Source: Terrirubrum flagellatum (GTDB lineage: Bacteria; Pseudomonadota; Alphaproteobacteria; Rhizobiales; Beijerinckiaceae). From it: a stretch of DNA of 64,000 nucleotides. Where the stretch lies: positions 310,001 through 374,000 of the forward strand of contig NZ_CP091852.1 in the NCBI RefSeq assembly GCF_022059845.1, given 5' to 3'. Under the pieces are notes generated by a model. It was not told the DNA's origin. It searched no databases and worked only from the letters and a program-made list of their open reading frames with translations. The position numbers and the translations under genes were made by a program. Positions 1 to 64,000 of this stretch are shown here, one piece after another (positions within the stretch are counted from its first letter, which is position 1; every line of letters starts with the position of its first letter).

Positions 1-840
1 TTGCTCGCCGGCGAGGATCGACTTGACCGACGGCACCTCCGCATCCTGGCCGCTCACAAAGGGCATCTTCATCGAGCCCGAGCCGTAGCCCACGCCTTTC
101 AGCGAGGAGAGGATGCCGATCGACAGGCCGTCATAGGGCGACAGCACCGCGTCGACCCGCTTGTCGGTATAGTAAGCGCTGAGCAGATTATCCATGCGCG
201 CCTGGGCGGTCGCGCCGTCCCAGCGCAGCGTTGACACCTTGTCCATGCCCATCTGGCCGCTGCGCACGACAAGCTGCTTGTTGTCGATGTAGGGCTTCAG
301 CACCGACATTGCGCCGTCATAGAAGAAGTAGGCGTTGTTGTCGTCGGGCGAGCCGCCGAACAGTTCGATGTTGAACGGCCCCTTGGCGTCGGGAAGGCCA
401 AGGCCCTTCACGAGCGACTGCGCCTGCAGCACGCCGACCTGGAAATTGTCGAATGTCGCGTAATAGTCGACATTCGGCGTGTCGCGGATCAGACGATCAT
501 AGGCGATGACCTTCACCCCGGCCGCGGCGGCCTGCTTCAGGATGTCGGAGAGCGTGGTGCCGTCGATCGCCGCGATCACAAGCACTTTCGCGCCCTTCGT
601 CACCATGTTCTCGATCTGCGAGAGCTGGTTCGGAATGTCGTCTTCGGCATATTGCAGATCGGTGTTGTAGCCGCGCTCCTTCAACACCTTGACCATGTTG
701 TCGCCGTCCGAGATCCAGCGCGCCGACGATTTCGTTGGCATCGCGATGCCGATGGTCGGCTTGGATTGCGCGAACGCCGGACCCGCGAGCGCAAGCGCTC
801 CCAGCATCAGGCTCGAAACAATCATTTTGCGTCGGGTCAT
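1..840 (-). CDS. chvE: ChvE-type sugar ABC transporter substrate-binding protein, C-terminus cut by window edge
   Basis: Periplasmic binding protein of the ChvE/multiple-sugar family, which captures arabinose, galactose, glucose and similar sugars for an ABC importer; in Agrobacterium ChvE also signals to VirA. About 280 codons are present. The start ATG is at 840 and is followed by a Sec signal peptide with a hydrophobic core ending in AFA-Q. The mature N-terminus reads [13 protein letters not shown] and is followed by [17 protein letters not shown] and FGGSPDDNN, which I recognise as near-identical to ChvE. Roughly 75 C-terminal residues lie outside the window. It is the last visible gene of the minus-strand sugar operon, 94 bases after araD. 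Its cognate permease genes (gguA/gguB type) would be expected to the left. Confidence 0.9.
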
Positions 841-892
841 TGTCTACTCCCTGGGTTAACCGGTCTTGCTCACATTGTTGGTCGTTCTGGAG

Positions 893-911
893 CGGCGGAC
901 AGAGTCCGCCG
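893..911 (-). other. Stem-loop between araD and chvE
   Basis: A perfect 8-bp stem, CGGCGGAC and GTCCGCCG, with a 3-base AGA loop sits in the 94-base gap between the araD stop and the chvE start. No U-tract follows on the minus strand, so it is not a standard intrinsic terminator. An intercistronic hairpin of this kind can stabilise or separate the segments of an operon mRNA, and binding proteins are often expressed above the rest. That role is inference. Confidence 0.4.
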
Positions 912-934
912 TCAGGCGCTGCATTGAATCGATC

Positions 935-1861
935 TCATCGCCCCCAGCGCAGGACGAGTGGATCGAGGCTGCGCGCAATTTCTATCAATCCGGCCTGCGT
1001 CGCGGGATGCGGCAATTCGAGTGGGTGACGAACCGCCGCCGATGTGATCACGCCGCCTTCCTTCATCAGGATTTTCGCTGCGGACAGTCCTGTCTGCCGG
1101 TTCTCGTAATTGATCAGCGGCAGCCATTTCGCATAGGCGGCCATCGCTTCGGCGCGACGCCCGGCGAGATAGGGATCGATGATTTGCCGGATGCCGTCGG
1201 GATAGCCGCCGCCGGTCATCGAACCGGTCGCGCCGGCGTCGAGATCGGCCATCAGAGTGATCGCTTCTTCGCCGTCCCATGGGCCTTCGATCGTTTCACC
1301 GCCGAGCGCAAGCAGCGTGCGCAGCTTCGCGGCGGCCTGCGCGACCTCGATCTTGAAATAGCGGATCTGCTCGATCTCTTTCGCGAGCTTTGCGAGAAAC
1401 GGCGGCGACAGCGGCGTTCCCGCGACCGGCGCGTCCTGGATCATGATCGGGATCGAGATCGCGCTGGCGACCCGGCGGAAGAACGCTTCGATCGCGCCCT
1501 CGCCCACCCTGAAGGTCGCGCCGTGATAGGGCGGCATGATCATCACCATGGCCGCGCCCATCTCCTGCGCTTTCCTTGAACGCGCGGCGCAGACGTCGCT
1601 GGAGAAATGGCTCGTCGTGACGATCACGGGAACGCGGCCTGCGACATGGGCGAGCGCCGTCTCCATCACCGTGTCGCGCTCGGCGTCGGTCAGCACGAAC
1701 TGCTCGGAGAAATTGGCGAGGATGCAGAGCCCGTTCGAGCCCGCATCGATCATGAAATCGAGACAGCGGCGCTGGCCGGCGAGATCGAGCGCGCCATTGT
1801 CGTTAAAGATCGTGGGGACGACGGGGAAGACGCCGCGATAGGGCCGCGAATGACTTGTCAT
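935..1861 (-). CDS. araD: L-2-keto-3-deoxyarabonate dehydratase (DHDPS/NAL family)
   Basis: Class I aldolase-fold enzyme of 308 residues. The best match in memory is the Azospirillum L-KDA dehydratase of the non-phosphorylative L-arabinose pathway, which converts L-2-keto-3-deoxyarabonate to 2-oxoglutarate semialdehyde. Supporting segments are YRGVFPV-PT near the N-terminus, CILANFSEQF, VMIMPPYHGATFR, the Schiff-base lysine in YFKIEV (about residue 170) and GPWDGEEAITL. The ATG at 1861 has a GAGG Shine-Dalgarno upstream. It lies 22 bases after the GntR gene in the same operon as a YtfQ-type transporter. The dehydrogenases on either side of this step are not in the window. N-acetylneuraminate lyase-like activity on another sugar acid is the alternative. 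Confidence 0.88.
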   Translation of the reverse strand: MTSHSRPYRGVFPVVPTIFNDNGALDLAGQRRCLDFMIDAGSNGLCILANFSEQFVLTDAERDTVMETALAHVAGRVPVIVTTSHFSSDVCAARSRKAQEMGAAMVMIMPPYHGATFRVGEGAIEAFFRRVASAISIPIMIQDAPVAGTPLSPPFLAKLAKEIEQIRYFKIEVAQAAAKLRTLLALGGETIEGPWDGEEAITLMADLDAGATGSMTGGGYPDGIRQIIDPYLAGRRAEAMAAYAKWLPLINYENRQTGLSAAKILMKEGGVITSAAVRHPLELPHPATQAGLIEIARSLDPLVLRWGR

Positions 1862-1883
1862 GACAACCTCGGTGAAATTCCGC

Positions 1884-2630
1884 TCATGGCTTGTCGAAGT
1901 TTGTTTGCTTGCCTGCGGCGCCGTGCCGACGCAAGCCGTTATGGATGCAGGCGGTCATGGCGGCGGCCGCCTCTTCCGCGTTGCGCCCGGCGATCGCGTC
2001 GATGATCTCTCCGTGCATTTTCAGCACCTGCTCGCGATCGCCTGGCTCGATCGGCGCGCTGAGCAGAAAGGATGCGCGCAGCGCCGCGTCGATCACGCTG
2101 CCGACGGAGCGCATGAAGGCGTTGCCCGACGCGCTCGCCACGGCGAGATGAAGCGCAAGATCGCCGTCGGCGAAACCGGTGGAGTTGGAGGATTCGCGCT
2201 CCATCTGCGCGAGCCCGGCGCGCATCGCGTCAATATGAGCGTCGTTTCGCCTGAAGGCGGCGAGCGCGGCCGCGTGGGGCTCCACCGCCAGCCTGATTTC
2301 GGCGAGATCGCGCAGGAACCGTCCGTCGATGCCGGCCTGAAGATGCCAGGACAGCACGTCCGTATCGAACATGTTCCAGGCGGAGCGTTGGCGCACCACA
2401 GTGCCGACGCGCGCTTTCGTCGTCAGCAATCCTTTCGCCACCAGCGTCTTCACGCTTTCGCGCAGCACCGGCCGCGACACGCCGAAGCGCAGCATGAGTT
2501 CGGCGTCGCCCGGCAGCTTCTGCATATGCGCGAGGCGGCCCGAGATGATGTCGATCGCGAGCGTCCGCGCCACCTCGGCGTAGTTCGAATGGGCGCGGCG
2601 GGCGGGAAGAACGACGAGGTCTGCGCTCAT
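1884..2630 (-). CDS. FadR-subfamily GntR transcriptional regulator
   Basis: Regulator of 248 residues with an N-terminal winged helix (about residues 20-80, with FGVSRPVLRESVKTL) and a C-terminal all-helical FCD ligand domain (about 95-235). FCD domains usually bind small organic acids through a metal held by Asp/His residues. It is embedded in the sugar operon, 10 bases after yjfF and 22 before araD, so it probably responds to an arabinose or galactose pathway acid and controls its own operon. The candidate operator is the palindrome at 7278-7292 upstream of ytfQ. Local autoregulation is inferred from position. Confidence 0.85.
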   Translation of the reverse strand: MSADLVVLPARRAHSNYAEVARTLAIDIISGRLAHMQKLPGDAELMLRFGVSRPVLRESVKTLVAKGLLTTKARVGTVVRQRSAWNMFDTDVLSWHLQAGIDGRFLRDLAEIRLAVEPHAAALAAFRRNDAHIDAMRAGLAQMERESSNSTGFADGDLALHLAVASASGNAFMRSVGSVIDAALRASFLLSAPIEPGDREQVLKMHGEIIDAIAGRNAEEAAAAMTACIHNGLRRHGAAGKQTNFDKP

Positions 2631-2640
2631 GACGCTGTCC

Positions 2641-3660
2641 TCATGACGCCGTCCTCGCGACGCCTGCGATCGGCGAACCGGCGGGACGCGCCGTCGATGT
2701 GCGACGTGTCGCGCGCGCGGAAATCGTCAGTGTCGCCTGTTGGAGCGCGATGAAAAGGAACAGCAGGATTCCTGTCGCGATCTTCGTCCACCAGCTCGAC
2801 AGCGAGCCGTCGAAATTGATGTAGGTCTGGATGAGCCCCTGCATCATCACGCCAAGGAAGGCGCCGGCGATGAAACCGTAGCCGCCGGTCAGCAACGTGC
2901 CGCCGATCACGACGGCGGCGATGGCGTCGAGTTCGATCCCGACCGCCGACAGCGAATAGCCCGACGAGGTGTAAAGCGAAAACACGATGCCCGCGAGGCC
3001 GGCGAGCGCGCCCGAGCAGGCGTAGATCGCGACTGTGTTGCGCCCCACCCTGATTCCCATGAGACCGGTCGAGACCCGGCTGCCGCCAAGCGCATAGATG
3101 TTCGCGCCGAAGCGCGTGAAATGCAGCAGCACGCCGCCGATGATGAAGACGATCAGCATGATGATCGCGACGATTGTCAGGCGCCCTCCCCCCGGCAGGC
3201 GAAAGCTCGTCTCCGTGATCCAGTCATATGCCGGCGACCGGATCGGGATGGATTCTGTCGAGAGGAGAAAGGCCGCGCCGCGCGCGAGGAACATCCCGGC
3301 GAGCGTCACAATGAAGGGCGGCATGTCGAAGGCGTGAATGACGCCGCCCATCGCCGCTCCGAACAGGCCGGCGATGACGAAGGCGAGAAAGAACGCGAGG
3401 AAAGGCGGGACGCCCCAGCGATCGATCGCCAGCGCGAGAAAGACCGTGGTGAAGCCGATCACCGAGCCGACCGAGAGATCGATGCCGCCGGAGATGATCA
3501 CCAGCGTCATGCCGACCGCGACCACGCCGAGGAAGGCGTTGTCAGTCAGGAGATTGGCGACGACGCGCGTCGAGAGGAAAGCGGGGAATTGCGCGGCGCA
3601 GATTCCATAGCCGAGAACGAAAACGGCGGCGGTGATCAGGAGCGGGAGATAGCGGGTCAC
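2641..3660 (-). CDS. yjfF: Sugar ABC transporter permease, YjfF-like
   Basis: Inner-membrane permease of 339 residues with 8-10 hydrophobic segments, belonging to the RbsC/BPD_transp_2 family. The conserved loop VIISGGIDLSVGSVIGFT is present near residue 65, with TGLMGIRVGRNTV later. I chose GTG 3660 because it overlaps the ytfT stop as GTGA, as in the rest of the operon; an upstream ATG at 3693 would add 11 residues and overlap ytfT more deeply. By order and similarity it pairs with YtfT in the E. coli YtfQRT-YjfF galactofuranose importer. The substrate here could be arabinofuranose or another pentose, given araD downstream. Confidence 0.85.
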   Translation of the reverse strand: MTRYLPLLITAAVFVLGYGICAAQFPAFLSTRVVANLLTDNAFLGVVAVGMTLVIISGGIDLSVGSVIGFTTVFLALAIDRWGVPPFLAFFLAFVIAGLFGAAMGGVIHAFDMPPFIVTLAGMFLARGAAFLLSTESIPIRSPAYDWITETSFRLPGGGRLTIVAIIMLIVFIIGGVLLHFTRFGANIYALGGSRVSTGLMGIRVGRNTVAIYACSGALAGLAGIVFSLYTSSGYSLSAVGIELDAIAAVVIGGTLLTGGYGFIAGAFLGVMMQGLIQTYINFDGSLSSWWTKIATGILLFLFIALQQATLTISARATRRTSTARPAGSPIAGVARTAS

Positions 3661-4636
3661 GCCGGTCCCCGCGCGAGACGGCCGCTCATCCATGTCAGTT
3701 TCGGTGACTGCAACAACAACACCGCCATCACGACGCCGGCCTTGACGATGAGATTGAATTCGGGCCGGAAGCCGGAGAGCAGGATGCCGGTGTTCATCGC
3801 TTGAATGATGAACGCGCCGAGCACTGCGAGGCTTGGGCTGAAGCGGCCGCCGAGCAGCGAGCTGCCGGCGATCACAACGGCGAGGATCGCATCGAGCTCA
3901 AGCCAGAGGCCGGCATTGTTGGCGTCGGCGCCGAGGATGTCAGCGGCCGCGACGATCCCGGCGAGCGCGGCGCAGAAGCCGCTCCAGACATAGACGGCGA
4001 AAGTCGTGCCGCGGGTCTCGACGCCGGCGAGCGCGCTCGCCTTCGCATTGGCGCCGGTCGCCTCGATCAGCAGCCCAAGCGCGGTGCCGCGCACGGCCGC
4101 CAGCGTCAGCAGCAGCACCGCGATCGTCAGCGCGACGGGAACGGGGACGCCGGCGATGGCGCCATTTCCGAACCAGGCGAGATCGGGCGAGTTGAAGGTG
4201 ACGATGCGCCCCTGCGTGATGAGCTGGGCCACGCCGCGCCCGGCGACCATGAGGATCAGCGTGGCGATGATCGGCTGGATGCCGAAGACGGCGACCAGCA
4301 TGCCGTTCCAGGCGCCGCAGAGAAGGCCGGCGCCGAGCGCGGCGACAAGGACGATCGGCAGCGAATGGGAGTCGGCGAGACTGGCGGCGATGGCGCCCGC
4401 GATCGCCATCACCGCGCCAACCGAGAGATCGATGCCGCGCGTCGCGATCACCAGCACCATGCCGAGCGACAGGAGCGCGACCGGCGTGCCGCGGTTGAAG
4501 ACATCGACCAGACTGCCGAACAGCCGGCCGTCCTGCATGCGCAGATCGAAGAATTGCGGCGACACCTGCCAGTCGATCAGCAGCAGCGCGACGAAGGCGG
4601 CGATCTGAGGCGCGCCGGCGCGAAGAAAACGCGGAC

Positions 4637-4640
<4 letters not shown>
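3657..4640 (-). CDS. ytfT: Sugar ABC transporter permease, YtfT-like
   Basis: Permease of 327 residues with multiple transmembrane helices and the family loop VIATRGIDLSVGAVMAIAGA near residue 65. Together with the next permease it forms the heterodimeric channel of a YtfQRT-YjfF type importer. Its ATG at 4640 overlaps the ytfR stop (ATGA), and its own stop overlaps the GTG of yjfF, so the three are translationally coupled. No defects are visible. Confidence 0.87.
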
Positions 4641-6190
<1,550 letters not shown>

Positions 6191-6227
6191 GCCGGCTCAC
6201 GCAGAGGGGTGACGGCGGCCTCTCGGC

Positions 6228-7199
6228 TCAGTAGCCCAAGTCTTTTTTCGAATCGTATTGCTTCTGCGGATTGTCGTTCGCGGTATAGAGCCGCGACTCC
6301 GTCTGGATCCATTTCGGCGGAACCGTTCCCTTGCTCTTGAAGGCGATAAGCGCGTCGAGCGCCGGGCCGGCCATGTCAGGCGTCAGCTCGACCGTCGCAT
6401 TCGCTTCGCCCGCTGCGATCGCCTTGAAGATGTCGGGCACGGCGTCGATCGACACAGTCAGAATATCCTTGCCGGGCTTCAACCCCGCTTCCTTCATCGC
6501 CTGAATGGCGCCGATCATCATATCGTCATTGTGCGCATAGACGGCGCAGATCGATTTGCCGCCGCCTTCGGCCTTGATGAAGCTCTCCATCACTTCCTTG
6601 CCCTTGGCGCGGGTGAAGTCGCCAGTTTGGCTGCGCACGAGCTTGATGTTGGACGCGGACGCGATCGCGGTGTCGAAGCCCTTCTTGCGGTTCGTCGCGA
6701 CGCTCGCGCCGACGGTGCCCTGCAGCTCGACGACGTTGCAGGCTTTGGAGCCGATCGTTTTCACGAGCCACTGGCCCGCGACCTCGCCTTCATGGACGCT
6801 GTCAGAGGTGACGGCCGTGAGGTAGAGCTCCTTGCCCGAGGGATCGATGTCGCGATCGAGTAGGATCACCGGGATTTTCGCGTCCTTGGCTTCCTTCAGC
6901 ACGGCGTCCCAGCCGGTGGAGACGACGGGCGCGAGAAAGATCGCGTCGACGCGCTGCGCGACGAACGAACGGATCGCCTTGATCTGGTTTTCCTGCTTCT
7001 GCTGCGCATCGGCGATCTTGAGATTGACGTTGCGCTTCTTCGCTTCGACCTTGGAAACGGATGTCTCGGCGGCGCGCCAGCCGGACTCCGATCCGATCTG
7101 AGAGAAGCCGACGGTCAATTCCGCCGCGCTCGCAACCGACATCGCGCCCGCGAGCGCCGTCGCGGCCAGCAGGCTGGCCAGCGTAATTCTACGCCTCAT
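6228..7199 (-). CDS. ytfQ: YtfQ-type furanose sugar-binding protein
   Basis: Periplasmic binding protein of 323 residues. After a Sec signal peptide ending SVASA-A, the mature protein begins LTVGFSQIGSESGWRAAET, nearly the same as E. coli YtfQ (galactofuranose-binding). Other shared segments are KIADAQQKQENQIKA, NVVELQGTVGASVA, YAHNDDMMIGAIQAMKEAGL and the C-terminal DLGY. The start is ATG 7199 because GGGAGA sits 6-12 bases upstream and the signal peptide begins there; the reading frame is open for a further 92 codons upstream but that stretch is not protein-like. First gene of the minus-strand sugar operon. Confidence 0.93.
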   Translation of the reverse strand: MRRRITLASLLAATALAGAMSVASAAELTVGFSQIGSESGWRAAETSVSKVEAKKRNVNLKIADAQQKQENQIKAIRSFVAQRVDAIFLAPVVSTGWDAVLKEAKDAKIPVILLDRDIDPSGKELYLTAVTSDSVHEGEVAGQWLVKTIGSKACNVVELQGTVGASVATNRKKGFDTAIASASNIKLVRSQTGDFTRAKGKEVMESFIKAEGGGKSICAVYAHNDDMMIGAIQAMKEAGLKPGKDILTVSIDAVPDIFKAIAAGEANATVELTPDMAGPALDALIAFKSKGTVPPKWIQTESRLYTANDNPQKQYDSKKDLGY

Positions 7200-7277
7200 G
7201 GTTTTCTCCCTTGGGTGTTGAAGTCGAGACGCCTCTTCGTGCGTAAGGCATCCGTAGCTCAACAAACGCCGGCGATC

Positions 7278-7292
7278 AATAGTCATACTATT
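7278..7292 (-). promoter_or_regulatory. Palindromic operator upstream of ytfQ
   Basis: AATAGTCATACTATT is a perfect palindrome of two 6-base arms around CAT, 79 bases upstream of the ytfQ start. FadR-subfamily GntR proteins commonly bind short palindromes with a GTC-AT-AC-like core, and one such regulator is encoded in this operon at 1884-2630. The assignment is inferred from sequence type and position. Confidence 0.55.
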
Positions 7293-7299
7293 TGACTTA

Positions 7300-7771
7300 A
7301 TCTGAGGCGCGGAAACCGGAGCGAAAGTCGATTGCGTCTGCGCCGCAGACGCCACGGCAACGCCAAAGGCGATTATCGAATTAGTTTTATTGGGTCTTCC
7401 AACAATCTGATAAGAATAGCGCCCGACACTTTCTTGGAAGCTAAAGCCGGCCTGCCTTCCGTCTGGGAGACGCATTGAATGCGCGAGGAGCTTGGCCGCG
7501 GGATCGCCAGCCGCCCTTTTTCTGAAATTCTACCGGCGCGACGCCAGTCCGGGCCGCCAGACCTGACGTGAAATCGGCTTCGTCGGCTGTTGTCGCACGC
7601 GATTCTGAAGAAACGCTGTTACAGTTCTCCGGCGATTCCCATGCTGATCCGCGCGCCCATCATTCTTCGCATCGATCCGAGGCCGCGCCGCGTCGCGCCT
7701 GCCGCGGAAAACCATGCGGCCGCGGGCAGGTTCTTTGGCGCGGCCGGTCTCGCCAATGTCCGGACCGCGTC
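7300..7771. other. Intergenic region between ytfQ and the recombinase
   Basis: About 470 bases without a convincing gene. The part near 7300-7440 is somewhat AT-richer and should contain the ytfQ promoter. It includes a loosely spaced inverted repeat, CTTCCAA at 7396 and TTGGAAG at 7434. The 7500-7771 part is GC-rich and in open frame with the recombinase, but its translation is rich in Arg, Ser and His and does not look like a domain. No RNA gene is recognisable. Confidence 0.5.
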
Positions 7772-8926
7772 ATGAGCGGTTCGTCTGCGGATCCCGAGCT
7801 GGCGCGCTTCGCCGAACTCAACGCGCTTGCGGGCTTCCTGCCCTATCAGCGCCGCGACGAGCTCTCGGCTCTCCTGACCGATGCCGACGTCGCCACGCTC
7901 AAACACCTTGTGGCGCAAGGCATGGGCGCGAACAGTCTGCGCGCGCTTGCGTCCGATCTCGCCTATCTCGAACGCTGGCATCAGGCGGCTGTGGGCTCTC
8001 CCCTCCCCTGGCCGGCGCCGGAAGCGCTGGTGATCAAATTCGTCGCTCATCATCTCTGGGATCCCGTCCGGCGCGAAACCGATCCGCATCACGGCATGCC
8101 GCAGGAGGTGGCCGAGGCGCTGTGGGCGGCCGGCGCTCTCAAGGTCGAGGGGCCGCACGCGCCGGCGACCGTTCGCCGCCGCCTCGCTCTGTGGTCGACC
8201 CTGCATCACTGGCGCGGTCTTGAAGGACCCTTCGCCGCGCCTCAGGTGCGTCAGGCGCTCACCCTCGCCGTTCGCGCGGCAGCGCGGACGCCCCGCCGCA
8301 AGAGCGCGAAGTCTGTCACCGCCGACATCGTCGAGAAGCTCCTGCGCACCACCCTCCCCGGCCGGCTGGTCGATCTGCGCGACCGCGCGCTGATCCTCGC
8401 AGCCTTTGGTTCCGGCGGGCGTCGCCGCAGCGAGATCGCCCGGTTGCGGGTCGAGGACATCATCGAGGAGCCGCCGGTTCCCGCGCGGCCGGGCAAGGAG
8501 GATAGCCCTCTCCTGCCCTGCCGGTCGCTGCGGCTCGGCCGCACAAAGACCGCCAACGCCGAGGATGATGCGCGGGTCTATCTCGTCGGCAGGCCTGTCG
8601 TCGCGCTCGGCGAGTGGCTGTCGCGCTCCGGGATCGAAAAGGGTCCGGTGTTTCGCGCCATCAACAAATGGGGCCAGCTTGATACGGCCGCGCTGACGCC
8701 CCAGGCGGTAAATCTGATCCTGAAGAAACGCGTCGCGCTGGCGGGTCTCGATCCCGCGGAATTTTCGGCGCACGGATTGCGCTCGGGCTATCTCACCGAG
8801 GCCGCGCGCAAAGGCGTGCCGATTCAGGAAGCGATGGGTCAGTCGCAGCATCGCTCGGTGCAGCAGGCTGCGCGCTATTACAACGACGCCGAACGCAGGC
8901 TTGGACGCGCTGCGAGAATCATTTGA
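7772..8926 (+). CDS. Tyrosine-type site-specific recombinase next to repABC
   Basis: Integrase-family protein of 384 residues. The C-terminal catalytic half shows the first Arg in GSGGRRRSEIARL (about residue 215), the HxxR box in HGLRSGYLTEAA (about residue 332), and a QSQHRSVQQAARYYND segment with the second His and the nucleophilic Tyr. The N-terminal part (LAYLERWHQAAVG) resembles a SAM-like core-binding domain. I chose ATG 7772 because family-like sequence starts there. It is 17 bases before parS-like site 1 and about 150 before repA, on the same strand. The likely job is resolving replicon multimers, although a mobile-element integrase cannot be excluded. No att repeats were found nearby. 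Confidence 0.85.
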   Translation: MSGSSADPELARFAELNALAGFLPYQRRDELSALLTDADVATLKHLVAQGMGANSLRALASDLAYLERWHQAAVGSPLPWPAPEALVIKFVAHHLWDPVRRETDPHHGMPQEVAEALWAAGALKVEGPHAPATVRRRLALWSTLHHWRGLEGPFAAPQVRQALTLAVRAAARTPRRKSAKSVTADIVEKLLRTTLPGRLVDLRDRALILAAFGSGGRRRSEIARLRVEDIIEEPPVPARPGKEDSPLLPCRSLRLGRTKTANAEDDARVYLVGRPVVALGEWLSRSGIEKGPVFRAINKWGQLDTAALTPQAVNLILKKRVALAGLDPAEFSAHGLRSGYLTEAARKGVPIQEAMGQSQHRSVQQAARYYNDAERRLGRAARII

Positions 8927-8943
8927 TCGAACGAGAGCGCGAA

Positions 8944-8959
8944 GTTGCGAGTTCGCAAC
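8944..8959. promoter_or_regulatory. parS: parS-like site 1 (variant) upstream of repA
   Basis: GTTGCGAGTTCGCAAC has perfect arms around a central GT. It differs by one base from the two sites at 10338 and 10484 and from the published repABC consensus GTT-N4-GC-N4-AAC, where the centre is GC. It lies between the recombinase stop and repA. It could be a weaker RepB-binding site or an operator for repA. Confidence 0.7.
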
Positions 8960-8978
8960 TCGACGCGAAAGCGAAGTA

Positions 8979-9039
8979 GTTAATCCGCGTTAACCCTTCT
9001 TCGCTTGCAAACGCCGCCGAATCGTAGCGTCTTGCTACG
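8979..9039 (+). promoter_or_regulatory. repA leader with two inverted repeats
   Basis: GTTAA-TCCGCG-TTAAC (8979-8994) is an interrupted palindrome, and CGTAGC-GTCTT-GCTACG (9023-9039) can form a 6-bp hairpin in the repA leader. RepA/RepB of repABC plasmids repress their own operon from sites near the repA promoter, so the first repeat is a candidate operator. No clear -35/-10 pair stands out. Confidence 0.4.
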
Positions 9040-9073
9040 CTGGAAATCCATACTCGGGCCGTTTCGCGTAGTT

Positions 9074-10291
9074 ATGTCTAATCTTCGTAGTCAGCAGATG
9101 GAGACGCATGTCGCGTCCAAACGTTCGGTGACCGATGTCATCGGAACGGATGGCGCTGCATTGTCGGCCGAGCTGCTGTCGATGCGCGAGACATTATTTC
9201 CGCCAGCTTCGCAGAAGCAGCTTCGCGCGTTCTCTTCAGTGGAAGCTGCGAAGCTGATCGGAATCGGCGACGCCTATCTCAGGCAGATTTCGCTTGGCGG
9301 GAAAGGCCCCCAGCCGGCGACAGGAAGCGGCGGGCGACGGCTCTACACGCTTGAGCAGATCAACGAGCTCAGGCGCCTGCTGGACGAGGGATCAAAGGGA
9401 CGCCGATATGTTCCCGGACGCGCCGGAAACGAAGCGTGTCAGGTCATGGCTGTCGTCAACTTCAAGGGCGGCAGCGGCAAGACGACGACCGCGGCGCATC
9501 TCGCGCAATATCTGGCGCTGCAGGGATACCGCGTTCTCGCCGTCGATCTCGATCCACAGGCCTCCCTCACCGCGCTCCATGGCTACCAGCCGGAATATGA
9601 CATCCAGGCCAACCAGACGATGTATGGCGCGGTTCGCTATGACGATCGCCGCCGCCCGCTGAGCGAGATCGTTCGCCATACCTACATTGCCGGCCTCGAC
9701 ATCGTGCCGGGGAATCTTGAGCTCATGGAATATGAGCATGAGACGCCGCGCGCGCTAGCGGAGCGATCGGCGGAGCCTTTCTTCGGTCGGGTGGCGACCG
9801 CGTTGGGGTCCGTGGCTGACAATTACGATGTCATCGTTCTCGACTGTCCGCCCCAGCTTGGATTCCTTACGCTTGGAGCGCTGTGCGCCGCGAGCGGCCT
9901 GCTGATCACCGTGCATCCGCAGATGCTCGACGTGATGTCGATGTGCCAGTTCCTGTTGATGGCGTCTGACGTGCTCGGCGTCGTCCAGGAGTCCGGCGGG
10001 TCGCTTGACTATGATTTCATCCGCTATGTCGTGACGCGCTATGAACCGTCCGACGCGCCGCAGACGCAGATGGTCGCGTTCATGCGCTCGCTGTTCCGCG
10101 AGCGCGTGCTTACCCATCCCATGCTGAAATCGACGGCGATCTCGGATGCGGGCCTGTCGAAGCAGACGCTCTATGAGATCGGCCGCGAGAATTTTTCGAA
10201 GCAGACCTACGACCGCGCGATCGAGGCGCTCGACGCCGTCAATGGCGAGATCGAGGGTCTTATCCGGCAGGCCTGGGGGAGGGCGGCGTGA
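9074..10291 (+). CDS. repA: RepA, ParA-type partition ATPase of the repABC replicon
   Basis: Partition ATPase of 405 residues. An N-terminal DNA-binding region (about 50-100, with SSVEAAKLIGIGDAYLRQIS) precedes the deviant Walker A FKGGSGKTTTAAHLA (Lys near 131), AVDLDPQAS, and Walker B VIVLDCPPQLG. This is the usual RepA layout and length (about 400). RepA segregates the plasmid with RepB and represses the operon. The frame is open from TTG 9005, with ATG at 9074 and 9098; none has a good Shine-Dalgarno. I chose 9074 by length. The stop is 142 bases before repB. Confidence 0.95.
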   Translation: MSNLRSQQMETHVASKRSVTDVIGTDGAALSAELLSMRETLFPPASQKQLRAFSSVEAAKLIGIGDAYLRQISLGGKGPQPATGSGGRRLYTLEQINELRRLLDEGSKGRRYVPGRAGNEACQVMAVVNFKGGSGKTTTAAHLAQYLALQGYRVLAVDLDPQASLTALHGYQPEYDIQANQTMYGAVRYDDRRRPLSEIVRHTYIAGLDIVPGNLELMEYEHETPRALAERSAEPFFGRVATALGSVADNYDVIVLDCPPQLGFLTLGALCAASGLLITVHPQMLDVMSMCQFLLMASDVLGVVQESGGSLDYDFIRYVVTRYEPSDAPQTQMVAFMRSLFRERVLTHPMLKSTAISDAGLSKQTLYEIGRENFSKQTYDRAIEALDAVNGEIEGLIRQAWGRAA

Positions 10292-10337
10292 CAGCGAGGC
10301 TCATCCGCAGCCGCGGCGATATCGCGTTCGGCAACGA

Positions 10338-10353
10338 GTTGCGAGCTCGCAAC
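10338..10353. promoter_or_regulatory. parS: parS site 2 in the repA-repB gap
   Basis: GTTGCGAGCTCGCAAC is a perfect 16-bp palindrome that fits the repABC parS consensus GTT-N4-GC-N4-AAC exactly; with flanking A and T it extends to 18 bp. It is expected to be the centromere-like site bound by RepB. Confidence 0.9.
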
Positions 10354-10420
10354 TTGCCCGCGCGCGCATCGGATCGCCGGTCCGCGGCTGGTTCCAGGAG
10401 AAGCTCGCAATGTCGCCTGA

Positions 10421-10427
10421 GGGAGGA
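10421..10427 (+). promoter_or_regulatory. Ribosome binding site that sets the repB start
   Basis: GGGAGGA lies 6 bases before GTG 10434. The only upstream ATG in frame that gives a plausible protein, at 10410, has no such site, and the family start (SRKDTLRAMLSG) follows the GTG directly. This decides for a GTG start. Confidence 0.7.
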
Positions 10428-10433
10428 TCGCTC

Positions 10434-11483
10434 GTGAGCCGCAAGGACACTCTCAGGGCGATGCTGTCAGGGCGCGGGGAGGAGTTGCGAGCTCGCAACC
10501 CGGCGCCTCAAGACGTCGCAACGCCGGCGACGGAAGACGCCGCCAAGCCGTCAGGCCATTTCCGATCTTCGGTGGTCGGGGCGATGGGCCGATCGCTGGG
10601 TCAGATCGCCAACGCCGCCGAGCATGCGCGGCAACTGATCGCCAACGGCGCGTCGATCGTCGAGCTTCCAGCCGACAAGCTCGACCCGTCCTTCATCTCC
10701 GATCGCCTGTCAGACGAGGGGCCGGGATTCAGCGTCCTGCTTGATGCGATCCGGGAGCAGGGGCAGCGCAGCCCGATCCTGGTGCGACCTCATCCGGAGG
10801 TTCCCGACCGCTTCCAGATCGCGTTCGGCCATCGCCGGGTGCGCGCGCTGAAGCAACTCGGGCGACCGGTGCGTGCCGTCGTCCAGAACCTCAGCGACGA
10901 GGAATTCGTCGTCGTCCAGGGACAGGAGAATTCAGCGCGCGCCGATCTCAGCCTGATCGAGCGCGGACTGTTCGCGGCATCGCTGGAGGAGCGGGGATTT
11001 GATCGCCAGCTCATCATGGCCGCGCTCGGGGTCGACAAGTCCTACCTGTCGCGGCTTCTCAGTCTGGCGCGGGCGATCCCGCGCGAGATCGCCGTCGCGA
11101 TCGGGCCGGCGCCTAAGGCGGGGGAGCCGCGCTGGCAGGCGCTTGCGCATCGCCTCTCCGAGATGGAATGGCGGAGCCGTCTGGAAACGCTGACGATCGA
11201 GCCCGCCTTCCAGCAGGCGGACAGCGATCAGCGCTTTCTCATGGTTCTCGAGGCTTTCGCGCCCAGGCGGCCAGAGCCGAAAAGGCCCAAACTCTGGACT
11301 GCGCCGGACGGGAAAAAGCCGGTGCGTATTTCCGCCGGCGATCGCGAAACCGTCCTGAGCATTCAGCACCGGGCGGCGCCTGATTTCGCCGCCTTCCTGA
11401 TCGAGCAGCTGCCTGACATCTACGAGAGCTACGCGCAGCGGCGCGCCGCCGCCTCGTCCGAAGACAGAGGAACAGCGCCCTAG
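10434..11483 (+). CDS. repB: RepB, ParB-type partition protein of the repABC replicon
   Basis: Centromere-binding protein of 349 residues. It begins with the family N-terminus SRKDTLRAMLSGRGEE, then has the ParB domain with IREQGQRSPILVRP and FGHRRVRALKQLG (about residues 105-150), and a helix-turn-helix at FDRQLIMAALGVDKSYLSRL (about 188-208). RepB binds parS and works with RepA in plasmid segregation. The GTG start is supported by GGGAGGA 6 bases upstream. One parS copy (10484-10499) lies inside this reading frame, near codons 17-22. RepC follows after a 203-base gap that holds the antisense RNA. Confidence 0.94.
   Translation: MSRKDTLRAMLSGRGEELRARNPAPQDVATPATEDAAKPSGHFRSSVVGAMGRSLGQIANAAEHARQLIANGASIVELPADKLDPSFISDRLSDEGPGFSVLLDAIREQGQRSPILVRPHPEVPDRFQIAFGHRRVRALKQLGRPVRAVVQNLSDEEFVVVQGQENSARADLSLIERGLFAASLEERGFDRQLIMAALGVDKSYLSRLLSLARAIPREIAVAIGPAPKAGEPRWQALAHRLSEMEWRSRLETLTIEPAFQQADSDQRFLMVLEAFAPRRPEPKRPKLWTAPDGKKPVRISAGDRETVLSIQHRAAPDFAAFLIEQLPDIYESYAQRRAAASSEDRGTAP
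10484..10499. promoter_or_regulatory. parS: parS site 3, inside the repB coding sequence
   Basis: A second perfect copy of GTTGCGAGCTCGCAAC, identical to the site at 10338 and 131 bases from it centre to centre. It encodes part of the RepB N-terminal region (ELRARN), so the palindrome is kept despite being translated. Confidence 0.88.
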
Positions 11484-11532
11484 GCGCTTCGCCCGAGTTG
11501 TTGCGTTTCACCCCCATCGAGGAGCATCGCGC

Positions 11533-11572
11533 AAAAGAAAAAGGCCCCCAGAACTGACGTCCCGGAAGCCTT
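11533..11572 (-). terminator. Intrinsic terminator of the antisense RNA
   Basis: On the minus strand the stem bases lie at 11562-11572 and 11541-11551 (11 pairs with a few G-U), followed by a T-rich tract read from 11542 down to 11533. It also serves as the recognition hairpin of the antisense RNA. Confidence 0.75.
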
Positions 11573-11584
11573 CTCCGTCTTAGC
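11533..11584 (-). ncRNA. Antisense ctRNA (incompatibility RNA) between repB and repC
   Basis: repABC plasmids encode a short antisense RNA in the repB-repC gap that controls repC expression and incompatibility. On the minus strand here, a candidate -35 TTGACG (11614-11619) is separated by 17 bases from GATTCT (11591-11596). About 7 bases later a transcript would start and read into an 11-bp stem, AAGGCTTCCGG with CTGGGGGCCTT including G-U pairs, followed by a T-run. The product would be about 50 nt, the usual size. Position, promoter and terminator agree; the 5' end is an estimate. Confidence 0.8.
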
Positions 11585-11590
11585 AAACAG

Positions 11591-11619
11591 AGAATCCCAC
11601 TTCCCCGAATCGCCGTCAA
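11591..11619 (-). promoter_or_regulatory. Promoter of the antisense RNA
   Basis: The minus strand reads TTGACG, a 17-base spacer and GATTCT. The -35 box is nearly consensus and the spacing is optimal; the -10 box is weaker. It points into the hairpin-terminator at 11533-11572. Confidence 0.6.
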
Positions 11620-11663
11620 GAGTCTCTGACGAGATTCAACGCCATTTTGGCGGCCGAATTTCT

Positions 11664-11682
11664 TTTGCCTGACACAGGCAAA
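11664..11682 (+). promoter_or_regulatory. Hairpin covering the repC translation start region
   Basis: TTTGCCTG-ACA-CAGGCAAA is a perfect 8-bp stem with a 3-base loop ending 4 bases before the repC ATG. In related repABC plasmids, antisense RNA binding lets a downstream hairpin form that blocks the repC ribosome site or ends transcription. This hairpin is placed where such an element should be. Confidence 0.7.
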
Positions 11683-11686
11683 GATC

Positions 11687-13045
11687 ATGGCAGAACATCT
11701 GGCGACGACGCCTTTCGGGCGGCGACCGGCGAAGCTTACCCATATCGCCACCCAGAAGCGGGTGGCGCAGGCGATCGCCGATGCAGCGAAACCCGGCTCC
11801 AATCAGCCGGCCGCTGTCCATAAATGGGCGCTGTTTCGCTCGCTTACCGAAGCGAAGGAGCGGCTGGGCGTGTCCGATCGCGCGCTCGGCGTGCTCAACG
11901 CGCTCCTGTCCTTCCATCAGGAGACGGCGCTTTCGCTTCCGATCGTCTCCCAGGAGCTTCAGCAAGGGGCAGGGGAGGGCGCATCCTGCGATCTCGTGGT
12001 TTTCCCCTCGAACCGGATGCTGTGCCTCCGCGCGCACGGCATGGCGGAGCAGACCCTGCGCCGGCATCTGGCCGCGCTTGTCGAGGCGGGGCTGATCGCG
12101 CGGCGCGACAGCCCGAACGGCAAGCGTTACGCCCGTAAGGATCCGACCGGCGCGGAGCGCTTCTCGGACGCGTTTGGCTTCGATCTCGCGCCACTCGTCG
12201 CCCGCGCGAGCGAGATCGAAGGGCTTGCTGATGAGGTCCGCCGCGAACGCCAGGCGATCCGGATGCTGAAGGAGCGCATCACGCTCCATCGGCGCGACAT
12301 CGCGAAGCTGATCGGTCTTGGACTCGACGAGGAGATGGAAGGGCCGTGGGAGGATATCCGGACGCGTTACATGGGCCTCGTGGCGCCATTCAGAACGCTC
12401 AGGGGGCTCCGCGCCTTCGAGACGATCGAGCGGGCCTTGGCGGCGTTGCGGGTGGAGGTGGATAAATGGCTGGAGAAGAATATCGATTTCAAAATTTCAA
12501 GCGGCAATGACTCTCAAACCGAGCGGCATCAATCTAATTCAAACCACCCAACCCCCGATGTTGAACCAGCTTCCAAAGAAGCCAGGGGCGAGATCGAGCC
12601 CACGCCGGAATCCAGGAGCGCGCCGCCAGACCCCTTACGGGCTTATCCCCTCGGGATGGTGCTCGACGCCTGTCCCGACGTTCGCGACTACGCGTCCGGC
12701 GGTCAGATCCGGAGTTGGGAGACCTTCCTGGAAACCGTGCGGCTCATTCGGCCCATGCTTGGGATCAGCCCCGACGCCTGGCACGACGCGATCGAGGCGA
12801 TGGGGGAGGGAGAGGCGGCGGTCGCCGTCGCGACGATCCTGCAACGGTGCGAACATTCCAGCGAGGCTGCGCCAGTTGGCGACGGCGGAATCGCCGTAAA
12901 CGGCTCGCCAGCCATTCGCAGCGCCGGCGGCTATCTCAGATCGCTCACCGACAAAGCGCGCGCCGGGGAGTTCAGCGTCGGGCCGGTCTTGATGGCGCTG
13001 ATTGGCCAACGGCTGAAAGCGAGGCGCGGCCGGGCGCGGCAGTGA
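11687..13045 (+). CDS. repC: RepC, replication initiator of the repABC replicon
   Basis: Initiator of 452 residues that opens the origin and starts plasmid replication. The N-terminal family sequence MAEHLATTPFGRRP is present, followed by HKWALFRSLTEAKERLGVSDRALGVLNALLSF and a winged-helix segment (MAEQTLRRHLAALVEAGLI, about residues 113-132). The central Pro/Ser/Glu-rich linker (about 275-320) matches an AT-rich DNA stretch. The C-terminal GMVLDACPDVRDYA and KARAGEFSVGPVLMAL are standard. The length is typical (400-450). Expression is likely limited by the antisense RNA and hairpin just upstream. Confidence 0.95.
   Translation: MAEHLATTPFGRRPAKLTHIATQKRVAQAIADAAKPGSNQPAAVHKWALFRSLTEAKERLGVSDRALGVLNALLSFHQETALSLPIVSQELQQGAGEGASCDLVVFPSNRMLCLRAHGMAEQTLRRHLAALVEAGLIARRDSPNGKRYARKDPTGAERFSDAFGFDLAPLVARASEIEGLADEVRRERQAIRMLKERITLHRRDIAKLIGLGLDEEMEGPWEDIRTRYMGLVAPFRTLRGLRAFETIERALAALRVEVDKWLEKNIDFKISSGNDSQTERHQSNSNHPTPDVEPASKEARGEIEPTPESRSAPPDPLRAYPLGMVLDACPDVRDYASGGQIRSWETFLETVRLIRPMLGISPDAWHDAIEAMGEGEAAVAVATILQRCEHSSEAAPVGDGGIAVNGSPAIRSAGGYLRSLTDKARAGEFSVGPVLMALIGQRLKARRGRARQ
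12475..12550. other. oriV: Putative replication origin (AT-rich stretch inside repC)
   Basis: In repABC plasmids the origin lies within repC, usually in an AT-rich stretch. Here 12475-12550 is distinctly AT-rich against a very GC-rich gene (for example TCAAAATTTCAA and AATCTAATTCAAA) and encodes the variable linker of RepC. No iterons are visible. Confidence 0.5.
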
Positions 13046-13514
13046 GGCAGACCAGGCTGATGCGCGTTCATGGCGCCGGAATTCGGCAATCGAAGGCCCT
13101 GTCGCCAGAATTTGGGAAGAGCAGATGATAGTTGCCGATAAGGCGTTGTTATCGATAGTGATGGAGCGCATCTTCGCCATGTGTTGATGACGGTATCGAA
13201 TGTCATGTTAACTTCAGTATTATTGGATAATGGTAAGGTTATCAATTCGGTGAGGATGCCGATCGAATTGGCGGCAGACAGGCGAGCGCGGGAATAACCA
13301 GCGAAAGCTGCCGATTTACGCGCGACGGTCAGGCGCGCTGCGCGCTTTCGAAGCGAGGTTTTCGTCATCTACGATAGCAGGAATGCGGCTCGGCCGAGCT
13401 TCAAGGCTTCCCTTCGCTATTTCTCGCTGTCCGGTTCGGGATCGCTTGCCTTCAAACGGAAGTTACCCCAGAGTATACAAGGTACGCCGGAATAGATCGA
13501 GATCGGAGGCGGCT
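13046..13514. other. Gene-free region downstream of repC
   Basis: About 470 bases, with an AT-rich core around 13120-13260 that contrasts with its surroundings. It contains a hairpin CGATAA-GGCGTTG-TTATCG (13136-13154). A minus-strand reading frame (12931-13368) runs through it and into repC but has no recognisable domain or convincing start. The end of the region should hold the promoter of the TetR gene, with GTATAC at about 13473. Confidence 0.45.
13505..13509 (+). promoter_or_regulatory. Ribosome binding site that sets the tetR start (TTG)
   Basis: GGAGG ends 5 bases before TTG 13515. The open frame continues upstream to 13383 but the upstream translation is low-complexity and basic, so the TTG is the best start. 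Confidence 0.6.
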
Positions 13515-14156
13515 TTGGCGAAGCGGCGCGCGTCTGCAGCGCGATCGCCCTGGGGCGCCCGGGAAGATCGCGAGCGCGAGCGTGAAGCGAAGCGCGAGGC
13601 GGTGCTGACCACCGCCGTCAGATTCTTCAACATGAAGGGCTTCCACGCGACGTCGCTCGATGACGTGGCTCTCGCGCTCAATGTGACGAAGCCGACGATC
13701 TATCACTATTTCGCTTCGAAGGATGACATCCTGTTCGCGTGCGTTCAGCTCGGTCTCAACCGCATCCGCGACGCCGTCGAAACAGCGGCGGCGCAGGGCG
13801 GATCGGGTCTCGATCGATTGCGCGCGCTGATGCGCGAATACGCGCTGGTGATGACGCGCGATTTCGGAGTCTGCGTGATGCGCACCTCCGATGATCAGCT
13901 CTCGCAGGAAAGCCGAGCGAAGTTCCGCGCCGGAAAGCGCGAGATCGACAAGGTCCTTCGCGGCGTGATCGCAGACGGCGTCGCGGACGGCTCGATCGCT
14001 CCAGGCGACGTGCGCGCGATCGCATTCACGCTGGCGGGCGCCTTGAACTCGATCGCCCGATGGTATGATCCCAAGGGACCGGCTACGGCGCAGGACGTGG
14101 CGGACCAGACCGTTGCGATTCTCGTCGACGGCCTGAAGCCATCAAGAGGCCGCTGA
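13515..14156 (+). CDS. TetR-family transcriptional regulator
   Basis: Regulator of 213 residues. The N-terminal helix-turn-helix is clear: AVRFFNMKGFHATSLDDVA followed by NVTKPTIYHYFASKDDIL (about residues 33-72). The C-terminal ligand domain resembles the fatty-acid / acyl-CoA-responsive TetR group (KstR2/FadR-like helices), which fits its place at the head of an acyl-CoA degradation island. The TTG start is chosen because of GGAGG five bases upstream. The stop is one base from the next ATG, so it shares an operon with the nitronate-monooxygenase-like gene. Ligand identity is unknown. Confidence 0.88.
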   Translation: MAKRRASAARSPWGAREDREREREAKREAVLTTAVRFFNMKGFHATSLDDVALALNVTKPTIYHYFASKDDILFACVQLGLNRIRDAVETAAAQGGSGLDRLRALMREYALVMTRDFGVCVMRTSDDQLSQESRAKFRAGKREIDKVLRGVIADGVADGSIAPGDVRAIAFTLAGALNSIARWYDPKGPATAQDVADQTVAILVDGLKPSRGR

Positions 14157-14157
14157 C

Positions 14158-15138
14158 ATGACGTCGCCTGCGAACTTCCGGAATTTAAAGCTGCCGGCGA
14201 TTGTCGCGCCGATGTTCCTGACCTCGGGGCCCGACCTTGTCGTTGCATGCTGCAATGCTGGACTGATCGGAACATTTCCCGCGCTCAATCAGCGTAGCAC
14301 GGAAGGTTTCGGCCGCTGGCTCGACGAGATCGGCGAACGGCTTGCGCCGACATCGGCGCCTTATGGTGTGAACCTCATCGTGCATCGCTCGAACTCGCGC
14401 CTGCAGGCCGATCTCGCCGAAGTCGTGCGTCGCAAGACGCCCCTGGTGATCACGTCCCTTGGCGCCGTGCGCGAACTCGTCGACGCGGTCCACGCTTATG
14501 GCGGCGTCGTGTTCCACGATGTCATCAGCCGCCGTCACGCCGAGAAGGCTGCGGAGGCCGGCGTCGACGGCATCATCGGAGTCGCGGCCGGAGCCGGAGG
14601 TCACGCCGGGCTGATGAGCCCGTTCGCGCTCGTCTCGGAGATCAGGCAGGTCTTCTCCGGAACGATTGTGCTCTCCGGCGCGATGAATACTGGCGCGCAG
14701 ATTGCAGCGGCGCGCATGATGGGCGCTGACATGGCCTATCTCGGCACCCGGTTCATCGCGACGAAGGAAGCGACGGCCGCCGACGCGCATAAGGCGCTGA
14801 TCGTTGAAAGCCGCATGTCCGACATCATGTACACGCCGAATATCTCCGGCGTTGCGGCGAATTTCCTGACGCCCTCGATCCGCGCCGCAGGTCTCGATCC
14901 GGCGAATCTTCCCGCGCACGCCGAGCTCGACATGATGAGCGAGGCCAAGGCCTGGAGCCGGATCTGGTCCGCCGGCCACGGCGTCGGCGGCGTCGACGAC
15001 ATGCCCGCCGCAGCCGATCTTTGCGCGCGGCTGATCGAGGAATATCGCGCGGCCATGCGGAGCGCCTCGGCGGACCCGTTCGTTCAGGCGGCTCCGCCGT
15101 TTCGCGACGAACTAACTCAAGATTTCCATTTAACCTAA
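14158..15138 (+). CDS. Nitronate monooxygenase-like FMN protein (first copy)
   Basis: TIM-barrel flavoprotein of 326 residues in the 2-nitropropane dioxygenase/FabK family. Visible family elements are PAIVAPMFLTSGPDLV at the N-terminus, HDVISRRHAEKAAEAGVDGI, the FMN-phosphate loop GAGGHAGLMSP with the conserved His, and MGADMAYLGTRFIATKEA. In acyl-CoA clusters such proteins often act as double-bond reductases or dehydrogenases (for example IpdC in steroid ring degradation) rather than on nitronates. A paralogue lies at 19953-20939. The substrate is unknown. Confidence 0.85.
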   Translation: MTSPANFRNLKLPAIVAPMFLTSGPDLVVACCNAGLIGTFPALNQRSTEGFGRWLDEIGERLAPTSAPYGVNLIVHRSNSRLQADLAEVVRRKTPLVITSLGAVRELVDAVHAYGGVVFHDVISRRHAEKAAEAGVDGIIGVAAGAGGHAGLMSPFALVSEIRQVFSGTIVLSGAMNTGAQIAAARMMGADMAYLGTRFIATKEATAADAHKALIVESRMSDIMYTPNISGVAANFLTPSIRAAGLDPANLPAHAELDMMSEAKAWSRIWSAGHGVGGVDDMPAAADLCARLIEEYRAAMRSASADPFVQAAPPFRDELTQDFHLT

Positions 15139-15174
15139 AAAATCTGGCGGCCGCTCTTTGTCAGAGGTGCTGAG

Positions 15175-16815
15175 ATGGGAACGATTCAGATCAAGGTCCA
15201 TCAGGCGCTGGCGAAGGCGCTGAAGCGCCTTGGCGCCGACACCATGTTCGGCCTCATCGGCGACGCCAATCTCTACATGGCGGACGCGTTCGCACGCGAA
15301 TGCGGCGGGCGCTATGTCGCCGCGGCCAATGAAGCCGGCGCGGTCCTGATGGCGCTCGGCTACGCCCAGGTCTCCGGCAGGACCGGAGTTGCGACCGTCA
15401 CCCATGGGCCGGGCCTGACCAACAGCCTGACCGCCCTGATCGAAGGGGTCAAAAATTCTGTTCCTGTTGTGCTCCTTGTCGGCGACACGCCGATCGAGGA
15501 TCGGGACCATCAGCAAAAGGCGCTGCAACGCGAATTCATCACAGCGACCGGCGCCGGATTCGAACAGTTGCGCTCTGCGGCGACGGTTTCGGACGATGTC
15601 GCGCGAGCGTTTCGCCGCGCCGCGCTCGAACGGCGCCCTGTGGCGCTCAACATGCCTTCCGATCTGCAATGGCTCGACGCCGAAGATCGCGCGTTTGAAC
15701 TCTATCTCCCCGACGCGCGACGAGGCGTGATCGAAGGTCCCGAGATGGACAAAGCGATCGGAATCATCGCGTCGGCGAGGCGACCTGTTGTGCTCGGCGG
15801 ACGAGGCGCCTTCGATCATGAGGCCGAAGCGGCGATCATTCGCCTGGCCGATCGCATGGAGGCGCCGCTTTCGACGACGCTTCTCGGGAAAGGCCTGTTC
15901 GCCTCACATCCCTTTAATCTCGGCGTGTTCGGCACGCTTTCAAATGCGGTCGCTGCGGAGGCGATCGCGGAGAGCGATTGCGTGATCGCATTCGGCGCGA
16001 GCCTCAATCGCTTCACGACGGATTCAAATCGTCTGCTGAAAGGCAAGCGCGTCATCCATGTCAGTCACGAGCGCGAGCATGTCGGCCGCTATCTGACGCC
16101 GGACGCAGGCCTCGTCGGCGACGTCGTGCTGACCGCCGACGCCATGACGCGCTGGCTCGATGAAGCCGAAATCCCGGGCTCCGGCGCGGCGTCCGACGAT
16201 CTGCGGCAGAAAGTCGCCACATTCCGCCCGCCTGCAAAGGTCCCCGGCGAACGCAGGCGAGGAACCGTCGACATGCGACAGGCGCTGCAACGCCTTGACG
16301 CTGCGTTGCCTGTGGATCGCGTGTTTGCGACGGACGCGGGACGCTACGTCTTCGAGACATGGCCGCTCATCAAGGTCGCGCGGCCACGCTCATTCGTGTT
16401 CACCGCAAGCTACGCATCGATCGGGCTTGGCATGGGGCAGGCCATCGGCGCTTCGATCGCTGCGCCGGAAAAACCTACATTGCTCGTCTGCGGCGATGGC
16501 GGTTTCATGCTGGGTTGCCTGACTGAATTTGCGACGGCCGTTCGCGCACGCTGCGATCTCGTGGTCATCATCCTCAATGACGGCAGTTATGGCGCTGAGC
16601 ATATCCAGTTTCGCCGCAAGGGAAGGGATCCCCAGCTCTCTCTCATCGACTGGCCTGACTTCGCGCCGCTGGCCGAAGCGCTCGGCGGCGTTGGCGTCAC
16701 GGTTCGTGACGAGGACGCGCTCGAAAGCGCGGCGCTGGCCACCGAACATCGCGACAGAAGCCGGCCGTTGCTCATCGACGTGAAGCTCGATCCCGACTGC
16801 ATCCCGCTGCCTTGA
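15175..16815 (+). CDS. Thiamine-diphosphate-dependent enzyme, acetolactate synthase-like
   Basis: ThDP enzyme of 546 residues with the three-domain layout of acetolactate synthase, oxalyl-CoA decarboxylase and 2-hydroxyacyl-CoA lyase. The activating Glu is in AANEAGAVLMALGYA (residue 53). The ThDP/Mg motif spans CGDGGFMLG to ILNDGSYG near residues 440-470. A central Rossmann-like domain follows ARRPVVLGGRGA. In this setting a carbon-carbon lyase acting on a 2-hydroxy- or 2-oxoacyl intermediate is more likely than branched amino acid synthesis, because no small ALS subunit or ilv gene is near. Its ATG is 36 bases after the previous gene. Confidence 0.82.
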   Translation: MGTIQIKVHQALAKALKRLGADTMFGLIGDANLYMADAFARECGGRYVAAANEAGAVLMALGYAQVSGRTGVATVTHGPGLTNSLTALIEGVKNSVPVVLLVGDTPIEDRDHQQKALQREFITATGAGFEQLRSAATVSDDVARAFRRAALERRPVALNMPSDLQWLDAEDRAFELYLPDARRGVIEGPEMDKAIGIIASARRPVVLGGRGAFDHEAEAAIIRLADRMEAPLSTTLLGKGLFASHPFNLGVFGTLSNAVAAEAIAESDCVIAFGASLNRFTTDSNRLLKGKRVIHVSHEREHVGRYLTPDAGLVGDVVLTADAMTRWLDEAEIPGSGAASDDLRQKVATFRPPAKVPGERRRGTVDMRQALQRLDAALPVDRVFATDAGRYVFETWPLIKVARPRSFVFTASYASIGLGMGQAIGASIAAPEKPTLLVCGDGGFMLGCLTEFATAVRARCDLVVIILNDGSYGAEHIQFRRKGRDPQLSLIDWPDFAPLAEALGGVGVTVRDEDALESAALATEHRDRSRPLLIDVKLDPDCIPLP

Positions 16816-16866
16816 TTTCATGACGTATCGTTTGCCTCGCCCGATCGGCGCTGAGAGAAATCCGGC

Positions 16867-17847
16867 GTGAGCGACGTCATTCTGCCAAATGTCCGGCGCT
16901 TTCCCGTCGAGGAGGGGCATATCAAGCTCTTCGCGCGATCGCTGGGCGACCCCAATCCGATCTACTCCGATGTCGACTACGCGAAGCGCTCCAAATTCGG
17001 CGGCGTCATCGCGCCGCCGACTTTCAGCGAGGCCGCCAACCACTTTGACGAGAACTGGCCTTTCAGACCCCGGTTCGGCGAACCCTGGTTCGGCTCGGGC
17101 CGCGAGCCGACGGGAACGCCACAGACTCTGAGGAAGAGCGGGACCGCCATGCATGCGGAAACGCAGTTTACTTATTTTCGCCCGCTGCGCGCAGGCATGG
17201 TGCTGTCGGCTCGTTCGCGCGAGGGGCGACAGTGGGAGAAGTGGGGCGCGCGATCAGGTAAACTGACATTTTCCGAAATCGTCTCGACCTTCATCGACGA
17301 GCAGGGCGACCCCATGCTCGAATGCTCTACGATCGCTCTTCGCACGGAGCGGATCGTCGATGACGGCGCTGGCGCGGAGAATGAGGATTCCGTCGCGGCA
17401 CAGCTTCCGCAGGAAAATTCGGCGTATTCCGGTCCGGAAAGAGCGCCAGACTTGTCCGCGCTGCCGATCGGCGCGCGGCTGCGGCGCGCGATGGTGGAAA
17501 ATCTGACACGCACGCAAATCATCCAGTACGCCGGCGCCTCCGGCGATTTCTCGCCGCAGCATACCGACGAAATCTTCAACACCAGGGTCGCCGGCTATCC
17601 CACCATATTCGCGCACGGCATGCTGACCATGGGCCTGCTCGGCAGGGTGCTGACGGATGTCGTCGGCGACGGCGCGCTCCGGACATTCGGCTTCCAGTCT
17701 CGGAGGCAGGTTTGGCCGGGAGATTCGCTCTTCGCCGAGTTGGAGCTGATTGCGCGTGAAAATGCGATGGCGACGCTGAACCTGATGGTGAAGAACGAAA
17801 AAGGCCAGTTGGTTGGAAAGGGATACGCGTCAGCGCTGCTGGGGTGA
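16867..17847 (+). CDS. Double hot-dog MaoC-like / FAS1-type dehydratase
   Basis: Protein of 326 residues with two hot-dog halves. The N-terminal half (about 5-150) is an FAS1_DH-type domain with SLGDPNPIYSDVDYAKRS, in which the catalytic His position is Tyr. The C-terminal half (about 200-320) is MaoC-like and keeps the Asp-x4-His hydratase pair in ASGDFSPQHTDE, followed by FAHGMLTMGLLGRVLTD. It should hydrate or dehydrate an enoyl-CoA / 3-hydroxyacyl-CoA. GTG 16867 is the start; the preceding gene ends 51 bases earlier. It is the last gene of the tetR-led plus-strand operon. Confidence 0.85.
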   Translation: MSDVILPNVRRFPVEEGHIKLFARSLGDPNPIYSDVDYAKRSKFGGVIAPPTFSEAANHFDENWPFRPRFGEPWFGSGREPTGTPQTLRKSGTAMHAETQFTYFRPLRAGMVLSARSREGRQWEKWGARSGKLTFSEIVSTFIDEQGDPMLECSTIALRTERIVDDGAGAENEDSVAAQLPQENSAYSGPERAPDLSALPIGARLRRAMVENLTRTQIIQYAGASGDFSPQHTDEIFNTRVAGYPTIFAHGMLTMGLLGRVLTDVVGDGALRTFGFQSRRQVWPGDSLFAELELIARENAMATLNLMVKNEKGQLVGKGYASALLG

Positions 17848-17892
17848 AACGCCATCGTGCGCAGGGCTGCTCAGCCAGGCGCCGATCAGATA

Positions 17893-17909
17893 TTCTCCAT
17901 GCCGGAGAA
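17893..17909. terminator. Weak hairpin between convergent genes
   Basis: TTCTCC-ATGCC-GGAGAA forms a 6-bp stem in the gap between the MaoC-like gene (plus) and the SDR gene (minus). No proper U-tract follows on either strand, so termination activity is uncertain. Confidence 0.3.
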
Positions 17910-17955
17910 CAACCACGCAGGAACTGGTTCGCGCGATTCCCGAGATGACTATTTT

Positions 17956-18786
17956 CTACCCCGGATTCCCGGACAGCGCGCGACCGGAATGGGCGAATTG
18001 CGGCGCAACGATTGTTCGCTCTGCGACGAGGGCGCGCTCGGACATGTATTTGGTGGATGTCCAACCGCCGTCGATCGCGATGCACTGGCCGTTCACCCAA
18101 CCCGCCTTATCCGAGCAGAGAAAGGTGATCATGTTGGCGACGTCATCGGCCGTGCCCCACTTTCCAGGCGGAGAAGGGGTCATGTCTTCGTTCATGCGCC
18201 GATAGGTCTCGCTGCTCATTCGGTCATTGGTCATCTCGGTCTCGACGACGCCGGGCGCGACAGCGTTGCAGCGTATGCCGATATTGCCATATTGCGCGGC
18301 GACGTGCGTTGTAAGGCCGAGCAGGCCGGCCTTTGCCGCCGAATAAGCTCCGCCGCGAAGTCCGCCCAGCAACGCATATGTCGACGAAACGTTGATGATG
18401 CAGGACGCAGGCCCCATCACCCGAACCGCCTCCCTGATGAAGCGGAACGGCGCGCGCAGCATCAGATTCAGATTCTCGTCGAGAAACGCATCGTCGGTCT
18501 CGTGAACAGGCTTCGGGCGGCCGATGCCGGCATTGTTGACGAGGTAGTCCAGCCGGCCGAAGCGAGACATCGCTGTTTCGACCGCGCGGGCAGGCGCGTC
18601 ATCGGCCGTCGCATCGATGGCGAGCGTCGCAATCAGCGACGCCTTGTCGCCTGCAGCTTCGACCAGTTCATCCATCCGATTCTGGCGACGGCCAATGCCC
18701 ACGACAGCAACGCCTTCCCTGACGAAGGCGAGCGCAGTTGCGCGCCCGATGCCGCTGCCGGCTCCCGTTATCAAGGCAACTTTCAT
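17956..18786 (-). CDS. Short-chain dehydrogenase/reductase
   Basis: Classical SDR of 276 residues. It shows the nucleotide-binding TGAGSGIGRATAL at the N-terminus, NNAGIG (about 85), the catalytic Ser in NVSSTYALLGG, and YSAAKAGLLGL with the Tyr-x3-Lys pair (about 150). The C-terminal GWVNGQCIAIDGGWTS is typical. It likely oxidises a hydroxyl group of a pathway intermediate with NAD(P). ATG 18786 is chosen because GGAGGG sits just upstream and the Rossmann motif begins there. The frame is open to 18855. It is divergent from the frameshifted small gene at 18924. Confidence 0.87.
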   Translation of the reverse strand: MKVALITGAGSGIGRATALAFVREGVAVVGIGRRQNRMDELVEAAGDKASLIATLAIDATADDAPARAVETAMSRFGRLDYLVNNAGIGRPKPVHETDDAFLDENLNLMLRAPFRFIREAVRVMGPASCIINVSSTYALLGGLRGGAYSAAKAGLLGLTTHVAAQYGNIGIRCNAVAPGVVETEMTNDRMSSETYRRMNEDMTPSPPGKWGTADDVANMITFLCSDKAGWVNGQCIAIDGGWTSTKYMSERALVAERTIVAPQFAHSGRALSGNPG

Positions 18787-18923
18787 GACGCCCTCCAGAA
18801 TTCCGATTTCCGTGAATGTCAGTTGCGAGCCATGCGCGAAGCGTATTCGCGACACTGCGCCAGTTCAATGGATTCACGCGCAACGACAAAGTAAACTTTC
18901 ATCATGCAAGCATGGGGAGAGAC

Positions 18924-19246
18924 ATGTCCAGGCAGCGCTACAAGTTCATCGTCCTGACCAATGCGGTCGAGGGCAGGGAAGCGGAGTACAATGATTGGTA
19001 CTCGAACATCATTTGGCCGACGTCGTTGACATTCCAGGGATCGTCAGCGCCGAGCGCTTTTCGCTCGCCGACTTTCAGCGCAGCGCCGCTCCGCAGCCTT
19101 ACAAATATCTCGCCATCTACGAGATCGAGACCGACGATCTGAAGGCGGTGACGGATGAGCTTGGCAAACGTGCGGGAACTCCGGCGATGGTCATATCCGA
19201 TGCGATGCAGACGGAACGTCTGGCGGCGATCTTCAAACCTCTCTAG
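18924..19246 (+). pseudogene. Small EthD-like protein gene with a single-base frameshift
   Basis: The first 28 codons read MSRQRYKFIVLTNAVEGREA followed by EYNDWYSN, and the family sequence resumes in the +2 frame as HLADVVDIPGIVSAERFSL and continues to the stop at 19246 (MQTERLAAIFKPL). Small ferredoxin-fold proteins with an N-terminal EGRE-EYNDWY segment continue as HL-DV-PG, so the break is best explained by one missing base near 19008. The uninterrupted product would be about 107 residues. ATG 18924 has GGGGAGA upstream. It is either a true pseudogene or a base-calling error; the intact 3' part argues for a recent event. Confidence 0.75.
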
Positions 19247-19956
19247 TCCATCTGCGGCGCCGGCGGCTTGCTGTAGGCGCGCTCGTAGGCGAGCGCCTCC
19301 GCGAGCGGGACTGTGAGCGAATGTTCGTACAGATGCCTGACGCCCAAAGCGCAAGAGGGCGTCAGACGCGCGACCTTCGCGGCCGTCCTGTGGACGAATT
19401 CTTCGAATTCCGTCTGCTGCGCAACATAATCGCATAGCCCAATACGTAGCGCCTCAGGCGCGTCAAGAGGCTCCGTAGTCAACGAGATCCGCTTGGCGGC
19501 CGCGGGTCCGATGCGGCGCGGCAGTCGGGCCGACAGTCCCCAGCGCGGCAGAATGCCGAGCCGGGCATGCGTATCGCAGAATTTGGCGTCCTCGGACGCG
19601 ATGATGATGTCTGCTGTGAGCGCCAGTTCAAGGCCGCCCGTGAAGCAATGGCCGTGAACTGCGGCGATCTTCACGGGTTGAAGAGCGCCAATCCTCTCCA
19701 GCGTCTCGGAGCGGAATTCCGGCTCCGCCATCGTAACGCCGGCGCGCAACGCTTCTATATCCGCGCCGGCGCAGAACGAGCGCCCCGCGCCTCGCAGAAT
19801 GACGCAACGCACAGAATCGCCCATTGACGCGATCTCGTCGACATGCGCCCGCAATTCGAGAAAGAGCTCCGGAGAGAGCGCATTGAGCTTCTCGGGCCGA
19901 TTCAACGTCAGCGTGACGATCGCGCCCTCATCCTTGCGCAGAACAAGCCCGCTCAT
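19243..19956 (-). CDS. Enoyl-CoA hydratase/isomerase (crotonase) family protein, first copy
   Basis: Crotonase-fold protein of 237 residues. CoA/oxyanion-hole segments are present: NRPEKLNALSPEL, GRSFCAGADIEAL, and AVHGHCFTGGLELALTADI. The first catalytic Glu (GGLEL) is kept. The second Glu position, normally Pro-Glu before the GxxPG loop, reads THARLGILP, so it is missing. That pattern fits isomerases or non-hydratase crotonases better than a standard hydratase. Its ATG overlaps the stop of the NMO-like gene at 19953 (ATGA). Minus-strand operon with the dehydrogenases. Confidence 0.82.
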   Translation of the reverse strand: MSGLVLRKDEGAIVTLTLNRPEKLNALSPELFLELRAHVDEIASMGDSVRCVILRGAGRSFCAGADIEALRAGVTMAEPEFRSETLERIGALQPVKIAAVHGHCFTGGLELALTADIIIASEDAKFCDTHARLGILPRWGLSARLPRRIGPAAAKRISLTTEPLDAPEALRIGLCDYVAQQTEFEEFVHRTAAKVARLTPSCALGVRHLYEHSLTVPLAEALAYERAYSKPPAPQMD

Positions 19957-20939
19957 GATGATTCGACCATCGTCTCACATCGGCTGCGCGATGCCAGAAC
20001 AGGCTCCGCTCGATACTCCAATTCAAGGCGATCAACGAGCGCGCTCACCGACGGGATGTCGTCGATGAGCTCTACGCCCTGGCCCGCCGCCCAGACATCG
20101 CGCCAGGCTTTTGCGTTTGTGTGTGGTTCTTCCGTCCCGAAAGCGGGCAGCCTCGCGGGATCGTAGCCGACGCGGTCGATCGATTTTCGCAGCATGTTCG
20201 CGGGAACGCCATGGGTGAAGAATGGCGTAAAAATCAAATCCTCGGCGCGTGAATCCAGGAGTATTTCCTTGTACTCCGGCGCCACGCGCGCTTCCTGCGT
20301 CGCGATGAAACGCGTACCCATGTAGCAGAGGTCAGCGCCCAGCGCCTGAGCGGCGCGCACATGCGCGCCGGACGAGACGCCGCCGGCAAGAACGATGTAG
20401 CCGTCGAAGAATTTCCGCACCGCGCTGACAAAAATGAACGGATTCATTCCGCCTGAATGCCCGCCGCCTCCCGCGCAGATCAGGATCATCCCGTCGACGC
20501 CGGCGCGGGCGGCTTTCTCCGCATGTCGTATGGTGGTGACATCGTGAAAAATCATTCCGCCCCAGCCATGCGCCTCCTGCACGACTTCATCGGGCGCACC
20601 GTTGATCGTGATGAGAAGCGGGACACGATGTTTCTTGCAGACTCCAATCTCGGCCTCGAACCGCTCGCGAGCGCCCGTTTTTCCGGCTCGCAAACTGATA
20701 TTCGCTGCATAAGGTCCGGCGGGGAGGCTGGTTGTTCTCCTGTACGCTGCGAGTTCGCTTTCAAAACGGTCCAGCCATTCATCATATTCCGCCGCCGAGC
20801 GCGCGGTGCTTGCGGAACAGGCCGCGGCGATGTTCGCCTTGCAGGCGGCCAGCACGAGTTCCGGATAAGAGACGAGAAACATCGGCGCGCAAATCACTGG
20901 CAACCGCAATCCTGAAAAGAGATCATCGCCAGGCCGCAT
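19953..20939 (-). CDS. Nitronate monooxygenase-like FMN protein (second copy)
   Basis: Paralogue of the protein at 14158, 328 residues. It has LPVICAPMFLVSYPELVLAA at the N-terminus, HDVTTIRHAEKAARAGVDGM, CAGGGGHSGGMNPF with the conserved His, and ALGADLCYMGTRFIATQEA. Its place between a crotonase and acyl-CoA dehydrogenases suggests a reductase/dehydrogenase step on a CoA thioester, as for IpdC-type members; detoxification of nitronates is the generic alternative. The stop overlaps the following crotonase start. Confidence 0.85.
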   Translation of the reverse strand: MRPGDDLFSGLRLPVICAPMFLVSYPELVLAACKANIAAACSASTARSAAEYDEWLDRFESELAAYRRTTSLPAGPYAANISLRAGKTGARERFEAEIGVCKKHRVPLLITINGAPDEVVQEAHGWGGMIFHDVTTIRHAEKAARAGVDGMILICAGGGGHSGGMNPFIFVSAVRKFFDGYIVLAGGVSSGAHVRAAQALGADLCYMGTRFIATQEARVAPEYKEILLDSRAEDLIFTPFFTHGVPANMLRKSIDRVGYDPARLPAFGTEEPHTNAKAWRDVWAAGQGVELIDDIPSVSALVDRLELEYRAEPVLASRSRCETMVESS

Positions 20940-20952
20940 GGTTCTCTCCGAT

Positions 20953-21948
20953 TCAGGCGAACCAGGCGTCGCGCGATATGAATGGCGCGAGAGGCGCGGG
21001 AATGCCGAGGATATCGAACCCGACGCTTAAGCGGCTTAGAAGATGGGCCCGCTTCAGGTAATGATGAGGATCCGCTTCGGCGGAGAAGCCGATCCCACCG
21101 TGAATCTGGATGCAGCGGCGGGCGTTGGCCAGCGCCGTGCGGCCTGCGAGTCGTCGCAGCGCCGCGATCTGGAAATCGCGATCTTCCCGCGCGTCGCGCG
21201 TCGCGATAGCGGCCATATCGAGCTGCGCCGACAGGACCTCGGCGTCGATCGCCATATTCGCGCAATGATGTTTGATGGCCTGGAACGCGCCAATCGGCTT
21301 TCCAAATTGCTCGCGAATCCTGGCGTAATCGACGGCAAGATCGCGCGTCGCTTCCGACATGCCAAGCATGTGCGCAGATGTCAGGAGATTCGCGAAGGCC
21401 AGCATCGACGCGTCCTGGCTTTCGCCGACGAGCCCCGCAGCGGAACCGTCGATACGCAGCAGTTCGCCCATATGCCCAAGCGCCGTCACGCTCTGTCCAG
21501 GGACGCCCGAAATCTCAAGCAGTTTGAGGCCCGCCTTGTCGAAGCAGACCGCGAGATCCGCCTTGCTTCGATCAGGCAGCAAGATCGAGCCCCGATCGGC
21601 GGGCAGCGCGATGCAGGCTTCTATTTGACCCGTTGCGAGGCGCGACGCCAACGCGGATTGCTGAAGCGCTTGCGCGAGACCGCGTGCGATCGAGGTTGCA
21701 AGCGCGCGCGAGGATACGAGATGCCGGCCTAATTCAACGTGGAGAAGCGCTTCTTCCACGATTGAAAATCCGGCGCCGCCGTCGCCTTCAGGCAGCGCGA
21801 GCGCGAATGTTCCGAATTCGGCGGTTGCAGAGAGTTTATCCGGCGCGCCAGCGCGCAACCGCGACACGGGATAATTCGCCGAAAGCATTGCAACGGCGGA
21901 ATCGACAATTTGGCGGAGGTCTTCGCCATGGTCGAGCGTAAAGGACAT
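20953..21948 (-). CDS. Acyl-CoA dehydrogenase, second subunit of pair 1
   Basis: FAD-dependent acyl-CoA dehydrogenase-like protein of 331 residues, shorter than the usual 380 because the middle beta-domain is reduced. The C-terminal domain has YARIREQFGKPIGAFQAIKH, RRCIQIHGGIGFSAEADP and HHYLKRAHLL, typical of the beta-type partner in heteromeric enzymes. ATG 21948 follows the stop of the next dehydrogenase gene by one base. Adjacent unequal dehydrogenase genes are the hallmark of alpha2beta2 enzymes acting on steroid or other bulky cyclic acyl-CoAs. Pairing here is inferred. Confidence 0.83.
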   Translation of the reverse strand: MSFTLDHGEDLRQIVDSAVAMLSANYPVSRLRAGAPDKLSATAEFGTFALALPEGDGGAGFSIVEEALLHVELGRHLVSSRALATSIARGLAQALQQSALASRLATGQIEACIALPADRGSILLPDRSKADLAVCFDKAGLKLLEISGVPGQSVTALGHMGELLRIDGSAAGLVGESQDASMLAFANLLTSAHMLGMSEATRDLAVDYARIREQFGKPIGAFQAIKHHCANMAIDAEVLSAQLDMAAIATRDAREDRDFQIAALRRLAGRTALANARRCIQIHGGIGFSAEADPHHYLKRAHLLSRLSVGFDILGIPAPLAPFISRDAWFA

Positions 21949-21949
21949 C

Positions 21950-23074
21950 TCAGGCGCTCCTGGGGAGGCCGAGAATGCGCTCGGCGATGATGTTCCGTTG
22001 AATCTCGGCCGTGCCGCCTGCAATCGTTTCGCTGTAGGCTTCGAGATATTCGTGCGACCAGTAGTTATCGGTCAGCGCTTCGGCCCCCAGCACATCCATG
22101 GCCGCCTGATGGAGGCGTTGGGATAGCTCCGCGAAATAGAGTCTCACGAGCGAGCCGTCCGACGGCGTTTTCGGCTCGCGAAACAGAGCGCGATAGGTCA
22201 TCGCGCGCAAGGCGGCTGCCTCCGCGCGCAAATCCGCCAGCCGCTCCGCCATTGCGGAGCCGTGAACCGGCTCAGCGATGGCGATGATGTCCTCGATCTT
22301 GATGGAGAGATCGAGTTGAAGACCCATCGCAGCCGTCTTGCGCTCGAACCCAAGCGTGGTCATCGCGACGCGCCAGCCATCATTTAATGGGCCGACCACA
22401 TTTGAGAGCGGAATGCGAGCGTTGTCGTAGAAAACTTCCGCGAAATGCCTGACGCCCGCCATATTCTCGATGGGCCTGATGCTGATCCCGGGGCTCTTCA
22501 TGTCGCAGATGACCCACGAAAGCCCCTTGTGCCGCACCGATCCGAGCTCCGTGCGGATCAGAAGTTCCTGATAGTCCGCGATATCCGCGTAGCTCGTCCA
22601 GATTTTCTGCCCGTTGACGACAAGATGATCGCCGTCGACGACAGCCGAGGTCTTGAGCGAGGCGAGATCGGAGCCGGAATTGGGTTCGGAGAATCCCTGG
22701 CACCAGATCGATTCGCCGGCGAGAATCCGGGGCAGGTGAAACGCCTTCTGTTCCTCCGAGCCGCAGGCGATCAGCGTTGGCCCGGCGTGATTGAGGCCAA
22801 CAAAAGTGCAATCGAGAACTGAGGGCGCGCGCGACCGGACATATTCCTCGTACCAGATGACAAGCCGGGTCGGAGAAAATCCGCGCCCGCCATATTCAAT
22901 TGGCCATGCGATGCCTGACCAGCCGGCCGCATGGCATTTTGACAGCCAGGATAGCGCGAAGTCCCGGGCCGTTTTTCCTTCGTGGGGCGCGCGCTTCCGC
23001 GGTGCATTTTCGCGCAACCATTCGCGCGCCAGCGAGCGGAATGCGAGATCGTCGGTCGAGAGTTCGAGTCGCAT
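21950..23074 (-). CDS. Acyl-CoA dehydrogenase, first subunit of pair 1
   Basis: Acyl-CoA dehydrogenase of 374 residues with all three domains. It has WCQGFSEPNSGSDLASLKT (FAD/substrate loop, about 130), VNGQKIWTSYADIADY, and the C-terminal AGGTAEIQRNIIAERILGLP. It introduces an alpha,beta double bond into an acyl-CoA and passes electrons to ETF. ATG 23074 is chosen because MRLELSTDDLAFR is the normal N-terminus; it is 7 bases after the SDR stop. Part of the minus-strand operon 23786 to 19243. Confidence 0.88.
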   Translation of the reverse strand: MRLELSTDDLAFRSLAREWLRENAPRKRAPHEGKTARDFALSWLSKCHAAGWSGIAWPIEYGGRGFSPTRLVIWYEEYVRSRAPSVLDCTFVGLNHAGPTLIACGSEEQKAFHLPRILAGESIWCQGFSEPNSGSDLASLKTSAVVDGDHLVVNGQKIWTSYADIADYQELLIRTELGSVRHKGLSWVICDMKSPGISIRPIENMAGVRHFAEVFYDNARIPLSNVVGPLNDGWRVAMTTLGFERKTAAMGLQLDLSIKIEDIIAIAEPVHGSAMAERLADLRAEAAALRAMTYRALFREPKTPSDGSLVRLYFAELSQRLHQAAMDVLGAEALTDNYWSHEYLEAYSETIAGGTAEIQRNIIAERILGLPRSA

Positions 23075-23081
23075 CGCCTGC

Positions 23082-23786
23082 TCAGGACATCCAGCCGCCG
23101 GCGACATCGACGATGCTGCCGGTCATGTAGCTCGCTGCGTCGCTGGCGAGGAAGCGCACCACGCTGGCGATTTCACCGGGCTCGCCAAGTCGATCCATTG
23201 CGATGGAGTACATCTGTCGCTCCATTTGAACCTGATCCACATCCGCCGCCATTGGAGTGCGGATCGTGCCGGGCGCGATCGCGTTCACGCGAATCTTGTA
23301 GGGCGCCATCGTCTTGGCCAGGCTGCGGGTCAAGCCGATCATTCCCGCCTTTGACGTCCCGTAGGGAATAATGGGACTGCCGAGCTTGCCATTGATTGAC
23401 GCGATATTGACGATTACGCCGCCTCCGCTGTCGGCCATTCGTCGACCGAGCTGCTGACTGAGGAGAAAAGGCGCGCGCAGATTGACGGTCATCGCGCGGT
23501 CGAAGTCATCGAGGGTGAGCTCGAAGACCTTTTTCTTTTCGTAGAGGCCCGCGCAATTCACCAGACAGTCGATGCGTTCCTCTGACGCCAGATCATCGAT
23601 CACGCGTCGCACCTGCGCGATGTCAGCGAGATCGGCGCCAATGAAACGGTCCGGCTGAGGGCGTTGGTCATCACGCCGGGAAGCAGGTCGATCGACGCCG
23701 ATTACCCGATATCCCGCTTCCTTCATCGACGCGACGATGGCGCGGCCCATTCCGCCGGCGCTGCCGGTCAGGACGAGCGTAGACAT
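23082..23786 (-). CDS. Short-chain dehydrogenase/reductase (second SDR)
   Basis: SDR of 234 residues with TGSAGGMGRAIV at the N-terminus, NCAGLYE (about 78), NIASINGKLGSPI with the catalytic Ser, YGTSKAGMIGLTRS with the Tyr-x3-Lys pair (about 145) and a C-terminal ASYMTGSIVDVAGGW. It is FabG-like and likely oxidises a 3-hydroxyacyl-CoA or ring hydroxyl. It is the first gene of the minus-strand operon and is divergent from the dehydrogenase gene at 23979; a palindromic operator lies in the gap. Confidence 0.87.
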   Translation of the reverse strand: MSTLVLTGSAGGMGRAIVASMKEAGYRVIGVDRPASRRDDQRPQPDRFIGADLADIAQVRRVIDDLASEERIDCLVNCAGLYEKKKVFELTLDDFDRAMTVNLRAPFLLSQQLGRRMADSGGGVIVNIASINGKLGSPIIPYGTSKAGMIGLTRSLAKTMAPYKIRVNAIAPGTIRTPMAADVDQVQMERQMYSIAMDRLGEPGEIASVVRFLASDAASYMTGSIVDVAGGWMS

Positions 23787-23895
23787 GTCTATCTCCCTAC
23801 TTCCATTATGTGGGACGCTACGTCCTCAATCTTCAGCGCCGACGGCAAACTAAGCAGAATTCCAGATGGATTCAATATCATTGCCGAGACATGTC

Positions 23896-23913
23896 TTGAC
23901 AGTCAGCTGTCAA
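23896..23913. promoter_or_regulatory. Palindromic operator in the divergent promoter region
   Basis: TTGACAG-TCAG-CTGTCAA has perfect 7-base arms and sits between two divergent operons of the acyl-CoA island (starts at 23786 minus and 23979 plus). TetR-family proteins bind palindromes of this size, and a TetR gene heads the island at 13515. It may equally serve the IclR regulator at 33167. TTGACA in the arms could also act as a -35 box. Confidence 0.6.
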
Positions 23914-23978
23914 ATTTGCAGTTTCGCAGCCAACGCGAGATGATTTTCATCTCATAATATAGGATATCGGGGAGAGTA

Positions 23979-25130
23979 ATGGACTTCGATTGGACCGAGG
24001 AAGATCGGGCCTATCGGGCGAGGATCAGGGAGTTCCTGAAAAAGGAGCTGCCCTCGGACTGGGACGAAATTTCCCGTCACGGTCCAGGCTCGCGTGAGCA
24101 GACGGAATTCAGTCTTCAGTTCTGCCCGAAGCTCGCGGAAGCCGGACTTCTTGTGCCGCATTGGCCGCAAGAGTGGGGCGGCGGCGATCGCCCGACCTGG
24201 GAGCATTTCATCCTCGGCGAAGAGCTGTGGGCGGCCGGGGAGCCGCGCGGCGCGCAGTATATGAATGTGAACTGGATCGGTCCGACGCTCATGCGGTTCG
24301 GGACCGAGGAGCAGAAACGGCGCTTCATTCCTGAGATGGTCGCGGGCAAGGCGATCTGGTGTCAGGGGTTTTCAGAACCCAACGCCGGATCGGATCTCGC
24401 AAGCCTGCGCACGCGCGCAGAACGTGATGGCGATGACTATGTCATCAATGGAACGAAGATCTGGACGTCCTACGCGGCGATGGCGGAGCACTGCTTCCTT
24501 CTTGCGCGCGCTGGCGCCGGTCAGGGCAAAGCCGGAATAGCGATCTTCATCGTCCCGATGTCGACGCCAGGGATCGAGGTGCGCTCGATTCCAAGCCTGA
24601 TCGGGCATGGCGATATCCACGAAACATTCTTCACTGATGTGCGCGTTCCCGCCGCGGCGCGCCTTGGAGAAGAAGGAGAGGCCTGGTCGATCATCAACTA
24701 TTCGCTCGCCAATGAACGCGTCGGCATTCCCCGTTATGAGCTTTCAACCCGCGTCTTGAACGACATGGTGTCGGAGTTGAAGCAGCGTGGCGACTTCTCC
24801 GATCCTGTCGTGCAGGCGCGGGCGGGATCAGCCGCAGCCGCATGCGAGGCTGCGCGCATGCTGGTGTATCGAACCGTCGACATGAAGGCGCGCGGCGATA
24901 TCGTTGGCGCTGAAGCAAGCATGGCGCGCGTCGCTGTGATTGAAGCCGATCACGCAGTCACGGACTTCGGGATGGAATTTTTGCCTGACGCCTTCAACGG
25001 GCGTAGCCATCCGGCATTCCTGGCTCACCACGAAAGAGCGATTGTCACCGGAATTGCGGCCGGCGCCGCCGAAATTCAGCTCGGCCTCATTGCGCGCCAT
25101 TGGCTCGATCTTCCCAAGGGCGTTCATTGA
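23979..25130 (+). CDS. Acyl-CoA dehydrogenase, first subunit of pair 2
   Basis: Acyl-CoA dehydrogenase of 383 residues. Landmarks are MDFDWTEEDRAYRARIREFL, WCQGFSEPNAGSDLASLRT (about 128), INGTKIWTSYAAMAEH and the C-terminal AAGAAEIQLGLIARHWLDLP. GGGGAGAG precedes the ATG. The next gene starts on the last base of its stop codon, which indicates coupled synthesis of two subunits. FAD-dependent alpha,beta-dehydrogenation of a CoA thioester is expected; chain length or ring type cannot be told. Confidence 0.88.
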   Translation: MDFDWTEEDRAYRARIREFLKKELPSDWDEISRHGPGSREQTEFSLQFCPKLAEAGLLVPHWPQEWGGGDRPTWEHFILGEELWAAGEPRGAQYMNVNWIGPTLMRFGTEEQKRRFIPEMVAGKAIWCQGFSEPNAGSDLASLRTRAERDGDDYVINGTKIWTSYAAMAEHCFLLARAGAGQGKAGIAIFIVPMSTPGIEVRSIPSLIGHGDIHETFFTDVRVPAAARLGEEGEAWSIINYSLANERVGIPRYELSTRVLNDMVSELKQRGDFSDPVVQARAGSAAAACEAARMLVYRTVDMKARGDIVGAEASMARVAVIEADHAVTDFGMEFLPDAFNGRSHPAFLAHHERAIVTGIAAGAAEIQLGLIARHWLDLPKGVH

Positions 25131-26047
25131 TGCGCCTCCATCCCAACGATGATCAGGCGATGTTCCTGTCCGCTCTGGATCAGATGATGCAGGGCAAGAG
25201 CGCGGCCTGGCGGACTTCGCCGCAATGGGATCGCTATGAATGGTCAGACGCGTTTGATCGCGAGCTGGAAGAGAGCGGATTTCTGGATTGCGCGATCGAG
25301 GAAACGCTCGGGCCAGTGGCCGCAGCCGAAATGACGTTCAGACTCGCAACGCTTCCGATTGCGGTCGAGGCCGCCGCGTCGGCGCTGTTGCGGCCAAAAT
25401 TCGCAGCCGATTTGCCGCGCCCGCTCGCGATCATCGAAAGCGATCATGCGCAGGCCATTCGCTTCCTGCCGGTGGCGCGATCGGTGCTCTCTCTTGGCGG
25501 CGACAGCATCATGAGCGCTCTGATCGAGCCTCATGCGGTCGCTTCTGTGGAGAGCCTGTACGCCTTTCCCATGGGGGTTCTGAAGAAAGCGCTCGATTGG
25601 CGACCGCTCAACGCTGACCCGGAAGCCGTGCGCGCCCAATGGCGGGTCGCTCTGGCGGCGGAGCTTGCGGGCGCGCTGAAAGGCGCGCTTGCCTCCGTCG
25701 TCTCACATGTCCGCGAGAGGCATCAATTTGGCCGGCCGCTTGGCAGCTTCCAGGCCATTCAACATCGCCTCGCCGGCGCCGCGACGAAAGTGGAGGCCAG
25801 TTATTGGCTGACTCTGAAAGCGGCGCAAAGCGGCGATTCCATCGACGCCGCGTTGGCGTTGGGTTACGCGCAGGATGCATCGACAAAAGTCGTCTACGAT
25901 CTGCATCAATTCATGGGTGCAATGGGACTGACGCTTGAACACCCCTTGCATCGCTGGACTTACCGCGCCCGGCTGCTTCGTTCATCGCTTCGAGGCTCAA
26001 TCAACAATTTAAGAACGGTCGCAGTCGAACGGTGGAGAGCGGCGTGA
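25130..26047 (+). CDS. Acyl-CoA dehydrogenase-like protein, second subunit of pair 2
   Basis: Divergent, short acyl-CoA dehydrogenase of 305 residues with a reduced middle domain. The C-terminal helical domain is recognisable: HVRERHQFGRPLGSFQAIQH and QFMGAMGLTLEHPLHRW. ATG 25130 shares a base with the previous stop (TGATG). As the non-catalytic or FAD-sharing partner of the preceding protein it would complete a heterotetramer similar to the FadE pairs of steroid degraders. It lacks the usual N-terminal FAD loop, so it is unlikely to work alone. Confidence 0.78.
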   Translation: MRLHPNDDQAMFLSALDQMMQGKSAAWRTSPQWDRYEWSDAFDRELEESGFLDCAIEETLGPVAAAEMTFRLATLPIAVEAAASALLRPKFAADLPRPLAIIESDHAQAIRFLPVARSVLSLGGDSIMSALIEPHAVASVESLYAFPMGVLKKALDWRPLNADPEAVRAQWRVALAAELAGALKGALASVVSHVRERHQFGRPLGSFQAIQHRLAGAATKVEASYWLTLKAAQSGDSIDAALALGYAQDASTKVVYDLHQFMGAMGLTLEHPLHRWTYRARLLRSSLRGSINNLRTVAVERWRAA

Positions 26048-26832
26048 GCGACTTGCCGTCATATCAAACGGTCATGCTGTCACGACGCGAGAGGTTGCTG
26101 ACCGTGACCATGAACCGGCCCGGTGTGCTGAACGCTTTTGGCAAGGTCATGCATATCGAGCTTATCGAGGCGCTGCGTTTCGCGATGTCCGATCCCGACT
26201 CCGACGTCATTGTGCTGACGGGCGCCGGGCGAGCCTTCTCCGCCGGCGGCGATCTCGAGCGCATGGAAGAGTTTCAGGCCGATCCAAGGGAGTTTGATCG
26301 CGAAGCCGCTGACGCCAAGCGCCTTGTGTTCACGTTACTCGACATCGAAAAGCCCGTCATCGCAAGGATCAATGGGCCGGCCGTCGGGCTCGGCGCGACC
26401 GTCGCCTTGCTGTGCGACGTCACTTTCATCGCAGACGATGCGAAGATCGGCGATCCCCATGTCAAGGTCGGGCTTGTGGCGGGCGACGGGGGAGCGGTGA
26501 TCTGGCCGCAACTGATCGGGTTCCCGCGCGCAAAAGAATATCTCATGACGGGAACGCTTCTCACTGGCGCGAAAGCGGCCGAGATCGGCCTTGTGAATTA
26601 CGCCGTTCCGCATTCCGAACTCGATGCGCATGTGGATGCATTTTGCGAAAAGCTTCTGAGGGGCGCGACAAATGCGATCCGCTGGACCAAGACGACGATA
26701 AATCTGGAGCTCAAGCGAATTGCAAACGCTCTGATGGATCCCGGGATCGCCTATGAGGCGATCACCGTGCGCTCGGACGAACATCGCAACGCCGTGAAAG
26801 CGATGAAGGAAAATTTAAAGAAGCAAGATTGA
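26044..26832 (+). CDS. Crotonase-family protein lacking both catalytic glutamates
   Basis: Crotonase-fold protein of 262 residues with NRPGVLNAFGKVMH, GRAFSAGGDLERM and NGPAVGLGATVALLCDVTFI. The first Glu position (GGxxEL in hydratases) is Thr here, and the second (QPE) is His in GDPHVKVG, followed by an Asp in LVAGDGGA. It is therefore unlikely to be a simple enoyl-CoA hydratase. Crotonases with altered residues include ring-cleaving C-C hydrolases, decarboxylases and thioesterases. GTG 26044 overlaps the previous stop (GTGA). Confidence 0.8.
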   Translation: MSDLPSYQTVMLSRRERLLTVTMNRPGVLNAFGKVMHIELIEALRFAMSDPDSDVIVLTGAGRAFSAGGDLERMEEFQADPREFDREAADAKRLVFTLLDIEKPVIARINGPAVGLGATVALLCDVTFIADDAKIGDPHVKVGLVAGDGGAVIWPQLIGFPRAKEYLMTGTLLTGAKAAEIGLVNYAVPHSELDAHVDAFCEKLLRGATNAIRWTKTTINLELKRIANALMDPGIAYEAITVRSDEHRNAVKAMKENLKKQD

Positions 26833-26873
26833 AGCGTAGACATTCTGTTGTCGTCGCGAATTGGGAGGATCAA

Positions 26874-28121
26874 ATGCAAAAAAACAGGCGCGAATTTATC
26901 GGTGGAGCGCTGGGTATAGCGGCGCTTTCAAACTTCCCGATGCCAGCGATCGGGCAGAGCCGCCCGATCCGTATCGGCTGCATCACCAGCCTCGGAGGCG
27001 TCTATGCGCAATTCGGGGAAAATCATGTGCGCGGCATGCAGATGGCCGCGGCGACCATCAATGCCGCCGGCGGCATTCGCGGCCGCAACATCGAGATCGT
27101 CGTCCGTGACGATGCGCTGAAGCCGGACACCGCCGTCGCGGCGGCGCGCGAACTGGCCGCCGATGGCATCCGCATCTTCTCCGGTGGATTGGTGAGCGGC
27201 GCCGTGCTGGCTCTGAACGGCGTGATGAGCGAACTTGATTCCATTTTCATCAGCGCCGCCGCGCACGGAAACAACCTCACGCATCAGGACTTCGTCCGCA
27301 ATTATTTCCGCGTGACGGACTATTCGGCCCAGCGCGTTGGCGCAGGCTCTCATCTGATGGCGCAGAAATATCCGACGGCGCGGATCTGGGGTTCAATTGC
27401 GCCGGATGCGGAAATCGGGCGCTCGGTGATGGAGGTTTGCAACTTCCGGCTGCCGGAAGCCTACAAGAAGCTGCACAACGCCGAAATCAAGATGACTGAA
27501 ACGATCTGGGTCAAATTCGGCGCCACGAGCTATCGCAACGAGATCGCGCGGCTCGCTAGCATGGGAATTGATGGCCTGATCGTCGGCGTCGGCGGGGCGG
27601 ACGAATCTACATTCCTGCAGCAGGCTGGCCAGCTTGGCCTGACTTCGCAGCTCAAGGGCTTCTACACGTCGGGGAGCGAATTTCTCGGCGCAATCGCGTT
27701 GAAGAATCGGACGCCCGCGAATTACTGGTCGGGATTCCACTGGTACTACGGCGCCTATCCCGACAATCCCATCACCAAATCGGTCGTCGAGACCTTCCGC
27801 GCCAAGGGTTACGGACAGCATCCCGATGGTTTCGTGGGGATGGCGCACAGCGCGGTGCTCGCCGTTGAAGCTGCGATGAAGAAAGGCGCTGGCGAGGCGA
27901 GCAAGGAACTCATTCCGGCGCTCGAAGGCCTGACGTTCGATTCAGTGAAAGGGCCTATCACGCTTCGGAAGGAGGACCATCAGGCGATCTGCGACGTGAA
28001 CTATGCGCAGCTCGGTCCGGCCAACAATGCGGACGGCTGGGAGGTCGTGAGCTTCGCCCGGGTCGACGGCAAAGACTTCGCCGGCCCGCCGACCCCCGGC
28101 GTCGCTCTCAAATTCGGATAA
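26874..28121 (+). CDS. LivK-type ABC transporter substrate-binding protein
   Basis: Periplasmic binding protein of 415 residues in the branched-chain amino acid/amide family (Peripla_BP_6). The N-terminus KNRREFIGGALGIAAL is a Tat-type signal. The mature part begins IRIGCITSLGGVYAQFG and has GIRGRNIEIVVRDDALKPD. ATG 26874 is preceded by GGGAGG. Such proteins also bind aromatic and alicyclic acids in degradation clusters, which fits the CoA ligase next to it. It probably selects the substrate for the LivHMGF genes downstream. Confidence 0.88.
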   Translation: MQKNRREFIGGALGIAALSNFPMPAIGQSRPIRIGCITSLGGVYAQFGENHVRGMQMAAATINAAGGIRGRNIEIVVRDDALKPDTAVAAARELAADGIRIFSGGLVSGAVLALNGVMSELDSIFISAAAHGNNLTHQDFVRNYFRVTDYSAQRVGAGSHLMAQKYPTARIWGSIAPDAEIGRSVMEVCNFRLPEAYKKLHNAEIKMTETIWVKFGATSYRNEIARLASMGIDGLIVGVGGADESTFLQQAGQLGLTSQLKGFYTSGSEFLGAIALKNRTPANYWSGFHWYYGAYPDNPITKSVVETFRAKGYGQHPDGFVGMAHSAVLAVEAAMKKGAGEASKELIPALEGLTFDSVKGPITLRKEDHQAICDVNYAQLGPANNADGWEVVSFARVDGKDFAGPPTPGVALKFG

Positions 28122-28183
28122 GCTGGATTATCCGCCGGCGCGAGATCGCCGGAGGATGATCGCTGTGCGACTGGAACATCTTG

Positions 28184-29785
28184 ATGACCGCGTTGGATGA
28201 AAGGCTCGCCGCATTTCGAGGCGGAAAGCGTTATATGAAGATTGATGGGCGCGGCCTGGGTGAAATCGCGCGCGAATTGACGGCCGAAGACCCAGACCGC
28301 GTTCTGGTCGTCGATGGGACGCGCGCGTTGACGCGAGCCGAAATGCTGGACGCGGCGCTGCGTCTTGGCGGCGCGATGCAGGCGCAGGGCCTCGCTCGCG
28401 GCGCCTCCGTCGCGTTCCAACTGCCGAATTGGTGGGAGGCCTGCGTTGTTAATCTGACAGCGGCGCTCTTCGGCTATCGATTGGCGCCGTTGCTGACGAT
28501 TTATCGCGCCGCGGAGCTTGGCGTGATGTTGCCTGCATGCGCCGTCGAAGCGATCTTTATTCCCGAGCGGTTTCGCGGTGCGGATTTCCCCGCTTTGATC
28601 GCGAGCTTGTCTTATCAGCCGCGCCACATCTTCATTGTGCGCGGCGACGGCTCAAATGCGCACAGCTTCGAGAATCTGATCAAACACGCTCCAGGTGAGC
28701 CAGAGCCGGCGTCGGCCGGTGATATGAAGATGGTGCTCTTCACATCGGGAAGCACGGGCCGGCCGAAGGGCGTCATTCATAGCCATGGCGCGGTTGACGT
28801 GCTGATCCGCGCGACCGGCGCGTTCTGGGAGACGGGCGAGGGGGATCGCCTTTATATTCCGTCGCCAATCGGCCACATCGGCGGATCGATCTACGCTTTC
28901 GAATTTCCCTGGATCACCGGTTGCGTCGCGCTTCTAGCCGAGAGCTGGCAGGCCGATGAGGCGGTGGCGGCGATTGATCAGCATCAGGCGACCTTCATGG
29001 CGGGCGCGACTCCCTTCCTGTCGGGTTTGATCGACGCTGCCGAACGCGCCGGCTCCCGCCTGCTGTCTTTGCGTCGATATATCTGTGGCGGCGCCAGCGT
29101 GCCGCCCGAACTGGTGCGCCGCGCGCTCAGACAATTTCCGAACGCCACTGTCTCACGCGCTTACGGCTCAACGGAAGTTCCGCTGATTTGCCCGGGCTTG
29201 CGCACGCGCGGCGAAGCCGAAGCGCATGCGGATACGGACGGCGAATGCGCGTCCGACATCCAGATTCTGGGCGATCAGGGAACTGAAGCCGCGGAAGGGG
29301 CCGCAGGCGAGATCGTGGTGCGCGGGCCGCAGATGTTTCTCGGCTATCTCGATCCGAACGATGACGTCGACGCGTTCACGGAGAACGGCTTCTTTCGCAT
29401 GGGTGACCTTGGCCGGCGCATCGACGGGCGCTACCTGGAAATCACGGGGCGAAAAAAAGATATCATCATCCGCAAGGGAGAAAATATAAGCCCGCTTGAA
29501 ATAGAGAATGCTCTCGCGAGGCATGAGGCGGTGAAGCAATCCGCGATTATCGGGATGCCTGATGCATCCCGCGGCGAGATCGTGGTCGCCTTTGTGCTGC
29601 CGATCGAAGGGAAGCCTTTCAGCTTTCAGGACATGACGAGCCATCTTGAAGCGCTCGGTCTCGCGAAGCAAAAATTCCCGGAAAGGCTGCATGTCGTGTC
29701 GAGCCTGCCGGTCAACTCGATCGGAAAGGTGCAGAAGGCCGAGCTCAGGCAATTGGCCGCCGGCGCTGTGCAAGGCGACAACTGA
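28184..29785 (+). CDS. Acyl-CoA synthetase (AMP-forming), likely pathway-entry CoA ligase
   Basis: ANL-superfamily ligase of 533 residues. The ATP loop MVLFTSGSTGRPKGVIHSH is near residue 180, YGSTEVP near 330, and MGDLGRRIDGRYLEITGRKK plus RKGENISPLEIENAL near 410-440. The catalytic Lys is in SIGKVQKAEL near the C-terminus. It activates a carboxylic acid to its CoA thioester. Its position between the binding protein and the LivH gene means uptake and activation are co-expressed. ATG 28184 (or TTG 28181) is the start; a GGAGG lies about 28 bases upstream, which is too far to decide. Confidence 0.87.
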   Translation: MTALDERLAAFRGGKRYMKIDGRGLGEIARELTAEDPDRVLVVDGTRALTRAEMLDAALRLGGAMQAQGLARGASVAFQLPNWWEACVVNLTAALFGYRLAPLLTIYRAAELGVMLPACAVEAIFIPERFRGADFPALIASLSYQPRHIFIVRGDGSNAHSFENLIKHAPGEPEPASAGDMKMVLFTSGSTGRPKGVIHSHGAVDVLIRATGAFWETGEGDRLYIPSPIGHIGGSIYAFEFPWITGCVALLAESWQADEAVAAIDQHQATFMAGATPFLSGLIDAAERAGSRLLSLRRYICGGASVPPELVRRALRQFPNATVSRAYGSTEVPLICPGLRTRGEAEAHADTDGECASDIQILGDQGTEAAEGAAGEIVVRGPQMFLGYLDPNDDVDAFTENGFFRMGDLGRRIDGRYLEITGRKKDIIIRKGENISPLEIENALARHEAVKQSAIIGMPDASRGEIVVAFVLPIEGKPFSFQDMTSHLEALGLAKQKFPERLHVVSSLPVNSIGKVQKAELRQLAAGAVQGDN

Positions 29786-30657
29786 TGGCGTTCTATCTCT
29801 ACGCTCTTTTCAACGGGCTCGTGCTGGGGCTCTCGATTTTTCTGGTCGCGTCGGGCTTGACCCTTGCGTTCGGCATCATGAAGATTTTCAACTTCGCTCA
29901 CGGCGCGTTCTTCATGATCGGCGCCTATGCCGCGCATGCGATCACCGGTCAGGAAGCTTCGTCGCTGCCATTGTTCCTTCTTGCAGCGCTTCTGGCGGGG
30001 GGCTTGATCGGAAGCATCGGCATCGTCGCCGATCTCGCGATTTTCCGGAGATTGGCGGGCGTGCCGGCGGAATACACCTTGATGGGCGCGTTCGGCATTC
30101 TGCTGCTTTGCAACGGCTTGACCAAAGTCGTCTTCGGACAATCCGTCCACGCCGTCTATCCGCCGGAAGCGTTGGGCGGTTTCATAAATGTCGGGCGGCC
30201 TTTGCCAATTTATGGCCTCTTCATCATTGGCGCGGGCATTCTCGTCTTTCTCGCGCTCGAGATCGGTCTGAACCGCCTATGGTTTGGAAAGATGATTCTC
30301 GCCGTGGCCCGTGATCCATGGATGGCGAACGTTTCCGGACTGAGAGTGCAGCGCCTGAAGCTGATCTCCGTCGCGATCAGCTTTGCTCTGGCCGGGATCG
30401 CGGGCGGATTGCTTGTCGCCAACCAGTCGCTGTCTCTCGATCTCGGAAATTCCTATCTGCTTCCCGCTTTCTGCGCGGTCATTGTCGGCGGACTGGGCTC
30501 GATCCGGGGCGCTCTTGTTGCGTCCATCATCTTCGGGCTGGCGGAAAGCCTGAATTCGGTCGTTCTTCCGGGAATGCCGGGGATTGCGACTTACGCGTTG
30601 TTGATCGTTCTGGTGCTCATTCGTCCGCAAGGCCTTTATCCGGAGCTGTCGCGATGA
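29785..30657 (+). CDS. livH: LivH-type ABC transporter permease
   Basis: Inner-membrane permease of 290 residues with about eight transmembrane segments. LivH family features are LTLAFGIMKIFNFAHGAFFM near the N-terminus, AVARDPWMANVSGLRVQRL in the cytoplasmic loop and AVIVGGLGSIRGALVAS near residue 240. Its ATG shares a base with the ligase stop (TGATG). It forms the channel with LivM. The symbol is given by family; the substrate is probably a hydrophobic carboxylate rather than an amino acid. Confidence 0.87.
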   Translation: MAFYLYALFNGLVLGLSIFLVASGLTLAFGIMKIFNFAHGAFFMIGAYAAHAITGQEASSLPLFLLAALLAGGLIGSIGIVADLAIFRRLAGVPAEYTLMGAFGILLLCNGLTKVVFGQSVHAVYPPEALGGFINVGRPLPIYGLFIIGAGILVFLALEIGLNRLWFGKMILAVARDPWMANVSGLRVQRLKLISVAISFALAGIAGGLLVANQSLSLDLGNSYLLPAFCAVIVGGLGSIRGALVASIIFGLAESLNSVVLPGMPGIATYALLIVLVLIRPQGLYPELSR

Positions 30658-31625
30658 CGCGAGTCCCGGCTTTGGCTCTCGCGGCGCTGTTCCTGGCGTT
30701 CGTTTCCGCGCCTTTCTTGGTGCATCCCGGTCTCGTCTTCATTGCGGGATTCGCGATGATCGAGATCGTTTTCGCGCTATCCTGGAATATGCTTTTCTCT
30801 TATGCGGGGCTGGTCTCTTTCGGGCACGCGGCTTTCTTCGGCGTTGGCGCTTATGTGGCGGCGGCTGCGCTCCGATACGGCTACCCCGTGAACTTTCTGC
30901 TGGTTGTCGTGATATGCGCCGCGCTGGGAGCGATCGCGGCTTTTCTCGTGGCGTTGGTCGTTCTCCGCCGCGCTCACGGCATCCAGTTTTCAGTCTTGAC
31001 GCTCGCCCTTTCGCAATTGCTGGTCTTGCTCATCGGATATTCCAGCTATTTCGGCCATGATGAGGGACTGTCGGCGATTCCACGCCCGGTCATGAACTTT
31101 GGCCTGTTCCTGCTCGATCTGAAAAATCCGATAGCGAATTACTACTTCGTATTCGCGATTTCTCTTATCGCGGTTGGGCTGATGTGGCTGATCGTCCACG
31201 GACATATCGGGCGCGCCATGCAGGCCGTCAGACTTGATCCCGAGCGAGCTGCATTTGTCGGCATCGATGTCTGGCGAATCCGCGTGCTGTCATTCGCCAT
31301 TTCCGGCGCATTCGCAGCCGTCGCCGGCGCATTGCTTCCGCCCTGGGGGCAGATCGTGACGCCTGACTATGTGAACTGGCTGCATTCGGCGCAACCGATC
31401 TTTGCGACGCTGCTCGGAGGAGTGGGATTCTTCTGGGGGCCCGTCGTCGGTATCATTGGTCTCAGCGCGCTGAACTATTTCACGCGCACCTTTGTCGGCG
31501 TTTCGGAAATGCTGGTTGGCGCAAGCTTGCTGCTTGTTGTGCTGCTCGCGCCTCAGGGCGTTCTCGGTGCGATCCGAAGCCTGGCGCGCGCTCGACCCCA
31601 AACTGCTTCAGGAGAACAACGGTGA
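30654..31625 (+). CDS. livM: LivM-type ABC transporter permease
   Basis: Inner-membrane permease of 323 residues with multiple hydrophobic helices. LivM features are LSWNMLFSYAGLVSFGHAAFFGVGAY near residue 45, MQAVRLDPERAAFVGIDVWR near 190, and ATLLGGVGFFWGPVVGI near 255. ATG 30654 overlaps the LivH stop (ATGA); the longer open frame upstream is a shadow of livH. Partner of the preceding permease. Confidence 0.87.
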   Translation: MTRVPALALAALFLAFVSAPFLVHPGLVFIAGFAMIEIVFALSWNMLFSYAGLVSFGHAAFFGVGAYVAAAALRYGYPVNFLLVVVICAALGAIAAFLVALVVLRRAHGIQFSVLTLALSQLLVLLIGYSSYFGHDEGLSAIPRPVMNFGLFLLDLKNPIANYYFVFAISLIAVGLMWLIVHGHIGRAMQAVRLDPERAAFVGIDVWRIRVLSFAISGAFAAVAGALLPPWGQIVTPDYVNWLHSAQPIFATLLGGVGFFWGPVVGIIGLSALNYFTRTFVGVSEMLVGASLLLVVLLAPQGVLGAIRSLARARPQTASGEQR

Positions 31626-32389
31626 TCCTCGACGCCCAGGGCATCGAGATGAGTTATGGCGCGCTCAAGGTGCTCCATGGCGTCAGTCTGCAGGTCGTCG
31701 AACGAGAGACCTTTGCGATCATCGGGCCGAACGGAGCGGGAAAGACGACGCTGTTCAAAGTCCTGACCGGCGAGCGTCCGCCCAGCGCCGGCATAATCAA
31801 ATTTCGCGGCGAAGACGTCACGAGCCTCCCCGCGCACAAACGAGCCCAGAAAGGATTCGGGCGGACATTTCAGGTCTCGCGCATCTTCAACGAAGTCGAT
31901 CTCAAGACAAATGTGCTGATTGCGATCGAATCCCGAATTCGTTCCGCTGGAGCGAATCCTGCGCCTTGGTGGCGCTGGACGCCCGCCGATACGGTGCGCA
32001 TTGAGGCGGAAGAGATTCTGGAACGGTTTGGATTCGCACGGAGCCGCTGGAGCGATGAGGCGCAATATCTCTCGCATGGAGATCGTAAACGTCTCGAATT
32101 CTGCGTCACGCTTGCGACGCGGCCGGAAATCCTGATGCTCGACGAACCGACCGCCGGGATGTCGCCATCTGATCGAAAAGTTATGACGCAGCTTCTGGCG
32201 AAGTTGAAGTCCGAAACCGGCGTGACGATCGTGATGACCGAGCACGACATGGACATCATATTCGAACTCGCTGATCGGCTTATGGTCTTGAATTACGGTG
32301 AAGTGATCGCGGTTGGCGATCCAATTCCGGTGCGCGAAGATCCGACGGTGCGGCGCGTTTATCTCGGCCGCGGACATGGCCATGCTTGA
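31622..32389 (+). CDS. livG: LivG-type ABC transporter ATP-binding protein
   Basis: ATPase of 255 residues with Walker A GPNGAGKTTLFK (about 37), AQKGFGRTFQVSRIFNEVD, a signature reading LSHGDRKRLEFCVTLA in place of the usual LSxGQ, and LMLDEPTAGMSP (Walker B). The altered signature with His and Asp is common in LivG proteins. GTG 31622 overlaps the LivM stop (GTGA). Drives import together with LivF. Confidence 0.87.
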   Translation: MILDAQGIEMSYGALKVLHGVSLQVVERETFAIIGPNGAGKTTLFKVLTGERPPSAGIIKFRGEDVTSLPAHKRAQKGFGRTFQVSRIFNEVDLKTNVLIAIESRIRSAGANPAPWWRWTPADTVRIEAEEILERFGFARSRWSDEAQYLSHGDRKRLEFCVTLATRPEILMLDEPTAGMSPSDRKVMTQLLAKLKSETGVTIVMTEHDMDIIFELADRLMVLNYGEVIAVGDPIPVREDPTVRRVYLGRGHGHA

Positions 32390-33086
32390 AGTTCAGCGGC
32401 TGGACGCCTTCTATGGCAAGGCGCATATTCTTCACGGTCTGGCGCTGACATTGGCGGCGCGCGAGCGGGTTTCGGTCCTTGGACGAAACGGGGCTGGAAA
32501 ATCGACGTTACTGAAGAGCCTGATGAATGCCGGGCCCATCGTAAATGGCGGCGTCAAGCTCGATGGCAAGGAGCTGGACGACATCAGCGCCAGTGATCGC
32601 GTGCGGCTCGGCATGTCGCTGGTGCCCGAGGATCGCCGGATATTCACGCATATCACGGTGGCTGAGAACATTCGCCTGGCGCAGATCGGGACCGAACGCG
32701 CCAGCGGTCTGCCGACCATCGACGAAGTCGTAGCGAAATTTCCGCTGCTGAGGGACCTTCTCAACCGGCCGGGCGGCCAGCTTTCCGGAGGTCAACAGCA
32801 GGTTCTTGCGGTGGCGCGTTCGATCGCAGCGCGGCCGCGTCTGATGCTTCTCGATGAACCAACCGAAGGTCTGGCGCCCGTCATCGTCGAAGACCTTGCT
32901 GAGAAAATTGTCGAAGCTTGTGACGCCTATGGAATCGCGCTTCTCCTTGTCGAACAGAGCGTTTGGTTCGCCCGGCAATGCACCTCGCGCGTGATGGTGT
33001 TGGACTCAGGCGCGTTGGTATTCTCCGGAAGTTGGGACGACTTCGACGCCTCGGCGTCGTTGCTTGAACGCTATCTGGCGATCTAG
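32382..33086 (+). CDS. livF: LivF-type ABC transporter ATP-binding protein
   Basis: ATPase of 234 residues with Walker A GRNGAGKSTLLKSL (about 37), VPEDRRIFTHITVAENI, the signature LSGGQQQVLAVARSI and LMLLDEPTEGLAPVIVE. The start overlaps the livG end by 8 bases; ATG 32376 is a two-codon-longer alternative. It is the last gene of the island's plus-strand operon and is convergent with the IclR regulator. Confidence 0.87.
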   Translation: MLEVQRLDAFYGKAHILHGLALTLAARERVSVLGRNGAGKSTLLKSLMNAGPIVNGGVKLDGKELDDISASDRVRLGMSLVPEDRRIFTHITVAENIRLAQIGTERASGLPTIDEVVAKFPLLRDLLNRPGGQLSGGQQQVLAVARSIAARPRLMLLDEPTEGLAPVIVEDLAEKIVEACDAYGIALLLVEQSVWFARQCTSRVMVLDSGALVFSGSWDDFDASASLLERYLAI

Positions 33087-33166
33087 CGCGCACGCGCCTC
33101 GATATGTGTCCATGCTGCAGGATGCGTAACGTGAAGCAGGCGCTTGCCGCCGTGCAAAGATACTCC

Positions 33167-33937
33167 TTAGGACGGGATCAGTTTGCCTTTTGCGGCTTTG
33201 AGCAGAAGCCTCTTCCAAATCAAGATCTTTTCGCTTGAAACGATAGACTGGTGTGCGGCGATGCTCAACGCCAGCATCGTCGACCCTCTGGATCCGGGGA
33301 TTGCGACGCCAAGTCCAAAGATGCCTTCGGCGACATGGCCCCAGCTTTCGGCAAATCCGGTTTCTCTTGTTTTCTTGACCAAGTCGCGCAGAATCGTCAC
33401 GGTGGCGCTCGAATAGAGGGGTATATAAGGCTCGATCAAATCGATCGTATGCTCGCATTCTTCTTCCGCCAGGGAGGCGAGAATAGCGAGCGCTCCCGCC
33501 CCCAGTCCCAAAGGTCGGCGTTGACCCACCTCGACTGGCAACACGCGTACAACAGATGAGCCCGCGGCTGTGTCGAGGCAAACCGATTCGTTGCCGCTGC
33601 GGCCGATCAGATAGGTGGTGGCGCCTGTCTGGGTAGCGACTTCCTCCACGACGCGTCGCCATTTGAGAATGGCGTTCTGCAGAGGCTTCGCCGCCAATCC
33701 AAGCTCGAGCGTGAGATCTCCGATCGAATAATTGTGCGCGTCATCGCTCTGTGACGCGAGATTCTCCTGCACGAGGCACTGGAGAATCCGATGCGCAGTC
33801 GATCGCGACAAGCGCAGAGCCTCGCTGATGTCGCGTAATGTCGGACCCGGTCGAGGGTTAGCGGCGATATATCGAAGGACCGCAGCGGCCCGTTGGATCG
33901 CCTGCGCCCCATCGACCTTCTTTTCCTCTTTGCTCAA
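33167..33937 (-). CDS. IclR-family transcriptional regulator
   Basis: Regulator of 256 residues with an N-terminal winged helix (TLRDISEALRLSRSTAHRIL, about residues 34-53) and a C-terminal effector domain (GLAAKPLQNAILKWRRVVEE to SIAAHQSIV). IclR proteins often control aromatic and carboxylate catabolism and bind small acids. It is convergent with the Liv operon and probably regulates it. The start is TTG 33937; no strong Shine-Dalgarno is visible. A widely spaced inverted repeat lies just upstream (33941-34016). Confidence 0.87.
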   Translation of the reverse strand: MSKEEKKVDGAQAIQRAAAVLRYIAANPRPGPTLRDISEALRLSRSTAHRILQCLVQENLASQSDDAHNYSIGDLTLELGLAAKPLQNAILKWRRVVEEVATQTGATTYLIGRSGNESVCLDTAAGSSVVRVLPVEVGQRRPLGLGAGALAILASLAEEECEHTIDLIEPYIPLYSSATVTILRDLVKKTRETGFAESWGHVAEGIFGLGVAIPGSRGSTMLALSIAAHQSIVSSEKILIWKRLLLKAAKGKLIPS

Positions 33938-33940
33938 TGT

Positions 33941-34016
33941 CTGACTTTCATCGCTGCACGGACGGCGCTTGGAAATTCATATATCCGCTCCTCGCCGCTT
34001 CAAAGTAGAAAGTCAG
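33941..34016. promoter_or_regulatory. Widely spaced inverted repeat upstream of the IclR gene
   Basis: CTGACTTTC at 33941-33949 is exactly repeated in inverse orientation, GAAAGTCAG, at 34008-34016, 58 bases apart. The arms are long enough to be notable next to a regulator promoter and could be two binding sites brought together by looping. No function is proven. Confidence 0.4.
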
Positions 34017-34135
34017 GCGGTGAGTGAAAATAGCCCTGCCGCCACGGAACAATCATTATTTTGGGTTCAAATCCCGCCGTTCATATGGCGACAGAGTCAA
34101 AAGCGACGAGTTGGAGAAGAGCGTTTCTCTTATCG

Positions 34136-34798
34136 TCACTTCGCGATCAAGCGCGGCGCAAGGTTTTCAAACGCGTCTTCGACGAGACCGACATGATGAA
34201 GCATCGCCGCATGCGCTTGACCTGCGTCGCCTCGAAGCACGGCCGACACCACAGCTCCGTGCTCTGCATGCGATAATGCCAGACGGCCTTGCGCACGGAA
34301 TTGGGCGTGGCGGAAAGGCAGCAGGCGCCGCCGCAGTTTCAGCGCAATATCGGCCATGACGCTGTTGTGCGCGCCAGCATAGAGCGCCGCATGAAAAACG
34401 TCGTTTGCTTCGGAGTAGGCTTTCTGATTCTCCTCCCTGGCCATTTCTCCCATTTGATCATGAAGCGCTTGCAGCCGCCGGCGCTCGAGCGGCGTCATCG
34501 TGAGCGCGGCAAGACGCGCGCAGGTCGCTTCGATCTCCGCCATCGCGACAAACATCTCATCGAGTTGTTGGGATGTGATGCGGGTCACGGTCGCGCCGCG
34601 CCGCGGCTGGATCTCGATCAGGCCGCTTGACGCCAGTTCGCGCAGCGCCTCGCGCACCGGCGTTCGCGACACGCCAAAACGCGCTGCGATCGAATGCTCG
34701 TCGAGCCTAAGCCCTGGCGCGAATTCGCCGGTGACGATGGCGTCGGCGATTTCGGCGGCGAGCCGTTCGGCGCGCGTCTGTCGTTCCGGCTCGACCAT
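34136..34798 (-). CDS. GntR-family regulator (FCD type) of the biuret/cyanuric acid operon
   Basis: Regulator of 220 residues with a winged helix (HSIAARFGVSRTPVREALREL, about 35-55) and an FCD effector domain with a metal-site pattern around EANDVFHAALYAGAHN and HAEHGAVVSAVLRGD. ATG 34798 is chosen because the domain starts within 15 residues; the frame is open to 34894. It is divergent from the transporter-atz operon, and a 34-bp palindrome lies between them, so it most likely represses that operon and itself. The ligand may be a pathway acid amide. Confidence 0.86.
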   Translation of the reverse strand: MVEPERQTRAERLAAEIADAIVTGEFAPGLRLDEHSIAARFGVSRTPVREALRELASSGLIEIQPRRGATVTRITSQQLDEMFVAMAEIEATCARLAALTMTPLERRRLQALHDQMGEMAREENQKAYSEANDVFHAALYAGAHNSVMADIALKLRRRLLPFRHAQFRAQGRLALSHAEHGAVVSAVLRGDAGQAHAAMLHHVGLVEDAFENLAPRLIAK

Positions 34799-34894
34799 AT
34801 GCTTCCCGTCTCGCTCCTTAGCTGATCCGGCCGCCTTGCGGCGCCCATCTGCTGGGCGTCGGGGAGTGAAAATTTCGGCGCCGGCGCCGCACAT

Positions 34895-34928
34895 TCATGC
34901 ATGCAATTATGACGAATTGTATGCATGA
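34895..34928. promoter_or_regulatory. Strong palindromic operator for the divergent GntR regulator
   Basis: TCATGCATGCAATT and AATTGTATGCATGA are inverted repeats of 14 bases with one mismatch and a 6-base spacer. The inner AATTGTATGC resembles GntR/FCD sites of the TTGTATxCAA kind. A further half site ATGCAATT lies at about 34941. It sits 33 bases before the first solute-binding protein gene, where binding would block transcription. Confidence 0.75.
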
Positions 34929-34960
34929 TTGGAATATCACATGCAATTGCGGAGTTGACG

Positions 34961-36577
34961 ATGGATCGCCGCAAATTTCTCCAGTCGGCTTCCGCGACGA
35001 TGTCGGGGACGCTCGCTGCGCCCTTCGTCCTCTCGCCCGCCAGGGCGCAGGCCCGGGCTGAAACGCTGCTGATCGTTTCCGAGAGCGGCCCCAATAACCT
35101 CGACATTCATGGCGTCGGCACGAATGTGCCGGGCTATGAGGCGTCTTGGAACTGTTACGACAGGCTCATCAGCCACGAGATGAAGACGGGCGCGAACGGC
35201 GCGCCTTATTATGATCGCGACAAGTTCAAACCCGAACTCGCCGAGGACATGAATGTCGGCGACATGTCGGTCACGTTCAAACTGAAGAAGAGCGCCACGT
35301 TCCACGACGGAACGCCGGTGACTGCGAAAGACGTGAAATGGTCGCTTGATCGCGCGGTGGAGGTTGGCGGATTTCCGACATTCCAGATGAGGGCGGGATC
35401 GCTGGAGAAGCCGGAGCAGTTTGTCGTCGTTGACGATCATACAGTCCGGGTCGATTTCCTGCGCAAGGACAGGCTTACGATTCCGGATCTCGCCGTGATT
35501 GTCCCATGCGTGGTGAATTCCGAGCTGGTGAAGAAACACGTCACCGCGAACGATCCCTGGGGCCTTGAATACACCAAGCAGAACACGGCTGGCTCCGGCG
35601 CCTACAAGGTGTCGAAATGGACTCCCGGAACCGAAGTGATCTTCGAGCGCAACGAGCAATGGCTGGGCGGCGCGCTTCCGAAGGTTCGTCGCATCATCTG
35701 GCGCATGGTTCCGTCAGCAGGCAACCGGCGCGCGCTTCTGGAGCGCGGCGACGCCGACATTTCCTATGATCTGCCAAACAAGGATTTCGCGGAGCTTAGA
35801 TCAAGCGCCAGGCTCTCGATCATCTCGACGCCCTATTCGAACGGCGTCCAGTATATCGGCATGAATGTGAACAAGCCGCCCTTCGACAATCCGAAGGTGC
35901 GGCAGGCGGTGGCTTATGCGCTGCCCTATCAGAAGATCATGGATGCCGCTTTGTTCGGGCTGGCGGCGCCGATGTATGGCGCGCCCCTCGATCGCGCCAC
36001 CGCAATCGCCTGGCCGCAGCCGCACCATTACAGCACCGACATCGCCAAAGCGAAGCAATTGCTCGCTGAAGCCGGCTACCCCAACGGCTTCGACACCACG
36101 CTGTCATTTGATCTCGGCTTCGCCATCGTCAACGAGCCGATCTGCGTGCTGGCGCAGGAGAGTCTCGCTCAGATCGGCATCAGAACCACGATCAACAAAA
36201 TTCCCGGCGCGAACTGGCGCACCGAGCTCAACAAGAAAGAGATGCCGCTCTTCACCAACGTCTTTTCGGGCTGGCTCGACTATCCCGAATATTTCTTCTT
36301 CTGGTGCTATGACGGCCAGAATTCGGTCTTCAACACGTCGGGCTACAAGAGCTCGGCGATGGACGGATTCATCGCGGGCGCCCGCGCCGCCGCGGCGAGC
36401 GGCGACAAGGCCGCCTATGAGCGCGATGTGAAGGGCTTCGTCGATCTGGCGTTCGCTGACATCCCGCGGGTGCCGCTGTTCCAGCCCTACGTCAACATCG
36501 CCATGCAGAAGAATGTCGATGGCTACCAGTATTGGTTCCATCGTCGCCTTGACTACCGGGCTCTGACCAAGAGCTGA
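34961..36577 (+). CDS. Dpp-type ABC transporter substrate-binding protein, first of a tandem pair
   Basis: Family 5 extracellular solute-binding protein of 538 residues. The N-terminus MDRRKFLQSASATMSGTLAA is a Tat signal, cleaved around ARAQA. The body has the SBP_bac_5 elements LAEDMNVGDMSVTFKLKKSA, FHDGTPVTAKDVKWSLDRAV and NVNKPPFDNPKVRQAVAYAL. ATG 34961 with GGAG six bases upstream. Family 5 proteins bind peptides, opines or other nitrogen compounds; here the operon suggests biuret-, ureido- or cyanurate-type ligands. Confidence 0.87.
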   Translation: MDRRKFLQSASATMSGTLAAPFVLSPARAQARAETLLIVSESGPNNLDIHGVGTNVPGYEASWNCYDRLISHEMKTGANGAPYYDRDKFKPELAEDMNVGDMSVTFKLKKSATFHDGTPVTAKDVKWSLDRAVEVGGFPTFQMRAGSLEKPEQFVVVDDHTVRVDFLRKDRLTIPDLAVIVPCVVNSELVKKHVTANDPWGLEYTKQNTAGSGAYKVSKWTPGTEVIFERNEQWLGGALPKVRRIIWRMVPSAGNRRALLERGDADISYDLPNKDFAELRSSARLSIISTPYSNGVQYIGMNVNKPPFDNPKVRQAVAYALPYQKIMDAALFGLAAPMYGAPLDRATAIAWPQPHHYSTDIAKAKQLLAEAGYPNGFDTTLSFDLGFAIVNEPICVLAQESLAQIGIRTTINKIPGANWRTELNKKEMPLFTNVFSGWLDYPEYFFFWCYDGQNSVFNTSGYKSSAMDGFIAGARAAAASGDKAAYERDVKGFVDLAFADIPRVPLFQPYVNIAMQKNVDGYQYWFHRRLDYRALTKS

Positions 36578-36667
36578 CCGTCGCCCGACTTGGCGCGACT
36601 CCTGCTTATTTGCTTCCGCGGCCGGGCCGCGGGAAGGCCGCGCATCGCGCGGAACGGAGGGAATTTG

Positions 36668-38254
36668 ATGGTTGATCGTCGCACGCTGGTCGGCGCAGCG
36701 CTGTCGGCGCCGTTTGTCACCCGGGCCGCGGCCCAGGCGCCGGCGCGCAACGAAACGCTGCTGCTCGTGCAGGAATATGGCCCGAACAGCCTGGATATGC
36801 AGGGCATCGGATCATCCCAGCCCGTGAACGGCGTCGCGCTGAACTGCTATGACCGGCTGATCCGCTTCAAGCCCACGCCGCTTCCTGATGGCGGCGGCGG
36901 CGCGTTCAACATGACCGACTTCGAGCCCGAGCTGGCCGAAAGCTGGCAGGTCGCGTCGGACGGCATGAGCGTCACCTTCAAGTTGAAGGACGCGGCCTTT
37001 CACTCGGGCCGCGCCGTGACGGCGAAAGACGTCAAATGGTCGCTCGCACGCGCCCTCGCCATTGGCGGCTTCGCCAAGACCCAGATGAACGCCGGCTCGC
37101 TCGAAAATCCCGAGCAGTTCGTTGCGGTCGATGAAAAGACCTTCCGCGTCGATTTCGTTCGCCGCGACAAGCTCACCCTCCCCAATCTCGCGGTGACCAT
37201 ACCTTTCGTGTTCGACAGCGAACTCGCGATCAGGAATGGCGGCGAGGACCCCTGGGCGAAGGAATGGCTGAAGAACAATGTCGCAGGCTCCGGCGCTTTC
37301 AAGGTGGAAAGCTGGAAGCCGGGCTCGGAAACGATCTATGTGCGCAATGACGCCTGGAAAGGCGGCAAGCTGCCCACGCTTCGGCGCATCATCGCGCGCG
37401 ACATCCCGTCGCCCGCGACCCGGCGGGCGCTGATCGAGCGCGGCGACGCCGACATCTCCTACGGTCTTCCGCCGAAGGACTTCAAGGATCTCGCCGATGG
37501 CGGCAAAGTGAAGGTCGTGGGCGTGCCGGTGCCGAACGCGCTCTGGTATCTCGCGCTCAACGCGGCGACAGGCCCGTTTACGGATGTGCGCCTGCGGCAG
37601 GCCGTCGCCTGGGCGATGCCTTACGAGAAGATCCTCCAGGCGTCGCTGTTCGGTCGCGGCGTCGCCATGTGGGGTGGGCCGGAAAATCCGGCTCCCGCCT
37701 GGCCGACGCCATTCCCCTACAAGACCGATATGGCGAAAGCGAAGGCGCTGGTTTCGGAAGCCGCGCCCGGCGGCGTCAAGACCGCGCTGATCTTCGACAC
37801 CGGCGCCGCGACCATCGCGGAGCCGATGGCGGTTCTCATCAAGGAGGCGCTTGCGCCGATCGGGATCGATGTCGAATTGACGAAAATTCCCGGCGCGAAT
37901 TTCCGCGGCGAACTCAACAAGAAAATTCACCCCATGGCGATCAACCGCTTCGGCGGCTGGCTCGATTTTCCCGATTATTACTTCTTCTGGAATTTCCACG
38001 GCGCCAATTCGATCTTCAACATCTCGAGCTATCAGAGCGCCGCAATGGACAAGCTGATCGATGCGGCGCGCTTCACGCAGGACCCGGCGGCCTACAAGGC
38101 CAATGTCGAGGCTTTCATCGCTCTCTCGCAGAAGGACGCGCCGGTCATCCCGATCGCTCAGCCGCTGCATGACGTCGCGATGCAGAAATCGATCGGCGGT
38201 TATCAGTTCTGGCCCTGTCGTGAGCCGGACTTCCGCTATCTCACCAAGACCTGA
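36668..38254 (+). CDS. Dpp-type ABC transporter substrate-binding protein, second of a tandem pair
   Basis: Family 5 binding protein of 528 residues, clearly a duplicate of the preceding one (shared FKLKDAAFHSGRAVTAKDVKW, VRRDKLTLPNLAVTIP and the C-terminal MQKSIGGYQFW-RR/CR-xDFRYLTK type end). The signal MVDRRTLVGAALSAPFVTRA is Tat-like. ATG 36668 follows ACGGAGGG. Two binding proteins with one permease set suggest two ligands or affinities. Confidence 0.87.
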   Translation: MVDRRTLVGAALSAPFVTRAAAQAPARNETLLLVQEYGPNSLDMQGIGSSQPVNGVALNCYDRLIRFKPTPLPDGGGGAFNMTDFEPELAESWQVASDGMSVTFKLKDAAFHSGRAVTAKDVKWSLARALAIGGFAKTQMNAGSLENPEQFVAVDEKTFRVDFVRRDKLTLPNLAVTIPFVFDSELAIRNGGEDPWAKEWLKNNVAGSGAFKVESWKPGSETIYVRNDAWKGGKLPTLRRIIARDIPSPATRRALIERGDADISYGLPPKDFKDLADGGKVKVVGVPVPNALWYLALNAATGPFTDVRLRQAVAWAMPYEKILQASLFGRGVAMWGGPENPAPAWPTPFPYKTDMAKAKALVSEAAPGGVKTALIFDTGAATIAEPMAVLIKEALAPIGIDVELTKIPGANFRGELNKKIHPMAINRFGGWLDFPDYYFFWNFHGANSIFNISSYQSAAMDKLIDAARFTQDPAAYKANVEAFIALSQKDAPVIPIAQPLHDVAMQKSIGGYQFWPCREPDFRYLTKT

Positions 38255-38274
38255 CGCGCGGCGGGGAGGGCGAC

Positions 38275-39288
38275 ATGCTGAAAACCATCGGCGACCGCCT
38301 CTTGACGACGATCCCCGCGATCATCGGCGTGATCGTTGTCAGCTTCCTGCTGACGCGCATTCTTCCCGGCGACACCGCATCCTATTTCGCCGGCCCGGCG
38401 GCGACGCCGCAGGCGATCGAACAGATCAGGAAGCAGCTCGGGCTTGATCGCCCGCTGCCGGAACAGTTCGCGCGCTATGTCGCGGATCTCGCGAAGGGCG
38501 ATCTCGGGCAGTCGCTGACGACGGGCCAGCCCGTGGTCAGCGACATCAAATCGAGGCTGCCTGCGTCTGCTGAACTCACCTTGTTCGGCCTGATCATCTC
38601 GATGCTGGTCGCCGTGCCGATGGGCATCGCAGCGGCGGTGCGGCAGGGGTCTTTCATCGATCACGCCTGCCGTGTCGTGGCGACCGCGGGGGTCTCGCTG
38701 CCCGTGTTCTTCACCGGGCTTCTTCTCGTCTATATCTTCTATTTCGTGCTCGGCTGGTCGCCGGCGCCGCTTGGCCGTCTTGACGTCTTTTATTCGGCGC
38801 CGCCTTCGGTCACGGGCTTCTATCTGATTGACAGCCTTATCGCGGGCGACGGCGGGACCTTCCGCGCGGCGCTGTCGCAGATTCTTCTTCCGGGCCTGAC
38901 GCTTGCGGTGTTTGCGCTTGCGCCGCTCGCGCGCATCACCCGCGCCTCGATGCTGGCGGCCTTGTCATCGGAGTTCGTGCGCACAGCGCGCGCATCGGGC
39001 CTGACGCCGCGCACGGTGATCCTCACCTACGCCTTTCGCAACGCCATGCTGCCGGTGATCACCACGCTCGGAATGGTGTTTTCCTTTCTGCTTGGCGCGA
39101 ATGTGCTGGTCGAGAAGGTCTTCGCCTGGCCGGGCATCGGCTCTTACGCGGTTGAGGCGCTGATCGCCTCGGATTTCGCGCCGGTGCAGGGGTTTGTCCT
39201 TGCGATGGCGGTTCTCTATGTCGGGCTCAACCTCCTGATCGATCTCCTCTACGGCGTGATCGATCCACGCGCGAGGGCCGCGGCATGA
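38275..39288 (+). CDS. DppB-type ABC transporter permease
   Basis: Inner-membrane permease of 337 residues with about six transmembrane helices. N-terminal LTTIPAIIGVIVVSFLLTRI, the lipid-facing EQIRKQLGLDRPLPEQFARY segment and the C-terminal coupling region VRTARASGLTPRTVILTYAF are typical of DppB/OppB. It starts 20 bases after the second binding protein, and its stop overlaps the next ATG. Confidence 0.9.
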   Translation: MLKTIGDRLLTTIPAIIGVIVVSFLLTRILPGDTASYFAGPAATPQAIEQIRKQLGLDRPLPEQFARYVADLAKGDLGQSLTTGQPVVSDIKSRLPASAELTLFGLIISMLVAVPMGIAAAVRQGSFIDHACRVVATAGVSLPVFFTGLLLVYIFYFVLGWSPAPLGRLDVFYSAPPSVTGFYLIDSLIAGDGGTFRAALSQILLPGLTLAVFALAPLARITRASMLAALSSEFVRTARASGLTPRTVILTYAFRNAMLPVITTLGMVFSFLLGANVLVEKVFAWPGIGSYAVEALIASDFAPVQGFVLAMAVLYVGLNLLIDLLYGVIDPRARAAA

Positions 39289-40184
39289 CCGCCGTGCCCG
39301 GAGATCTCGCTTCGACGCCTGCGCGTCCGAAGACTGGCGCCGCCGCGACGCTCGCCCATGCGCGACATGTGCTCGCCGAAAATCTCGTCACCGCCTTCTC
39401 TTTTGGCCTGTTCGTTTTCATCGCGCTGGTCGCGTTGATCGGACCATGGATCGCGCCCTACGATCCCTTGGCGAGCGACACTGCGTCCGCGTTGCAGGCG
39501 CCGAGCTGGCGTCATCCTTTCGGGACCGATCAGATCGGCCGCGATATCCTCGCGCGAGTGATCGTCGCGACGCGGCTGGACCTCACCATCGCCGTCTGCT
39601 CGGTTGCCCTCGTCTTCGCGCTTGGCGGCCTCGCCGGCATCGCGGCGGGCTTCTTCGGCGGCTGGACTGACCGCGTTGTCGGGCGGATCGCCGACACGAT
39701 CATGGCGTTTCCGCTTTTCGTGCTCGCGATGGGCATCGTCGCCGCGCTTGGCAACACCGTGACCAATATCGTTATCGCCACTGCGATCGTGAATTTTCCG
39801 CTTTATGCGCGACTCGCGCGATCGGAGGCGCAGGTGCGCCGCAACGCAGGCTTCGTGCTCGCGGCGCGCCTTACCGGCAACAGCGACTGGCGCATCGCGC
39901 TGACATCGATCCTGCCGAACATCCTGCCGATCATGATGGTGCAGATGTCTCTCACCATGGGCTATGCGATTCTCAACGCCGCCGGCCTGTCATTCATTGG
40001 CCTTGGCGTGCGGCCGCCGACCCCTGAATGGGGCATCATGGTCGCCGAAGGCGCAGGCTTCATCGTCTCCGGCGAATGGTGGATCGCGCTGTTTCCCGGC
40101 CTCGCGCTCATGCTCGCCGTCTTCTGCTTCAATCTTCTCGGCGATGGTCTGCGCGATATCGTCGATCCGCAGCGGCGCACATGA
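39285..40184 (+). CDS. DppC-type ABC transporter permease
   Basis: Permease of 299 residues. DppC features are IAPYDPLASDTASALQAPSW, HPFGTDQIGRDILARVIVAT and GLSFIGLGVRPPTPEWGIMV near residue 235. ATG 39285 overlaps the DppB stop (ATGA). It completes the channel of the importer fed by the two binding proteins. Confidence 0.9.
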   Translation: MTAVPGDLASTPARPKTGAAATLAHARHVLAENLVTAFSFGLFVFIALVALIGPWIAPYDPLASDTASALQAPSWRHPFGTDQIGRDILARVIVATRLDLTIAVCSVALVFALGGLAGIAAGFFGGWTDRVVGRIADTIMAFPLFVLAMGIVAALGNTVTNIVIATAIVNFPLYARLARSEAQVRRNAGFVLAARLTGNSDWRIALTSILPNILPIMMVQMSLTMGYAILNAAGLSFIGLGVRPPTPEWGIMVAEGAGFIVSGEWWIALFPGLALMLAVFCFNLLGDGLRDIVDPQRRT

Positions 40185-40194
40185 GGGGGCGTGA

Positions 40195-41883
40195 ATGACC
40201 GGCCTCCCGCTTCTCGACGTTCAGAATCTCAGCGTCGAATTCGCCACGCGGCGCGGCGTCGTCAGCGCGGTGCGGCAGGTCGATATCAGCGTGGGGAAGG
40301 GTGAGACCGTCGGCGTCGTCGGCGAATCCGGCTCAGGCAAATCCGTGACCTCTTACGCCGTGATGCGCATTCTGGATCGCGCCGGCCGCATCGCGGAAGG
40401 ATCGATCCAGTTCTCCGGCCTCGACATGACTGCGATGCGCGAGCGCGATGCGCGCGACATGCGCGGCCGCGAAATCTCGATGATCTTTCAAAATCCGCGC
40501 GCCGCGCTCAATCCGATCCGGAAGGTCGGTCATCAAATCGAGGATGTGATGCGTCGCCACGCCATCGCAGGCTCGGGCGACGCAAAAGCAAAAGCGATCG
40601 AGGCGCTGGAGCAGGTGCGCATCGCGCGCGCGACCGAGCGCTATCACGCCTACCCCTATGAGCTTTCCGGCGGCATGTGCCAGCGCATCGTGATTGCGCT
40701 CGCGCTCGCCTGCAAACCCCAGCTTCTCATCGCGGACGAACCGACGACGGGCCTCGACGTCACGACGCAGAAGGCTGTGATGGAGCTTATCACCGAGCTG
40801 ACGCGCGAGCGCGGCATGTCGACGATTCTCATCACTCACGATCTCGGACTCGCCGCCGCCTATTGCGACAAGGTCGTGGTGATGGAAAAGGGCCGTGTCG
40901 TCGAAACCGCGGCGTCCACGGACATTTTCAGGAGGCCGCAGCATGACTACACGCGCAAGCTGATGCGCGCGACGCCGCGGCCTGGCGTCAGGCTCGCCGA
41001 TCTCCTGCCAGAGGGCTCGTCCGCGCCGCAATCGTCGGCGCAGCCCACAGCAGGCGAAGTGCTTCTTTCGGTTGACAATCTGGTCAAGGAATATCCTCGG
41101 AAGGACGCTACGAAAACACTTGCGAGGCTCTTTGGCCGCAAGGAAGAAAGCGACGAGAAGCCATTTCGCGCCGTCGATGGCGTTTCGTTCGACGTGCGCG
41201 TGGGCGAGACGGTCGGTCTGGTTGGCGAATCCGGCTGCGGGAAGTCCACCACCTCGACCATGGTGATGCGCCTGCTCGATCCGACGTCGGGAAAGATCAC
41301 ATTCAAAGGTGCGGATATCGGCGCGATCCCGGCGCGCGACTTCGCGCGTCACAAGCTGCGGCCGAAGATTCAGATGGTCTTTCAGGATCCGACCGACAGC
41401 CTCAATCCGCGCTATACCGCCGCGCGCGCTATCGCCGACCCGCTTTATCGCTTCAGCCCGGAGATGACGCGCGACGCCGTGCGCGCGCGCTGCGAGGAGC
41501 TGGCGCGTCTTGTTGGCCTGCCGGTCGATCTGCTCGACCGCTTTCCGCATCAATTGTCTGGCGGACAAAAGGCGCGCGTCGGCATCGCCCGCGCCATCGC
41601 GCTCGATCCCGATCTTGTCATCCTCGACGAGCCCACCGCGGCGCTTGACGTCTCTGTGCAAGCCGTCGTGCTCAATCTGCTGGCGGAGCTCAAGGCCACA
41701 TTGCGCATGAGCTATCTCTTCGTCAGTCACGACCTGCATGTCGTGCGATTGCTGTGCGACCGCGTGATCGTGATGCGATCGGGGTCGATCCTCGAACAGG
41801 GATCGGCCGCGGACGTGATCGACCGGCCTTCGGCCGCCTACACGCGCGAATTGATCGACGCCATTCCTCATCCGCCGGTGTGA
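40195..41883 (+). CDS. Fused DppD-DppF ATP-binding protein
   Basis: Double ATPase of 562 residues, two complete nucleotide-binding domains in one chain. First: [15 protein letters not shown] (about 45), signature [16 protein letters not shown]. Second: [15 protein letters not shown] (about 347), [16 protein letters not shown] and [15 protein letters not shown]. Such fusions are common in alphaproteobacterial peptide/nickel-type importers. It starts 10 bases after the DppC gene and is followed after 4 bases by the hydrolase gene. Confidence 0.9.
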
Positions 41884-41887
41884 TTCC

Positions 41888-42583
41888 ATGACAGGCGCTA
41901 TCGCTCGCAAAGACACAGCCGTCGCAATTGCAGCGCAGCCTTATCCTTTCATGCTGCGGCGCGAAGCAGCGGCTCTCTTGATCATCGATATGCAGCGCGA
42001 TTTTCTTGAGCCGGGCGGCTTCGGTGAAATGCTCGGCAATGACGTATCGCAGCTTCGCCGAACCATCGAGCCGAACCAGAAGCTGCTCGCGGCCTGGCGC
42101 ACGGCCGGGTTGATGGCGATGCACACGCGCGAAGGCCACCGTCCCGATCTTGCCGACCTGCCGCCAGCGAAGAAGGAACGCGGCAAGGGCGCGATGACGA
42201 TCGGCGATCGCGGACCCATGGGGCGCATCCTCGTGCGCGGCGAGCCCGGTCATGACATCATTTCCGAACTCGCGCCGCGAGATGGCGAGCCGGTCATCGA
42301 CAAGCCGGGAAAAGGCGCATTCTTCGCGACCGATCTGCATGCGATCTTGCAGAACAGCGGCGTGTCGCAGCTTGTCGTGACGGGGGTGACCACAGAGGTT
42401 TGTGTTCACACGACCGTCCGCGAGGCCAACGATCGCGGATACGAATGCCTCGTGCTCGACGATTGCGTCGGCTCCTATTTCCCTGATTTCCACGCGACGG
42501 CGCTGAAAATGATTGCGGCGCAGGGCGGAATCTTCGGCTGGGTCAGTTCGTCAGACAAGGTGATCGAGGCGATCACCGAATAG
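41888..42583 (+). CDS. biuH: Cysteine hydrolase of the isochorismatase fold, probable biuret amidohydrolase
   Basis: Hydrolase of 231 residues. The catalytic triad is visible: Asp34 in LLIIDMQRDF, Lys142 in IDKPGKGAF, and Cys172 in VVTGVTTEVCVHTT, with Gln212 in AAQGGIFG. The segment MHTREGHRPDLADLP matches Rhizobium biuret hydrolase (BiuH), which splits biuret into allophanate and ammonia. The AtzF-like allophanate hydrolase in the same operon fits this reaction. A ureidoacrylate- or N-carbamoylsarcosine-type amidase is the alternative. ATG 41888 is 4 bases after the ATPase gene. Confidence 0.8.
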   Translation: MTGAIARKDTAVAIAAQPYPFMLRREAAALLIIDMQRDFLEPGGFGEMLGNDVSQLRRTIEPNQKLLAAWRTAGLMAMHTREGHRPDLADLPPAKKERGKGAMTIGDRGPMGRILVRGEPGHDIISELAPRDGEPVIDKPGKGAFFATDLHAILQNSGVSQLVVTGVTTEVCVHTTVREANDRGYECLVLDDCVGSYFPDFHATALKMIAAQGGIFGWVSSSDKVIEAITE

Positions 42584-42622
42584 CGGAGCATCATTGCAGC
42601 GGCGAATATCGAGGAGGCGATC

Positions 42623-44224
42623 ATGGCGACAAGCGCAGCGTTATCGACAAGACAGCCGGCGATCTGGACGCCCGGCGACTGGAATGCGTTCTTCGGATTC
42701 GGCACCAACATTCTCGTCAACATGCTGACGCTCACGGCGCTGCTGCGCTTCGTGTTGAAGATGCCAGACTCGATCGTGTTCGGCCGTATTCTGCCTGCGG
42801 TCGGGCTGATGATGTGCCTTTCGACGCTGTATTACGCCTATCTCGCCTGGAAGCTTGCGCGTGATACGGGCCGCTCCGATGTTTGCGCGTTGCCCTCGGG
42901 CATCAGCGTGCCGCATATGTTCATCGTCGTCTTCGTGATCATGCTGCCGATCACGCTGAAGACGGGCGATCCGGTGAAGGGTTGGGAAGCCGGGCTCGTC
43001 TGGGTCTTCTTCCAGAGCTTCATCCTGATGATCGGCGGCTTCATCGCGCCCTATATCAGGCATATCACGCCGCGCGCCGCGCTGCTCGGCACGCTGGCGG
43101 GCGTGTCCGTCACCTTCATTTCCATGCGGCCGGCGCTGGAGATGTTCATGACGCCGGTGATTGGCCTCACCTGCTTTGCGATCATCCTTGTGAGCTGGTT
43201 CGGCGGCGTGAAATATCCGAAAGGCGTTCCCGCGGGTCTCGTCGCCATCGCGGTCGGCATGGCCATCGCGTGGGGTTCGAACATCTTCGGACTTGGATTT
43301 GGCGGCCTGAGCTTCGGAAAGGTTGGCGAAGCCTTCTCCAATTTCGGCTTCTCGGTCCCGATTCCGGCGGCGGGACATGTATTCTCGGGATTCGAATTCC
43401 TCGCGATCATCCTTGTCACGGCGATACCCTTCGGCATCTATGACCTCGTCGAAGCGATGGACAATGTGGAAAGCGCCGAAGCGGCGGGCGATCACTATCC
43501 GACCACGCGCGTGTTGACGGCGGATGGCGTGGTCAGCCTCATCGGCTGCCTGATGGGCAATCCGTTCATCAACGCCGTCTATATCGGCCATCCCGGCTGG
43601 AAAGCGATGGGCGGGCGCATCGGCTATTCCGCCGCCACCGGGCTCATGGTCATTGTGCTGTCCTGGTTCGGCATATTGCCGCTCCTGCTGGCGTTGATCC
43701 CGGTGGTCGCGATTTCGCCGATCCTGCTTTACATTGGCATGTTGATTGGCGCGCAGGCGTTCCAGACGACGCCGCAGACCCATGCGCCGGCGATCGTGCT
43801 CGCGCTGACGCCGCATCTCGCCGCCTGGTGCAAGACGCTGATGGATGGCGCGCTTGGCGCCGCCGGCACGAACGCCGCGGCGGTGGGTTTCGACAAGATG
43901 GCGATGAATGGCGTGCTCTATCACGGCCTCGAAGTGCTCGGCGGCGGCGCCATTCTTGGCGGCCTGCTGCTTGGCGCGATTGGCGTCTTCACCATCGAAC
44001 GCCAGTTCGAGAAGGCGTCCGCCTTTGCTGCGGCGGCCGCGGCGCTGACCTTCTTCGGCTTCATGCATGGTGAAACGATCGGAGTCGCCGTGACTCCGTC
44101 GGTTGCGATCGCCTATGCGATCGTCGCGGCGTTCCTCTATGCGCTGGCGAAATACCCGCAGGCGGTGAGCGGCGGTTTGGCCATCGAGCCGCAGAAGGCC
44201 GTCGCGCCGGCTCCGGCGGAATAG
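42623..44224 (+). CDS. AGZA/NCS2-like permease of nucleobase or triazine-type compounds
   Basis: Membrane protein of 533 residues with about 12 hydrophobic segments. It resembles the AGZA group of xanthine/uracil/guanine permeases (FGFGTNILVNMLTLTALLRFV, ALPSGISVPHMFIVVFV, and DLVEAMDNVESAEAAGD near 275). GAGGAGG precedes the ATG. Its place between a biuret-hydrolase-like gene and atzF suggests import of a ring or linear ureide such as cyanuric acid, barbiturate or biuret. The substrate is inference from context. Confidence 0.75.
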   Translation: MATSAALSTRQPAIWTPGDWNAFFGFGTNILVNMLTLTALLRFVLKMPDSIVFGRILPAVGLMMCLSTLYYAYLAWKLARDTGRSDVCALPSGISVPHMFIVVFVIMLPITLKTGDPVKGWEAGLVWVFFQSFILMIGGFIAPYIRHITPRAALLGTLAGVSVTFISMRPALEMFMTPVIGLTCFAIILVSWFGGVKYPKGVPAGLVAIAVGMAIAWGSNIFGLGFGGLSFGKVGEAFSNFGFSVPIPAAGHVFSGFEFLAIILVTAIPFGIYDLVEAMDNVESAEAAGDHYPTTRVLTADGVVSLIGCLMGNPFINAVYIGHPGWKAMGGRIGYSAATGLMVIVLSWFGILPLLLALIPVVAISPILLYIGMLIGAQAFQTTPQTHAPAIVLALTPHLAAWCKTLMDGALGAAGTNAAAVGFDKMAMNGVLYHGLEVLGGGAILGGLLLGAIGVFTIERQFEKASAFAAAAAALTFFGFMHGETIGVAVTPSVAIAYAIVAAFLYALAKYPQAVSGGLAIEPQKAVAPAPAE

Positions 44225-44260
44225 GCAGGCGCATGCGAGCGAATTTTAGTACAAGGCTTC

Positions 44261-46072
44261 ATGGCAGACCTGTCTCTTGATCTCTTGAGTCTTCGCGCGG
44301 CTTTTCGCGAAGGGCTCGATCCGGTTGCTCTCATCGATGCGGTCTATGACCGCATCGACGCGTCGGGCGACCCGGGAATTTTCATCAGCCTCGTCCCGCG
44401 TCATGAGGCGAGGAAGGCGGCCGCGGCCCTGGGCGGCAGAGAGAAAGGCCCGCTCTGGAGCATTCCCTTCGCGGTCAAGGATAATATTGACGTCGCGGGC
44501 CTTGAGACCACCGCCGCCTGTCCGACTTTTGCTTATCGTCCGGCGGCGCATGCGCCGGCGGTCGAGAGGCTGATCGCGGCCGGCGCGATCGTGATCGGCA
44601 AAACCAATCTCGATCAGTTCGCGACCGGTCTTGTCGGCGTGCGCACGCCCTATCCCGCGCCGAAGAATCCGTTCGATCCCGCCATCATTCCCGGCGGATC
44701 GAGCTCGGGATCGGCGGTCGCGGTGTCGCGAGGGCTCGTCAGCTTCGCGCTCGGCACGGACACGGCCGGATCGGGGCGCATTCCCGCCGGCCTCAATAAT
44801 ATCGTCGGACTGAAGCCGTCGCTTGGCGCGATTTCCGGTCGCGGCATGGTTCCGGCATGCCGGACCCTCGACACCATCTCGATCTTCGCGCTCACCGTTG
44901 ATGACGCATGGAATGTCTTTGAGGTCGCAGCGGGCGAAGACCGCGACGATCCCTATTCGCGGCCATTCGCTCTCTCGCCGGTAGGCGCTATGCCTCCGCG
45001 TTTGAGATTGGGCGTTCCGCGCGAGGAGGATCTCGACTTCTTCGGCGACAGGGCGGCCGAGCGCGCATGGCGCGCCGCTCTTGAAATCGCGCAATCAGCG
45101 GGCGCGTCGTTCGTCCCCGTCGATATGCGCCCGTTCCGCGCTGTCGCGCGGCTTCTCTATGAAGGCCCTTGGGTCGCTGAGCGCCACGCCGCGACGCGGC
45201 AATTTCTTGCGACGAATCCCGATGCGATGCTGCCTGTCACACGCGGCATTATCGAGGGTGCGCTCAAATTCTCTGCGACGGACGCCTTCGCCGCGATCTA
45301 TGAGCTCGCGCGTCTCAAGCGCGAAACAGATGCAGCGCTTGCCTCGCTTGATGCGCTGTTTGTCCCCACCTTGCCGTTGGTCCCGAAGGTCAGCGACCTT
45401 ATCGCTGATCCGCTGACGCCGAACGCCCGGCTCGGCTCCTTCACGAACTTCGTCAACCTGCTCGATCTCGCGGCGCTGGCAATTCCTTCGCCGATGCGCG
45501 ATGATCATCTGCCCGCGGGGGCGACGCTGATCGCGCGGCGTGGATCGGACGCGATGCTCGCTTCGATCGGCCGCACACTGCACCATAAGGCGGACGTCAC
45601 AATGGGCGCGACGGGCGTGCGCTTGCCGCCGCTCGCGCCGCCGTCTCCGCAAACCGATGACAGGATCGAACTTGTCGTTGTTGGCGCCCATCTCTCGGGA
45701 ATGGCGCTCAATCATGAACTGACGTCGCGCGGCGCCGCTTTCCGCAGGGAGGCAAAAACAGAGGCGAGCTATAAACTTTATGCGCTCGCCGGCGGTCCGC
45801 CGCGACGGCCGGGACTTCTGAGAACAACGAAAGGCGCAGGCGCCGAAATTGCGGTCGAGATATGGGCGCTCGCGCCTGACGCGTTCGGGCGATTCGTCGC
45901 CAGCATTCCTGCCCCCTTATCAATCGGAACGATCAAGCTCGCCGATGGATCCGCCGCGAAGGGGTTTCTCGTCGAAGCGGAGGGCATCGTTGACGCAGAG
46001 AACATTTCGCATTTTGGCGGCTGGCGCGCCTATGTCGCACATTCGACCAGCACAATTGAGACCCTATCGTGA
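44261..46072 (+). CDS. atzF: Allophanate hydrolase, AtzF type
   Basis: Amidase-signature enzyme of 603 residues, the length of AtzF (about 605). The catalytic Ser-cisSer-Lys triad is Lys73 (FAVKDN), Ser147 (GGSSSG) and Ser171 (TDTAGSGRIPA). The C-terminal domain (about 470-600) has the allophanate hydrolase pattern VEIWALAPDAFGRFVASIP and LADGSAAKGFLVE. It converts allophanate to CO2 and two ammonia, the last step of biuret and cyanuric acid use. Its stop overlaps the atzG GTG. Unlike DUR1,2 it is not fused to urea carboxylase. Confidence 0.9.
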   Translation: MADLSLDLLSLRAAFREGLDPVALIDAVYDRIDASGDPGIFISLVPRHEARKAAAALGGREKGPLWSIPFAVKDNIDVAGLETTAACPTFAYRPAAHAPAVERLIAAGAIVIGKTNLDQFATGLVGVRTPYPAPKNPFDPAIIPGGSSSGSAVAVSRGLVSFALGTDTAGSGRIPAGLNNIVGLKPSLGAISGRGMVPACRTLDTISIFALTVDDAWNVFEVAAGEDRDDPYSRPFALSPVGAMPPRLRLGVPREEDLDFFGDRAAERAWRAALEIAQSAGASFVPVDMRPFRAVARLLYEGPWVAERHAATRQFLATNPDAMLPVTRGIIEGALKFSATDAFAAIYELARLKRETDAALASLDALFVPTLPLVPKVSDLIADPLTPNARLGSFTNFVNLLDLAALAIPSPMRDDHLPAGATLIARRGSDAMLASIGRTLHHKADVTMGATGVRLPPLAPPSPQTDDRIELVVVGAHLSGMALNHELTSRGAAFRREAKTEASYKLYALAGGPPRRPGLLRTTKGAGAEIAVEIWALAPDAFGRFVASIPAPLSIGTIKLADGSAAKGFLVEAEGIVDAENISHFGGWRAYVAHSTSTIETLS

Positions 46073-46272
46073 AGCCTGAAGACATCGACATCGACGCCTA
46101 TATTGCGGTTGCATCCGCTGCGATCGGACTGACGATCGATCCGCAATATCGCGACGAGGTCGCGCGGCAGTTCGGGTTGCTTTTGCGCGCGGCGGCGCTC
46201 GTCGATGGCGCCGACGGCGTGACGCGGCTTGAAGAGCCTGCTCCGATCTTCACGCCCGGAGCGCGCGGATGA
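46069..46272 (+). CDS. atzG: AtzG, small subunit of the 1-carboxybiuret hydrolase complex
   Basis: Protein of 67 residues (DUF4089 family). It has the helix pattern IDIDAYIAVASAAIGL and YRDEVARQFGLLLRAAALV, like GatC-related AtzG, which binds and stabilises AtzE. It lies exactly between atzF and atzE with GTGA and ATGA overlaps at both ends, which matches the atz operon. The GTG start is chosen for the overlap. Easily missed because of its size. Confidence 0.85.
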   Translation: MKPEDIDIDAYIAVASAAIGLTIDPQYRDEVARQFGLLLRAAALVDGADGVTRLEEPAPIFTPGARG

Positions 46273-47666
46273 GTCGCGCGCCGGGCTTTGCTTTTGAGAT
46301 CGCCAACTCTGTCTCACGCGGTGAGACGTCCGCGTCCGGCATCGTCGAGGACGCGTTGTCGCGTATCGACGCTCGCGACCGCGATGTCGGCGCATTCACG
46401 GATGTCGTTGCCGAACGCGCGCGGCGCAAGGCTGCTATTATAGACGCCGATCGCGCCGCCGGCCGCGCGATAGGTCCGCTCGCCGGCGTGCCGTTTGCGG
46501 TCAAAAACCTTTTCGACGTCGAAGGGCTTCCCACCCGCGCCGGATCGAAGATCAATCGCGAGCGATCGCCAGCCGCGCGCGACGGCGCGCTCGTGCGCAA
46601 GCTGGAGGGCGCGGGCGCGATTCTCCTCGGCGCGCTCAACATGGGCGAATACGCCTACGATTTCACCGGCGAAAACGCCCATGACGGCCCCTCGCGCAAT
46701 CCACATGATCTGACGCGCATGTCCGGCGGCTCGTCCGGCGGCTCGGCCGCAGCCGTCGCCGCGGGCTTTGCGCCGCTGTCGCTCGCCTCCGACACCAATG
46801 GATCGATCCGCGTGCCGTCTTCTTTCTGCGGTTTGTTTGGATTGAAGCCGACTTACGGCCGCCTGTCGCGCGCCGGAACTTTTCCCTTTGTCGATAGTCT
46901 CGATCATCTCGGGCCAATTGCTCGCTGTGTGAAGGACCTCGCGCTTTCCTATGATGCGATGCAAGGGGCGGATGCGGACGATCCCGCGTGCCAACCGCCG
47001 GGACATGCTCCGACGCTGCGTGAGATCGAGCTTGGCGCCAACGGGCTGCGCGTCGCGATCGCCGATGATTATTTTGCGCGTGGTGGATTTCCAGAAGCGT
47101 TTGCGGCGGTCGAGCGTGTTGCAAATGCGCTGAACGCGACGCGGCGCGTCGTCTTTCCCGAGGCGGCGCGAGCGCGGGCCGCCGCCTATCTCATTACGGC
47201 AAGCGAGGGCGGCGCGCTCCATCGCCGCACGCTTGCGGCGCGCGCCGCCGACTACGATCCGGATACGCGCTGCCGGCTCATGGCCGGCGCCATGATCCCG
47301 ACGGCTTGGATCAATGACGCGCAACGGTTTCGTCGCTGGTTTCATGATCGCGCGCTGGAGATCTTCCGCGATGTCGACATCGTCATTGCGCCTGCGACGC
47401 CATTTTCCGCGCCGAAACTCGGACAGAAGAGTTTCATGCTTGATGGCTCCGAGATTCCCTTGCGGGCCAATATTGGCGTGTTCACGCAGCCGATTTCCTT
47501 CGTCGGTCTGCCGGTCGTCGCAGCGCCCGCCGCGGCGTCAGGCGAGGCGCCTATTGGCGTGCAGATCATTGCAGCGCCCTGGCGCGAGGATCTCGCGCTG
47601 AGAGCAGCTTTCGAACTTGAACGCACAGGCGTCTCCCGCGCCCCCGTCGCCGCGTCTTTTGCCTGA
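46269..47666 (+). CDS. atzE: AtzE, 1-carboxybiuret amidohydrolase
   Basis: Amidase-signature enzyme of 465 residues. The triad is Lys79 (FAVKNLFDVEG), Ser155 (SGGSSGGS) and Ser179 (SDTNGSIRVP). PLAGVPFAVKNLFDVEGLPT and DFTGENAHDGPSRNP match AtzE. In the cyanuric acid pathway AtzE with AtzG hydrolyses 1-carboxybiuret, the product of cyanuric acid hydrolase, to 1,3-dicarboxyurea. Its presence implies that a cyanuric-acid ring opener exists elsewhere or was lost. Confidence 0.87.
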   Translation: MSRAPGFAFEIANSVSRGETSASGIVEDALSRIDARDRDVGAFTDVVAERARRKAAIIDADRAAGRAIGPLAGVPFAVKNLFDVEGLPTRAGSKINRERSPAARDGALVRKLEGAGAILLGALNMGEYAYDFTGENAHDGPSRNPHDLTRMSGGSSGGSAAAVAAGFAPLSLASDTNGSIRVPSSFCGLFGLKPTYGRLSRAGTFPFVDSLDHLGPIARCVKDLALSYDAMQGADADDPACQPPGHAPTLREIELGANGLRVAIADDYFARGGFPEAFAAVERVANALNATRRVVFPEAARARAAAYLITASEGGALHRRTLAARAADYDPDTRCRLMAGAMIPTAWINDAQRFRRWFHDRALEIFRDVDIVIAPATPFSAPKLGQKSFMLDGSEIPLRANIGVFTQPISFVGLPVVAAPAAASGEAPIGVQIIAAPWREDLALRAAFELERTGVSRAPVAASFA

Positions 47667-47670
47667 GGTC

Positions 47671-48066
47671 ATGATGGAAATCGACATTCCCGAGGTGAAG
47701 GCCGAGGTTGAAGCCGTGTTCCGACGCTATGAGACGGCGCTCGTCGACAACGATGTGGATACGCTCGATGAGCTTTTTCACAGGGATGCGCGCACGCTGC
47801 GCTTCGGCGCCGGAGAGAATCTGTTTGGCTATGACGCGATCGCGAATTTCCGCGCCGCGCGCTCGCCGGCGGGGCTCGCGCGCACGCTCGAAGGTACGGT
47901 TATCACTACATTTGGCTGCGATTTCGCGACCGCCTCGACGCTATTTCGGCGCGCGAGCGTGCCAGGAAAAGTAGGTCGACAAACGCAGACATGGGTGAGG
48001 TTTGCGGATGGCTGGAAAGTAGTTGCGGCGCATGTCTCACTGATTCAGGAAACGAGCGAGCGTTGA
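47671..48066 (+). CDS. atzH: AtzH-like protein (DUF3225, NTF2 fold)
   Basis: Protein of 131 residues with VEAVFRRYETALVDNDVDTL, ELFHRDARTLRFGAGENLFG, TLEGTVITTFGCDFATASTL and TWVRFADGWKVVAAHVSLI, the AtzH/DUF3225 pattern. AtzH of Pseudomonas ADP was reported to decarboxylate/hydrolyse 1,3-dicarboxyurea to allophanate, preventing a dead end between AtzE and AtzF. ATG 47671 or 47674; GAGG lies just upstream of the first. It is the last gene of the plus-strand operon, convergent with the M24 gene 29 bases later. Confidence 0.85.
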   Translation: MMEIDIPEVKAEVEAVFRRYETALVDNDVDTLDELFHRDARTLRFGAGENLFGYDAIANFRAARSPAGLARTLEGTVITTFGCDFATASTLFRRASVPGKVGRQTQTWVRFADGWKVVAAHVSLIQETSER

Positions 48067-48095
48067 CCGCGTTGCAGGCTGCGCGCTCGCTTGCA

Positions 48096-49292
48096 TCATC
48101 TCATATGAAGCTCAAGCGGAATGTCGCTCAACAGCTCCGCGGCGCCTTCCGTGATGACGAAGGTCTGGCCAAGTCCCGCGGCAAGTCCGGTGCGCGTATC
48201 CGGGATCATGATATGGACGAACAGCACCATGCCCGGCTGCATGATCAGAGGATTACCGCTGTAGATCATCGGCGGCACATCCATCCAGGTGGGGCGGAAG
48301 GTGCAGCCGAGCGAATAGCCGCAGGCGGCGAAGCGCTCCTTGGCGAAGCCGGCGGCGTCGAGCACGCGGCGATGAATGTCATCGAGCGTTCCAAGCTCGC
48401 GGCCAGCGCGGGCGGACGCAACGATTTCGTTCAGCGCGTCGGCTGCAACCTTGATCATGTCCTCGTGTCGCGGATCGACCTTGCCGATGGCGACCGTGTG
48501 CTCGATGCAGACGTGATAGCGGCAATAGGACGCGCCAAGTTCGATCATCATCTGATCGTTGGCGTCGAGCCGCCGAGGGCCACCGACGCCGCGGCCATAG
48601 AGAGCGCGCGGGCCTGAATTCACCAGCGGACCGCCGGCCGGCATGTCGCCGCCGGCGGCGAGCATCGCAGCGATGCCTGCGGCGGTCGCTTCGCTGTCGA
48701 GCGCGCCGGGGCGCGTCGCGCCGACCATCGCGTGCACCGCCGCATCCGCGAGCTTGCCCGCCTCGCGGACATAGACGAGTTCCGCCGATGATTTCATCAG
48801 ACGCAGATTGCGCACGAGATCGGAGGCGTCCTCGAGCGCGCAGAATCCGTTGAGCGCAGATTCGACTTCGCGGCAATTCGCGCCCGTGAGGCCATAGGTC
48901 GCAAACTCGACGCCGACCTTCGCGCCCTCGCAGCCCAACTCTTCAAGAATGCCGCGCAATTCCAGCGCCGGCCGGACGCCCTCCGTGTTCAGCCAGATGC
49001 GGATGTCGTCATAGAGCGAAGAGACTTCCGCCTGCCGCAGATCGGGCCTGCGCGTCAGCAATACCGTCGGCTTCTCGTCGGCGGTGATCACGCCGACCTG
49101 AAAGAAAACATAGCCCGCGGTGTCGAAGCCGGTCAGATAATAATGGCTTTCCTGCGCGAACACGAGGAGCGCGGCGAGGCCGCGCCGCTTCATCTCGGCG
49201 CGCGCGTGGGCGATGCGGCTCTGATGCTCCTCGGCCGTGAAGCGCAAGGTGACGGAACGGCCGCCCGCAGTTTTCGCTGCGATTTCACTCAT
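48096..49292 (-). CDS. M24-fold hydrolase without metal ligands, ectoine-hydrolase-like (copy A)
   Basis: Pita-bread-fold protein of 398 residues with an N-terminal creatinase domain (HYYLTGFDTAGYVFFQ, about 50-66). The five metal ligands of M24 peptidases are all replaced: the Asp pair region reads IELGASYCRYHVCIEHT, the His loop reads CGYSLGC, and the two Glu positions are His360 and Gly375. The YCRYH and GYSLG-PxW patterns resemble ectoine hydrolase DoeA/EutD, a metal-free ring-opening enzyme whose reported catalytic Glu (255) aligns with Glu251 here. So a cyclic amide or amidine substrate is likelier than a peptide. Last gene of a minus-strand transporter operon. Confidence 0.75.
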   Translation of the reverse strand: MSEIAAKTAGGRSVTLRFTAEEHQSRIAHARAEMKRRGLAALLVFAQESHYYLTGFDTAGYVFFQVGVITADEKPTVLLTRRPDLRQAEVSSLYDDIRIWLNTEGVRPALELRGILEELGCEGAKVGVEFATYGLTGANCREVESALNGFCALEDASDLVRNLRLMKSSAELVYVREAGKLADAAVHAMVGATRPGALDSEATAAGIAAMLAAGGDMPAGGPLVNSGPRALYGRGVGGPRRLDANDQMMIELGASYCRYHVCIEHTVAIGKVDPRHEDMIKVAADALNEIVASARAGRELGTLDDIHRRVLDAAGFAKERFAACGYSLGCTFRPTWMDVPPMIYSGNPLIMQPGMVLFVHIMIPDTRTGLAAGLGQTFVITEGAAELLSDIPLELHMR

Positions 49293-49310
49293 GATGGGCT
49301 CCTTCAGAAT

Positions 49311-50954
49311 TCAGCGGGCGACAGCCGCGTCCGTTCGCATCGCCTCAAGCAGCGAGCGGGTGTAGGGATGGCGATGCTCCGCATCGAAATCTTCGGCGTC
49401 GAACAGATCGACAAGGTCGCCGCGATAGACGACCGCGATGCGATGGGCGATCTGGCGCACGAGATTGATGTCGTGCGTGATGAAGATGAAGGACGCGCCC
49501 GTGCGCGCGCGCAGATCGACCAGAAGCCGCGCGACAGACGCCTGCACCGACACGTCGAGCGATGACGTCACTTCATCGCAGATCACGAGTTTCGGCTCGG
49601 CTGCGAAGGCGCGCGCGATAGCGACGCGCTGCTTTTCGCCGCCTGACAATTGATGGGGGTAACGGTCGGCGAAGTCGGCAGGCAAACGAACCTGTTCGAG
49701 CAGCGCCGCGATCCGTTCCTTGATCTCCGAGCCCTTCGCCAGACCGTAAAGTTTCAGCGGCCGCGACAGGATCTCGCTCACGCGCTGGCGCGGATTGAGC
49801 GAGGAATCGGGGTGCTGGAACACGATCTGCGCCGACCGCCGATAAGTGCGATCCAGTGATGTCCGGCCAGTGAATGTGCGGCCGCTAAACTCAATCTCAC
49901 CGGAGAAATCCTGCAATCCCGCGATCGCCTTGGCGACGGTCGATTTGCCGGAGCCGGACTCGCCGACCACGCCGAGAATTTCGCCTTCGCGCACGTCGAG
50001 ATTGATCGAACGCGCGCCGATCACGCGTTCGCGCGCGGAGCCCATCAAGCGGCGGATGATCGACGTCTCGCCATAGCTCACGGTCAGATCGCGCATGCGC
50101 ATCAGAGTAGGCGCGCCTGCCGATGGTCCCTTGTCGGCGAGTCTGACTTCGGGGCGCGGGATCGCGGCGAGCAACGCCTTCGTATAGTCGCGCTGCGGGC
50201 TGGCGAAAATGTCGGCCGTGCGGCCGCTCTCGACAATCTCGCCGCGATGGATCACGGCGACGTCATGGGCGACGCGCGAGACCAGCGCGAGGTCATGCGA
50301 GATGTAAAGCGCCGCAACGCCCGTATCTTCCTGGAGCTTGACGAAGAGATCGAGAATCTGCCGCGACGTGATCACGTCAAGTGCGGTCGTCGGCTCATCA
50401 AAAATGATGCAATCGGGATTGCAGGCGAAGGCGGTTGCGATCACCACGCGCTGCTTCTCGCCACCGGACGCCTGATGGGGATAGCGCTCCATCATTTCGG
50501 CCGGGCGCGCAATGCCGGTGCGCGCCAGCAGTTCCTGCCCCTCCGCAAGTGCGTCACGCTTCGACAATTTGCGGTGTCGGATCAGCACTTCGGCGATCTG
50601 GTCGCCAAGACGCAAGGTCGGATTGAGCGACGTGCTCGGATCCTGGAACACCATGCTGATGCGCTGCCCGCGAAGCGCCGCTATCTCCGACCGGCTCTTG
50701 GCGCGCAAACCCTCGCCGGAGAGGTAGAGCGAACCATCGCCTTCGCGCGCATTGGCGGGGAGATAGCGCATGATCGCCCATGCGAGCGAGGTCTTGCCGG
50801 AGCCGGACTCGCCGACGAGGCCCAGCGTGCGGCCTCTCACGACGGAGAGGTCGACTGATTTGAGCGCATGGAAAAGGCCGCTCCGCGTCGCGTAACTCAG
50901 CGAATAGCCCCGCGCTTCGAGCGTCGGCGGCGCTGGCTGCACGTCCGCCTTCAT
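49311..50954 (-). CDS. Fused DppD-DppF ATP-binding protein (second system)
   Basis: Double ATPase of 547 residues. First domain: GESGSGKTSLAWAIM (about 46) with ASGGEKQRVVIATAFA. Second: [16 protein letters not shown] with LSGGEKQRVAIARAFA and VICDEVTSSLDVSVQ. ATG 50954 overlaps the upstream permease stop (ATGA); the frame is open 50 codons further but that part is a shadow of the permease gene. Powers the importer at 50951-54257. Confidence 0.9.
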   Translation of the reverse strand: MKADVQPAPPTLEARGYSLSYATRSGLFHALKSVDLSVVRGRTLGLVGESGSGKTSLAWAIMRYLPANAREGDGSLYLSGEGLRAKSRSEIAALRGQRISMVFQDPSTSLNPTLRLGDQIAEVLIRHRKLSKRDALAEGQELLARTGIARPAEMMERYPHQASGGEKQRVVIATAFACNPDCIIFDEPTTALDVITSRQILDLFVKLQEDTGVAALYISHDLALVSRVAHDVAVIHRGEIVESGRTADIFASPQRDYTKALLAAIPRPEVRLADKGPSAGAPTLMRMRDLTVSYGETSIIRRLMGSARERVIGARSINLDVREGEILGVVGESGSGKSTVAKAIAGLQDFSGEIEFSGRTFTGRTSLDRTYRRSAQIVFQHPDSSLNPRQRVSEILSRPLKLYGLAKGSEIKERIAALLEQVRLPADFADRYPHQLSGGEKQRVAIARAFAAEPKLVICDEVTSSLDVSVQASVARLLVDLRARTGASFIFITHDINLVRQIAHRIAVVYRGDLVDLFDAEDFDAEHRHPYTRSLLEAMRTDAAVAR

Positions 50955-51769
50955 CGATGCGCCCTGGGGTCGATGAGATCGCGCAGCGCGTCGCCGAACA
51001 GGTTGAAGCCGAGCGCCGCGATGGCGATGGCGACGCCGGGGACTGCGACGCAGGCGGGATTGCGGAACATGAACTGACGCGCTTCGGCGATCATCAGGCC
51101 CCATTCCGTGCTCGGCGGCTGCGCGCCAAGACCGAGAAAGCCGAGCGTGGCGCCAAGCATGATGGCAAAGGAGACGCGGATGGTCGCTTCGATGATGATC
51201 GGGCCAATCGTGTTCGGCAGCACTTCGCGCAACACCACGTAGCCGCGAGATTCGCCGCGCGCGACGGCGGCAAGCACATAGTCGCGCGTCCGCACCGACA
51301 GCACCGCGCTGCGCGCGATGCGGGCAAGGCCCGGCGTGAAAGCGATGGCGACCGCGAGCATAGCGTTGCCCGTACCGCCGCCAAGCACGGTGACAATCAG
51401 CAGCGTGAAGAGAAGATCAGGCACCGCGATCAGCCCGTCGAGCAGACGCATCACGAGATTGTCGACTATTCCGCCGATCGAACCCGCCATGACGCCGATT
51501 GCGGCGCCGGCGATGACGCCGATCAGGGTCGCGCCAAGGCCGAACAGGATCGTCGCGCGCGCGCCATGCAGCAGGCGCGACAGGAGATCGCGGCCGAACT
51601 GATCCGTGCCGAGCCAGAATTGCGCCGAGGGACCTTGCAGACGCGATATCGTGTGGAATTGCTGGGGATCGTAGGGGGCGATCAGCGGTCCCAGCACGAC
51701 AGCGAAAGCCACGAGGCCAAGCAGGATCGCGGCTGCGACTCCGGCCGGCCGCCTCAAATAATCACGCAT
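50951..51769 (-). CDS. DppC-type ABC transporter permease (second system)
   Basis: Permease of 272 residues with IAPYDPQQFHTISRLQGPSA, LGTDQFGRDLLSRLLHGARA and GFLGLGAQPPSTEWGLMIAE, the usual DppC markers. It overlaps the end of the DppB gene by 8 bases. Confidence 0.9.
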   Translation of the reverse strand: MRDYLRRPAGVAAAILLGLVAFAVVLGPLIAPYDPQQFHTISRLQGPSAQFWLGTDQFGRDLLSRLLHGARATILFGLGATLIGVIAGAAIGVMAGSIGGIVDNLVMRLLDGLIAVPDLLFTLLIVTVLGGGTGNAMLAVAIAFTPGLARIARSAVLSVRTRDYVLAAVARGESRGYVVLREVLPNTIGPIIIEATIRVSFAIMLGATLGFLGLGAQPPSTEWGLMIAEARQFMFRNPACVAVPGVAIAIAALGFNLFGDALRDLIDPRAHR

Positions 51770-52712
51770 AGCGGACGCGCGGATCGAGCGCCGCGATCAC
51801 GATGTCGGCGACGAGGTTGGAGATGGCGTAGGTCGCGGCGAGCACAAGCGTTGCGGCCTGGATGACGGGGAGATCGCGATTCTGCAGGGCATAGATCATC
51901 AGCCGCCCGAGGCCTGGCCAGGCGAACACTTCTTCAACGACGAGAATGCCGCCGAGGAGATAGCCGACATCGAGCGAAATCACCGCCACCGCCGGCGCCA
52001 TCGCGTTGCGTAGCGCGTGGCGGAGAACGACGGCGGTTTCGGATAGGCCCTTCAACCGTGCGGCGCGGACATAGTCACTCGCGAGCACGTCGGACATCTC
52101 GCTGCGCACCTGCCGCGCGATATGAGCCGTGAGGATGAGGCTGAGCGTCGCCGTCGGCAGCACGAGATGGGAGAGAAAGCCTGTCACGCTTTCATTGATC
52201 GGCGTGAAGCCGCCGGCGGGCAGAAATCCGCGCTCGGGGCTCGCGAAGATCACCAGCAGCAGCGTCGCCGTCACGAATTCCGGCAGCGCGGTGCCGATAT
52301 AGGCGAAGAAGCTGATCACGAGATCGGTGAAGCCGCCGCGCCTGAGCGCCGAGAGAACGCCAAGCGGAATCGCGATCACAGTCACCGTGAGCAGCGACGC
52401 GGCCGCGAGCGCCGCCGAGCGCCAGAACGCTTCGCCGATCAGATGCGTCACCGGCTGCGACAGCCGCATCGACACGCCCCAGTCGCCACTCAGCGTGCGG
52501 CCGAGCCAGCGCAGATATTGAACATACCAGGGATGATCGAGGCCAAGCGAAAGTTCGAGCAGGCGGCGCTGCTCGTCCGTCGCATATTCGCCGAGGATCA
52601 TCACCGCCGCATTGCCCGGCAGAATCTGCGTGATGGCGAAGACTGTCAGCGAAACGATCAGCAGGACGACAAGGATCGCGGCCAACCGCCGGATGAGGTA
52701 GGCCGCGTCCAT
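51762..52712 (-). CDS. DppB-type ABC transporter permease (second system)
   Basis: Permease of 316 residues with FAITQILPGNAAVMILGEYA, LGLDHPWYVQYLRWLGRTL and VRAARLKGLSETAVVLRHAL, as in DppB/GsiC. It starts 9 bases after the binding protein stop. Confidence 0.9.
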   Translation of the reverse strand: MDAAYLIRRLAAILVVLLIVSLTVFAITQILPGNAAVMILGEYATDEQRRLLELSLGLDHPWYVQYLRWLGRTLSGDWGVSMRLSQPVTHLIGEAFWRSAALAAASLLTVTVIAIPLGVLSALRRGGFTDLVISFFAYIGTALPEFVTATLLLVIFASPERGFLPAGGFTPINESVTGFLSHLVLPTATLSLILTAHIARQVRSEMSDVLASDYVRAARLKGLSETAVVLRHALRNAMAPAVAVISLDVGYLLGGILVVEEVFAWPGLGRLMIYALQNRDLPVIQAATLVLAATYAISNLVADIVIAALDPRVRYA

Positions 52713-52721
52713 TTCTCGCTC

Positions 52722-54257
52722 TTAACCCCGCTGCAGCCAGACATTCTCGACGTAGAAGTTCTTCGCGAGCGGATGCGCCGTCCAGTTCTTCACCACATTG
52801 CGGCTGGCCGTGAGAACGTCCTGGAAGAATGGAATGATCGAGGGCACATCCGTCATCATCAGGCGCTGCGCCTCATCATAGGTCTTGCGGCGCTCGGCGT
52901 CGTCGATCTGCGCCCGGCCTTTGGCGACGAGATCATCGAACTTCTTGTTGTTCCACGCCGTGTCGGCGAAGGCGGCGTCTGACGTGAAGAGCAGCGTGAA
53001 GGCGGCGTCCTCGGTCGACTGCATGCCCCAGTAGCCGATATAGAATTGGCCCTTGCGCCAGACATTGGCGAGATAGGTGTCGTGCGGAATGGTCTGCACG
53101 TCGATGTCGAAGCCGGCGGGCTTCGCCATTTCCTTCACGGCAATGCCGACCTGCGAGCGAATGGCGGGACGGTTCGAGCAGACGAGCGGAATCTTGAGCC
53201 CGTTGGGATAACCGGCTTCCGCCAGCAGTTTCTTCGCGGCGGCCGGATCATATTTCGGCGACGGCGAATCGAGCAGATAGCGATAGCCAGGCGAAATGCA
53301 GTTGTCGGCGGCGGGGCGGCCATAGCCTTCGAGCACGATGTCGACGAGCGTCGACCGGTCGACAGCCATCGCCATGGCGCGACGCACGCGCACATCGTCG
53401 AATGGCTTCTGATCTTGTCGCATGACGATGTTGACGAAACGCCCCGAAGGAACGCGCTGGCCGGTGACGCCAGGCGCAGAAGAGATGCGTTTGAAATCGG
53501 CCTGCTGCACTTCCAGCATGGCGTCCATGGCGCCCGACAGGAAGTTCGCGGATTCCGCCGCGAGATCGGGAAACAGATGCATCTCGACCGCGTCGAGATA
53601 GGGCTTGCCGGCCTGATAATAGTTCGGATTCTTGACGAGCCGCAGCATGCGCGCGCTGTCATAGGTTTCGACCTTGAAGGGGCCGGTGCCGATCGCCTTG
53701 GTGTCGAGCGTGGTCAGGGGCTGCTTCAAGAGTTCCGCCGAAACGATGCGCGCATTCGCGTGGGTCAGCGCCACCGGCAAATCGGCGTAAGGCGAGTTCA
53801 GCGCGAACTTCACTGTCATCGGATCAACCGCGGCGACATCAACAATCATGCTGAGCACAGCGCGCGCCGGCGAATTGCTCTTGACGTCGAGGATCGTCCT
53901 GATGGTCGCGACGACGTCTTCCGACGTGAAGGGCTTGCCGTCGTGGAAGGTCACGTTCGGCCGGAGCTTGAAGGTGAACTCCTTCGCGTCGAGCGTCGCG
54001 CTCCACTCGGTCGCAAGGTCGGGCATGGGGCGCATGTCGATGCCGAGCCGCGTCAGGCCGGAATAGAGCATGTCCATGGCGAGATATTCGGCGGGGCCGG
54101 AAATCTGCAGCACGTTGAGCTGCGCGACGCGGGTGGGGTGGCTGATCTTGAGCACGCCGCCGGGCTTCGGCGTCGCGGTTTGCGCAAAAGCCGGCAAGGT
54201 CGAGGCGGCGGCGAGCCCCGCGATCGCGCCGCGTCGTGAGATGTTCGATATCGTCAT
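52722..54257 (-). CDS. Dpp-type ABC transporter substrate-binding protein (second system)
   Basis: Family 5 binding protein of 511 residues. N-terminus ISRRGAIAGLAAASTLPAFAQ is a Tat signal with cleavage near FAQ-T. Body markers are LATEWSATLDAKEFTFKLRP, VTFHDGKPFTSEDVVATIRT and DQKPFDDVRVRRAMAMAVD. ATG 54257 is preceded by GGGAAGGG; an in-frame start at 54272 lacks this. It is flanked in the operon by two M24-fold genes, so its ligand is probably their substrate. Confidence 0.88.
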   Translation of the reverse strand: MTISNISRRGAIAGLAAASTLPAFAQTATPKPGGVLKISHPTRVAQLNVLQISGPAEYLAMDMLYSGLTRLGIDMRPMPDLATEWSATLDAKEFTFKLRPNVTFHDGKPFTSEDVVATIRTILDVKSNSPARAVLSMIVDVAAVDPMTVKFALNSPYADLPVALTHANARIVSAELLKQPLTTLDTKAIGTGPFKVETYDSARMLRLVKNPNYYQAGKPYLDAVEMHLFPDLAAESANFLSGAMDAMLEVQQADFKRISSAPGVTGQRVPSGRFVNIVMRQDQKPFDDVRVRRAMAMAVDRSTLVDIVLEGYGRPAADNCISPGYRYLLDSPSPKYDPAAAKKLLAEAGYPNGLKIPLVCSNRPAIRSQVGIAVKEMAKPAGFDIDVQTIPHDTYLANVWRKGQFYIGYWGMQSTEDAAFTLLFTSDAAFADTAWNNKKFDDLVAKGRAQIDDAERRKTYDEAQRLMMTDVPSIIPFFQDVLTASRNVVKNWTAHPLAKNFYVENVWLQRG

Positions 54258-54268
54258 GACCCTTCCCC

Positions 54269-55447
54269 TCAAACGATTTCGGTCAATGCATCAGGCAGGC
54301 CAGTCAGCACCTCCGGCGCGCCTTCGGTGACGAGCAGTGTGTGGCCGACGCCCATGGCGTAGCCGGTGTCGCTGTCGCCGATCATCACGTGATAGAAGAG
54401 CGTCATGCCGGGCTGGCAGATCGTGGGATTGCCGGAATAGATCATCGGCGGCACGTCCATGCTGGTCGGCGCGAAGGTGCAGCCGACGGAATAGCCTGTC
54501 GCGCCGAAACGATGCGCCTTGAAACCGGCCCCGTCGAGGCCCGCCGCGTGGGCGTCGAAAATCTCGCCAAGCGTCGTTCCCGGCCGCGCGATCTCGGTCA
54601 TCTTCGCCAGCGTGTCGCGGGCGGTCTGGTACATGTAGCGCTGACGCTCGCTCGCTTTGCCCAGGATGATCGTCCACTCCGTCTTCACGTTATAGCGGCG
54701 ATAGGCGACGGGATATTCGACGACGATTTGATCGACGGGTTCGAGCCGGCGCGGCGCCGAGACGCCACGGCCATAGACGGCGCGACTGCCGGAGTTGAAG
54801 AGCGGCGCGTTGGGCGGCATGTCGCCGCCGCCTTCGAGAACCGTTTTGAGATAGGTCGCGGTCAATGACGAATCCATCACGCCGGGACGCGCCGCAGCGA
54901 TGACATCGATCAGCGACTTGTCGAGCAATTCCGCCGCCTTGCGGGTGTACACGATCTCGGCTGGCGATTTCACCAGCCTGAGCCAGCGGATCATGTGGTC
55001 GTCATTGTCGAGCGTGCAGAAACCGGCGAGCGTCTTCTGCAGGCGCCAGAGGTTCCAGCCCGTGAGTCCGTGCGTGTTGAGTTCGACCGCGATGCGCTTT
55101 CCCTCAAGAGCCAACTCTTTCAGGATGTCCTTGAGTTCGCGCGCAGGGTTCGCGTCTTCAGCGTCCCACCACAGCCTGATGTCCTCGATCGTGCTGGTCT
55201 GGCGCGCCTGGAGAAGATCGGGCCGGCGCGTCAGCAGGACGATGGGTTTCTCGTCCGCGGTGACCACAGCGCACTGGAAGAAGACGAAGCCGCCGGTGTC
55301 GTAGCCGGTGAGCCAATAGTGACTCTCCTGCGCAAAGACGAGCATCGCATCGAAGCCACGCTCGCGCAGCGTGCTGCGCAGTTTCGCCTGCCGCGCCAGA
55401 TGCTCCTCGCGACTGAACGGCAAGGTGGGAACGCCGGAAAACGCCAT
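54269..55447 (-). CDS. M24-fold hydrolase without metal ligands, ectoine-hydrolase-like (copy B)
   Basis: Paralogue of the protein at 48096, 392 residues, with HYWLTGYDTGGFVFFQ near residue 43. Metal positions are lost here too: VVEYPVAYRRYNVKTEWT for the Asp pair (Glu244 kept), GYSVGC for the His loop, LFYHVM and GVGHTL for the Glu pair. Shared oddities with copy A, such as PPMIYSGNP and a His in place of the first Glu, show a common and conserved chemistry. The YRRYN/GYSVG pattern resembles DoeA/EutD. First gene of the minus-strand operon, divergent from a GntR gene. Confidence 0.75.
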   Translation of the reverse strand: MAFSGVPTLPFSREEHLARQAKLRSTLRERGFDAMLVFAQESHYWLTGYDTGGFVFFQCAVVTADEKPIVLLTRRPDLLQARQTSTIEDIRLWWDAEDANPARELKDILKELALEGKRIAVELNTHGLTGWNLWRLQKTLAGFCTLDNDDHMIRWLRLVKSPAEIVYTRKAAELLDKSLIDVIAAARPGVMDSSLTATYLKTVLEGGGDMPPNAPLFNSGSRAVYGRGVSAPRRLEPVDQIVVEYPVAYRRYNVKTEWTIILGKASERQRYMYQTARDTLAKMTEIARPGTTLGEIFDAHAAGLDGAGFKAHRFGATGYSVGCTFAPTSMDVPPMIYSGNPTICQPGMTLFYHVMIGDSDTGYAMGVGHTLLVTEGAPEVLTGLPDALTEIV

Positions 55448-55512
55448 TGCGCCTTGCCTCCTCGCCTGAACGGCTTTGCCGTCAGGACCCCATTGCCCCG
55501 ACGCTATTGCGT

Positions 55513-55520
55513 GGTATACC
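55513..55520. promoter_or_regulatory. Candidate GntR operator between divergent operons
   Basis: GGTATACC is a perfect 8-base palindrome (in GTGGTATACCGTT) in the 204-base gap between M24 copy B and the GntR gene. TGGTATACCA-like sites are common for FadR-subfamily GntR proteins. The flanks are only partly symmetrical. Confidence 0.5.
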
Positions 55521-55651
55521 GTTCGTCAACCACTGGAATGCCTCATCCGTGACCACCACTGCACGATCTTCAGGCGCGAAGCATTGCGGCGGCCCGCTTA
55601 TTGTCCTTACGCAGGCACGATGATTCTTTCTCTCCCAATCCTGACACGCTG

Positions 55652-56311
55652 ATGCTGACGCCGCCCGACAAGCGCCTGGCGCTCCAGGCCTATGAGCAGG
55701 TGCTCGATCTCATCATGTCGAGGCGGATCGCGCCGGGAACGCTGCTGCAGGAGCGCAGGCTTGCCGAGCATCTGCAGATGTCGCGCACGCCGCTGCGCGA
55801 CGCGCTGCTGATGCTGGAGGGCGAAGGACTTCTGATCCGGCAGGGATCCAAAGGCCTGCAGGTGAAGTCGATGAACGTGCAGGACTTCATCGAGAATCTC
55901 GCCGTGCGCAAATTGCTTGAGCCTGAGGCTGCGCGGCTCGCAAGCGGACGCATCGACCGTGAGCATCTCGACTCGCTCGCCGAGCGTCTTGCGGAAATGA
56001 TTGCGCAGGCTTCCTCGAGCAGCGGCGCGCCCGACCGCGGCGACGTGCGCGCCATCGACGACGAATTGCATTCGGCGATCACCGAGGCGGCCGGCAACGC
56101 GCAGATGGCGCAGATCATCCGCACCTTGCGTCGCCAGACGCAGATCTTCGATCTGCGCAGCGTACCCGAGCGTTTTGAGGCAACCTGTCGCGAGCATCTC
56201 GCCATCGTCGAGGCGCTGCGCGACAACCGCGCCGAAGATGCGGCGAACGCCATGCGCACCCATCTCGACGGCGTGCGCCAGAGCATCATCGCGCGCCTGA
56301 CCGGCGCGTGA
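55652..56311 (+). CDS. GntR-family regulator (FCD type)
   Basis: Regulator of 219 residues with a winged helix (RRLAEHLQMSRTPLRDALLML, about 35-55) and an FCD domain with DDELHSAITEAAGNAQM and REHLAIVEALRDNRAEDA, including probable metal-binding Asp/His positions. It is divergent from the M24/transporter operon and overlaps the M20 gene (GTGA), so it is well placed to control both. ATG 55652 is used; TTG 55601 is an in-frame alternative with a less family-like N-terminus. Confidence 0.85.
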   Translation: MLTPPDKRLALQAYEQVLDLIMSRRIAPGTLLQERRLAEHLQMSRTPLRDALLMLEGEGLLIRQGSKGLQVKSMNVQDFIENLAVRKLLEPEAARLASGRIDREHLDSLAERLAEMIAQASSSSGAPDRGDVRAIDDELHSAITEAAGNAQMAQIIRTLRRQTQIFDLRSVPERFEATCREHLAIVEALRDNRAEDAANAMRTHLDGVRQSIIARLTGA

Positions 56312-57615
56312 CCCGCGCTGCGATGACCGAGGCGCCCGACATCGCTCGAACGAAGCCCGAGGCCGCGCCCGACATTGCGCTCGCGTCGCGACTCTTCGAG
56401 GAGTTGCGCGCGCGCACGGCCGCCGACGAGGGGGTCACCCGCGCCTCCTATGGCGAAGGCGAACAGGCGGCGCATGCGATCGTCCGCCGCGAGGCGGAAA
56501 AGCTCGGCCTTGAGATCGCGACCGACGCTGCGGCGAATCTCTACATGACAATGCCGGGCGCAGAGCGGGAGCGCGCCATCTTCATCGGCTCGCATCTCGA
56601 CTCGGTGCCGCGCGGCGGCAATTATGACGGCGCCGCAGGCGTTTTCATGGGCCTGTCAATACTGTCGGGCTATCGTCACGCCGGCGCGCAGCCGCCCCGC
56701 GACATCACAGTGATGGCGATCCGCGCCGAGGAAAGCACCTGGTTCAATTCCTCCTATATCGGCAGCCGCGCCGCATTCGGGCGGCTGCGCGCAGAGGAGC
56801 TTGATGGGCTCAAGCGCGCCGGGGACCAACGCACGCTCGCCGACTGCATCGCCGATTGCGGCGGCGATCCCGCCGCGCTGCGCCGCGCGCGCGCCCATCT
56901 CGACCCCAACCGCATCGCAGCCTTCATCGAGCCGCATATCGAGCAGGCGGAAGGGTTGGTCATCCGCAATAAGCCTTTCGCTGTTGTGACAGGCATTCGC
57001 GGCGCGTTCCGCTATCGCGAAGCGCGCTGCCTCGGCGTCTACGCTCATTCCGGCGCGACGCCGCGCGATGCGCGACGGGACGCGGTCGCCGCCGTGTCGG
57101 CCTTCGTCGTCGAAATGAACGCAGCATGGCGCGCGCGCGAGGCGGTAGGCGAAGATCTCGCGGTCACCTTTGGACAATTCGCCACCGATCCCGACGAGCA
57201 CGCTTTCAGCAAGATCGCTGGCCGCGTCGATTTCTCGCTCGATGTGCGCAGCCAGTCAGCCGCCACTCTTGTAGCCGTGCGAAACGACGCGCTCGCGGTC
57301 ATCGAACGCATCGCGCGTGAACATCAGGTGTCTTTCGATATCGGGCCGCTGACCACCACCGAGCCGGCGCTGATGGATCAGGGCGTCATCGACGCGCTGA
57401 AAAGCGCAGCAGGCGGATCGGCGCCGCTCGTGCCTTGCGGCGCGGGCCATGACGCGGCGGTTTTCGCCGCGATTGGCGTCCCCACGGGCATGCTTTTCAT
57501 CCGCAACGCCAATGGCAGCCACAATCCGCGCGAGCACATGGCGATGGAGGATTTCGCCGCCACAGCGGCGGTGCTCTCCGACGCCTGCCTCTCCGGACGC
57601 CTGGCGCCGCGATGA
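56308..57615 (+). CDS. M20-family amidohydrolase, N-carbamoyl-amino-acid hydrolase / allantoate amidohydrolase type
   Basis: Dinuclear metal hydrolase of 435 residues. Ligands are visible: His and Asp in GSHLDSVPRGGNYDGAAGV (about 95-110), Glu in IRAEESTWF, His in EPHIEQAEG and His in CGAGHDAAVF near the C-terminus. The lid domain begins with GAFRYREARCLGVYAHSG. Relatives remove a carbamoyl group from N-carbamoyl amino acids or hydrolyse allantoate. GTG 56308 overlaps the regulator stop; ATG 56323 is possible. With the M24-like ring openers it could form a two-step route for a cyclic ureide or amide. Confidence 0.83.
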   Translation: MTRAAMTEAPDIARTKPEAAPDIALASRLFEELRARTAADEGVTRASYGEGEQAAHAIVRREAEKLGLEIATDAAANLYMTMPGAERERAIFIGSHLDSVPRGGNYDGAAGVFMGLSILSGYRHAGAQPPRDITVMAIRAEESTWFNSSYIGSRAAFGRLRAEELDGLKRAGDQRTLADCIADCGGDPAALRRARAHLDPNRIAAFIEPHIEQAEGLVIRNKPFAVVTGIRGAFRYREARCLGVYAHSGATPRDARRDAVAAVSAFVVEMNAAWRAREAVGEDLAVTFGQFATDPDEHAFSKIAGRVDFSLDVRSQSAATLVAVRNDALAVIERIAREHQVSFDIGPLTTTEPALMDQGVIDALKSAAGGSAPLVPCGAGHDAAVFAAIGVPTGMLFIRNANGSHNPREHMAMEDFAATAAVLSDACLSGRLAPR

Positions 57616-58562
57616 TCGACTGCGTCATCACGCAGCCGATCCATGAAGAGGGCCTCGCTCTTCTGAACGCTGCGGGATTGACGGTTCACGTCGCCGCCGA
57701 TCCCGGCCTGATGACGCTTGCGCCGCATCTCGCGGACGCCCGCGCGGTGATCACGCGCAACGCCGGCTTCTCCGCCGCCATGTTGACGGCCGCTCCTCGC
57801 CTGGAGGTGATCGGCAGTCATGGCGCCGGCGTCGACGCCATCGATCTTTCCGCCGCTGAGGCGCGCGGAATCATCGTCGTGAATACGCCAGGCGCCAACG
57901 CGCAATCGGTGGCGGAGCTCGCATTCGCGTTGGTCTTCGCCTGCGCGAAGATGATCGTTCCGGCTGATCGCGCCGTGCGCGCCGACGATTTCAGCTTTCG
58001 ATACCGCCAGACAAGTTTCGAGCTTCAGGGCCGGACTCTCGGCCTCGTCGGTTTCGGCGCGATCGGACGGCGCATGGCCGGGATGGCGAAAGCGTTCGGC
58101 ATGAGGGTCGCTGTCTGCTCGCAGCATGCGAGCGCCGAAGATCTCGCAGAATGCGGCGCAGAATCCCTGTCGCTCGACGCGCTTTGCGCGCAGGCGGATA
58201 TCGTCTCGCTGCACGGCCTCCCGCGCGACGCGGCGCGGTTCGATGCGGCGCGGTTCACGCGCATGAAGCCCGGCGCCGTTTTCATCAACACCGCGCGCGG
58301 CGCGCTTGTTGAGGAAGCCGCGCTGGCGCAGGCGCTTGTCGACGGACGGCTCGCTGCAGCGGGAATCGACGTGTTCGCGACTGAACCGCTCGATCGTCAA
58401 AATCCATTGCTCGCCGCCCCGAACCTTGTCATGACGCCCCATGTCGGCGGCTCCACCGAAGAGGCGCTGGCGCGCACCGCGCGCGAAGTCGCAGGCGACA
58501 TCGTGCGCGTGCTGCGCGGAGAGAGCCCAAGGAACCCGGTGACGTCAGGACCAGCGAAGTGA
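57612..58562 (+). CDS. D-isomer-specific 2-hydroxyacid dehydrogenase
   Basis: NAD-dependent dehydrogenase of 316 residues. The Rossmann loop is LGLVGFGAIGRRMAGMA (about 140-155). The catalytic Arg is in INTARGALVEE, and the His in MTPHVGGSTEEA. It is related to PGDH and hydroxypyruvate reductases and would interconvert a 2-hydroxyacid and a 2-oxoacid. It overlaps both neighbours (ATGA before, GTGA after), so it belongs to the same nitrogen-compound operon. No ACT domain, so serine biosynthesis is unlikely. Confidence 0.83.
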   Translation: MIDCVITQPIHEEGLALLNAAGLTVHVAADPGLMTLAPHLADARAVITRNAGFSAAMLTAAPRLEVIGSHGAGVDAIDLSAAEARGIIVVNTPGANAQSVAELAFALVFACAKMIVPADRAVRADDFSFRYRQTSFELQGRTLGLVGFGAIGRRMAGMAKAFGMRVAVCSQHASAEDLAECGAESLSLDALCAQADIVSLHGLPRDAARFDAARFTRMKPGAVFINTARGALVEEAALAQALVDGRLAAAGIDVFATEPLDRQNPLLAAPNLVMTPHVGGSTEEALARTAREVAGDIVRVLRGESPRNPVTSGPAK

Positions 58563-59296
58563 CGGCGACGGTCGGCGCCATGGCGCCACGCGTCCTCGAT
58601 TGCGGCGACGGCGCCATCTCGGTCGAGTTCGGTGATCGAGTCGACGCCGCCGTGAACGCGCGCGTGCTCGCGCTCGACGCCGCGCTGCGCGACATCGATA
58701 TTCCCGGCCTGATCGAGACCGTTCCGACCTATCGCTCCCTGCTCGTCTGCTTCGACCCCGTCGCCACCGATATCAACGCGCTGCGTGCGCTCATCTTCTC
58801 GCTGAGCGCAACAGGCGAACATGGCTCCGCCTCTGCGAGACGATGGCGCGTGCCCGTGATCTATGGCGGCGAATTCGGCGTCGATCTCGCGGAGTTCGCC
58901 GCGCGCCACAGCATGACGCCTGATGAAATCATCGCCGCCCATTCCGGCGCGATCTATCGCGTCTACATGATCGGCTTCATGCCGGGCTTCGCCTATCTCG
59001 GCGGTCTCGATCCCAGGCTCGAAACACCGCGACGATTGCAACCCCGCCTGAAGACGCCGGCGCAATCGGTGTCGATCGGCGGCGCGCAGGCGGCGGTGAG
59101 CTCCGTCGAGGCGCCAAGCGGGTGGCATCTGCTCGGGCGCACGCCGGCGCGCCCGTTCATGCCGGCTCGCGATCCTATCTTCCTGTTCGGCGCCGGCGAT
59201 GAAATTCAGTTCGAGCCCATTGCAGCGACAGAATGGGATCAGCTCGACGCCGCCGCGGCGCGCGGCGAAATGGTCGCCTCCTGCGAGACGACATGA
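58559..59296 (+). CDS. pxpB: PxpB/KipI-like 5-oxoprolinase subunit
   Basis: Protein of 245 residues of the CT_C_D / KipI family. Markers are DGAISVEFGDRVDAAVNARV at the N-terminus, YIGFMPGFAYLGGLDP-like MIGFMPGFAYLGG (about 140), and SVSIGGAQAAVSSVEAPSGW. In PxpABC it works with PxpC and PxpA in ATP-dependent opening of 5-oxoproline. The start is GTG 58559, which overlaps the previous stop. No intact pxpA is in the window. Confidence 0.87.
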   Translation: MTATVGAMAPRVLDCGDGAISVEFGDRVDAAVNARVLALDAALRDIDIPGLIETVPTYRSLLVCFDPVATDINALRALIFSLSATGEHGSASARRWRVPVIYGGEFGVDLAEFAARHSMTPDEIIAAHSGAIYRVYMIGFMPGFAYLGGLDPRLETPRRLQPRLKTPAQSVSIGGAQAAVSSVEAPSGWHLLGRTPARPFMPARDPIFLFGAGDEIQFEPIAATEWDQLDAAAARGEMVASCETT

Positions 59297-60312
59297 GCGA
59301 TCTCATTGTCGAATCCTGCGGCGCGTCGACGACGCTTCAGGACGCAGGGCGCTTTCGATATCGCCGCTATGGCGTCTCGACCGCTGGCGCCATGGATTTG
59401 CATGCGCTGGCGCGCGCCAACGCGCTCGTGGGTAATGCGCACGATACAGCGGCGATTGAGTTCTGCCTGATGGGCGGCGCTTTTCGCATCGATGGCGGAT
59501 CGGCGCTGATCGCCGTATCAGGGCCTGGCTGCATCGCCAGGATCGGCGCGCGCGAGATCGAACCCGGCATGTCCGCGCGCATGGAGCCAGACGATCGACT
59601 TACGGTCGGCCCCGTGCGTGACGGCGTCTACGCCTATCTCGCCATTACAGGCGGCTTCCTGCGCGCGAGAGACATGGAGAGCCTGTCGGTCCATCGCCGT
59701 TCCGGCATCGGCGGCCTGCCGCTTGTGGCGGGCGACCGTCTGCCGATGGCAGACAATCCTGATCAGCCGTTGCGGCGGCTGCCGCCTGAAACGCGTCACA
59801 CGCCGGAGCCGATCCGCATCGTGCTTGGGCCGCAGAACGATCTCTTCACGCCGCGCGCCATCGAAACATTGACAACGCAGGAATTCAAAATCAGCGCGCA
59901 AGTCGATCGCATGGGGTGCCGGCTCGAAGGGCCTGAGATCGAGCACGCCGATGGATTCAACATCGTCTCCGACGGCATTGTCGCCGGCCATATCCAGGTT
60001 CCCGGCGACCGCCAGCCGATCGTGCTCCTGCGCGACAGCCAGACCACCGGCGGCTATCCCAAGATCGCGACCGTGATCAGCGCCGACATCGGCCGCTTCG
60101 CGCAATCGCCGCCCGGCTCCGCCGTGAAATTCCGTCTCGTGACGCGCGACGAAGCCGTCGAGGCGGCCAAAGAGATGCGCGAGAAGATCGACGCGCTCGC
60201 CACCCTCGCGCGACCGGTGGAGGATCAGTCCGCGAAGGACATGCTCTTCGCCGCGAACCTCATCGGCGGCGTCGCCAACGCTTTTGATTTCGAGCCGCGC
60301 TGGCTCGACTGA
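59293..60312 (+). CDS. pxpC: PxpC/KipA-like 5-oxoprolinase subunit
   Basis: Protein of 339 residues of the CT_A_B / biotin-dependent carboxyltransferase-like family. It has TTLQDAGRFRYRRYGVSTAG at the N-terminus, LMGGAFRIDGGSALIAVSGP, IVLGPQNDLFTPRAIETL and SDGIVAGHIQVPGDRQPIVL. ATG 59293 overlaps the pxpB stop (ATGA). It forms the PxpBC complex that phosphorylates/activates the lactam. The last gene of the plus-strand operon; a possible pxpA remnant lies immediately downstream on the opposite strand. Confidence 0.87.
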   Translation: MSDLIVESCGASTTLQDAGRFRYRRYGVSTAGAMDLHALARANALVGNAHDTAAIEFCLMGGAFRIDGGSALIAVSGPGCIARIGAREIEPGMSARMEPDDRLTVGPVRDGVYAYLAITGGFLRARDMESLSVHRRSGIGGLPLVAGDRLPMADNPDQPLRRLPPETRHTPEPIRIVLGPQNDLFTPRAIETLTTQEFKISAQVDRMGCRLEGPEIEHADGFNIVSDGIVAGHIQVPGDRQPIVLLRDSQTTGGYPKIATVISADIGRFAQSPPGSAVKFRLVTRDEAVEAAKEMREKIDALATLARPVEDQSAKDMLFAANLIGGVANAFDFEPRWLD

Positions 60313-60390
60313 TCAGCCGCGCCGGAACGGCGTCACGGTGAGGCCCTGCGCCTCGAGCTTTCCGCGCAGCAGGCGCGCGAGCGAGACGAC
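60313..60390 (-). pseudogene. Possible C-terminal remnant of a PxpA (LamB/YcsF) gene
   Basis: Read on the minus strand, these 78 bases encode SLARLLRGKLEAQGLTVTPF followed by RRG and a stop. PxpA/LamB-YcsF proteins end with an amphipathic helix and a strand of this form (ALARxVRxxLExAGxxVxPF). A TAA stop is directly upstream in this frame and the marR end starts 10 bases away, so only the last 25 codons remain. The match is short and made from memory, so it is tentative. Confidence 0.4.
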
Positions 60391-60400
60391 TTATGTCGCA

Positions 60401-60940
60401 CTACGATTTGCCCAGCATCATCCGTCCAAGCGCCTGCGCGACGAAACCTTGCTCGTCACGCGAGAGAATATTGATGAGCCTGCGCTCGGTATCGGCGTGA
60501 TCGCGCATTGCGGGCTCAACGATGCGACGCCCTTGCGCGGTGAGTTCAACAATCACGCCGCGGCCGTCGACGTCATCCGCCATGCGCCTGACATAGCCGG
60601 CCTTCTCCAGCCGGCGCAGCAGGTTTGAGAGGCCGCCTGACGTCAGGATCAGGGAGTCGAGAAGCGCCGTCGGCGACATGCGATAGGGCGCGCCATGAAC
60701 GCGCAGGGTCGCGAGCACAGCAAACGCTGGATATTTCAGGCGATGCTTCGTGAGCGTGCGGTTGATGGCTTTGAGGAAAACCTCATGCAGATGCAACAGC
60801 CGTCCGACCACCGCCTTGCCCGAGCAATCGACATCCGGAAATTCGCGACGCCATAGCTGCATTCCCGCGCCAACCCGGTCAGCTTCCCAGAGCGCCGCCG
60901 GTTCCTCCATCTTGCCGCGTCGCAGAGCGCTGTTGCGCAT
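60401..60940 (-). CDS. MarR-family transcriptional regulator
   Basis: Regulator of 179 residues with a winged helix: SPTALLDSLILTSGGLSNLL recognition region, RRLEKAGYVRRMADDVDGRG wing and VELTAQGRRIVEP. It has a longer N-terminal extension than usual (about 45 residues). It is divergent from the polyamine-type ABC operon, and a near-perfect palindrome at 61030-61051 overlaps a candidate minus-strand promoter (TTTCAA, 17 bases, TATATA), which indicates autoregulation and control of the transporter. Confidence 0.87.
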   Translation of the reverse strand: MRNSALRRGKMEEPAALWEADRVGAGMQLWRREFPDVDCSGKAVVGRLLHLHEVFLKAINRTLTKHRLKYPAFAVLATLRVHGAPYRMSPTALLDSLILTSGGLSNLLRRLEKAGYVRRMADDVDGRGVIVELTAQGRRIVEPAMRDHADTERRLINILSRDEQGFVAQALGRMMLGKS

Positions 60941-61029
60941 CGCCGTTCTCCCGATCCTCCCCTTCCGACCGCGTTAGCGCCACTTTTGCAAGCTGCCGGC
61001 GCCAGGCCGTCCCGCCTATATATCTCTCG

Positions 61030-61051
61030 ATTATCTTTCTTGAAAGATAAT
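61030..61051. promoter_or_regulatory. Palindromic MarR operator
   Basis: ATTATCTTTC and GAAAGATAAT are perfect inverted 10-base arms separated by TT. The site lies between marR (start 60940) and the divergent transporter gene (start 61174), the usual place for a MarR operator, and it overlaps a candidate marR -35 box on the minus strand. Confidence 0.8.
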
Positions 61052-61096
61052 TTGGCCCGTGTCATGGTGCCTTCCGGAGGAGAGGTCGGCCGGGAG

Positions 61097-61119
61097 GGCG
61101 CGGCCAGGATCTCCGCGCC
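61097..61119 (+). other. GC-rich hairpin in the transporter leader
   Basis: GGCGCGG and CCGCGCC form a perfect 7-bp stem with a 9-base loop in the 5' leader of the binding-protein gene. It could affect message stability or translation; no riboswitch class is recognised. Confidence 0.3.
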
Positions 61120-61173
61120 GTGAAGCCGCGGGAACGGCGGCAGGCGCCGCGCCATCCACGGGGACCTGCAAAC

Positions 61174-62187
61174 ATGCGCTATTTGCTCAGCATCGCCGCA
61201 ACCGCCGCCGGCCTCGCTATGCCTGCTCACGCAGAAGAACTGGTGGTAGGGTCGTTTGGCGGCTCGTTCGCCGACAATGTGAAGGCCTGTCATGTCGCCG
61301 CCTTCGAAAAAGCCACGGGCGCGACTGTCTCGCTGAAGCTTGGCAATTCGTCACAGTTCGCCGCCGCGGTTCGCGCCGCCGGCGGCAAGCCTGATATGGA
61401 TGTCGTCTTCATCGACAACTCGCTTGCGGCGCAGACGCACGGCGAAAAACTCAACGAAACGCTCGATCGCAAGAAGCTGTCGAACACGGCCGACGTCATT
61501 CCGACGGCTTGGGGCAAGGACGACAGCTATGTCGTGGCGATGGTGGGCGCGACTGCGCTCGTCTACAATCCAAAGCTCGTCAAGACGCCGCCAACGTCAT
61601 GGCTCGACGTCTTCGATCCCGCTTACGCCGGCAAATATGCGATCGGCGATATCAGCGGCACGTCGGGCCTGCAATTCCTGCTAGCGCTGAACAAGATCAA
61701 GGGCGGCACGCTCGAGAACATCGATCCGGGCGTCGAAGCGATCAAATCGCTCGCGAAAGGCTCTCCCGTTCTTTATACGCAGGCTGATCAGCTACTTGCG
61801 CTGTTTGAGCGCGGCGAGATTGCGATTGCGCCCTGGTATCCCGATCGCGCCGGCGTCGCGATCGACAAAGGACTCTCGCTTGCGGTCGCTTATCCCAAAG
61901 AAGGCGCGGTTGGCATTCTGCCTGTTGTGATGATTCCGAAAGGCAGCACGAAACTCGATCTCGCCTACAAGTTCATTGATCAGGTGCTGTCGGCGGAGGG
62001 GCAAGGTTGTTTCTCCGAGCGCGCTTATATTGGCGCCGTCAATACGAAGGTGAAGCTGTCGGAGAAAGTGCAGAAGCTCGTACCCTATGGCGATACGCTG
62101 AAGAACGCCTGGTTCATCGATCCTGAAGTGATCGCGAAGAATATTCCGAACTGGACGCGCCGTTGGCAGCGCGAGGTCGCACGCTAG
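61174..62187 (+). CDS. Polyamine/spermidine-type ABC transporter substrate-binding protein
   Basis: Family 1/PotD-like binding protein of 337 residues. Sec signal MRYLLSIAATAAGLAMPAHA, then EELVVGSFGGSFADNVKACH, typical of PotD-type proteins of alphaproteobacteria. Other markers are DSYVVAMVGATALVYNPKLV and SWLDVFDPAYAGKYAIGDIS. ATG 61174 is chosen because the signal peptide begins there. The ligand may be a polyamine, an opine-like compound or another small amine. First gene of a MarR-controlled operon. Confidence 0.86.
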   Translation: MRYLLSIAATAAGLAMPAHAEELVVGSFGGSFADNVKACHVAAFEKATGATVSLKLGNSSQFAAAVRAAGGKPDMDVVFIDNSLAAQTHGEKLNETLDRKKLSNTADVIPTAWGKDDSYVVAMVGATALVYNPKLVKTPPTSWLDVFDPAYAGKYAIGDISGTSGLQFLLALNKIKGGTLENIDPGVEAIKSLAKGSPVLYTQADQLLALFERGEIAIAPWYPDRAGVAIDKGLSLAVAYPKEGAVGILPVVMIPKGSTKLDLAYKFIDQVLSAEGQGCFSERAYIGAVNTKVKLSEKVQKLVPYGDTLKNAWFIDPEVIAKNIPNWTRRWQREVAR

Positions 62188-62211
62188 TCGCGCGGTCAAG
62201 AGCGGCGCGTT

Positions 62212-63279
62212 GTGAGTTCCCTGACATTCGACAAGCTTGGCAAGGCCTATGGCGATGTCGAGGTCGTCAGGGATGTGTCTCTGACGATCAAGGAGGGCGA
62301 ATTCGTCTCGCTTCTCGGCCCGTCCGGCTGCGGCAAGACCACCATCCTGCGCATGGTCGCAGGGCTGGTTGAGCCGAGCCGAGGGCGCATCCTGATCGGT
62401 GCTGAGAACGTCACCAGTTTGCCGCCGAACAAGCGTGGGCTTGGTCTTGTCTTCCAGTCCTATGCATTGTTTCCGCATCTCAGCGTGTTCGAGAATGTCG
62501 CTTTTGGCCTGCGCCGCCGCAAGATCGCTGGCGCTGATCTCGACCGGCGTGTGAAGGAAGCGCTAGCGCTCGTGAGGCTCGACGCATTCGGCGAGCGCTT
62601 TCCCCGCCAGCTTTCGGGTGGGCAGCAACAGCGCGTGGCGATTGCGCGTGCGATCGCGCCGCAGCCACGAGTGCTTCTGTTCGATGAACCGTTGTCCAAT
62701 CTCGATGCGCTTCTGCGCGACGAGATGCAGATCGAACTCAAGCGGCTGCAGCGCGGGCTTGGGATCACCACGCTCTTCGTGACGCATGACCAGGGCGAAG
62801 CGCTCTCCATGTCGGATCGCGTCGGGGTGATGGCGAAGGGCGTGATGCAGCAATTCGCGACGCCGGAGGATATTTATCGCCGGCCGGCGACCGGATTCGT
62901 TGCAGGCTTCATCGGCAAGCCGAACCGGCTGTCTGGCAAGGTTGCCGACCGCGAGGCGCGAGGCGGAACGCTGCTTCTGAGTGGAGGCGTCGGTCTGCCG
63001 AGTGATCATATCGATGCGCCAGCAGGCGCCGCGGTCGACATCGTCGTGCGGCAGGAGGCGATCCGTTTCAACCGCGCGCCGGCGACAGGCGCGCTTGCGG
63101 GCGTTGTCGTGCTGCGATCGTTCAGCGGTGCGCGCGTGCGATATGTTGTGAAGGTCGACGGCGTCGAACTCGTAGCCGAGGCGGGCTCGAATGAGGTCGC
63201 GTTCGAGGCCGGCGCAAACGTCTTTCTTTCCATCGATCCGGCCGCTGTCTTCGCGACAGCCGCCGAGACGGCCGCATGA
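62212..63279 (+). CDS. PotA-type ABC transporter ATP-binding protein
   Basis: ATPase of 355 residues with Walker A GPSGCGKTTILRMVAG (about 39), LGLVFQSYALFPHLSVFENV, LSGGQQQRVAIARAIA and LLFDEPLSNLDALLRDE. A C-terminal TOBE domain (about 275-350) follows. GTG 62212 is the start; no good Shine-Dalgarno is visible and the gap to the binding protein is 24 bases. Its stop overlaps the permease ATG. Confidence 0.9.
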   Translation: MSSLTFDKLGKAYGDVEVVRDVSLTIKEGEFVSLLGPSGCGKTTILRMVAGLVEPSRGRILIGAENVTSLPPNKRGLGLVFQSYALFPHLSVFENVAFGLRRRKIAGADLDRRVKEALALVRLDAFGERFPRQLSGGQQQRVAIARAIAPQPRVLLFDEPLSNLDALLRDEMQIELKRLQRGLGITTLFVTHDQGEALSMSDRVGVMAKGVMQQFATPEDIYRRPATGFVAGFIGKPNRLSGKVADREARGGTLLLSGGVGLPSDHIDAPAGAAVDIVVRQEAIRFNRAPATGALAGVVVLRSFSGARVRYVVKVDGVELVAEAGSNEVAFEAGANVFLSIDPAAVFATAAETAA

Positions 63280-64000
63280 TCCGGCCACGGCACGGGCTGA
63301 TGCTGCTGGCGCCGATCGCGCTCGCGCTGGGCGGTTTCTTCCTCCTGCCTGTCGCCACCATGCTGCCGACGAGCTTCCAGGAATATACGCCCGGCGCCGG
63401 CCTGACGCCGGGCGTGTGGACGTTCGAGAATTACACGCGCATCGTCACCGACGGTTATTATCGCGAGGTGATCTGGCGAACCCTCGGGCTCGGTTTCGCT
63501 GTGACGTTCGCCTGTCTGCTGCTCGGCTATCCCCTGGCTTATCTCATCGCGCGCGGACCGGAGCGTTGGCGGACGCCGCTAATTTTGCTCGTCATCTTCC
63601 CGATGATGCTCAATCTCGTCGTGCGTTCGTTCGGCTGGATCGCGCTGCTCGCCAATCGCGGGCTTATCAACAATCTGCTGATCGATCTCGGCCTCATCGC
63701 CGCGCCGCTCAAGCTGATGTTCAACCTGACAGGCCTCATGATCGGCCTGACGCATATCTATCTTCCCTTCATGGTGCTAATGCTGGTCGCGGCGATCGGA
63801 AATGTGCCGCGCGACGTCGAGTCGGCGGCGGCCACTCTTGGCTCGACCCGTCTGCATGTATTCGTTTCCGTAACGCTGCCACTCTCGGCTCCCGGTATTC
63901 TCGCCGGATCGATCCTCGTCTTTATCTTGACAATCAGCGCGCTCGTGACGCCGCGCATGCTGGGCGGCCCGACCTACAAGGTCATGGCGACGCTGATCTA
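63276..64000 (+). CDS. PotB-type ABC transporter permease, C-terminus beyond the window
   Basis: Permease with 241 codons visible and no stop before the right edge. It has MLLAPIALALGGFFLLPVAT as first membrane helix, FENYTRIVTDGYYREVIWRT, then the coupling region VPRDVESAAATLGSTRLHVF. This matches PotB/PotH. ATG 63276 overlaps the PotA stop (ATGA). A PotC-like partner is expected next. Confidence 0.88.
   Translation, partial: MIRPRHGLMLLAPIALALGGFFLLPVATMLPTSFQEYTPGAGLTPGVWTFENYTRIVTDGYYREVIWRTLGLGFAVTFACLLLGYPLAYLIARGPERWRTPLILLVIFPMMLNLVVRSFGWIALLANRGLINNLLIDLGLIAAPLKLMFNLTGLMIGLTHIYLPFMVLMLVAAIGNVPRDVESAAATLGSTRLHVFVSVTLPLSAPGILAGSILVFILTISALVTPRMLGGPTYKVMATLI

Follow-up and report, generated by a model that had tools for sequence, protein, structure and literature searches.

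The window analysed here is a stretch of 64,000 nucleotides from Terrirubrum flagellatum. It carries two genes for proteins of the peptidase M24 fold, termed A and B, and the dedicated importer described in the initial annotation does lie between them: a binding protein, two permeases, and a fused double ATPase (Table 1). In a sequence search of the PDB, the first match of the binding protein is AgaA (6hlx; 164 bits), and the next binders score 162 and 146 bits. On the other side of A and convergent with it are AtzF, AtzE, and HpxZ genes (44261-48066). These were rejected as part of the system; in the other loci compared they were not seen beside A, except for weak AtzE matches of 31-33% in two loci (L025 and L042).

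Table 1. Features of the A-importer-B locus and of the operon divergent from it, in window coordinates
Feature	Position	Strand	Remarks
A: metal-free M24-fold hydrolase-like protein	48096..49292	-	398 aa; candidate nucleophile Glu251
Fused double ATPase, peptide-type ABC importer	49311..50954	-	internal ATG chosen; listed ORF reaches 51104
ABC importer permease 2, DppC/NikC type	50951..51769	-	
ABC importer permease 1, DppB/NikB type	51762..52712	-	
Solute-binding protein, SBP family 5	52722..54272	-	actual start may be internal to ORF
B: metal-free M24-fold hydrolase-like protein	54269..55447	-	392 aa; candidate nucleophile Glu244
Predicted B-operon promoter	55501..55529	-	-35-like TTGACG 55524-55529; -10-like TAGCGT 55501-55506
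Palindrome GGTATACC	55513-55520	-	inside 17-base spacer of predicted B promoter
GntR/FCD regulator, divergent from B	55601..56311	+	
M20 hydrolase, hydantoinase/carbamoylase family	56308..57615	+	expected metal ligands kept
D-isomer-specific 2-hydroxyacid dehydrogenase	57612..58562	+	
PxpB, 5-oxoprolinase subunit	58559..59296	+	above NCBIfam cut-off
PxpC-like carboxyltransferase A/B protein	59293..60312	+	TIGR00724 above cut-off; PxpC equivalog model below its cut-off

The genes for GntR, M20, dehydrogenase, PxpB, and PxpC each overlap their neighbours by four bases, which suggests a single transcript. This divergent operon was overlooked in the initial annotation. It narrows the chemistry to be expected of A and B. 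The M20 protein belongs to the hydantoinase/carbamoylase family by TIGR01879 (241.4 against a cut-off of 204) and scores below the NCBIfam cut-off of PRK12891 (431 against 461); its nearest PDB entries are the L-carbamoylase 3n5f and allantoate amidohydrolase. Five residues that we take to be its metal ligands (H96, D107, E142, H210, and H405) are kept in 44/44 rows, as is a distinctive F300-S301-K302, where carbamoylase 3n5f has N-V at the S301-K302 positions. Of the PxpABC subunits, PxpB and a PxpC-like protein are encoded in the operon, and PxpA-family proteins are encoded only elsewhere in the genome, in two copies.

The intergenic region between the divergent GntR and B genes contains GGTATAC in 27 of 28 cases (the window and 27 loci among the matches listed). 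The GGTATACC form occurs in 25 of the 27 GGTATAC-bearing regions, again the window and loci among the matches listed, and in these 27 regions GTTGAC (26) or GTTGAT (1) stands a few bases before GGTATAC. TTGACG and TAGCGT are 17 bases apart in the window, with GGTATACC in between. A palindrome embedded in a predicted promoter has the layout of a repressor site, to which the GntR protein would bind. The composite promoter-palindrome pattern, searched in the same genome with at most one mismatch, was found at the window site only. A wider palindrome regulon was considered and dropped: when two mismatches were allowed, the bare palindrome matched at 18 sites and its reversed control at 54, and the window site was not among the 18.

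Metal-ligand loss and conserved residues in A and B

A and B are 51% identical to each other, and in both the Creatinase_N and Peptidase_M24 domains score above the Pfam cut-offs; these domains and the fold match place the two proteins in the M24 fold, and neither has the five ligands of an M24 metallopeptidase. At the ligand columns, set as D, D, H, E, and E by those M24 proteins of this genome that keep the metal site, A has E251, C262, Y326, H360, and G375, and B has E, K, Y, H, and G. The loss of all five ligands from both copies, as originally described, is borne out across their clades: the canonical letter is found in 0/53 A-clade rows (in an alignment with a single gap in three of the ligand columns and an unsure column 262, C 30 and V 23) and in 0/51 B-clade rows. 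The peptidase metal site is missing from all 146 rows collected for A, B, and the related clades T, U, and S. Xaa-Pro dipeptidases and aminopeptidases (M24B) have the fold and the Pfam domains in common with A and B, in which all five of their metal ligands are replaced.

The replacement residues are shared more widely than had been supposed. Glu251 of A and Glu244 of B occupy the column of the first Asp ligand, and Glu is present there in 180/180 rows of clades A, B, U, T, S, EutD (ectoine hydrolase), and N; it was described as a new residue, yet EutD has it in 20/20 rows and the four further metal-free clades in 56/56. Tyr326, which replaces the ligand His, is likewise found in 20/20 EutD rows. 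Nor are the other conserved residues peculiar to the pair, since His360 is common to the A, B, U, T, and S clades and the PPM string (52/53 A rows, 51/51 B rows) to A, B, U, and T; the S clade has P-M, with PPM in 0/28. The full PPMIYSGNP, said to be shared, is typical of both clades (35/53 A rows, 28/51 B rows) without being invariant. Glu264 is special to A (53/53) and B (51/51): the column holds Met in U, T, S, and N (one Phe) and mostly Ser in EutD (17/20). Kept in both proteins are Glu251/244, Tyr326/319, Gln65, Arg81, Asp84, and Asp216 (A numbering). The genome encodes one additional member of the broader Glu-bearing group besides A and B. At column 251, Cys replaces Glu in a distant Ti-plasmid M24 relative, and Asn replaces it in a creatinase-like protein of locus L073.

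The AlphaFold models of A and B have mean pLDDT values of 95.1 and 93.7. Compared by VIA-align, both models rank three EutD entries (product-bound, substrate-bound, and apo structures) first, with Z of 47.3, 47.0, and 45.9 for A (rmsd 1.7-1.9 over 373-382 aligned residues; next entry 40.9) and of 47.6, 47.1, and 46.1 for B (next entry 41.4). The EutD/DoeA structures in question are 6twj, 6twk, and 6yo9, and DoeA is also the best PDB sequence match of both proteins. The resemblance to ectoine hydrolase proposed from the sequence is thus upheld by model overlay and by sequence search, but such likeness of modelled folds does not by itself show function. Glu251/244 aligns with EutD Glu255 (6twk numbering, counted from the sequence alignment), the residue that reportedly forms the covalent intermediate and that we take to be the EutD nucleophile; like EutD, A and B have lost the metal ligands and kept this Glu. 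A and B further resemble EutD in Arg81, Gln65, Asp84, and Asp216 and in having Tyr where metallopeptidases have the ligand His. In contrast, A and B are only 24-25% identical to EutD, and three pocket positions differ: Ser(/Ala), His, and Thr of EutD are Glu48, Arg234, and Gly375 in A and B, so EutD chemistry may not carry over.

A tree of 65 rows (IQ-TREE quick) had as outgroup nine further M24 proteins from this genome; the full set of five ligands is present in six of them (five distinct) and incomplete in three (L004, L007, and L010). Close placement with active metallopeptidases, named beforehand as the refuting result, was not obtained: the 56 rows that comprise A, B, U, T, S, EutD, and N plus four other relatives split from the outgroup, whose branches are long, with an SH-aLRT of 98. 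A, B, U, T, and S together with two actinobacterial proteins form one clade (SH-aLRT 100), and EutD (9 rows) forms a separate clade (SH-aLRT 100) with A and B outside it. Among 297 genomes sampled across the order, 119 have a match to a combined A and B profile at E<=1e-60, most of them of the S type or unsorted, with ligands checked in the rows collected. Public records label relatives as Xaa-Pro peptidases.

Conservation of the gene block and its variants

Pair-based patterns over genome contigs yielded 72 loci (best 80 of 162 matches); counts from this set describe loci picked for likeness, several of them from near relatives. B occurs with the importer ATPase in 42 loci including the window (best 80 of 162), and of these A is present in 38 (37/41 without the window), the M20 hydrolase in 41, GntR in 38, a second, ArgE/DapE-like M20 (M20b) in 29, a DapA-like gene in 25, the dehydrogenase and PxpB in 17 each, PxpC in 10, and PxpA in 7; locus ends lower these counts and make absences unsafe. 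The window is without M20b. The Rhizobium plasmid NZ_CP129381 has B, the binding protein, A, and M20 together. With 41 loci beyond the window, 37 of them with A (best 80 of 162), the association of A, B, and the importer exceeds chance: two related M24-fold enzymes without the ancestral peptidase metal site are confirmed to flank a nutrient importer.

The two genes also occur apart. B and M20b are found without A in four of the 42 blocks (best 80 of 162), in which the sequence runs 4.2-5.0 kb past the ATPase, and the only matches in these four assemblies, whose completeness is not stated, are B (51-52%) and one at 39-43%. A-family genes without B are found in 19 loci (best 80 of 162), but three of these (L014, L021, and L040) are truncated blocks, and six belong to T or U, some members of which pass the 53% identity threshold for A. 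In three assemblies of the remaining B-less loci the sole further match is at 41-48%, compatible with a distant B. Recurrence of B without A and of the A family without B makes two separately useful enzymes likelier than an obligate complex.

Relatives of the block's genes also occur in different company. A Methylobacterium plasmid carries genes for a metal-free M24 protein of another lineage, GntR, and an amino-acid-type importer facing M20, PxpA, PxpB, and PxpC-like genes. A Roseomonas M20, 46% identical to that of the window, is flanked by dihydroorotate dehydrogenase and orotate phosphoribosyltransferase genes, a position that fits an N-carbamoyl amino acid substrate. In Thalassobaculum, an A relative (53%) is divergent from the genes for a DoeB2-like M20 (331 bits, cut-off 550) and a diaminopropionate ammonia-lyase (469 bits, cut-off 276), which echoes the order of the ectoine route: ring opener, deacetylase, diamino acid. 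Two Actinobacteria have a relative 33% identical to B beside creatininase-family, MFS, PLP, and RidA genes (the RHA1 PLP protein scores 567, short of the 600 set for the cysteine desulfhydrase Cds1). These four contexts favour a succession of ring opener, amidohydrolase, and amino-acid breakdown. However, other neighbours of A relatives are a 4-hydroxyproline epimerase (L044 and L048), a creatinase-like protein (L073), and an amine-oxidase-like protein (L082), and such differences suggest that the group may be functionally mixed, against a single pathway. In the Nisaea locus L073, the open reading frame of the A relative starts at the end of the creatinase-like M24 gene, which we take to be such from its creatinase motif.

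Sibling importer blocks on plasmids of Agrobacterium vitis, two Rhizobium, Duffyella, and Roseomonas resemble the window block in importer family, adjoining GntR, and a terminal second M20. Their binding proteins are 45-48% identical to that of the window (in A. vitis, 48%, with an ATPase at 62%), and in five of six an M20 stands in the position of B. In the blocks of A. vitis and R. leguminosarum, the two for which this was compared, the second M20 is 65-66% identical to M20b. Neither GGTATAC nor GTTATAC was found on the strand read in five sibling intergenic regions, and three sibling GntR proteins had no blastp match to the window GntR at E<=1e-3. Two Ti-plasmid stretches were seen to contain no annotated catabolic mannopine cyclase; mannityl opines are dealt with in PMC4231840.

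A candidate ring-opening route and its alternatives

By the Glu column, the fold, and the loss of metal, A and B most likely act like EutD. In the route that this suggests, the ABC importer would take up a small cyclic C-N compound, and Glu251 of A or Glu244 of B would attack a ring carbon as Glu255 reportedly does in EutD, giving a covalent intermediate; water would free from it an amino acid with an N-carbamoyl or N-acyl group. This group would then be stripped off by the M20 enzyme with its own metals; PxpBC, with the PxpA encoded elsewhere, would handle a 5-oxoproline-like lactam; and the GntR protein would repress the operons in the absence of the compound. The chances that A and B are EutD-like metal-free hydrolases opening the ring of an imported cyclic C-N compound along this route are about even. 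The compound would be a cyclic amidine, isourea/isothiourea, or ureide of an amino acid, and A and B probably act on different substrates or on successive forms of one. The observed basis comprises the fold, the ligand loss, the conserved Glu, the gene block, the palindrome in a promoter-like element, and the M20 ligands; from it we infer covalent catalysis, ring opening, the order of steps, GntR binding, and the class of substrate, as was also the case for the cyclic amide or amidine suggested initially. Counted against this explanation are the pocket positions that differ from EutD, the varied neighbours of other A relatives, the presence of PxpB and the dehydrogenase in just 17 each and of PxpC in 10 of 42 B loci (best 80 of 162; lowered in part by locus ends), the peptide/opine type of the importer, the window M20 score below the PRK12891 cut-off, and the Ti-plasmid Cys and L073 Asn, which show that the Glu is not universal in metal-free M24 proteins.

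The importer belongs to the dipeptide/opine family, and A and B could accordingly hydrolyse cyclic dipeptides or lactams that it delivers, with M20 peptidases splitting the linear product. The replacement of B by an M20 in five of six sibling blocks is in keeping with this, as is the 65-66% identity of the siblings' second M20 to the M20b of 29/42 B loci (best 80 of 162). M20b is absent from the window, however, the divergently transcribed M20 belongs with the carbamoylases, and the known metal-free M24 hydrolases (creatinase and EutD) act on amidine or guanidine carbons and are not known to act on plain amides; this alternative is unlikely. Literature searches for diketopiperazine hydrolases and for a matching gene cluster returned nothing usable. 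Creatinase itself has no metal and shares the fold, and its structure 1chm lies close to both models (Z 40.6 for A, 40.4 for B); the Nisaea A relative directly follows a creatinase-like gene. It is nevertheless quite unlikely that A and B act on a linear guanidino compound as creatinase-like amidinohydrolases, since EutD is closer in structure and in sequence (creatinases 1chm and 7yto are 17-18% identical to A and B, with Z below that of EutD), and the His found in EutD and N rows, which creatinase keeps at A column 234, is Arg234 in A and B. It is also very unlikely that A and B open the lactone or lactam ring in opines or Amadori-type compounds (agropinic acid-like, or N-substituted 5-oxoprolines). 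The top PDB match of the binding protein is AgaA, which binds agropinic acid, but with other binders at 162 and 146 bits this match does not discriminate; PxpBC would suit a 5-oxoproline product; and the divergent M24-like gene that lies beside mannityl-opine genes on the Ti plasmid, and that we take to be agropine synthase, is very distant and has Cys at column 251.

A and B are paralogues in the same block, A is present in 38/42 B loci (best 80 of 162), and enzymes with the M24 fold form dimers whose active sites are shared, all of which would suit a single obligate heteromeric enzyme, or a pair with one non-catalytic partner. This is highly improbable given B without A in 4/42 blocks (best 80 of 162) reaching at least 4.2 kb beyond the ATPase, A-family genes without B in 19 loci (best 80 of 162; three cut, six T/U), and the retention of all six residues, Glu251/244 to Asp216, in both proteins. 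That A and B are ectoine hydrolases themselves is barely credible and was rejected on cut-offs, tree, and genome context, even though EutD is their best match in structure and sequence. Scores lie far under the cut-offs of TIGR02993 (613; A 121.6, B 128.2 bits) and NF038259 (575; A 162.9, B 147.7 bits), the clades are separate, and the pocket columns differ. In line with the reported absence of ectoine genes, no complete ectoine pathway was found: the genome has no match to the EutD profile at E<=1e-100, and its two EutE (TIGR02994) matches, both on contig C1 and not on the window contig, fall below the cut-off (best 278.2 against 402.7). By sequence criteria (cut-off, clade, and partner genes), A and B are thus outside the EutD family. 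As described in PMC3187862 and PMC8739950, DoeA/EutD opens the ectoine ring and DoeB/EutE then deacetylates; PMC3187862 also describes the creatinase reaction, and PMC5924519 and PMC13188858 are further sources on ectoine.

The reading of A and B as EutD-like ring openers has a counterpart in the AtcB/AtcC pair of Pseudomonas, likened here by description, which has the same two-step plan of ring opener and then amidohydrolase. We take AtcB and AtcC to be the genes of the aminothiazoline route, with a presumed family likeness to such enzymes. As given in the review PMC10821248, aminothiazoline carboxylate is converted in Pseudomonas to carbamoyl-cysteine and then to cysteine. A literature search, in which subscription papers were mostly beyond reach, brought up no paper recognised as dealing with the A/B pair. 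It is tentatively proposed, at slightly less than even confidence, that the new metal-free M24 clade, the importer, the carbamoylase-type M20, and PxpABC make up a catabolic route, so far undescribed, by which a widespread cyclic nitrogen compound is broken down, and that A and B contribute two distinct new activities to it. Should the two proteins open rings in the manner of EutD, a whole group is misnamed as peptidases, and the block would serve a nutrient route of Alphaproteobacteria.

Genes beside A and sibling importer blocks

Beside A, the metal-free M24-fold gene at one end of the peptide-type ABC importer, lie genes for an allophanate hydrolase, an AtzE-family amidase and an HpxZ/AtzH-like protein, which form a separate operon of amide or oxalurate type. 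Sibling importer blocks occur on plasmids, where the position of B, the second gene of the pair, is taken by an M20 gene, except in Variovorax, and the block ends with a second M20 gene; the Agrobacterium vitis block has an extra, distant M24 gene.

Positions of the genes and loci discussed
Feature	Position	Strand	Remarks
Allophanate hydrolase, AtzE-family amidase, HpxZ/AtzH-like protein	window 44261-48066	+	convergent with A
Sibling importer blocks	L169-L174		plasmids of A. vitis, Rhizobium, Variovorax, Duffyella, Roseomonas
Third metal-free M24 copy, S clade	L135:9848-11044 (own genome, G000:C1:5321871-5323001)
R. leguminosarum S-clade locus	L154:11195-15096
M24 gene near PxpA (L007)	G000:C1:3223185
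PxpA-family gene (L177)	C1:3226004
Actinobacterial gene runs	L152:11911-17482; L153:11995-17647
Nisaea locus	L073:8697-11182
Ti plasmid M24-like gene	L175:21294-22481

M24 relatives in other gene settings

The own-genome M24 protein encoded about 2 kb from a 5-oxoprolinase subunit (PxpA-family) gene lacks the Asp ligands. The top blastp matches of the Ti plasmid gene, among the collected rows, are those of ectoine hydrolase (EutD); it carries Cys at the Glu251 column (A numbering). The actinobacterial runs comprise a metal-free M24 gene, a creatininase-family protein, an MFS protein, a Cds1-like PLP enzyme and RidA. In Nisaea, an A relative begins at the end of an M24 gene whose ligand pattern is creatinase-like.

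The N and S clades

The N clade, a second metal-free M24 type, has His at column 234. Among loci collected by A/B-pair patterns (best 80 of 162), it was found in 15 and a glutamine amidotransferase-like gene in 16. A class-I gene of this kind lies near the N-clade M24 gene in each of nine loci (L057, L061, L066, L041, L042, L045, L046, L047, L049). A ribose-phosphate pyrophosphokinase gene is close to the own-genome S-clade copy; in R. leguminosarum, pgeF directly precedes the S-clade gene, with lgt nearby. The surroundings of the S-clade gene look like a housekeeping-type neighbourhood.
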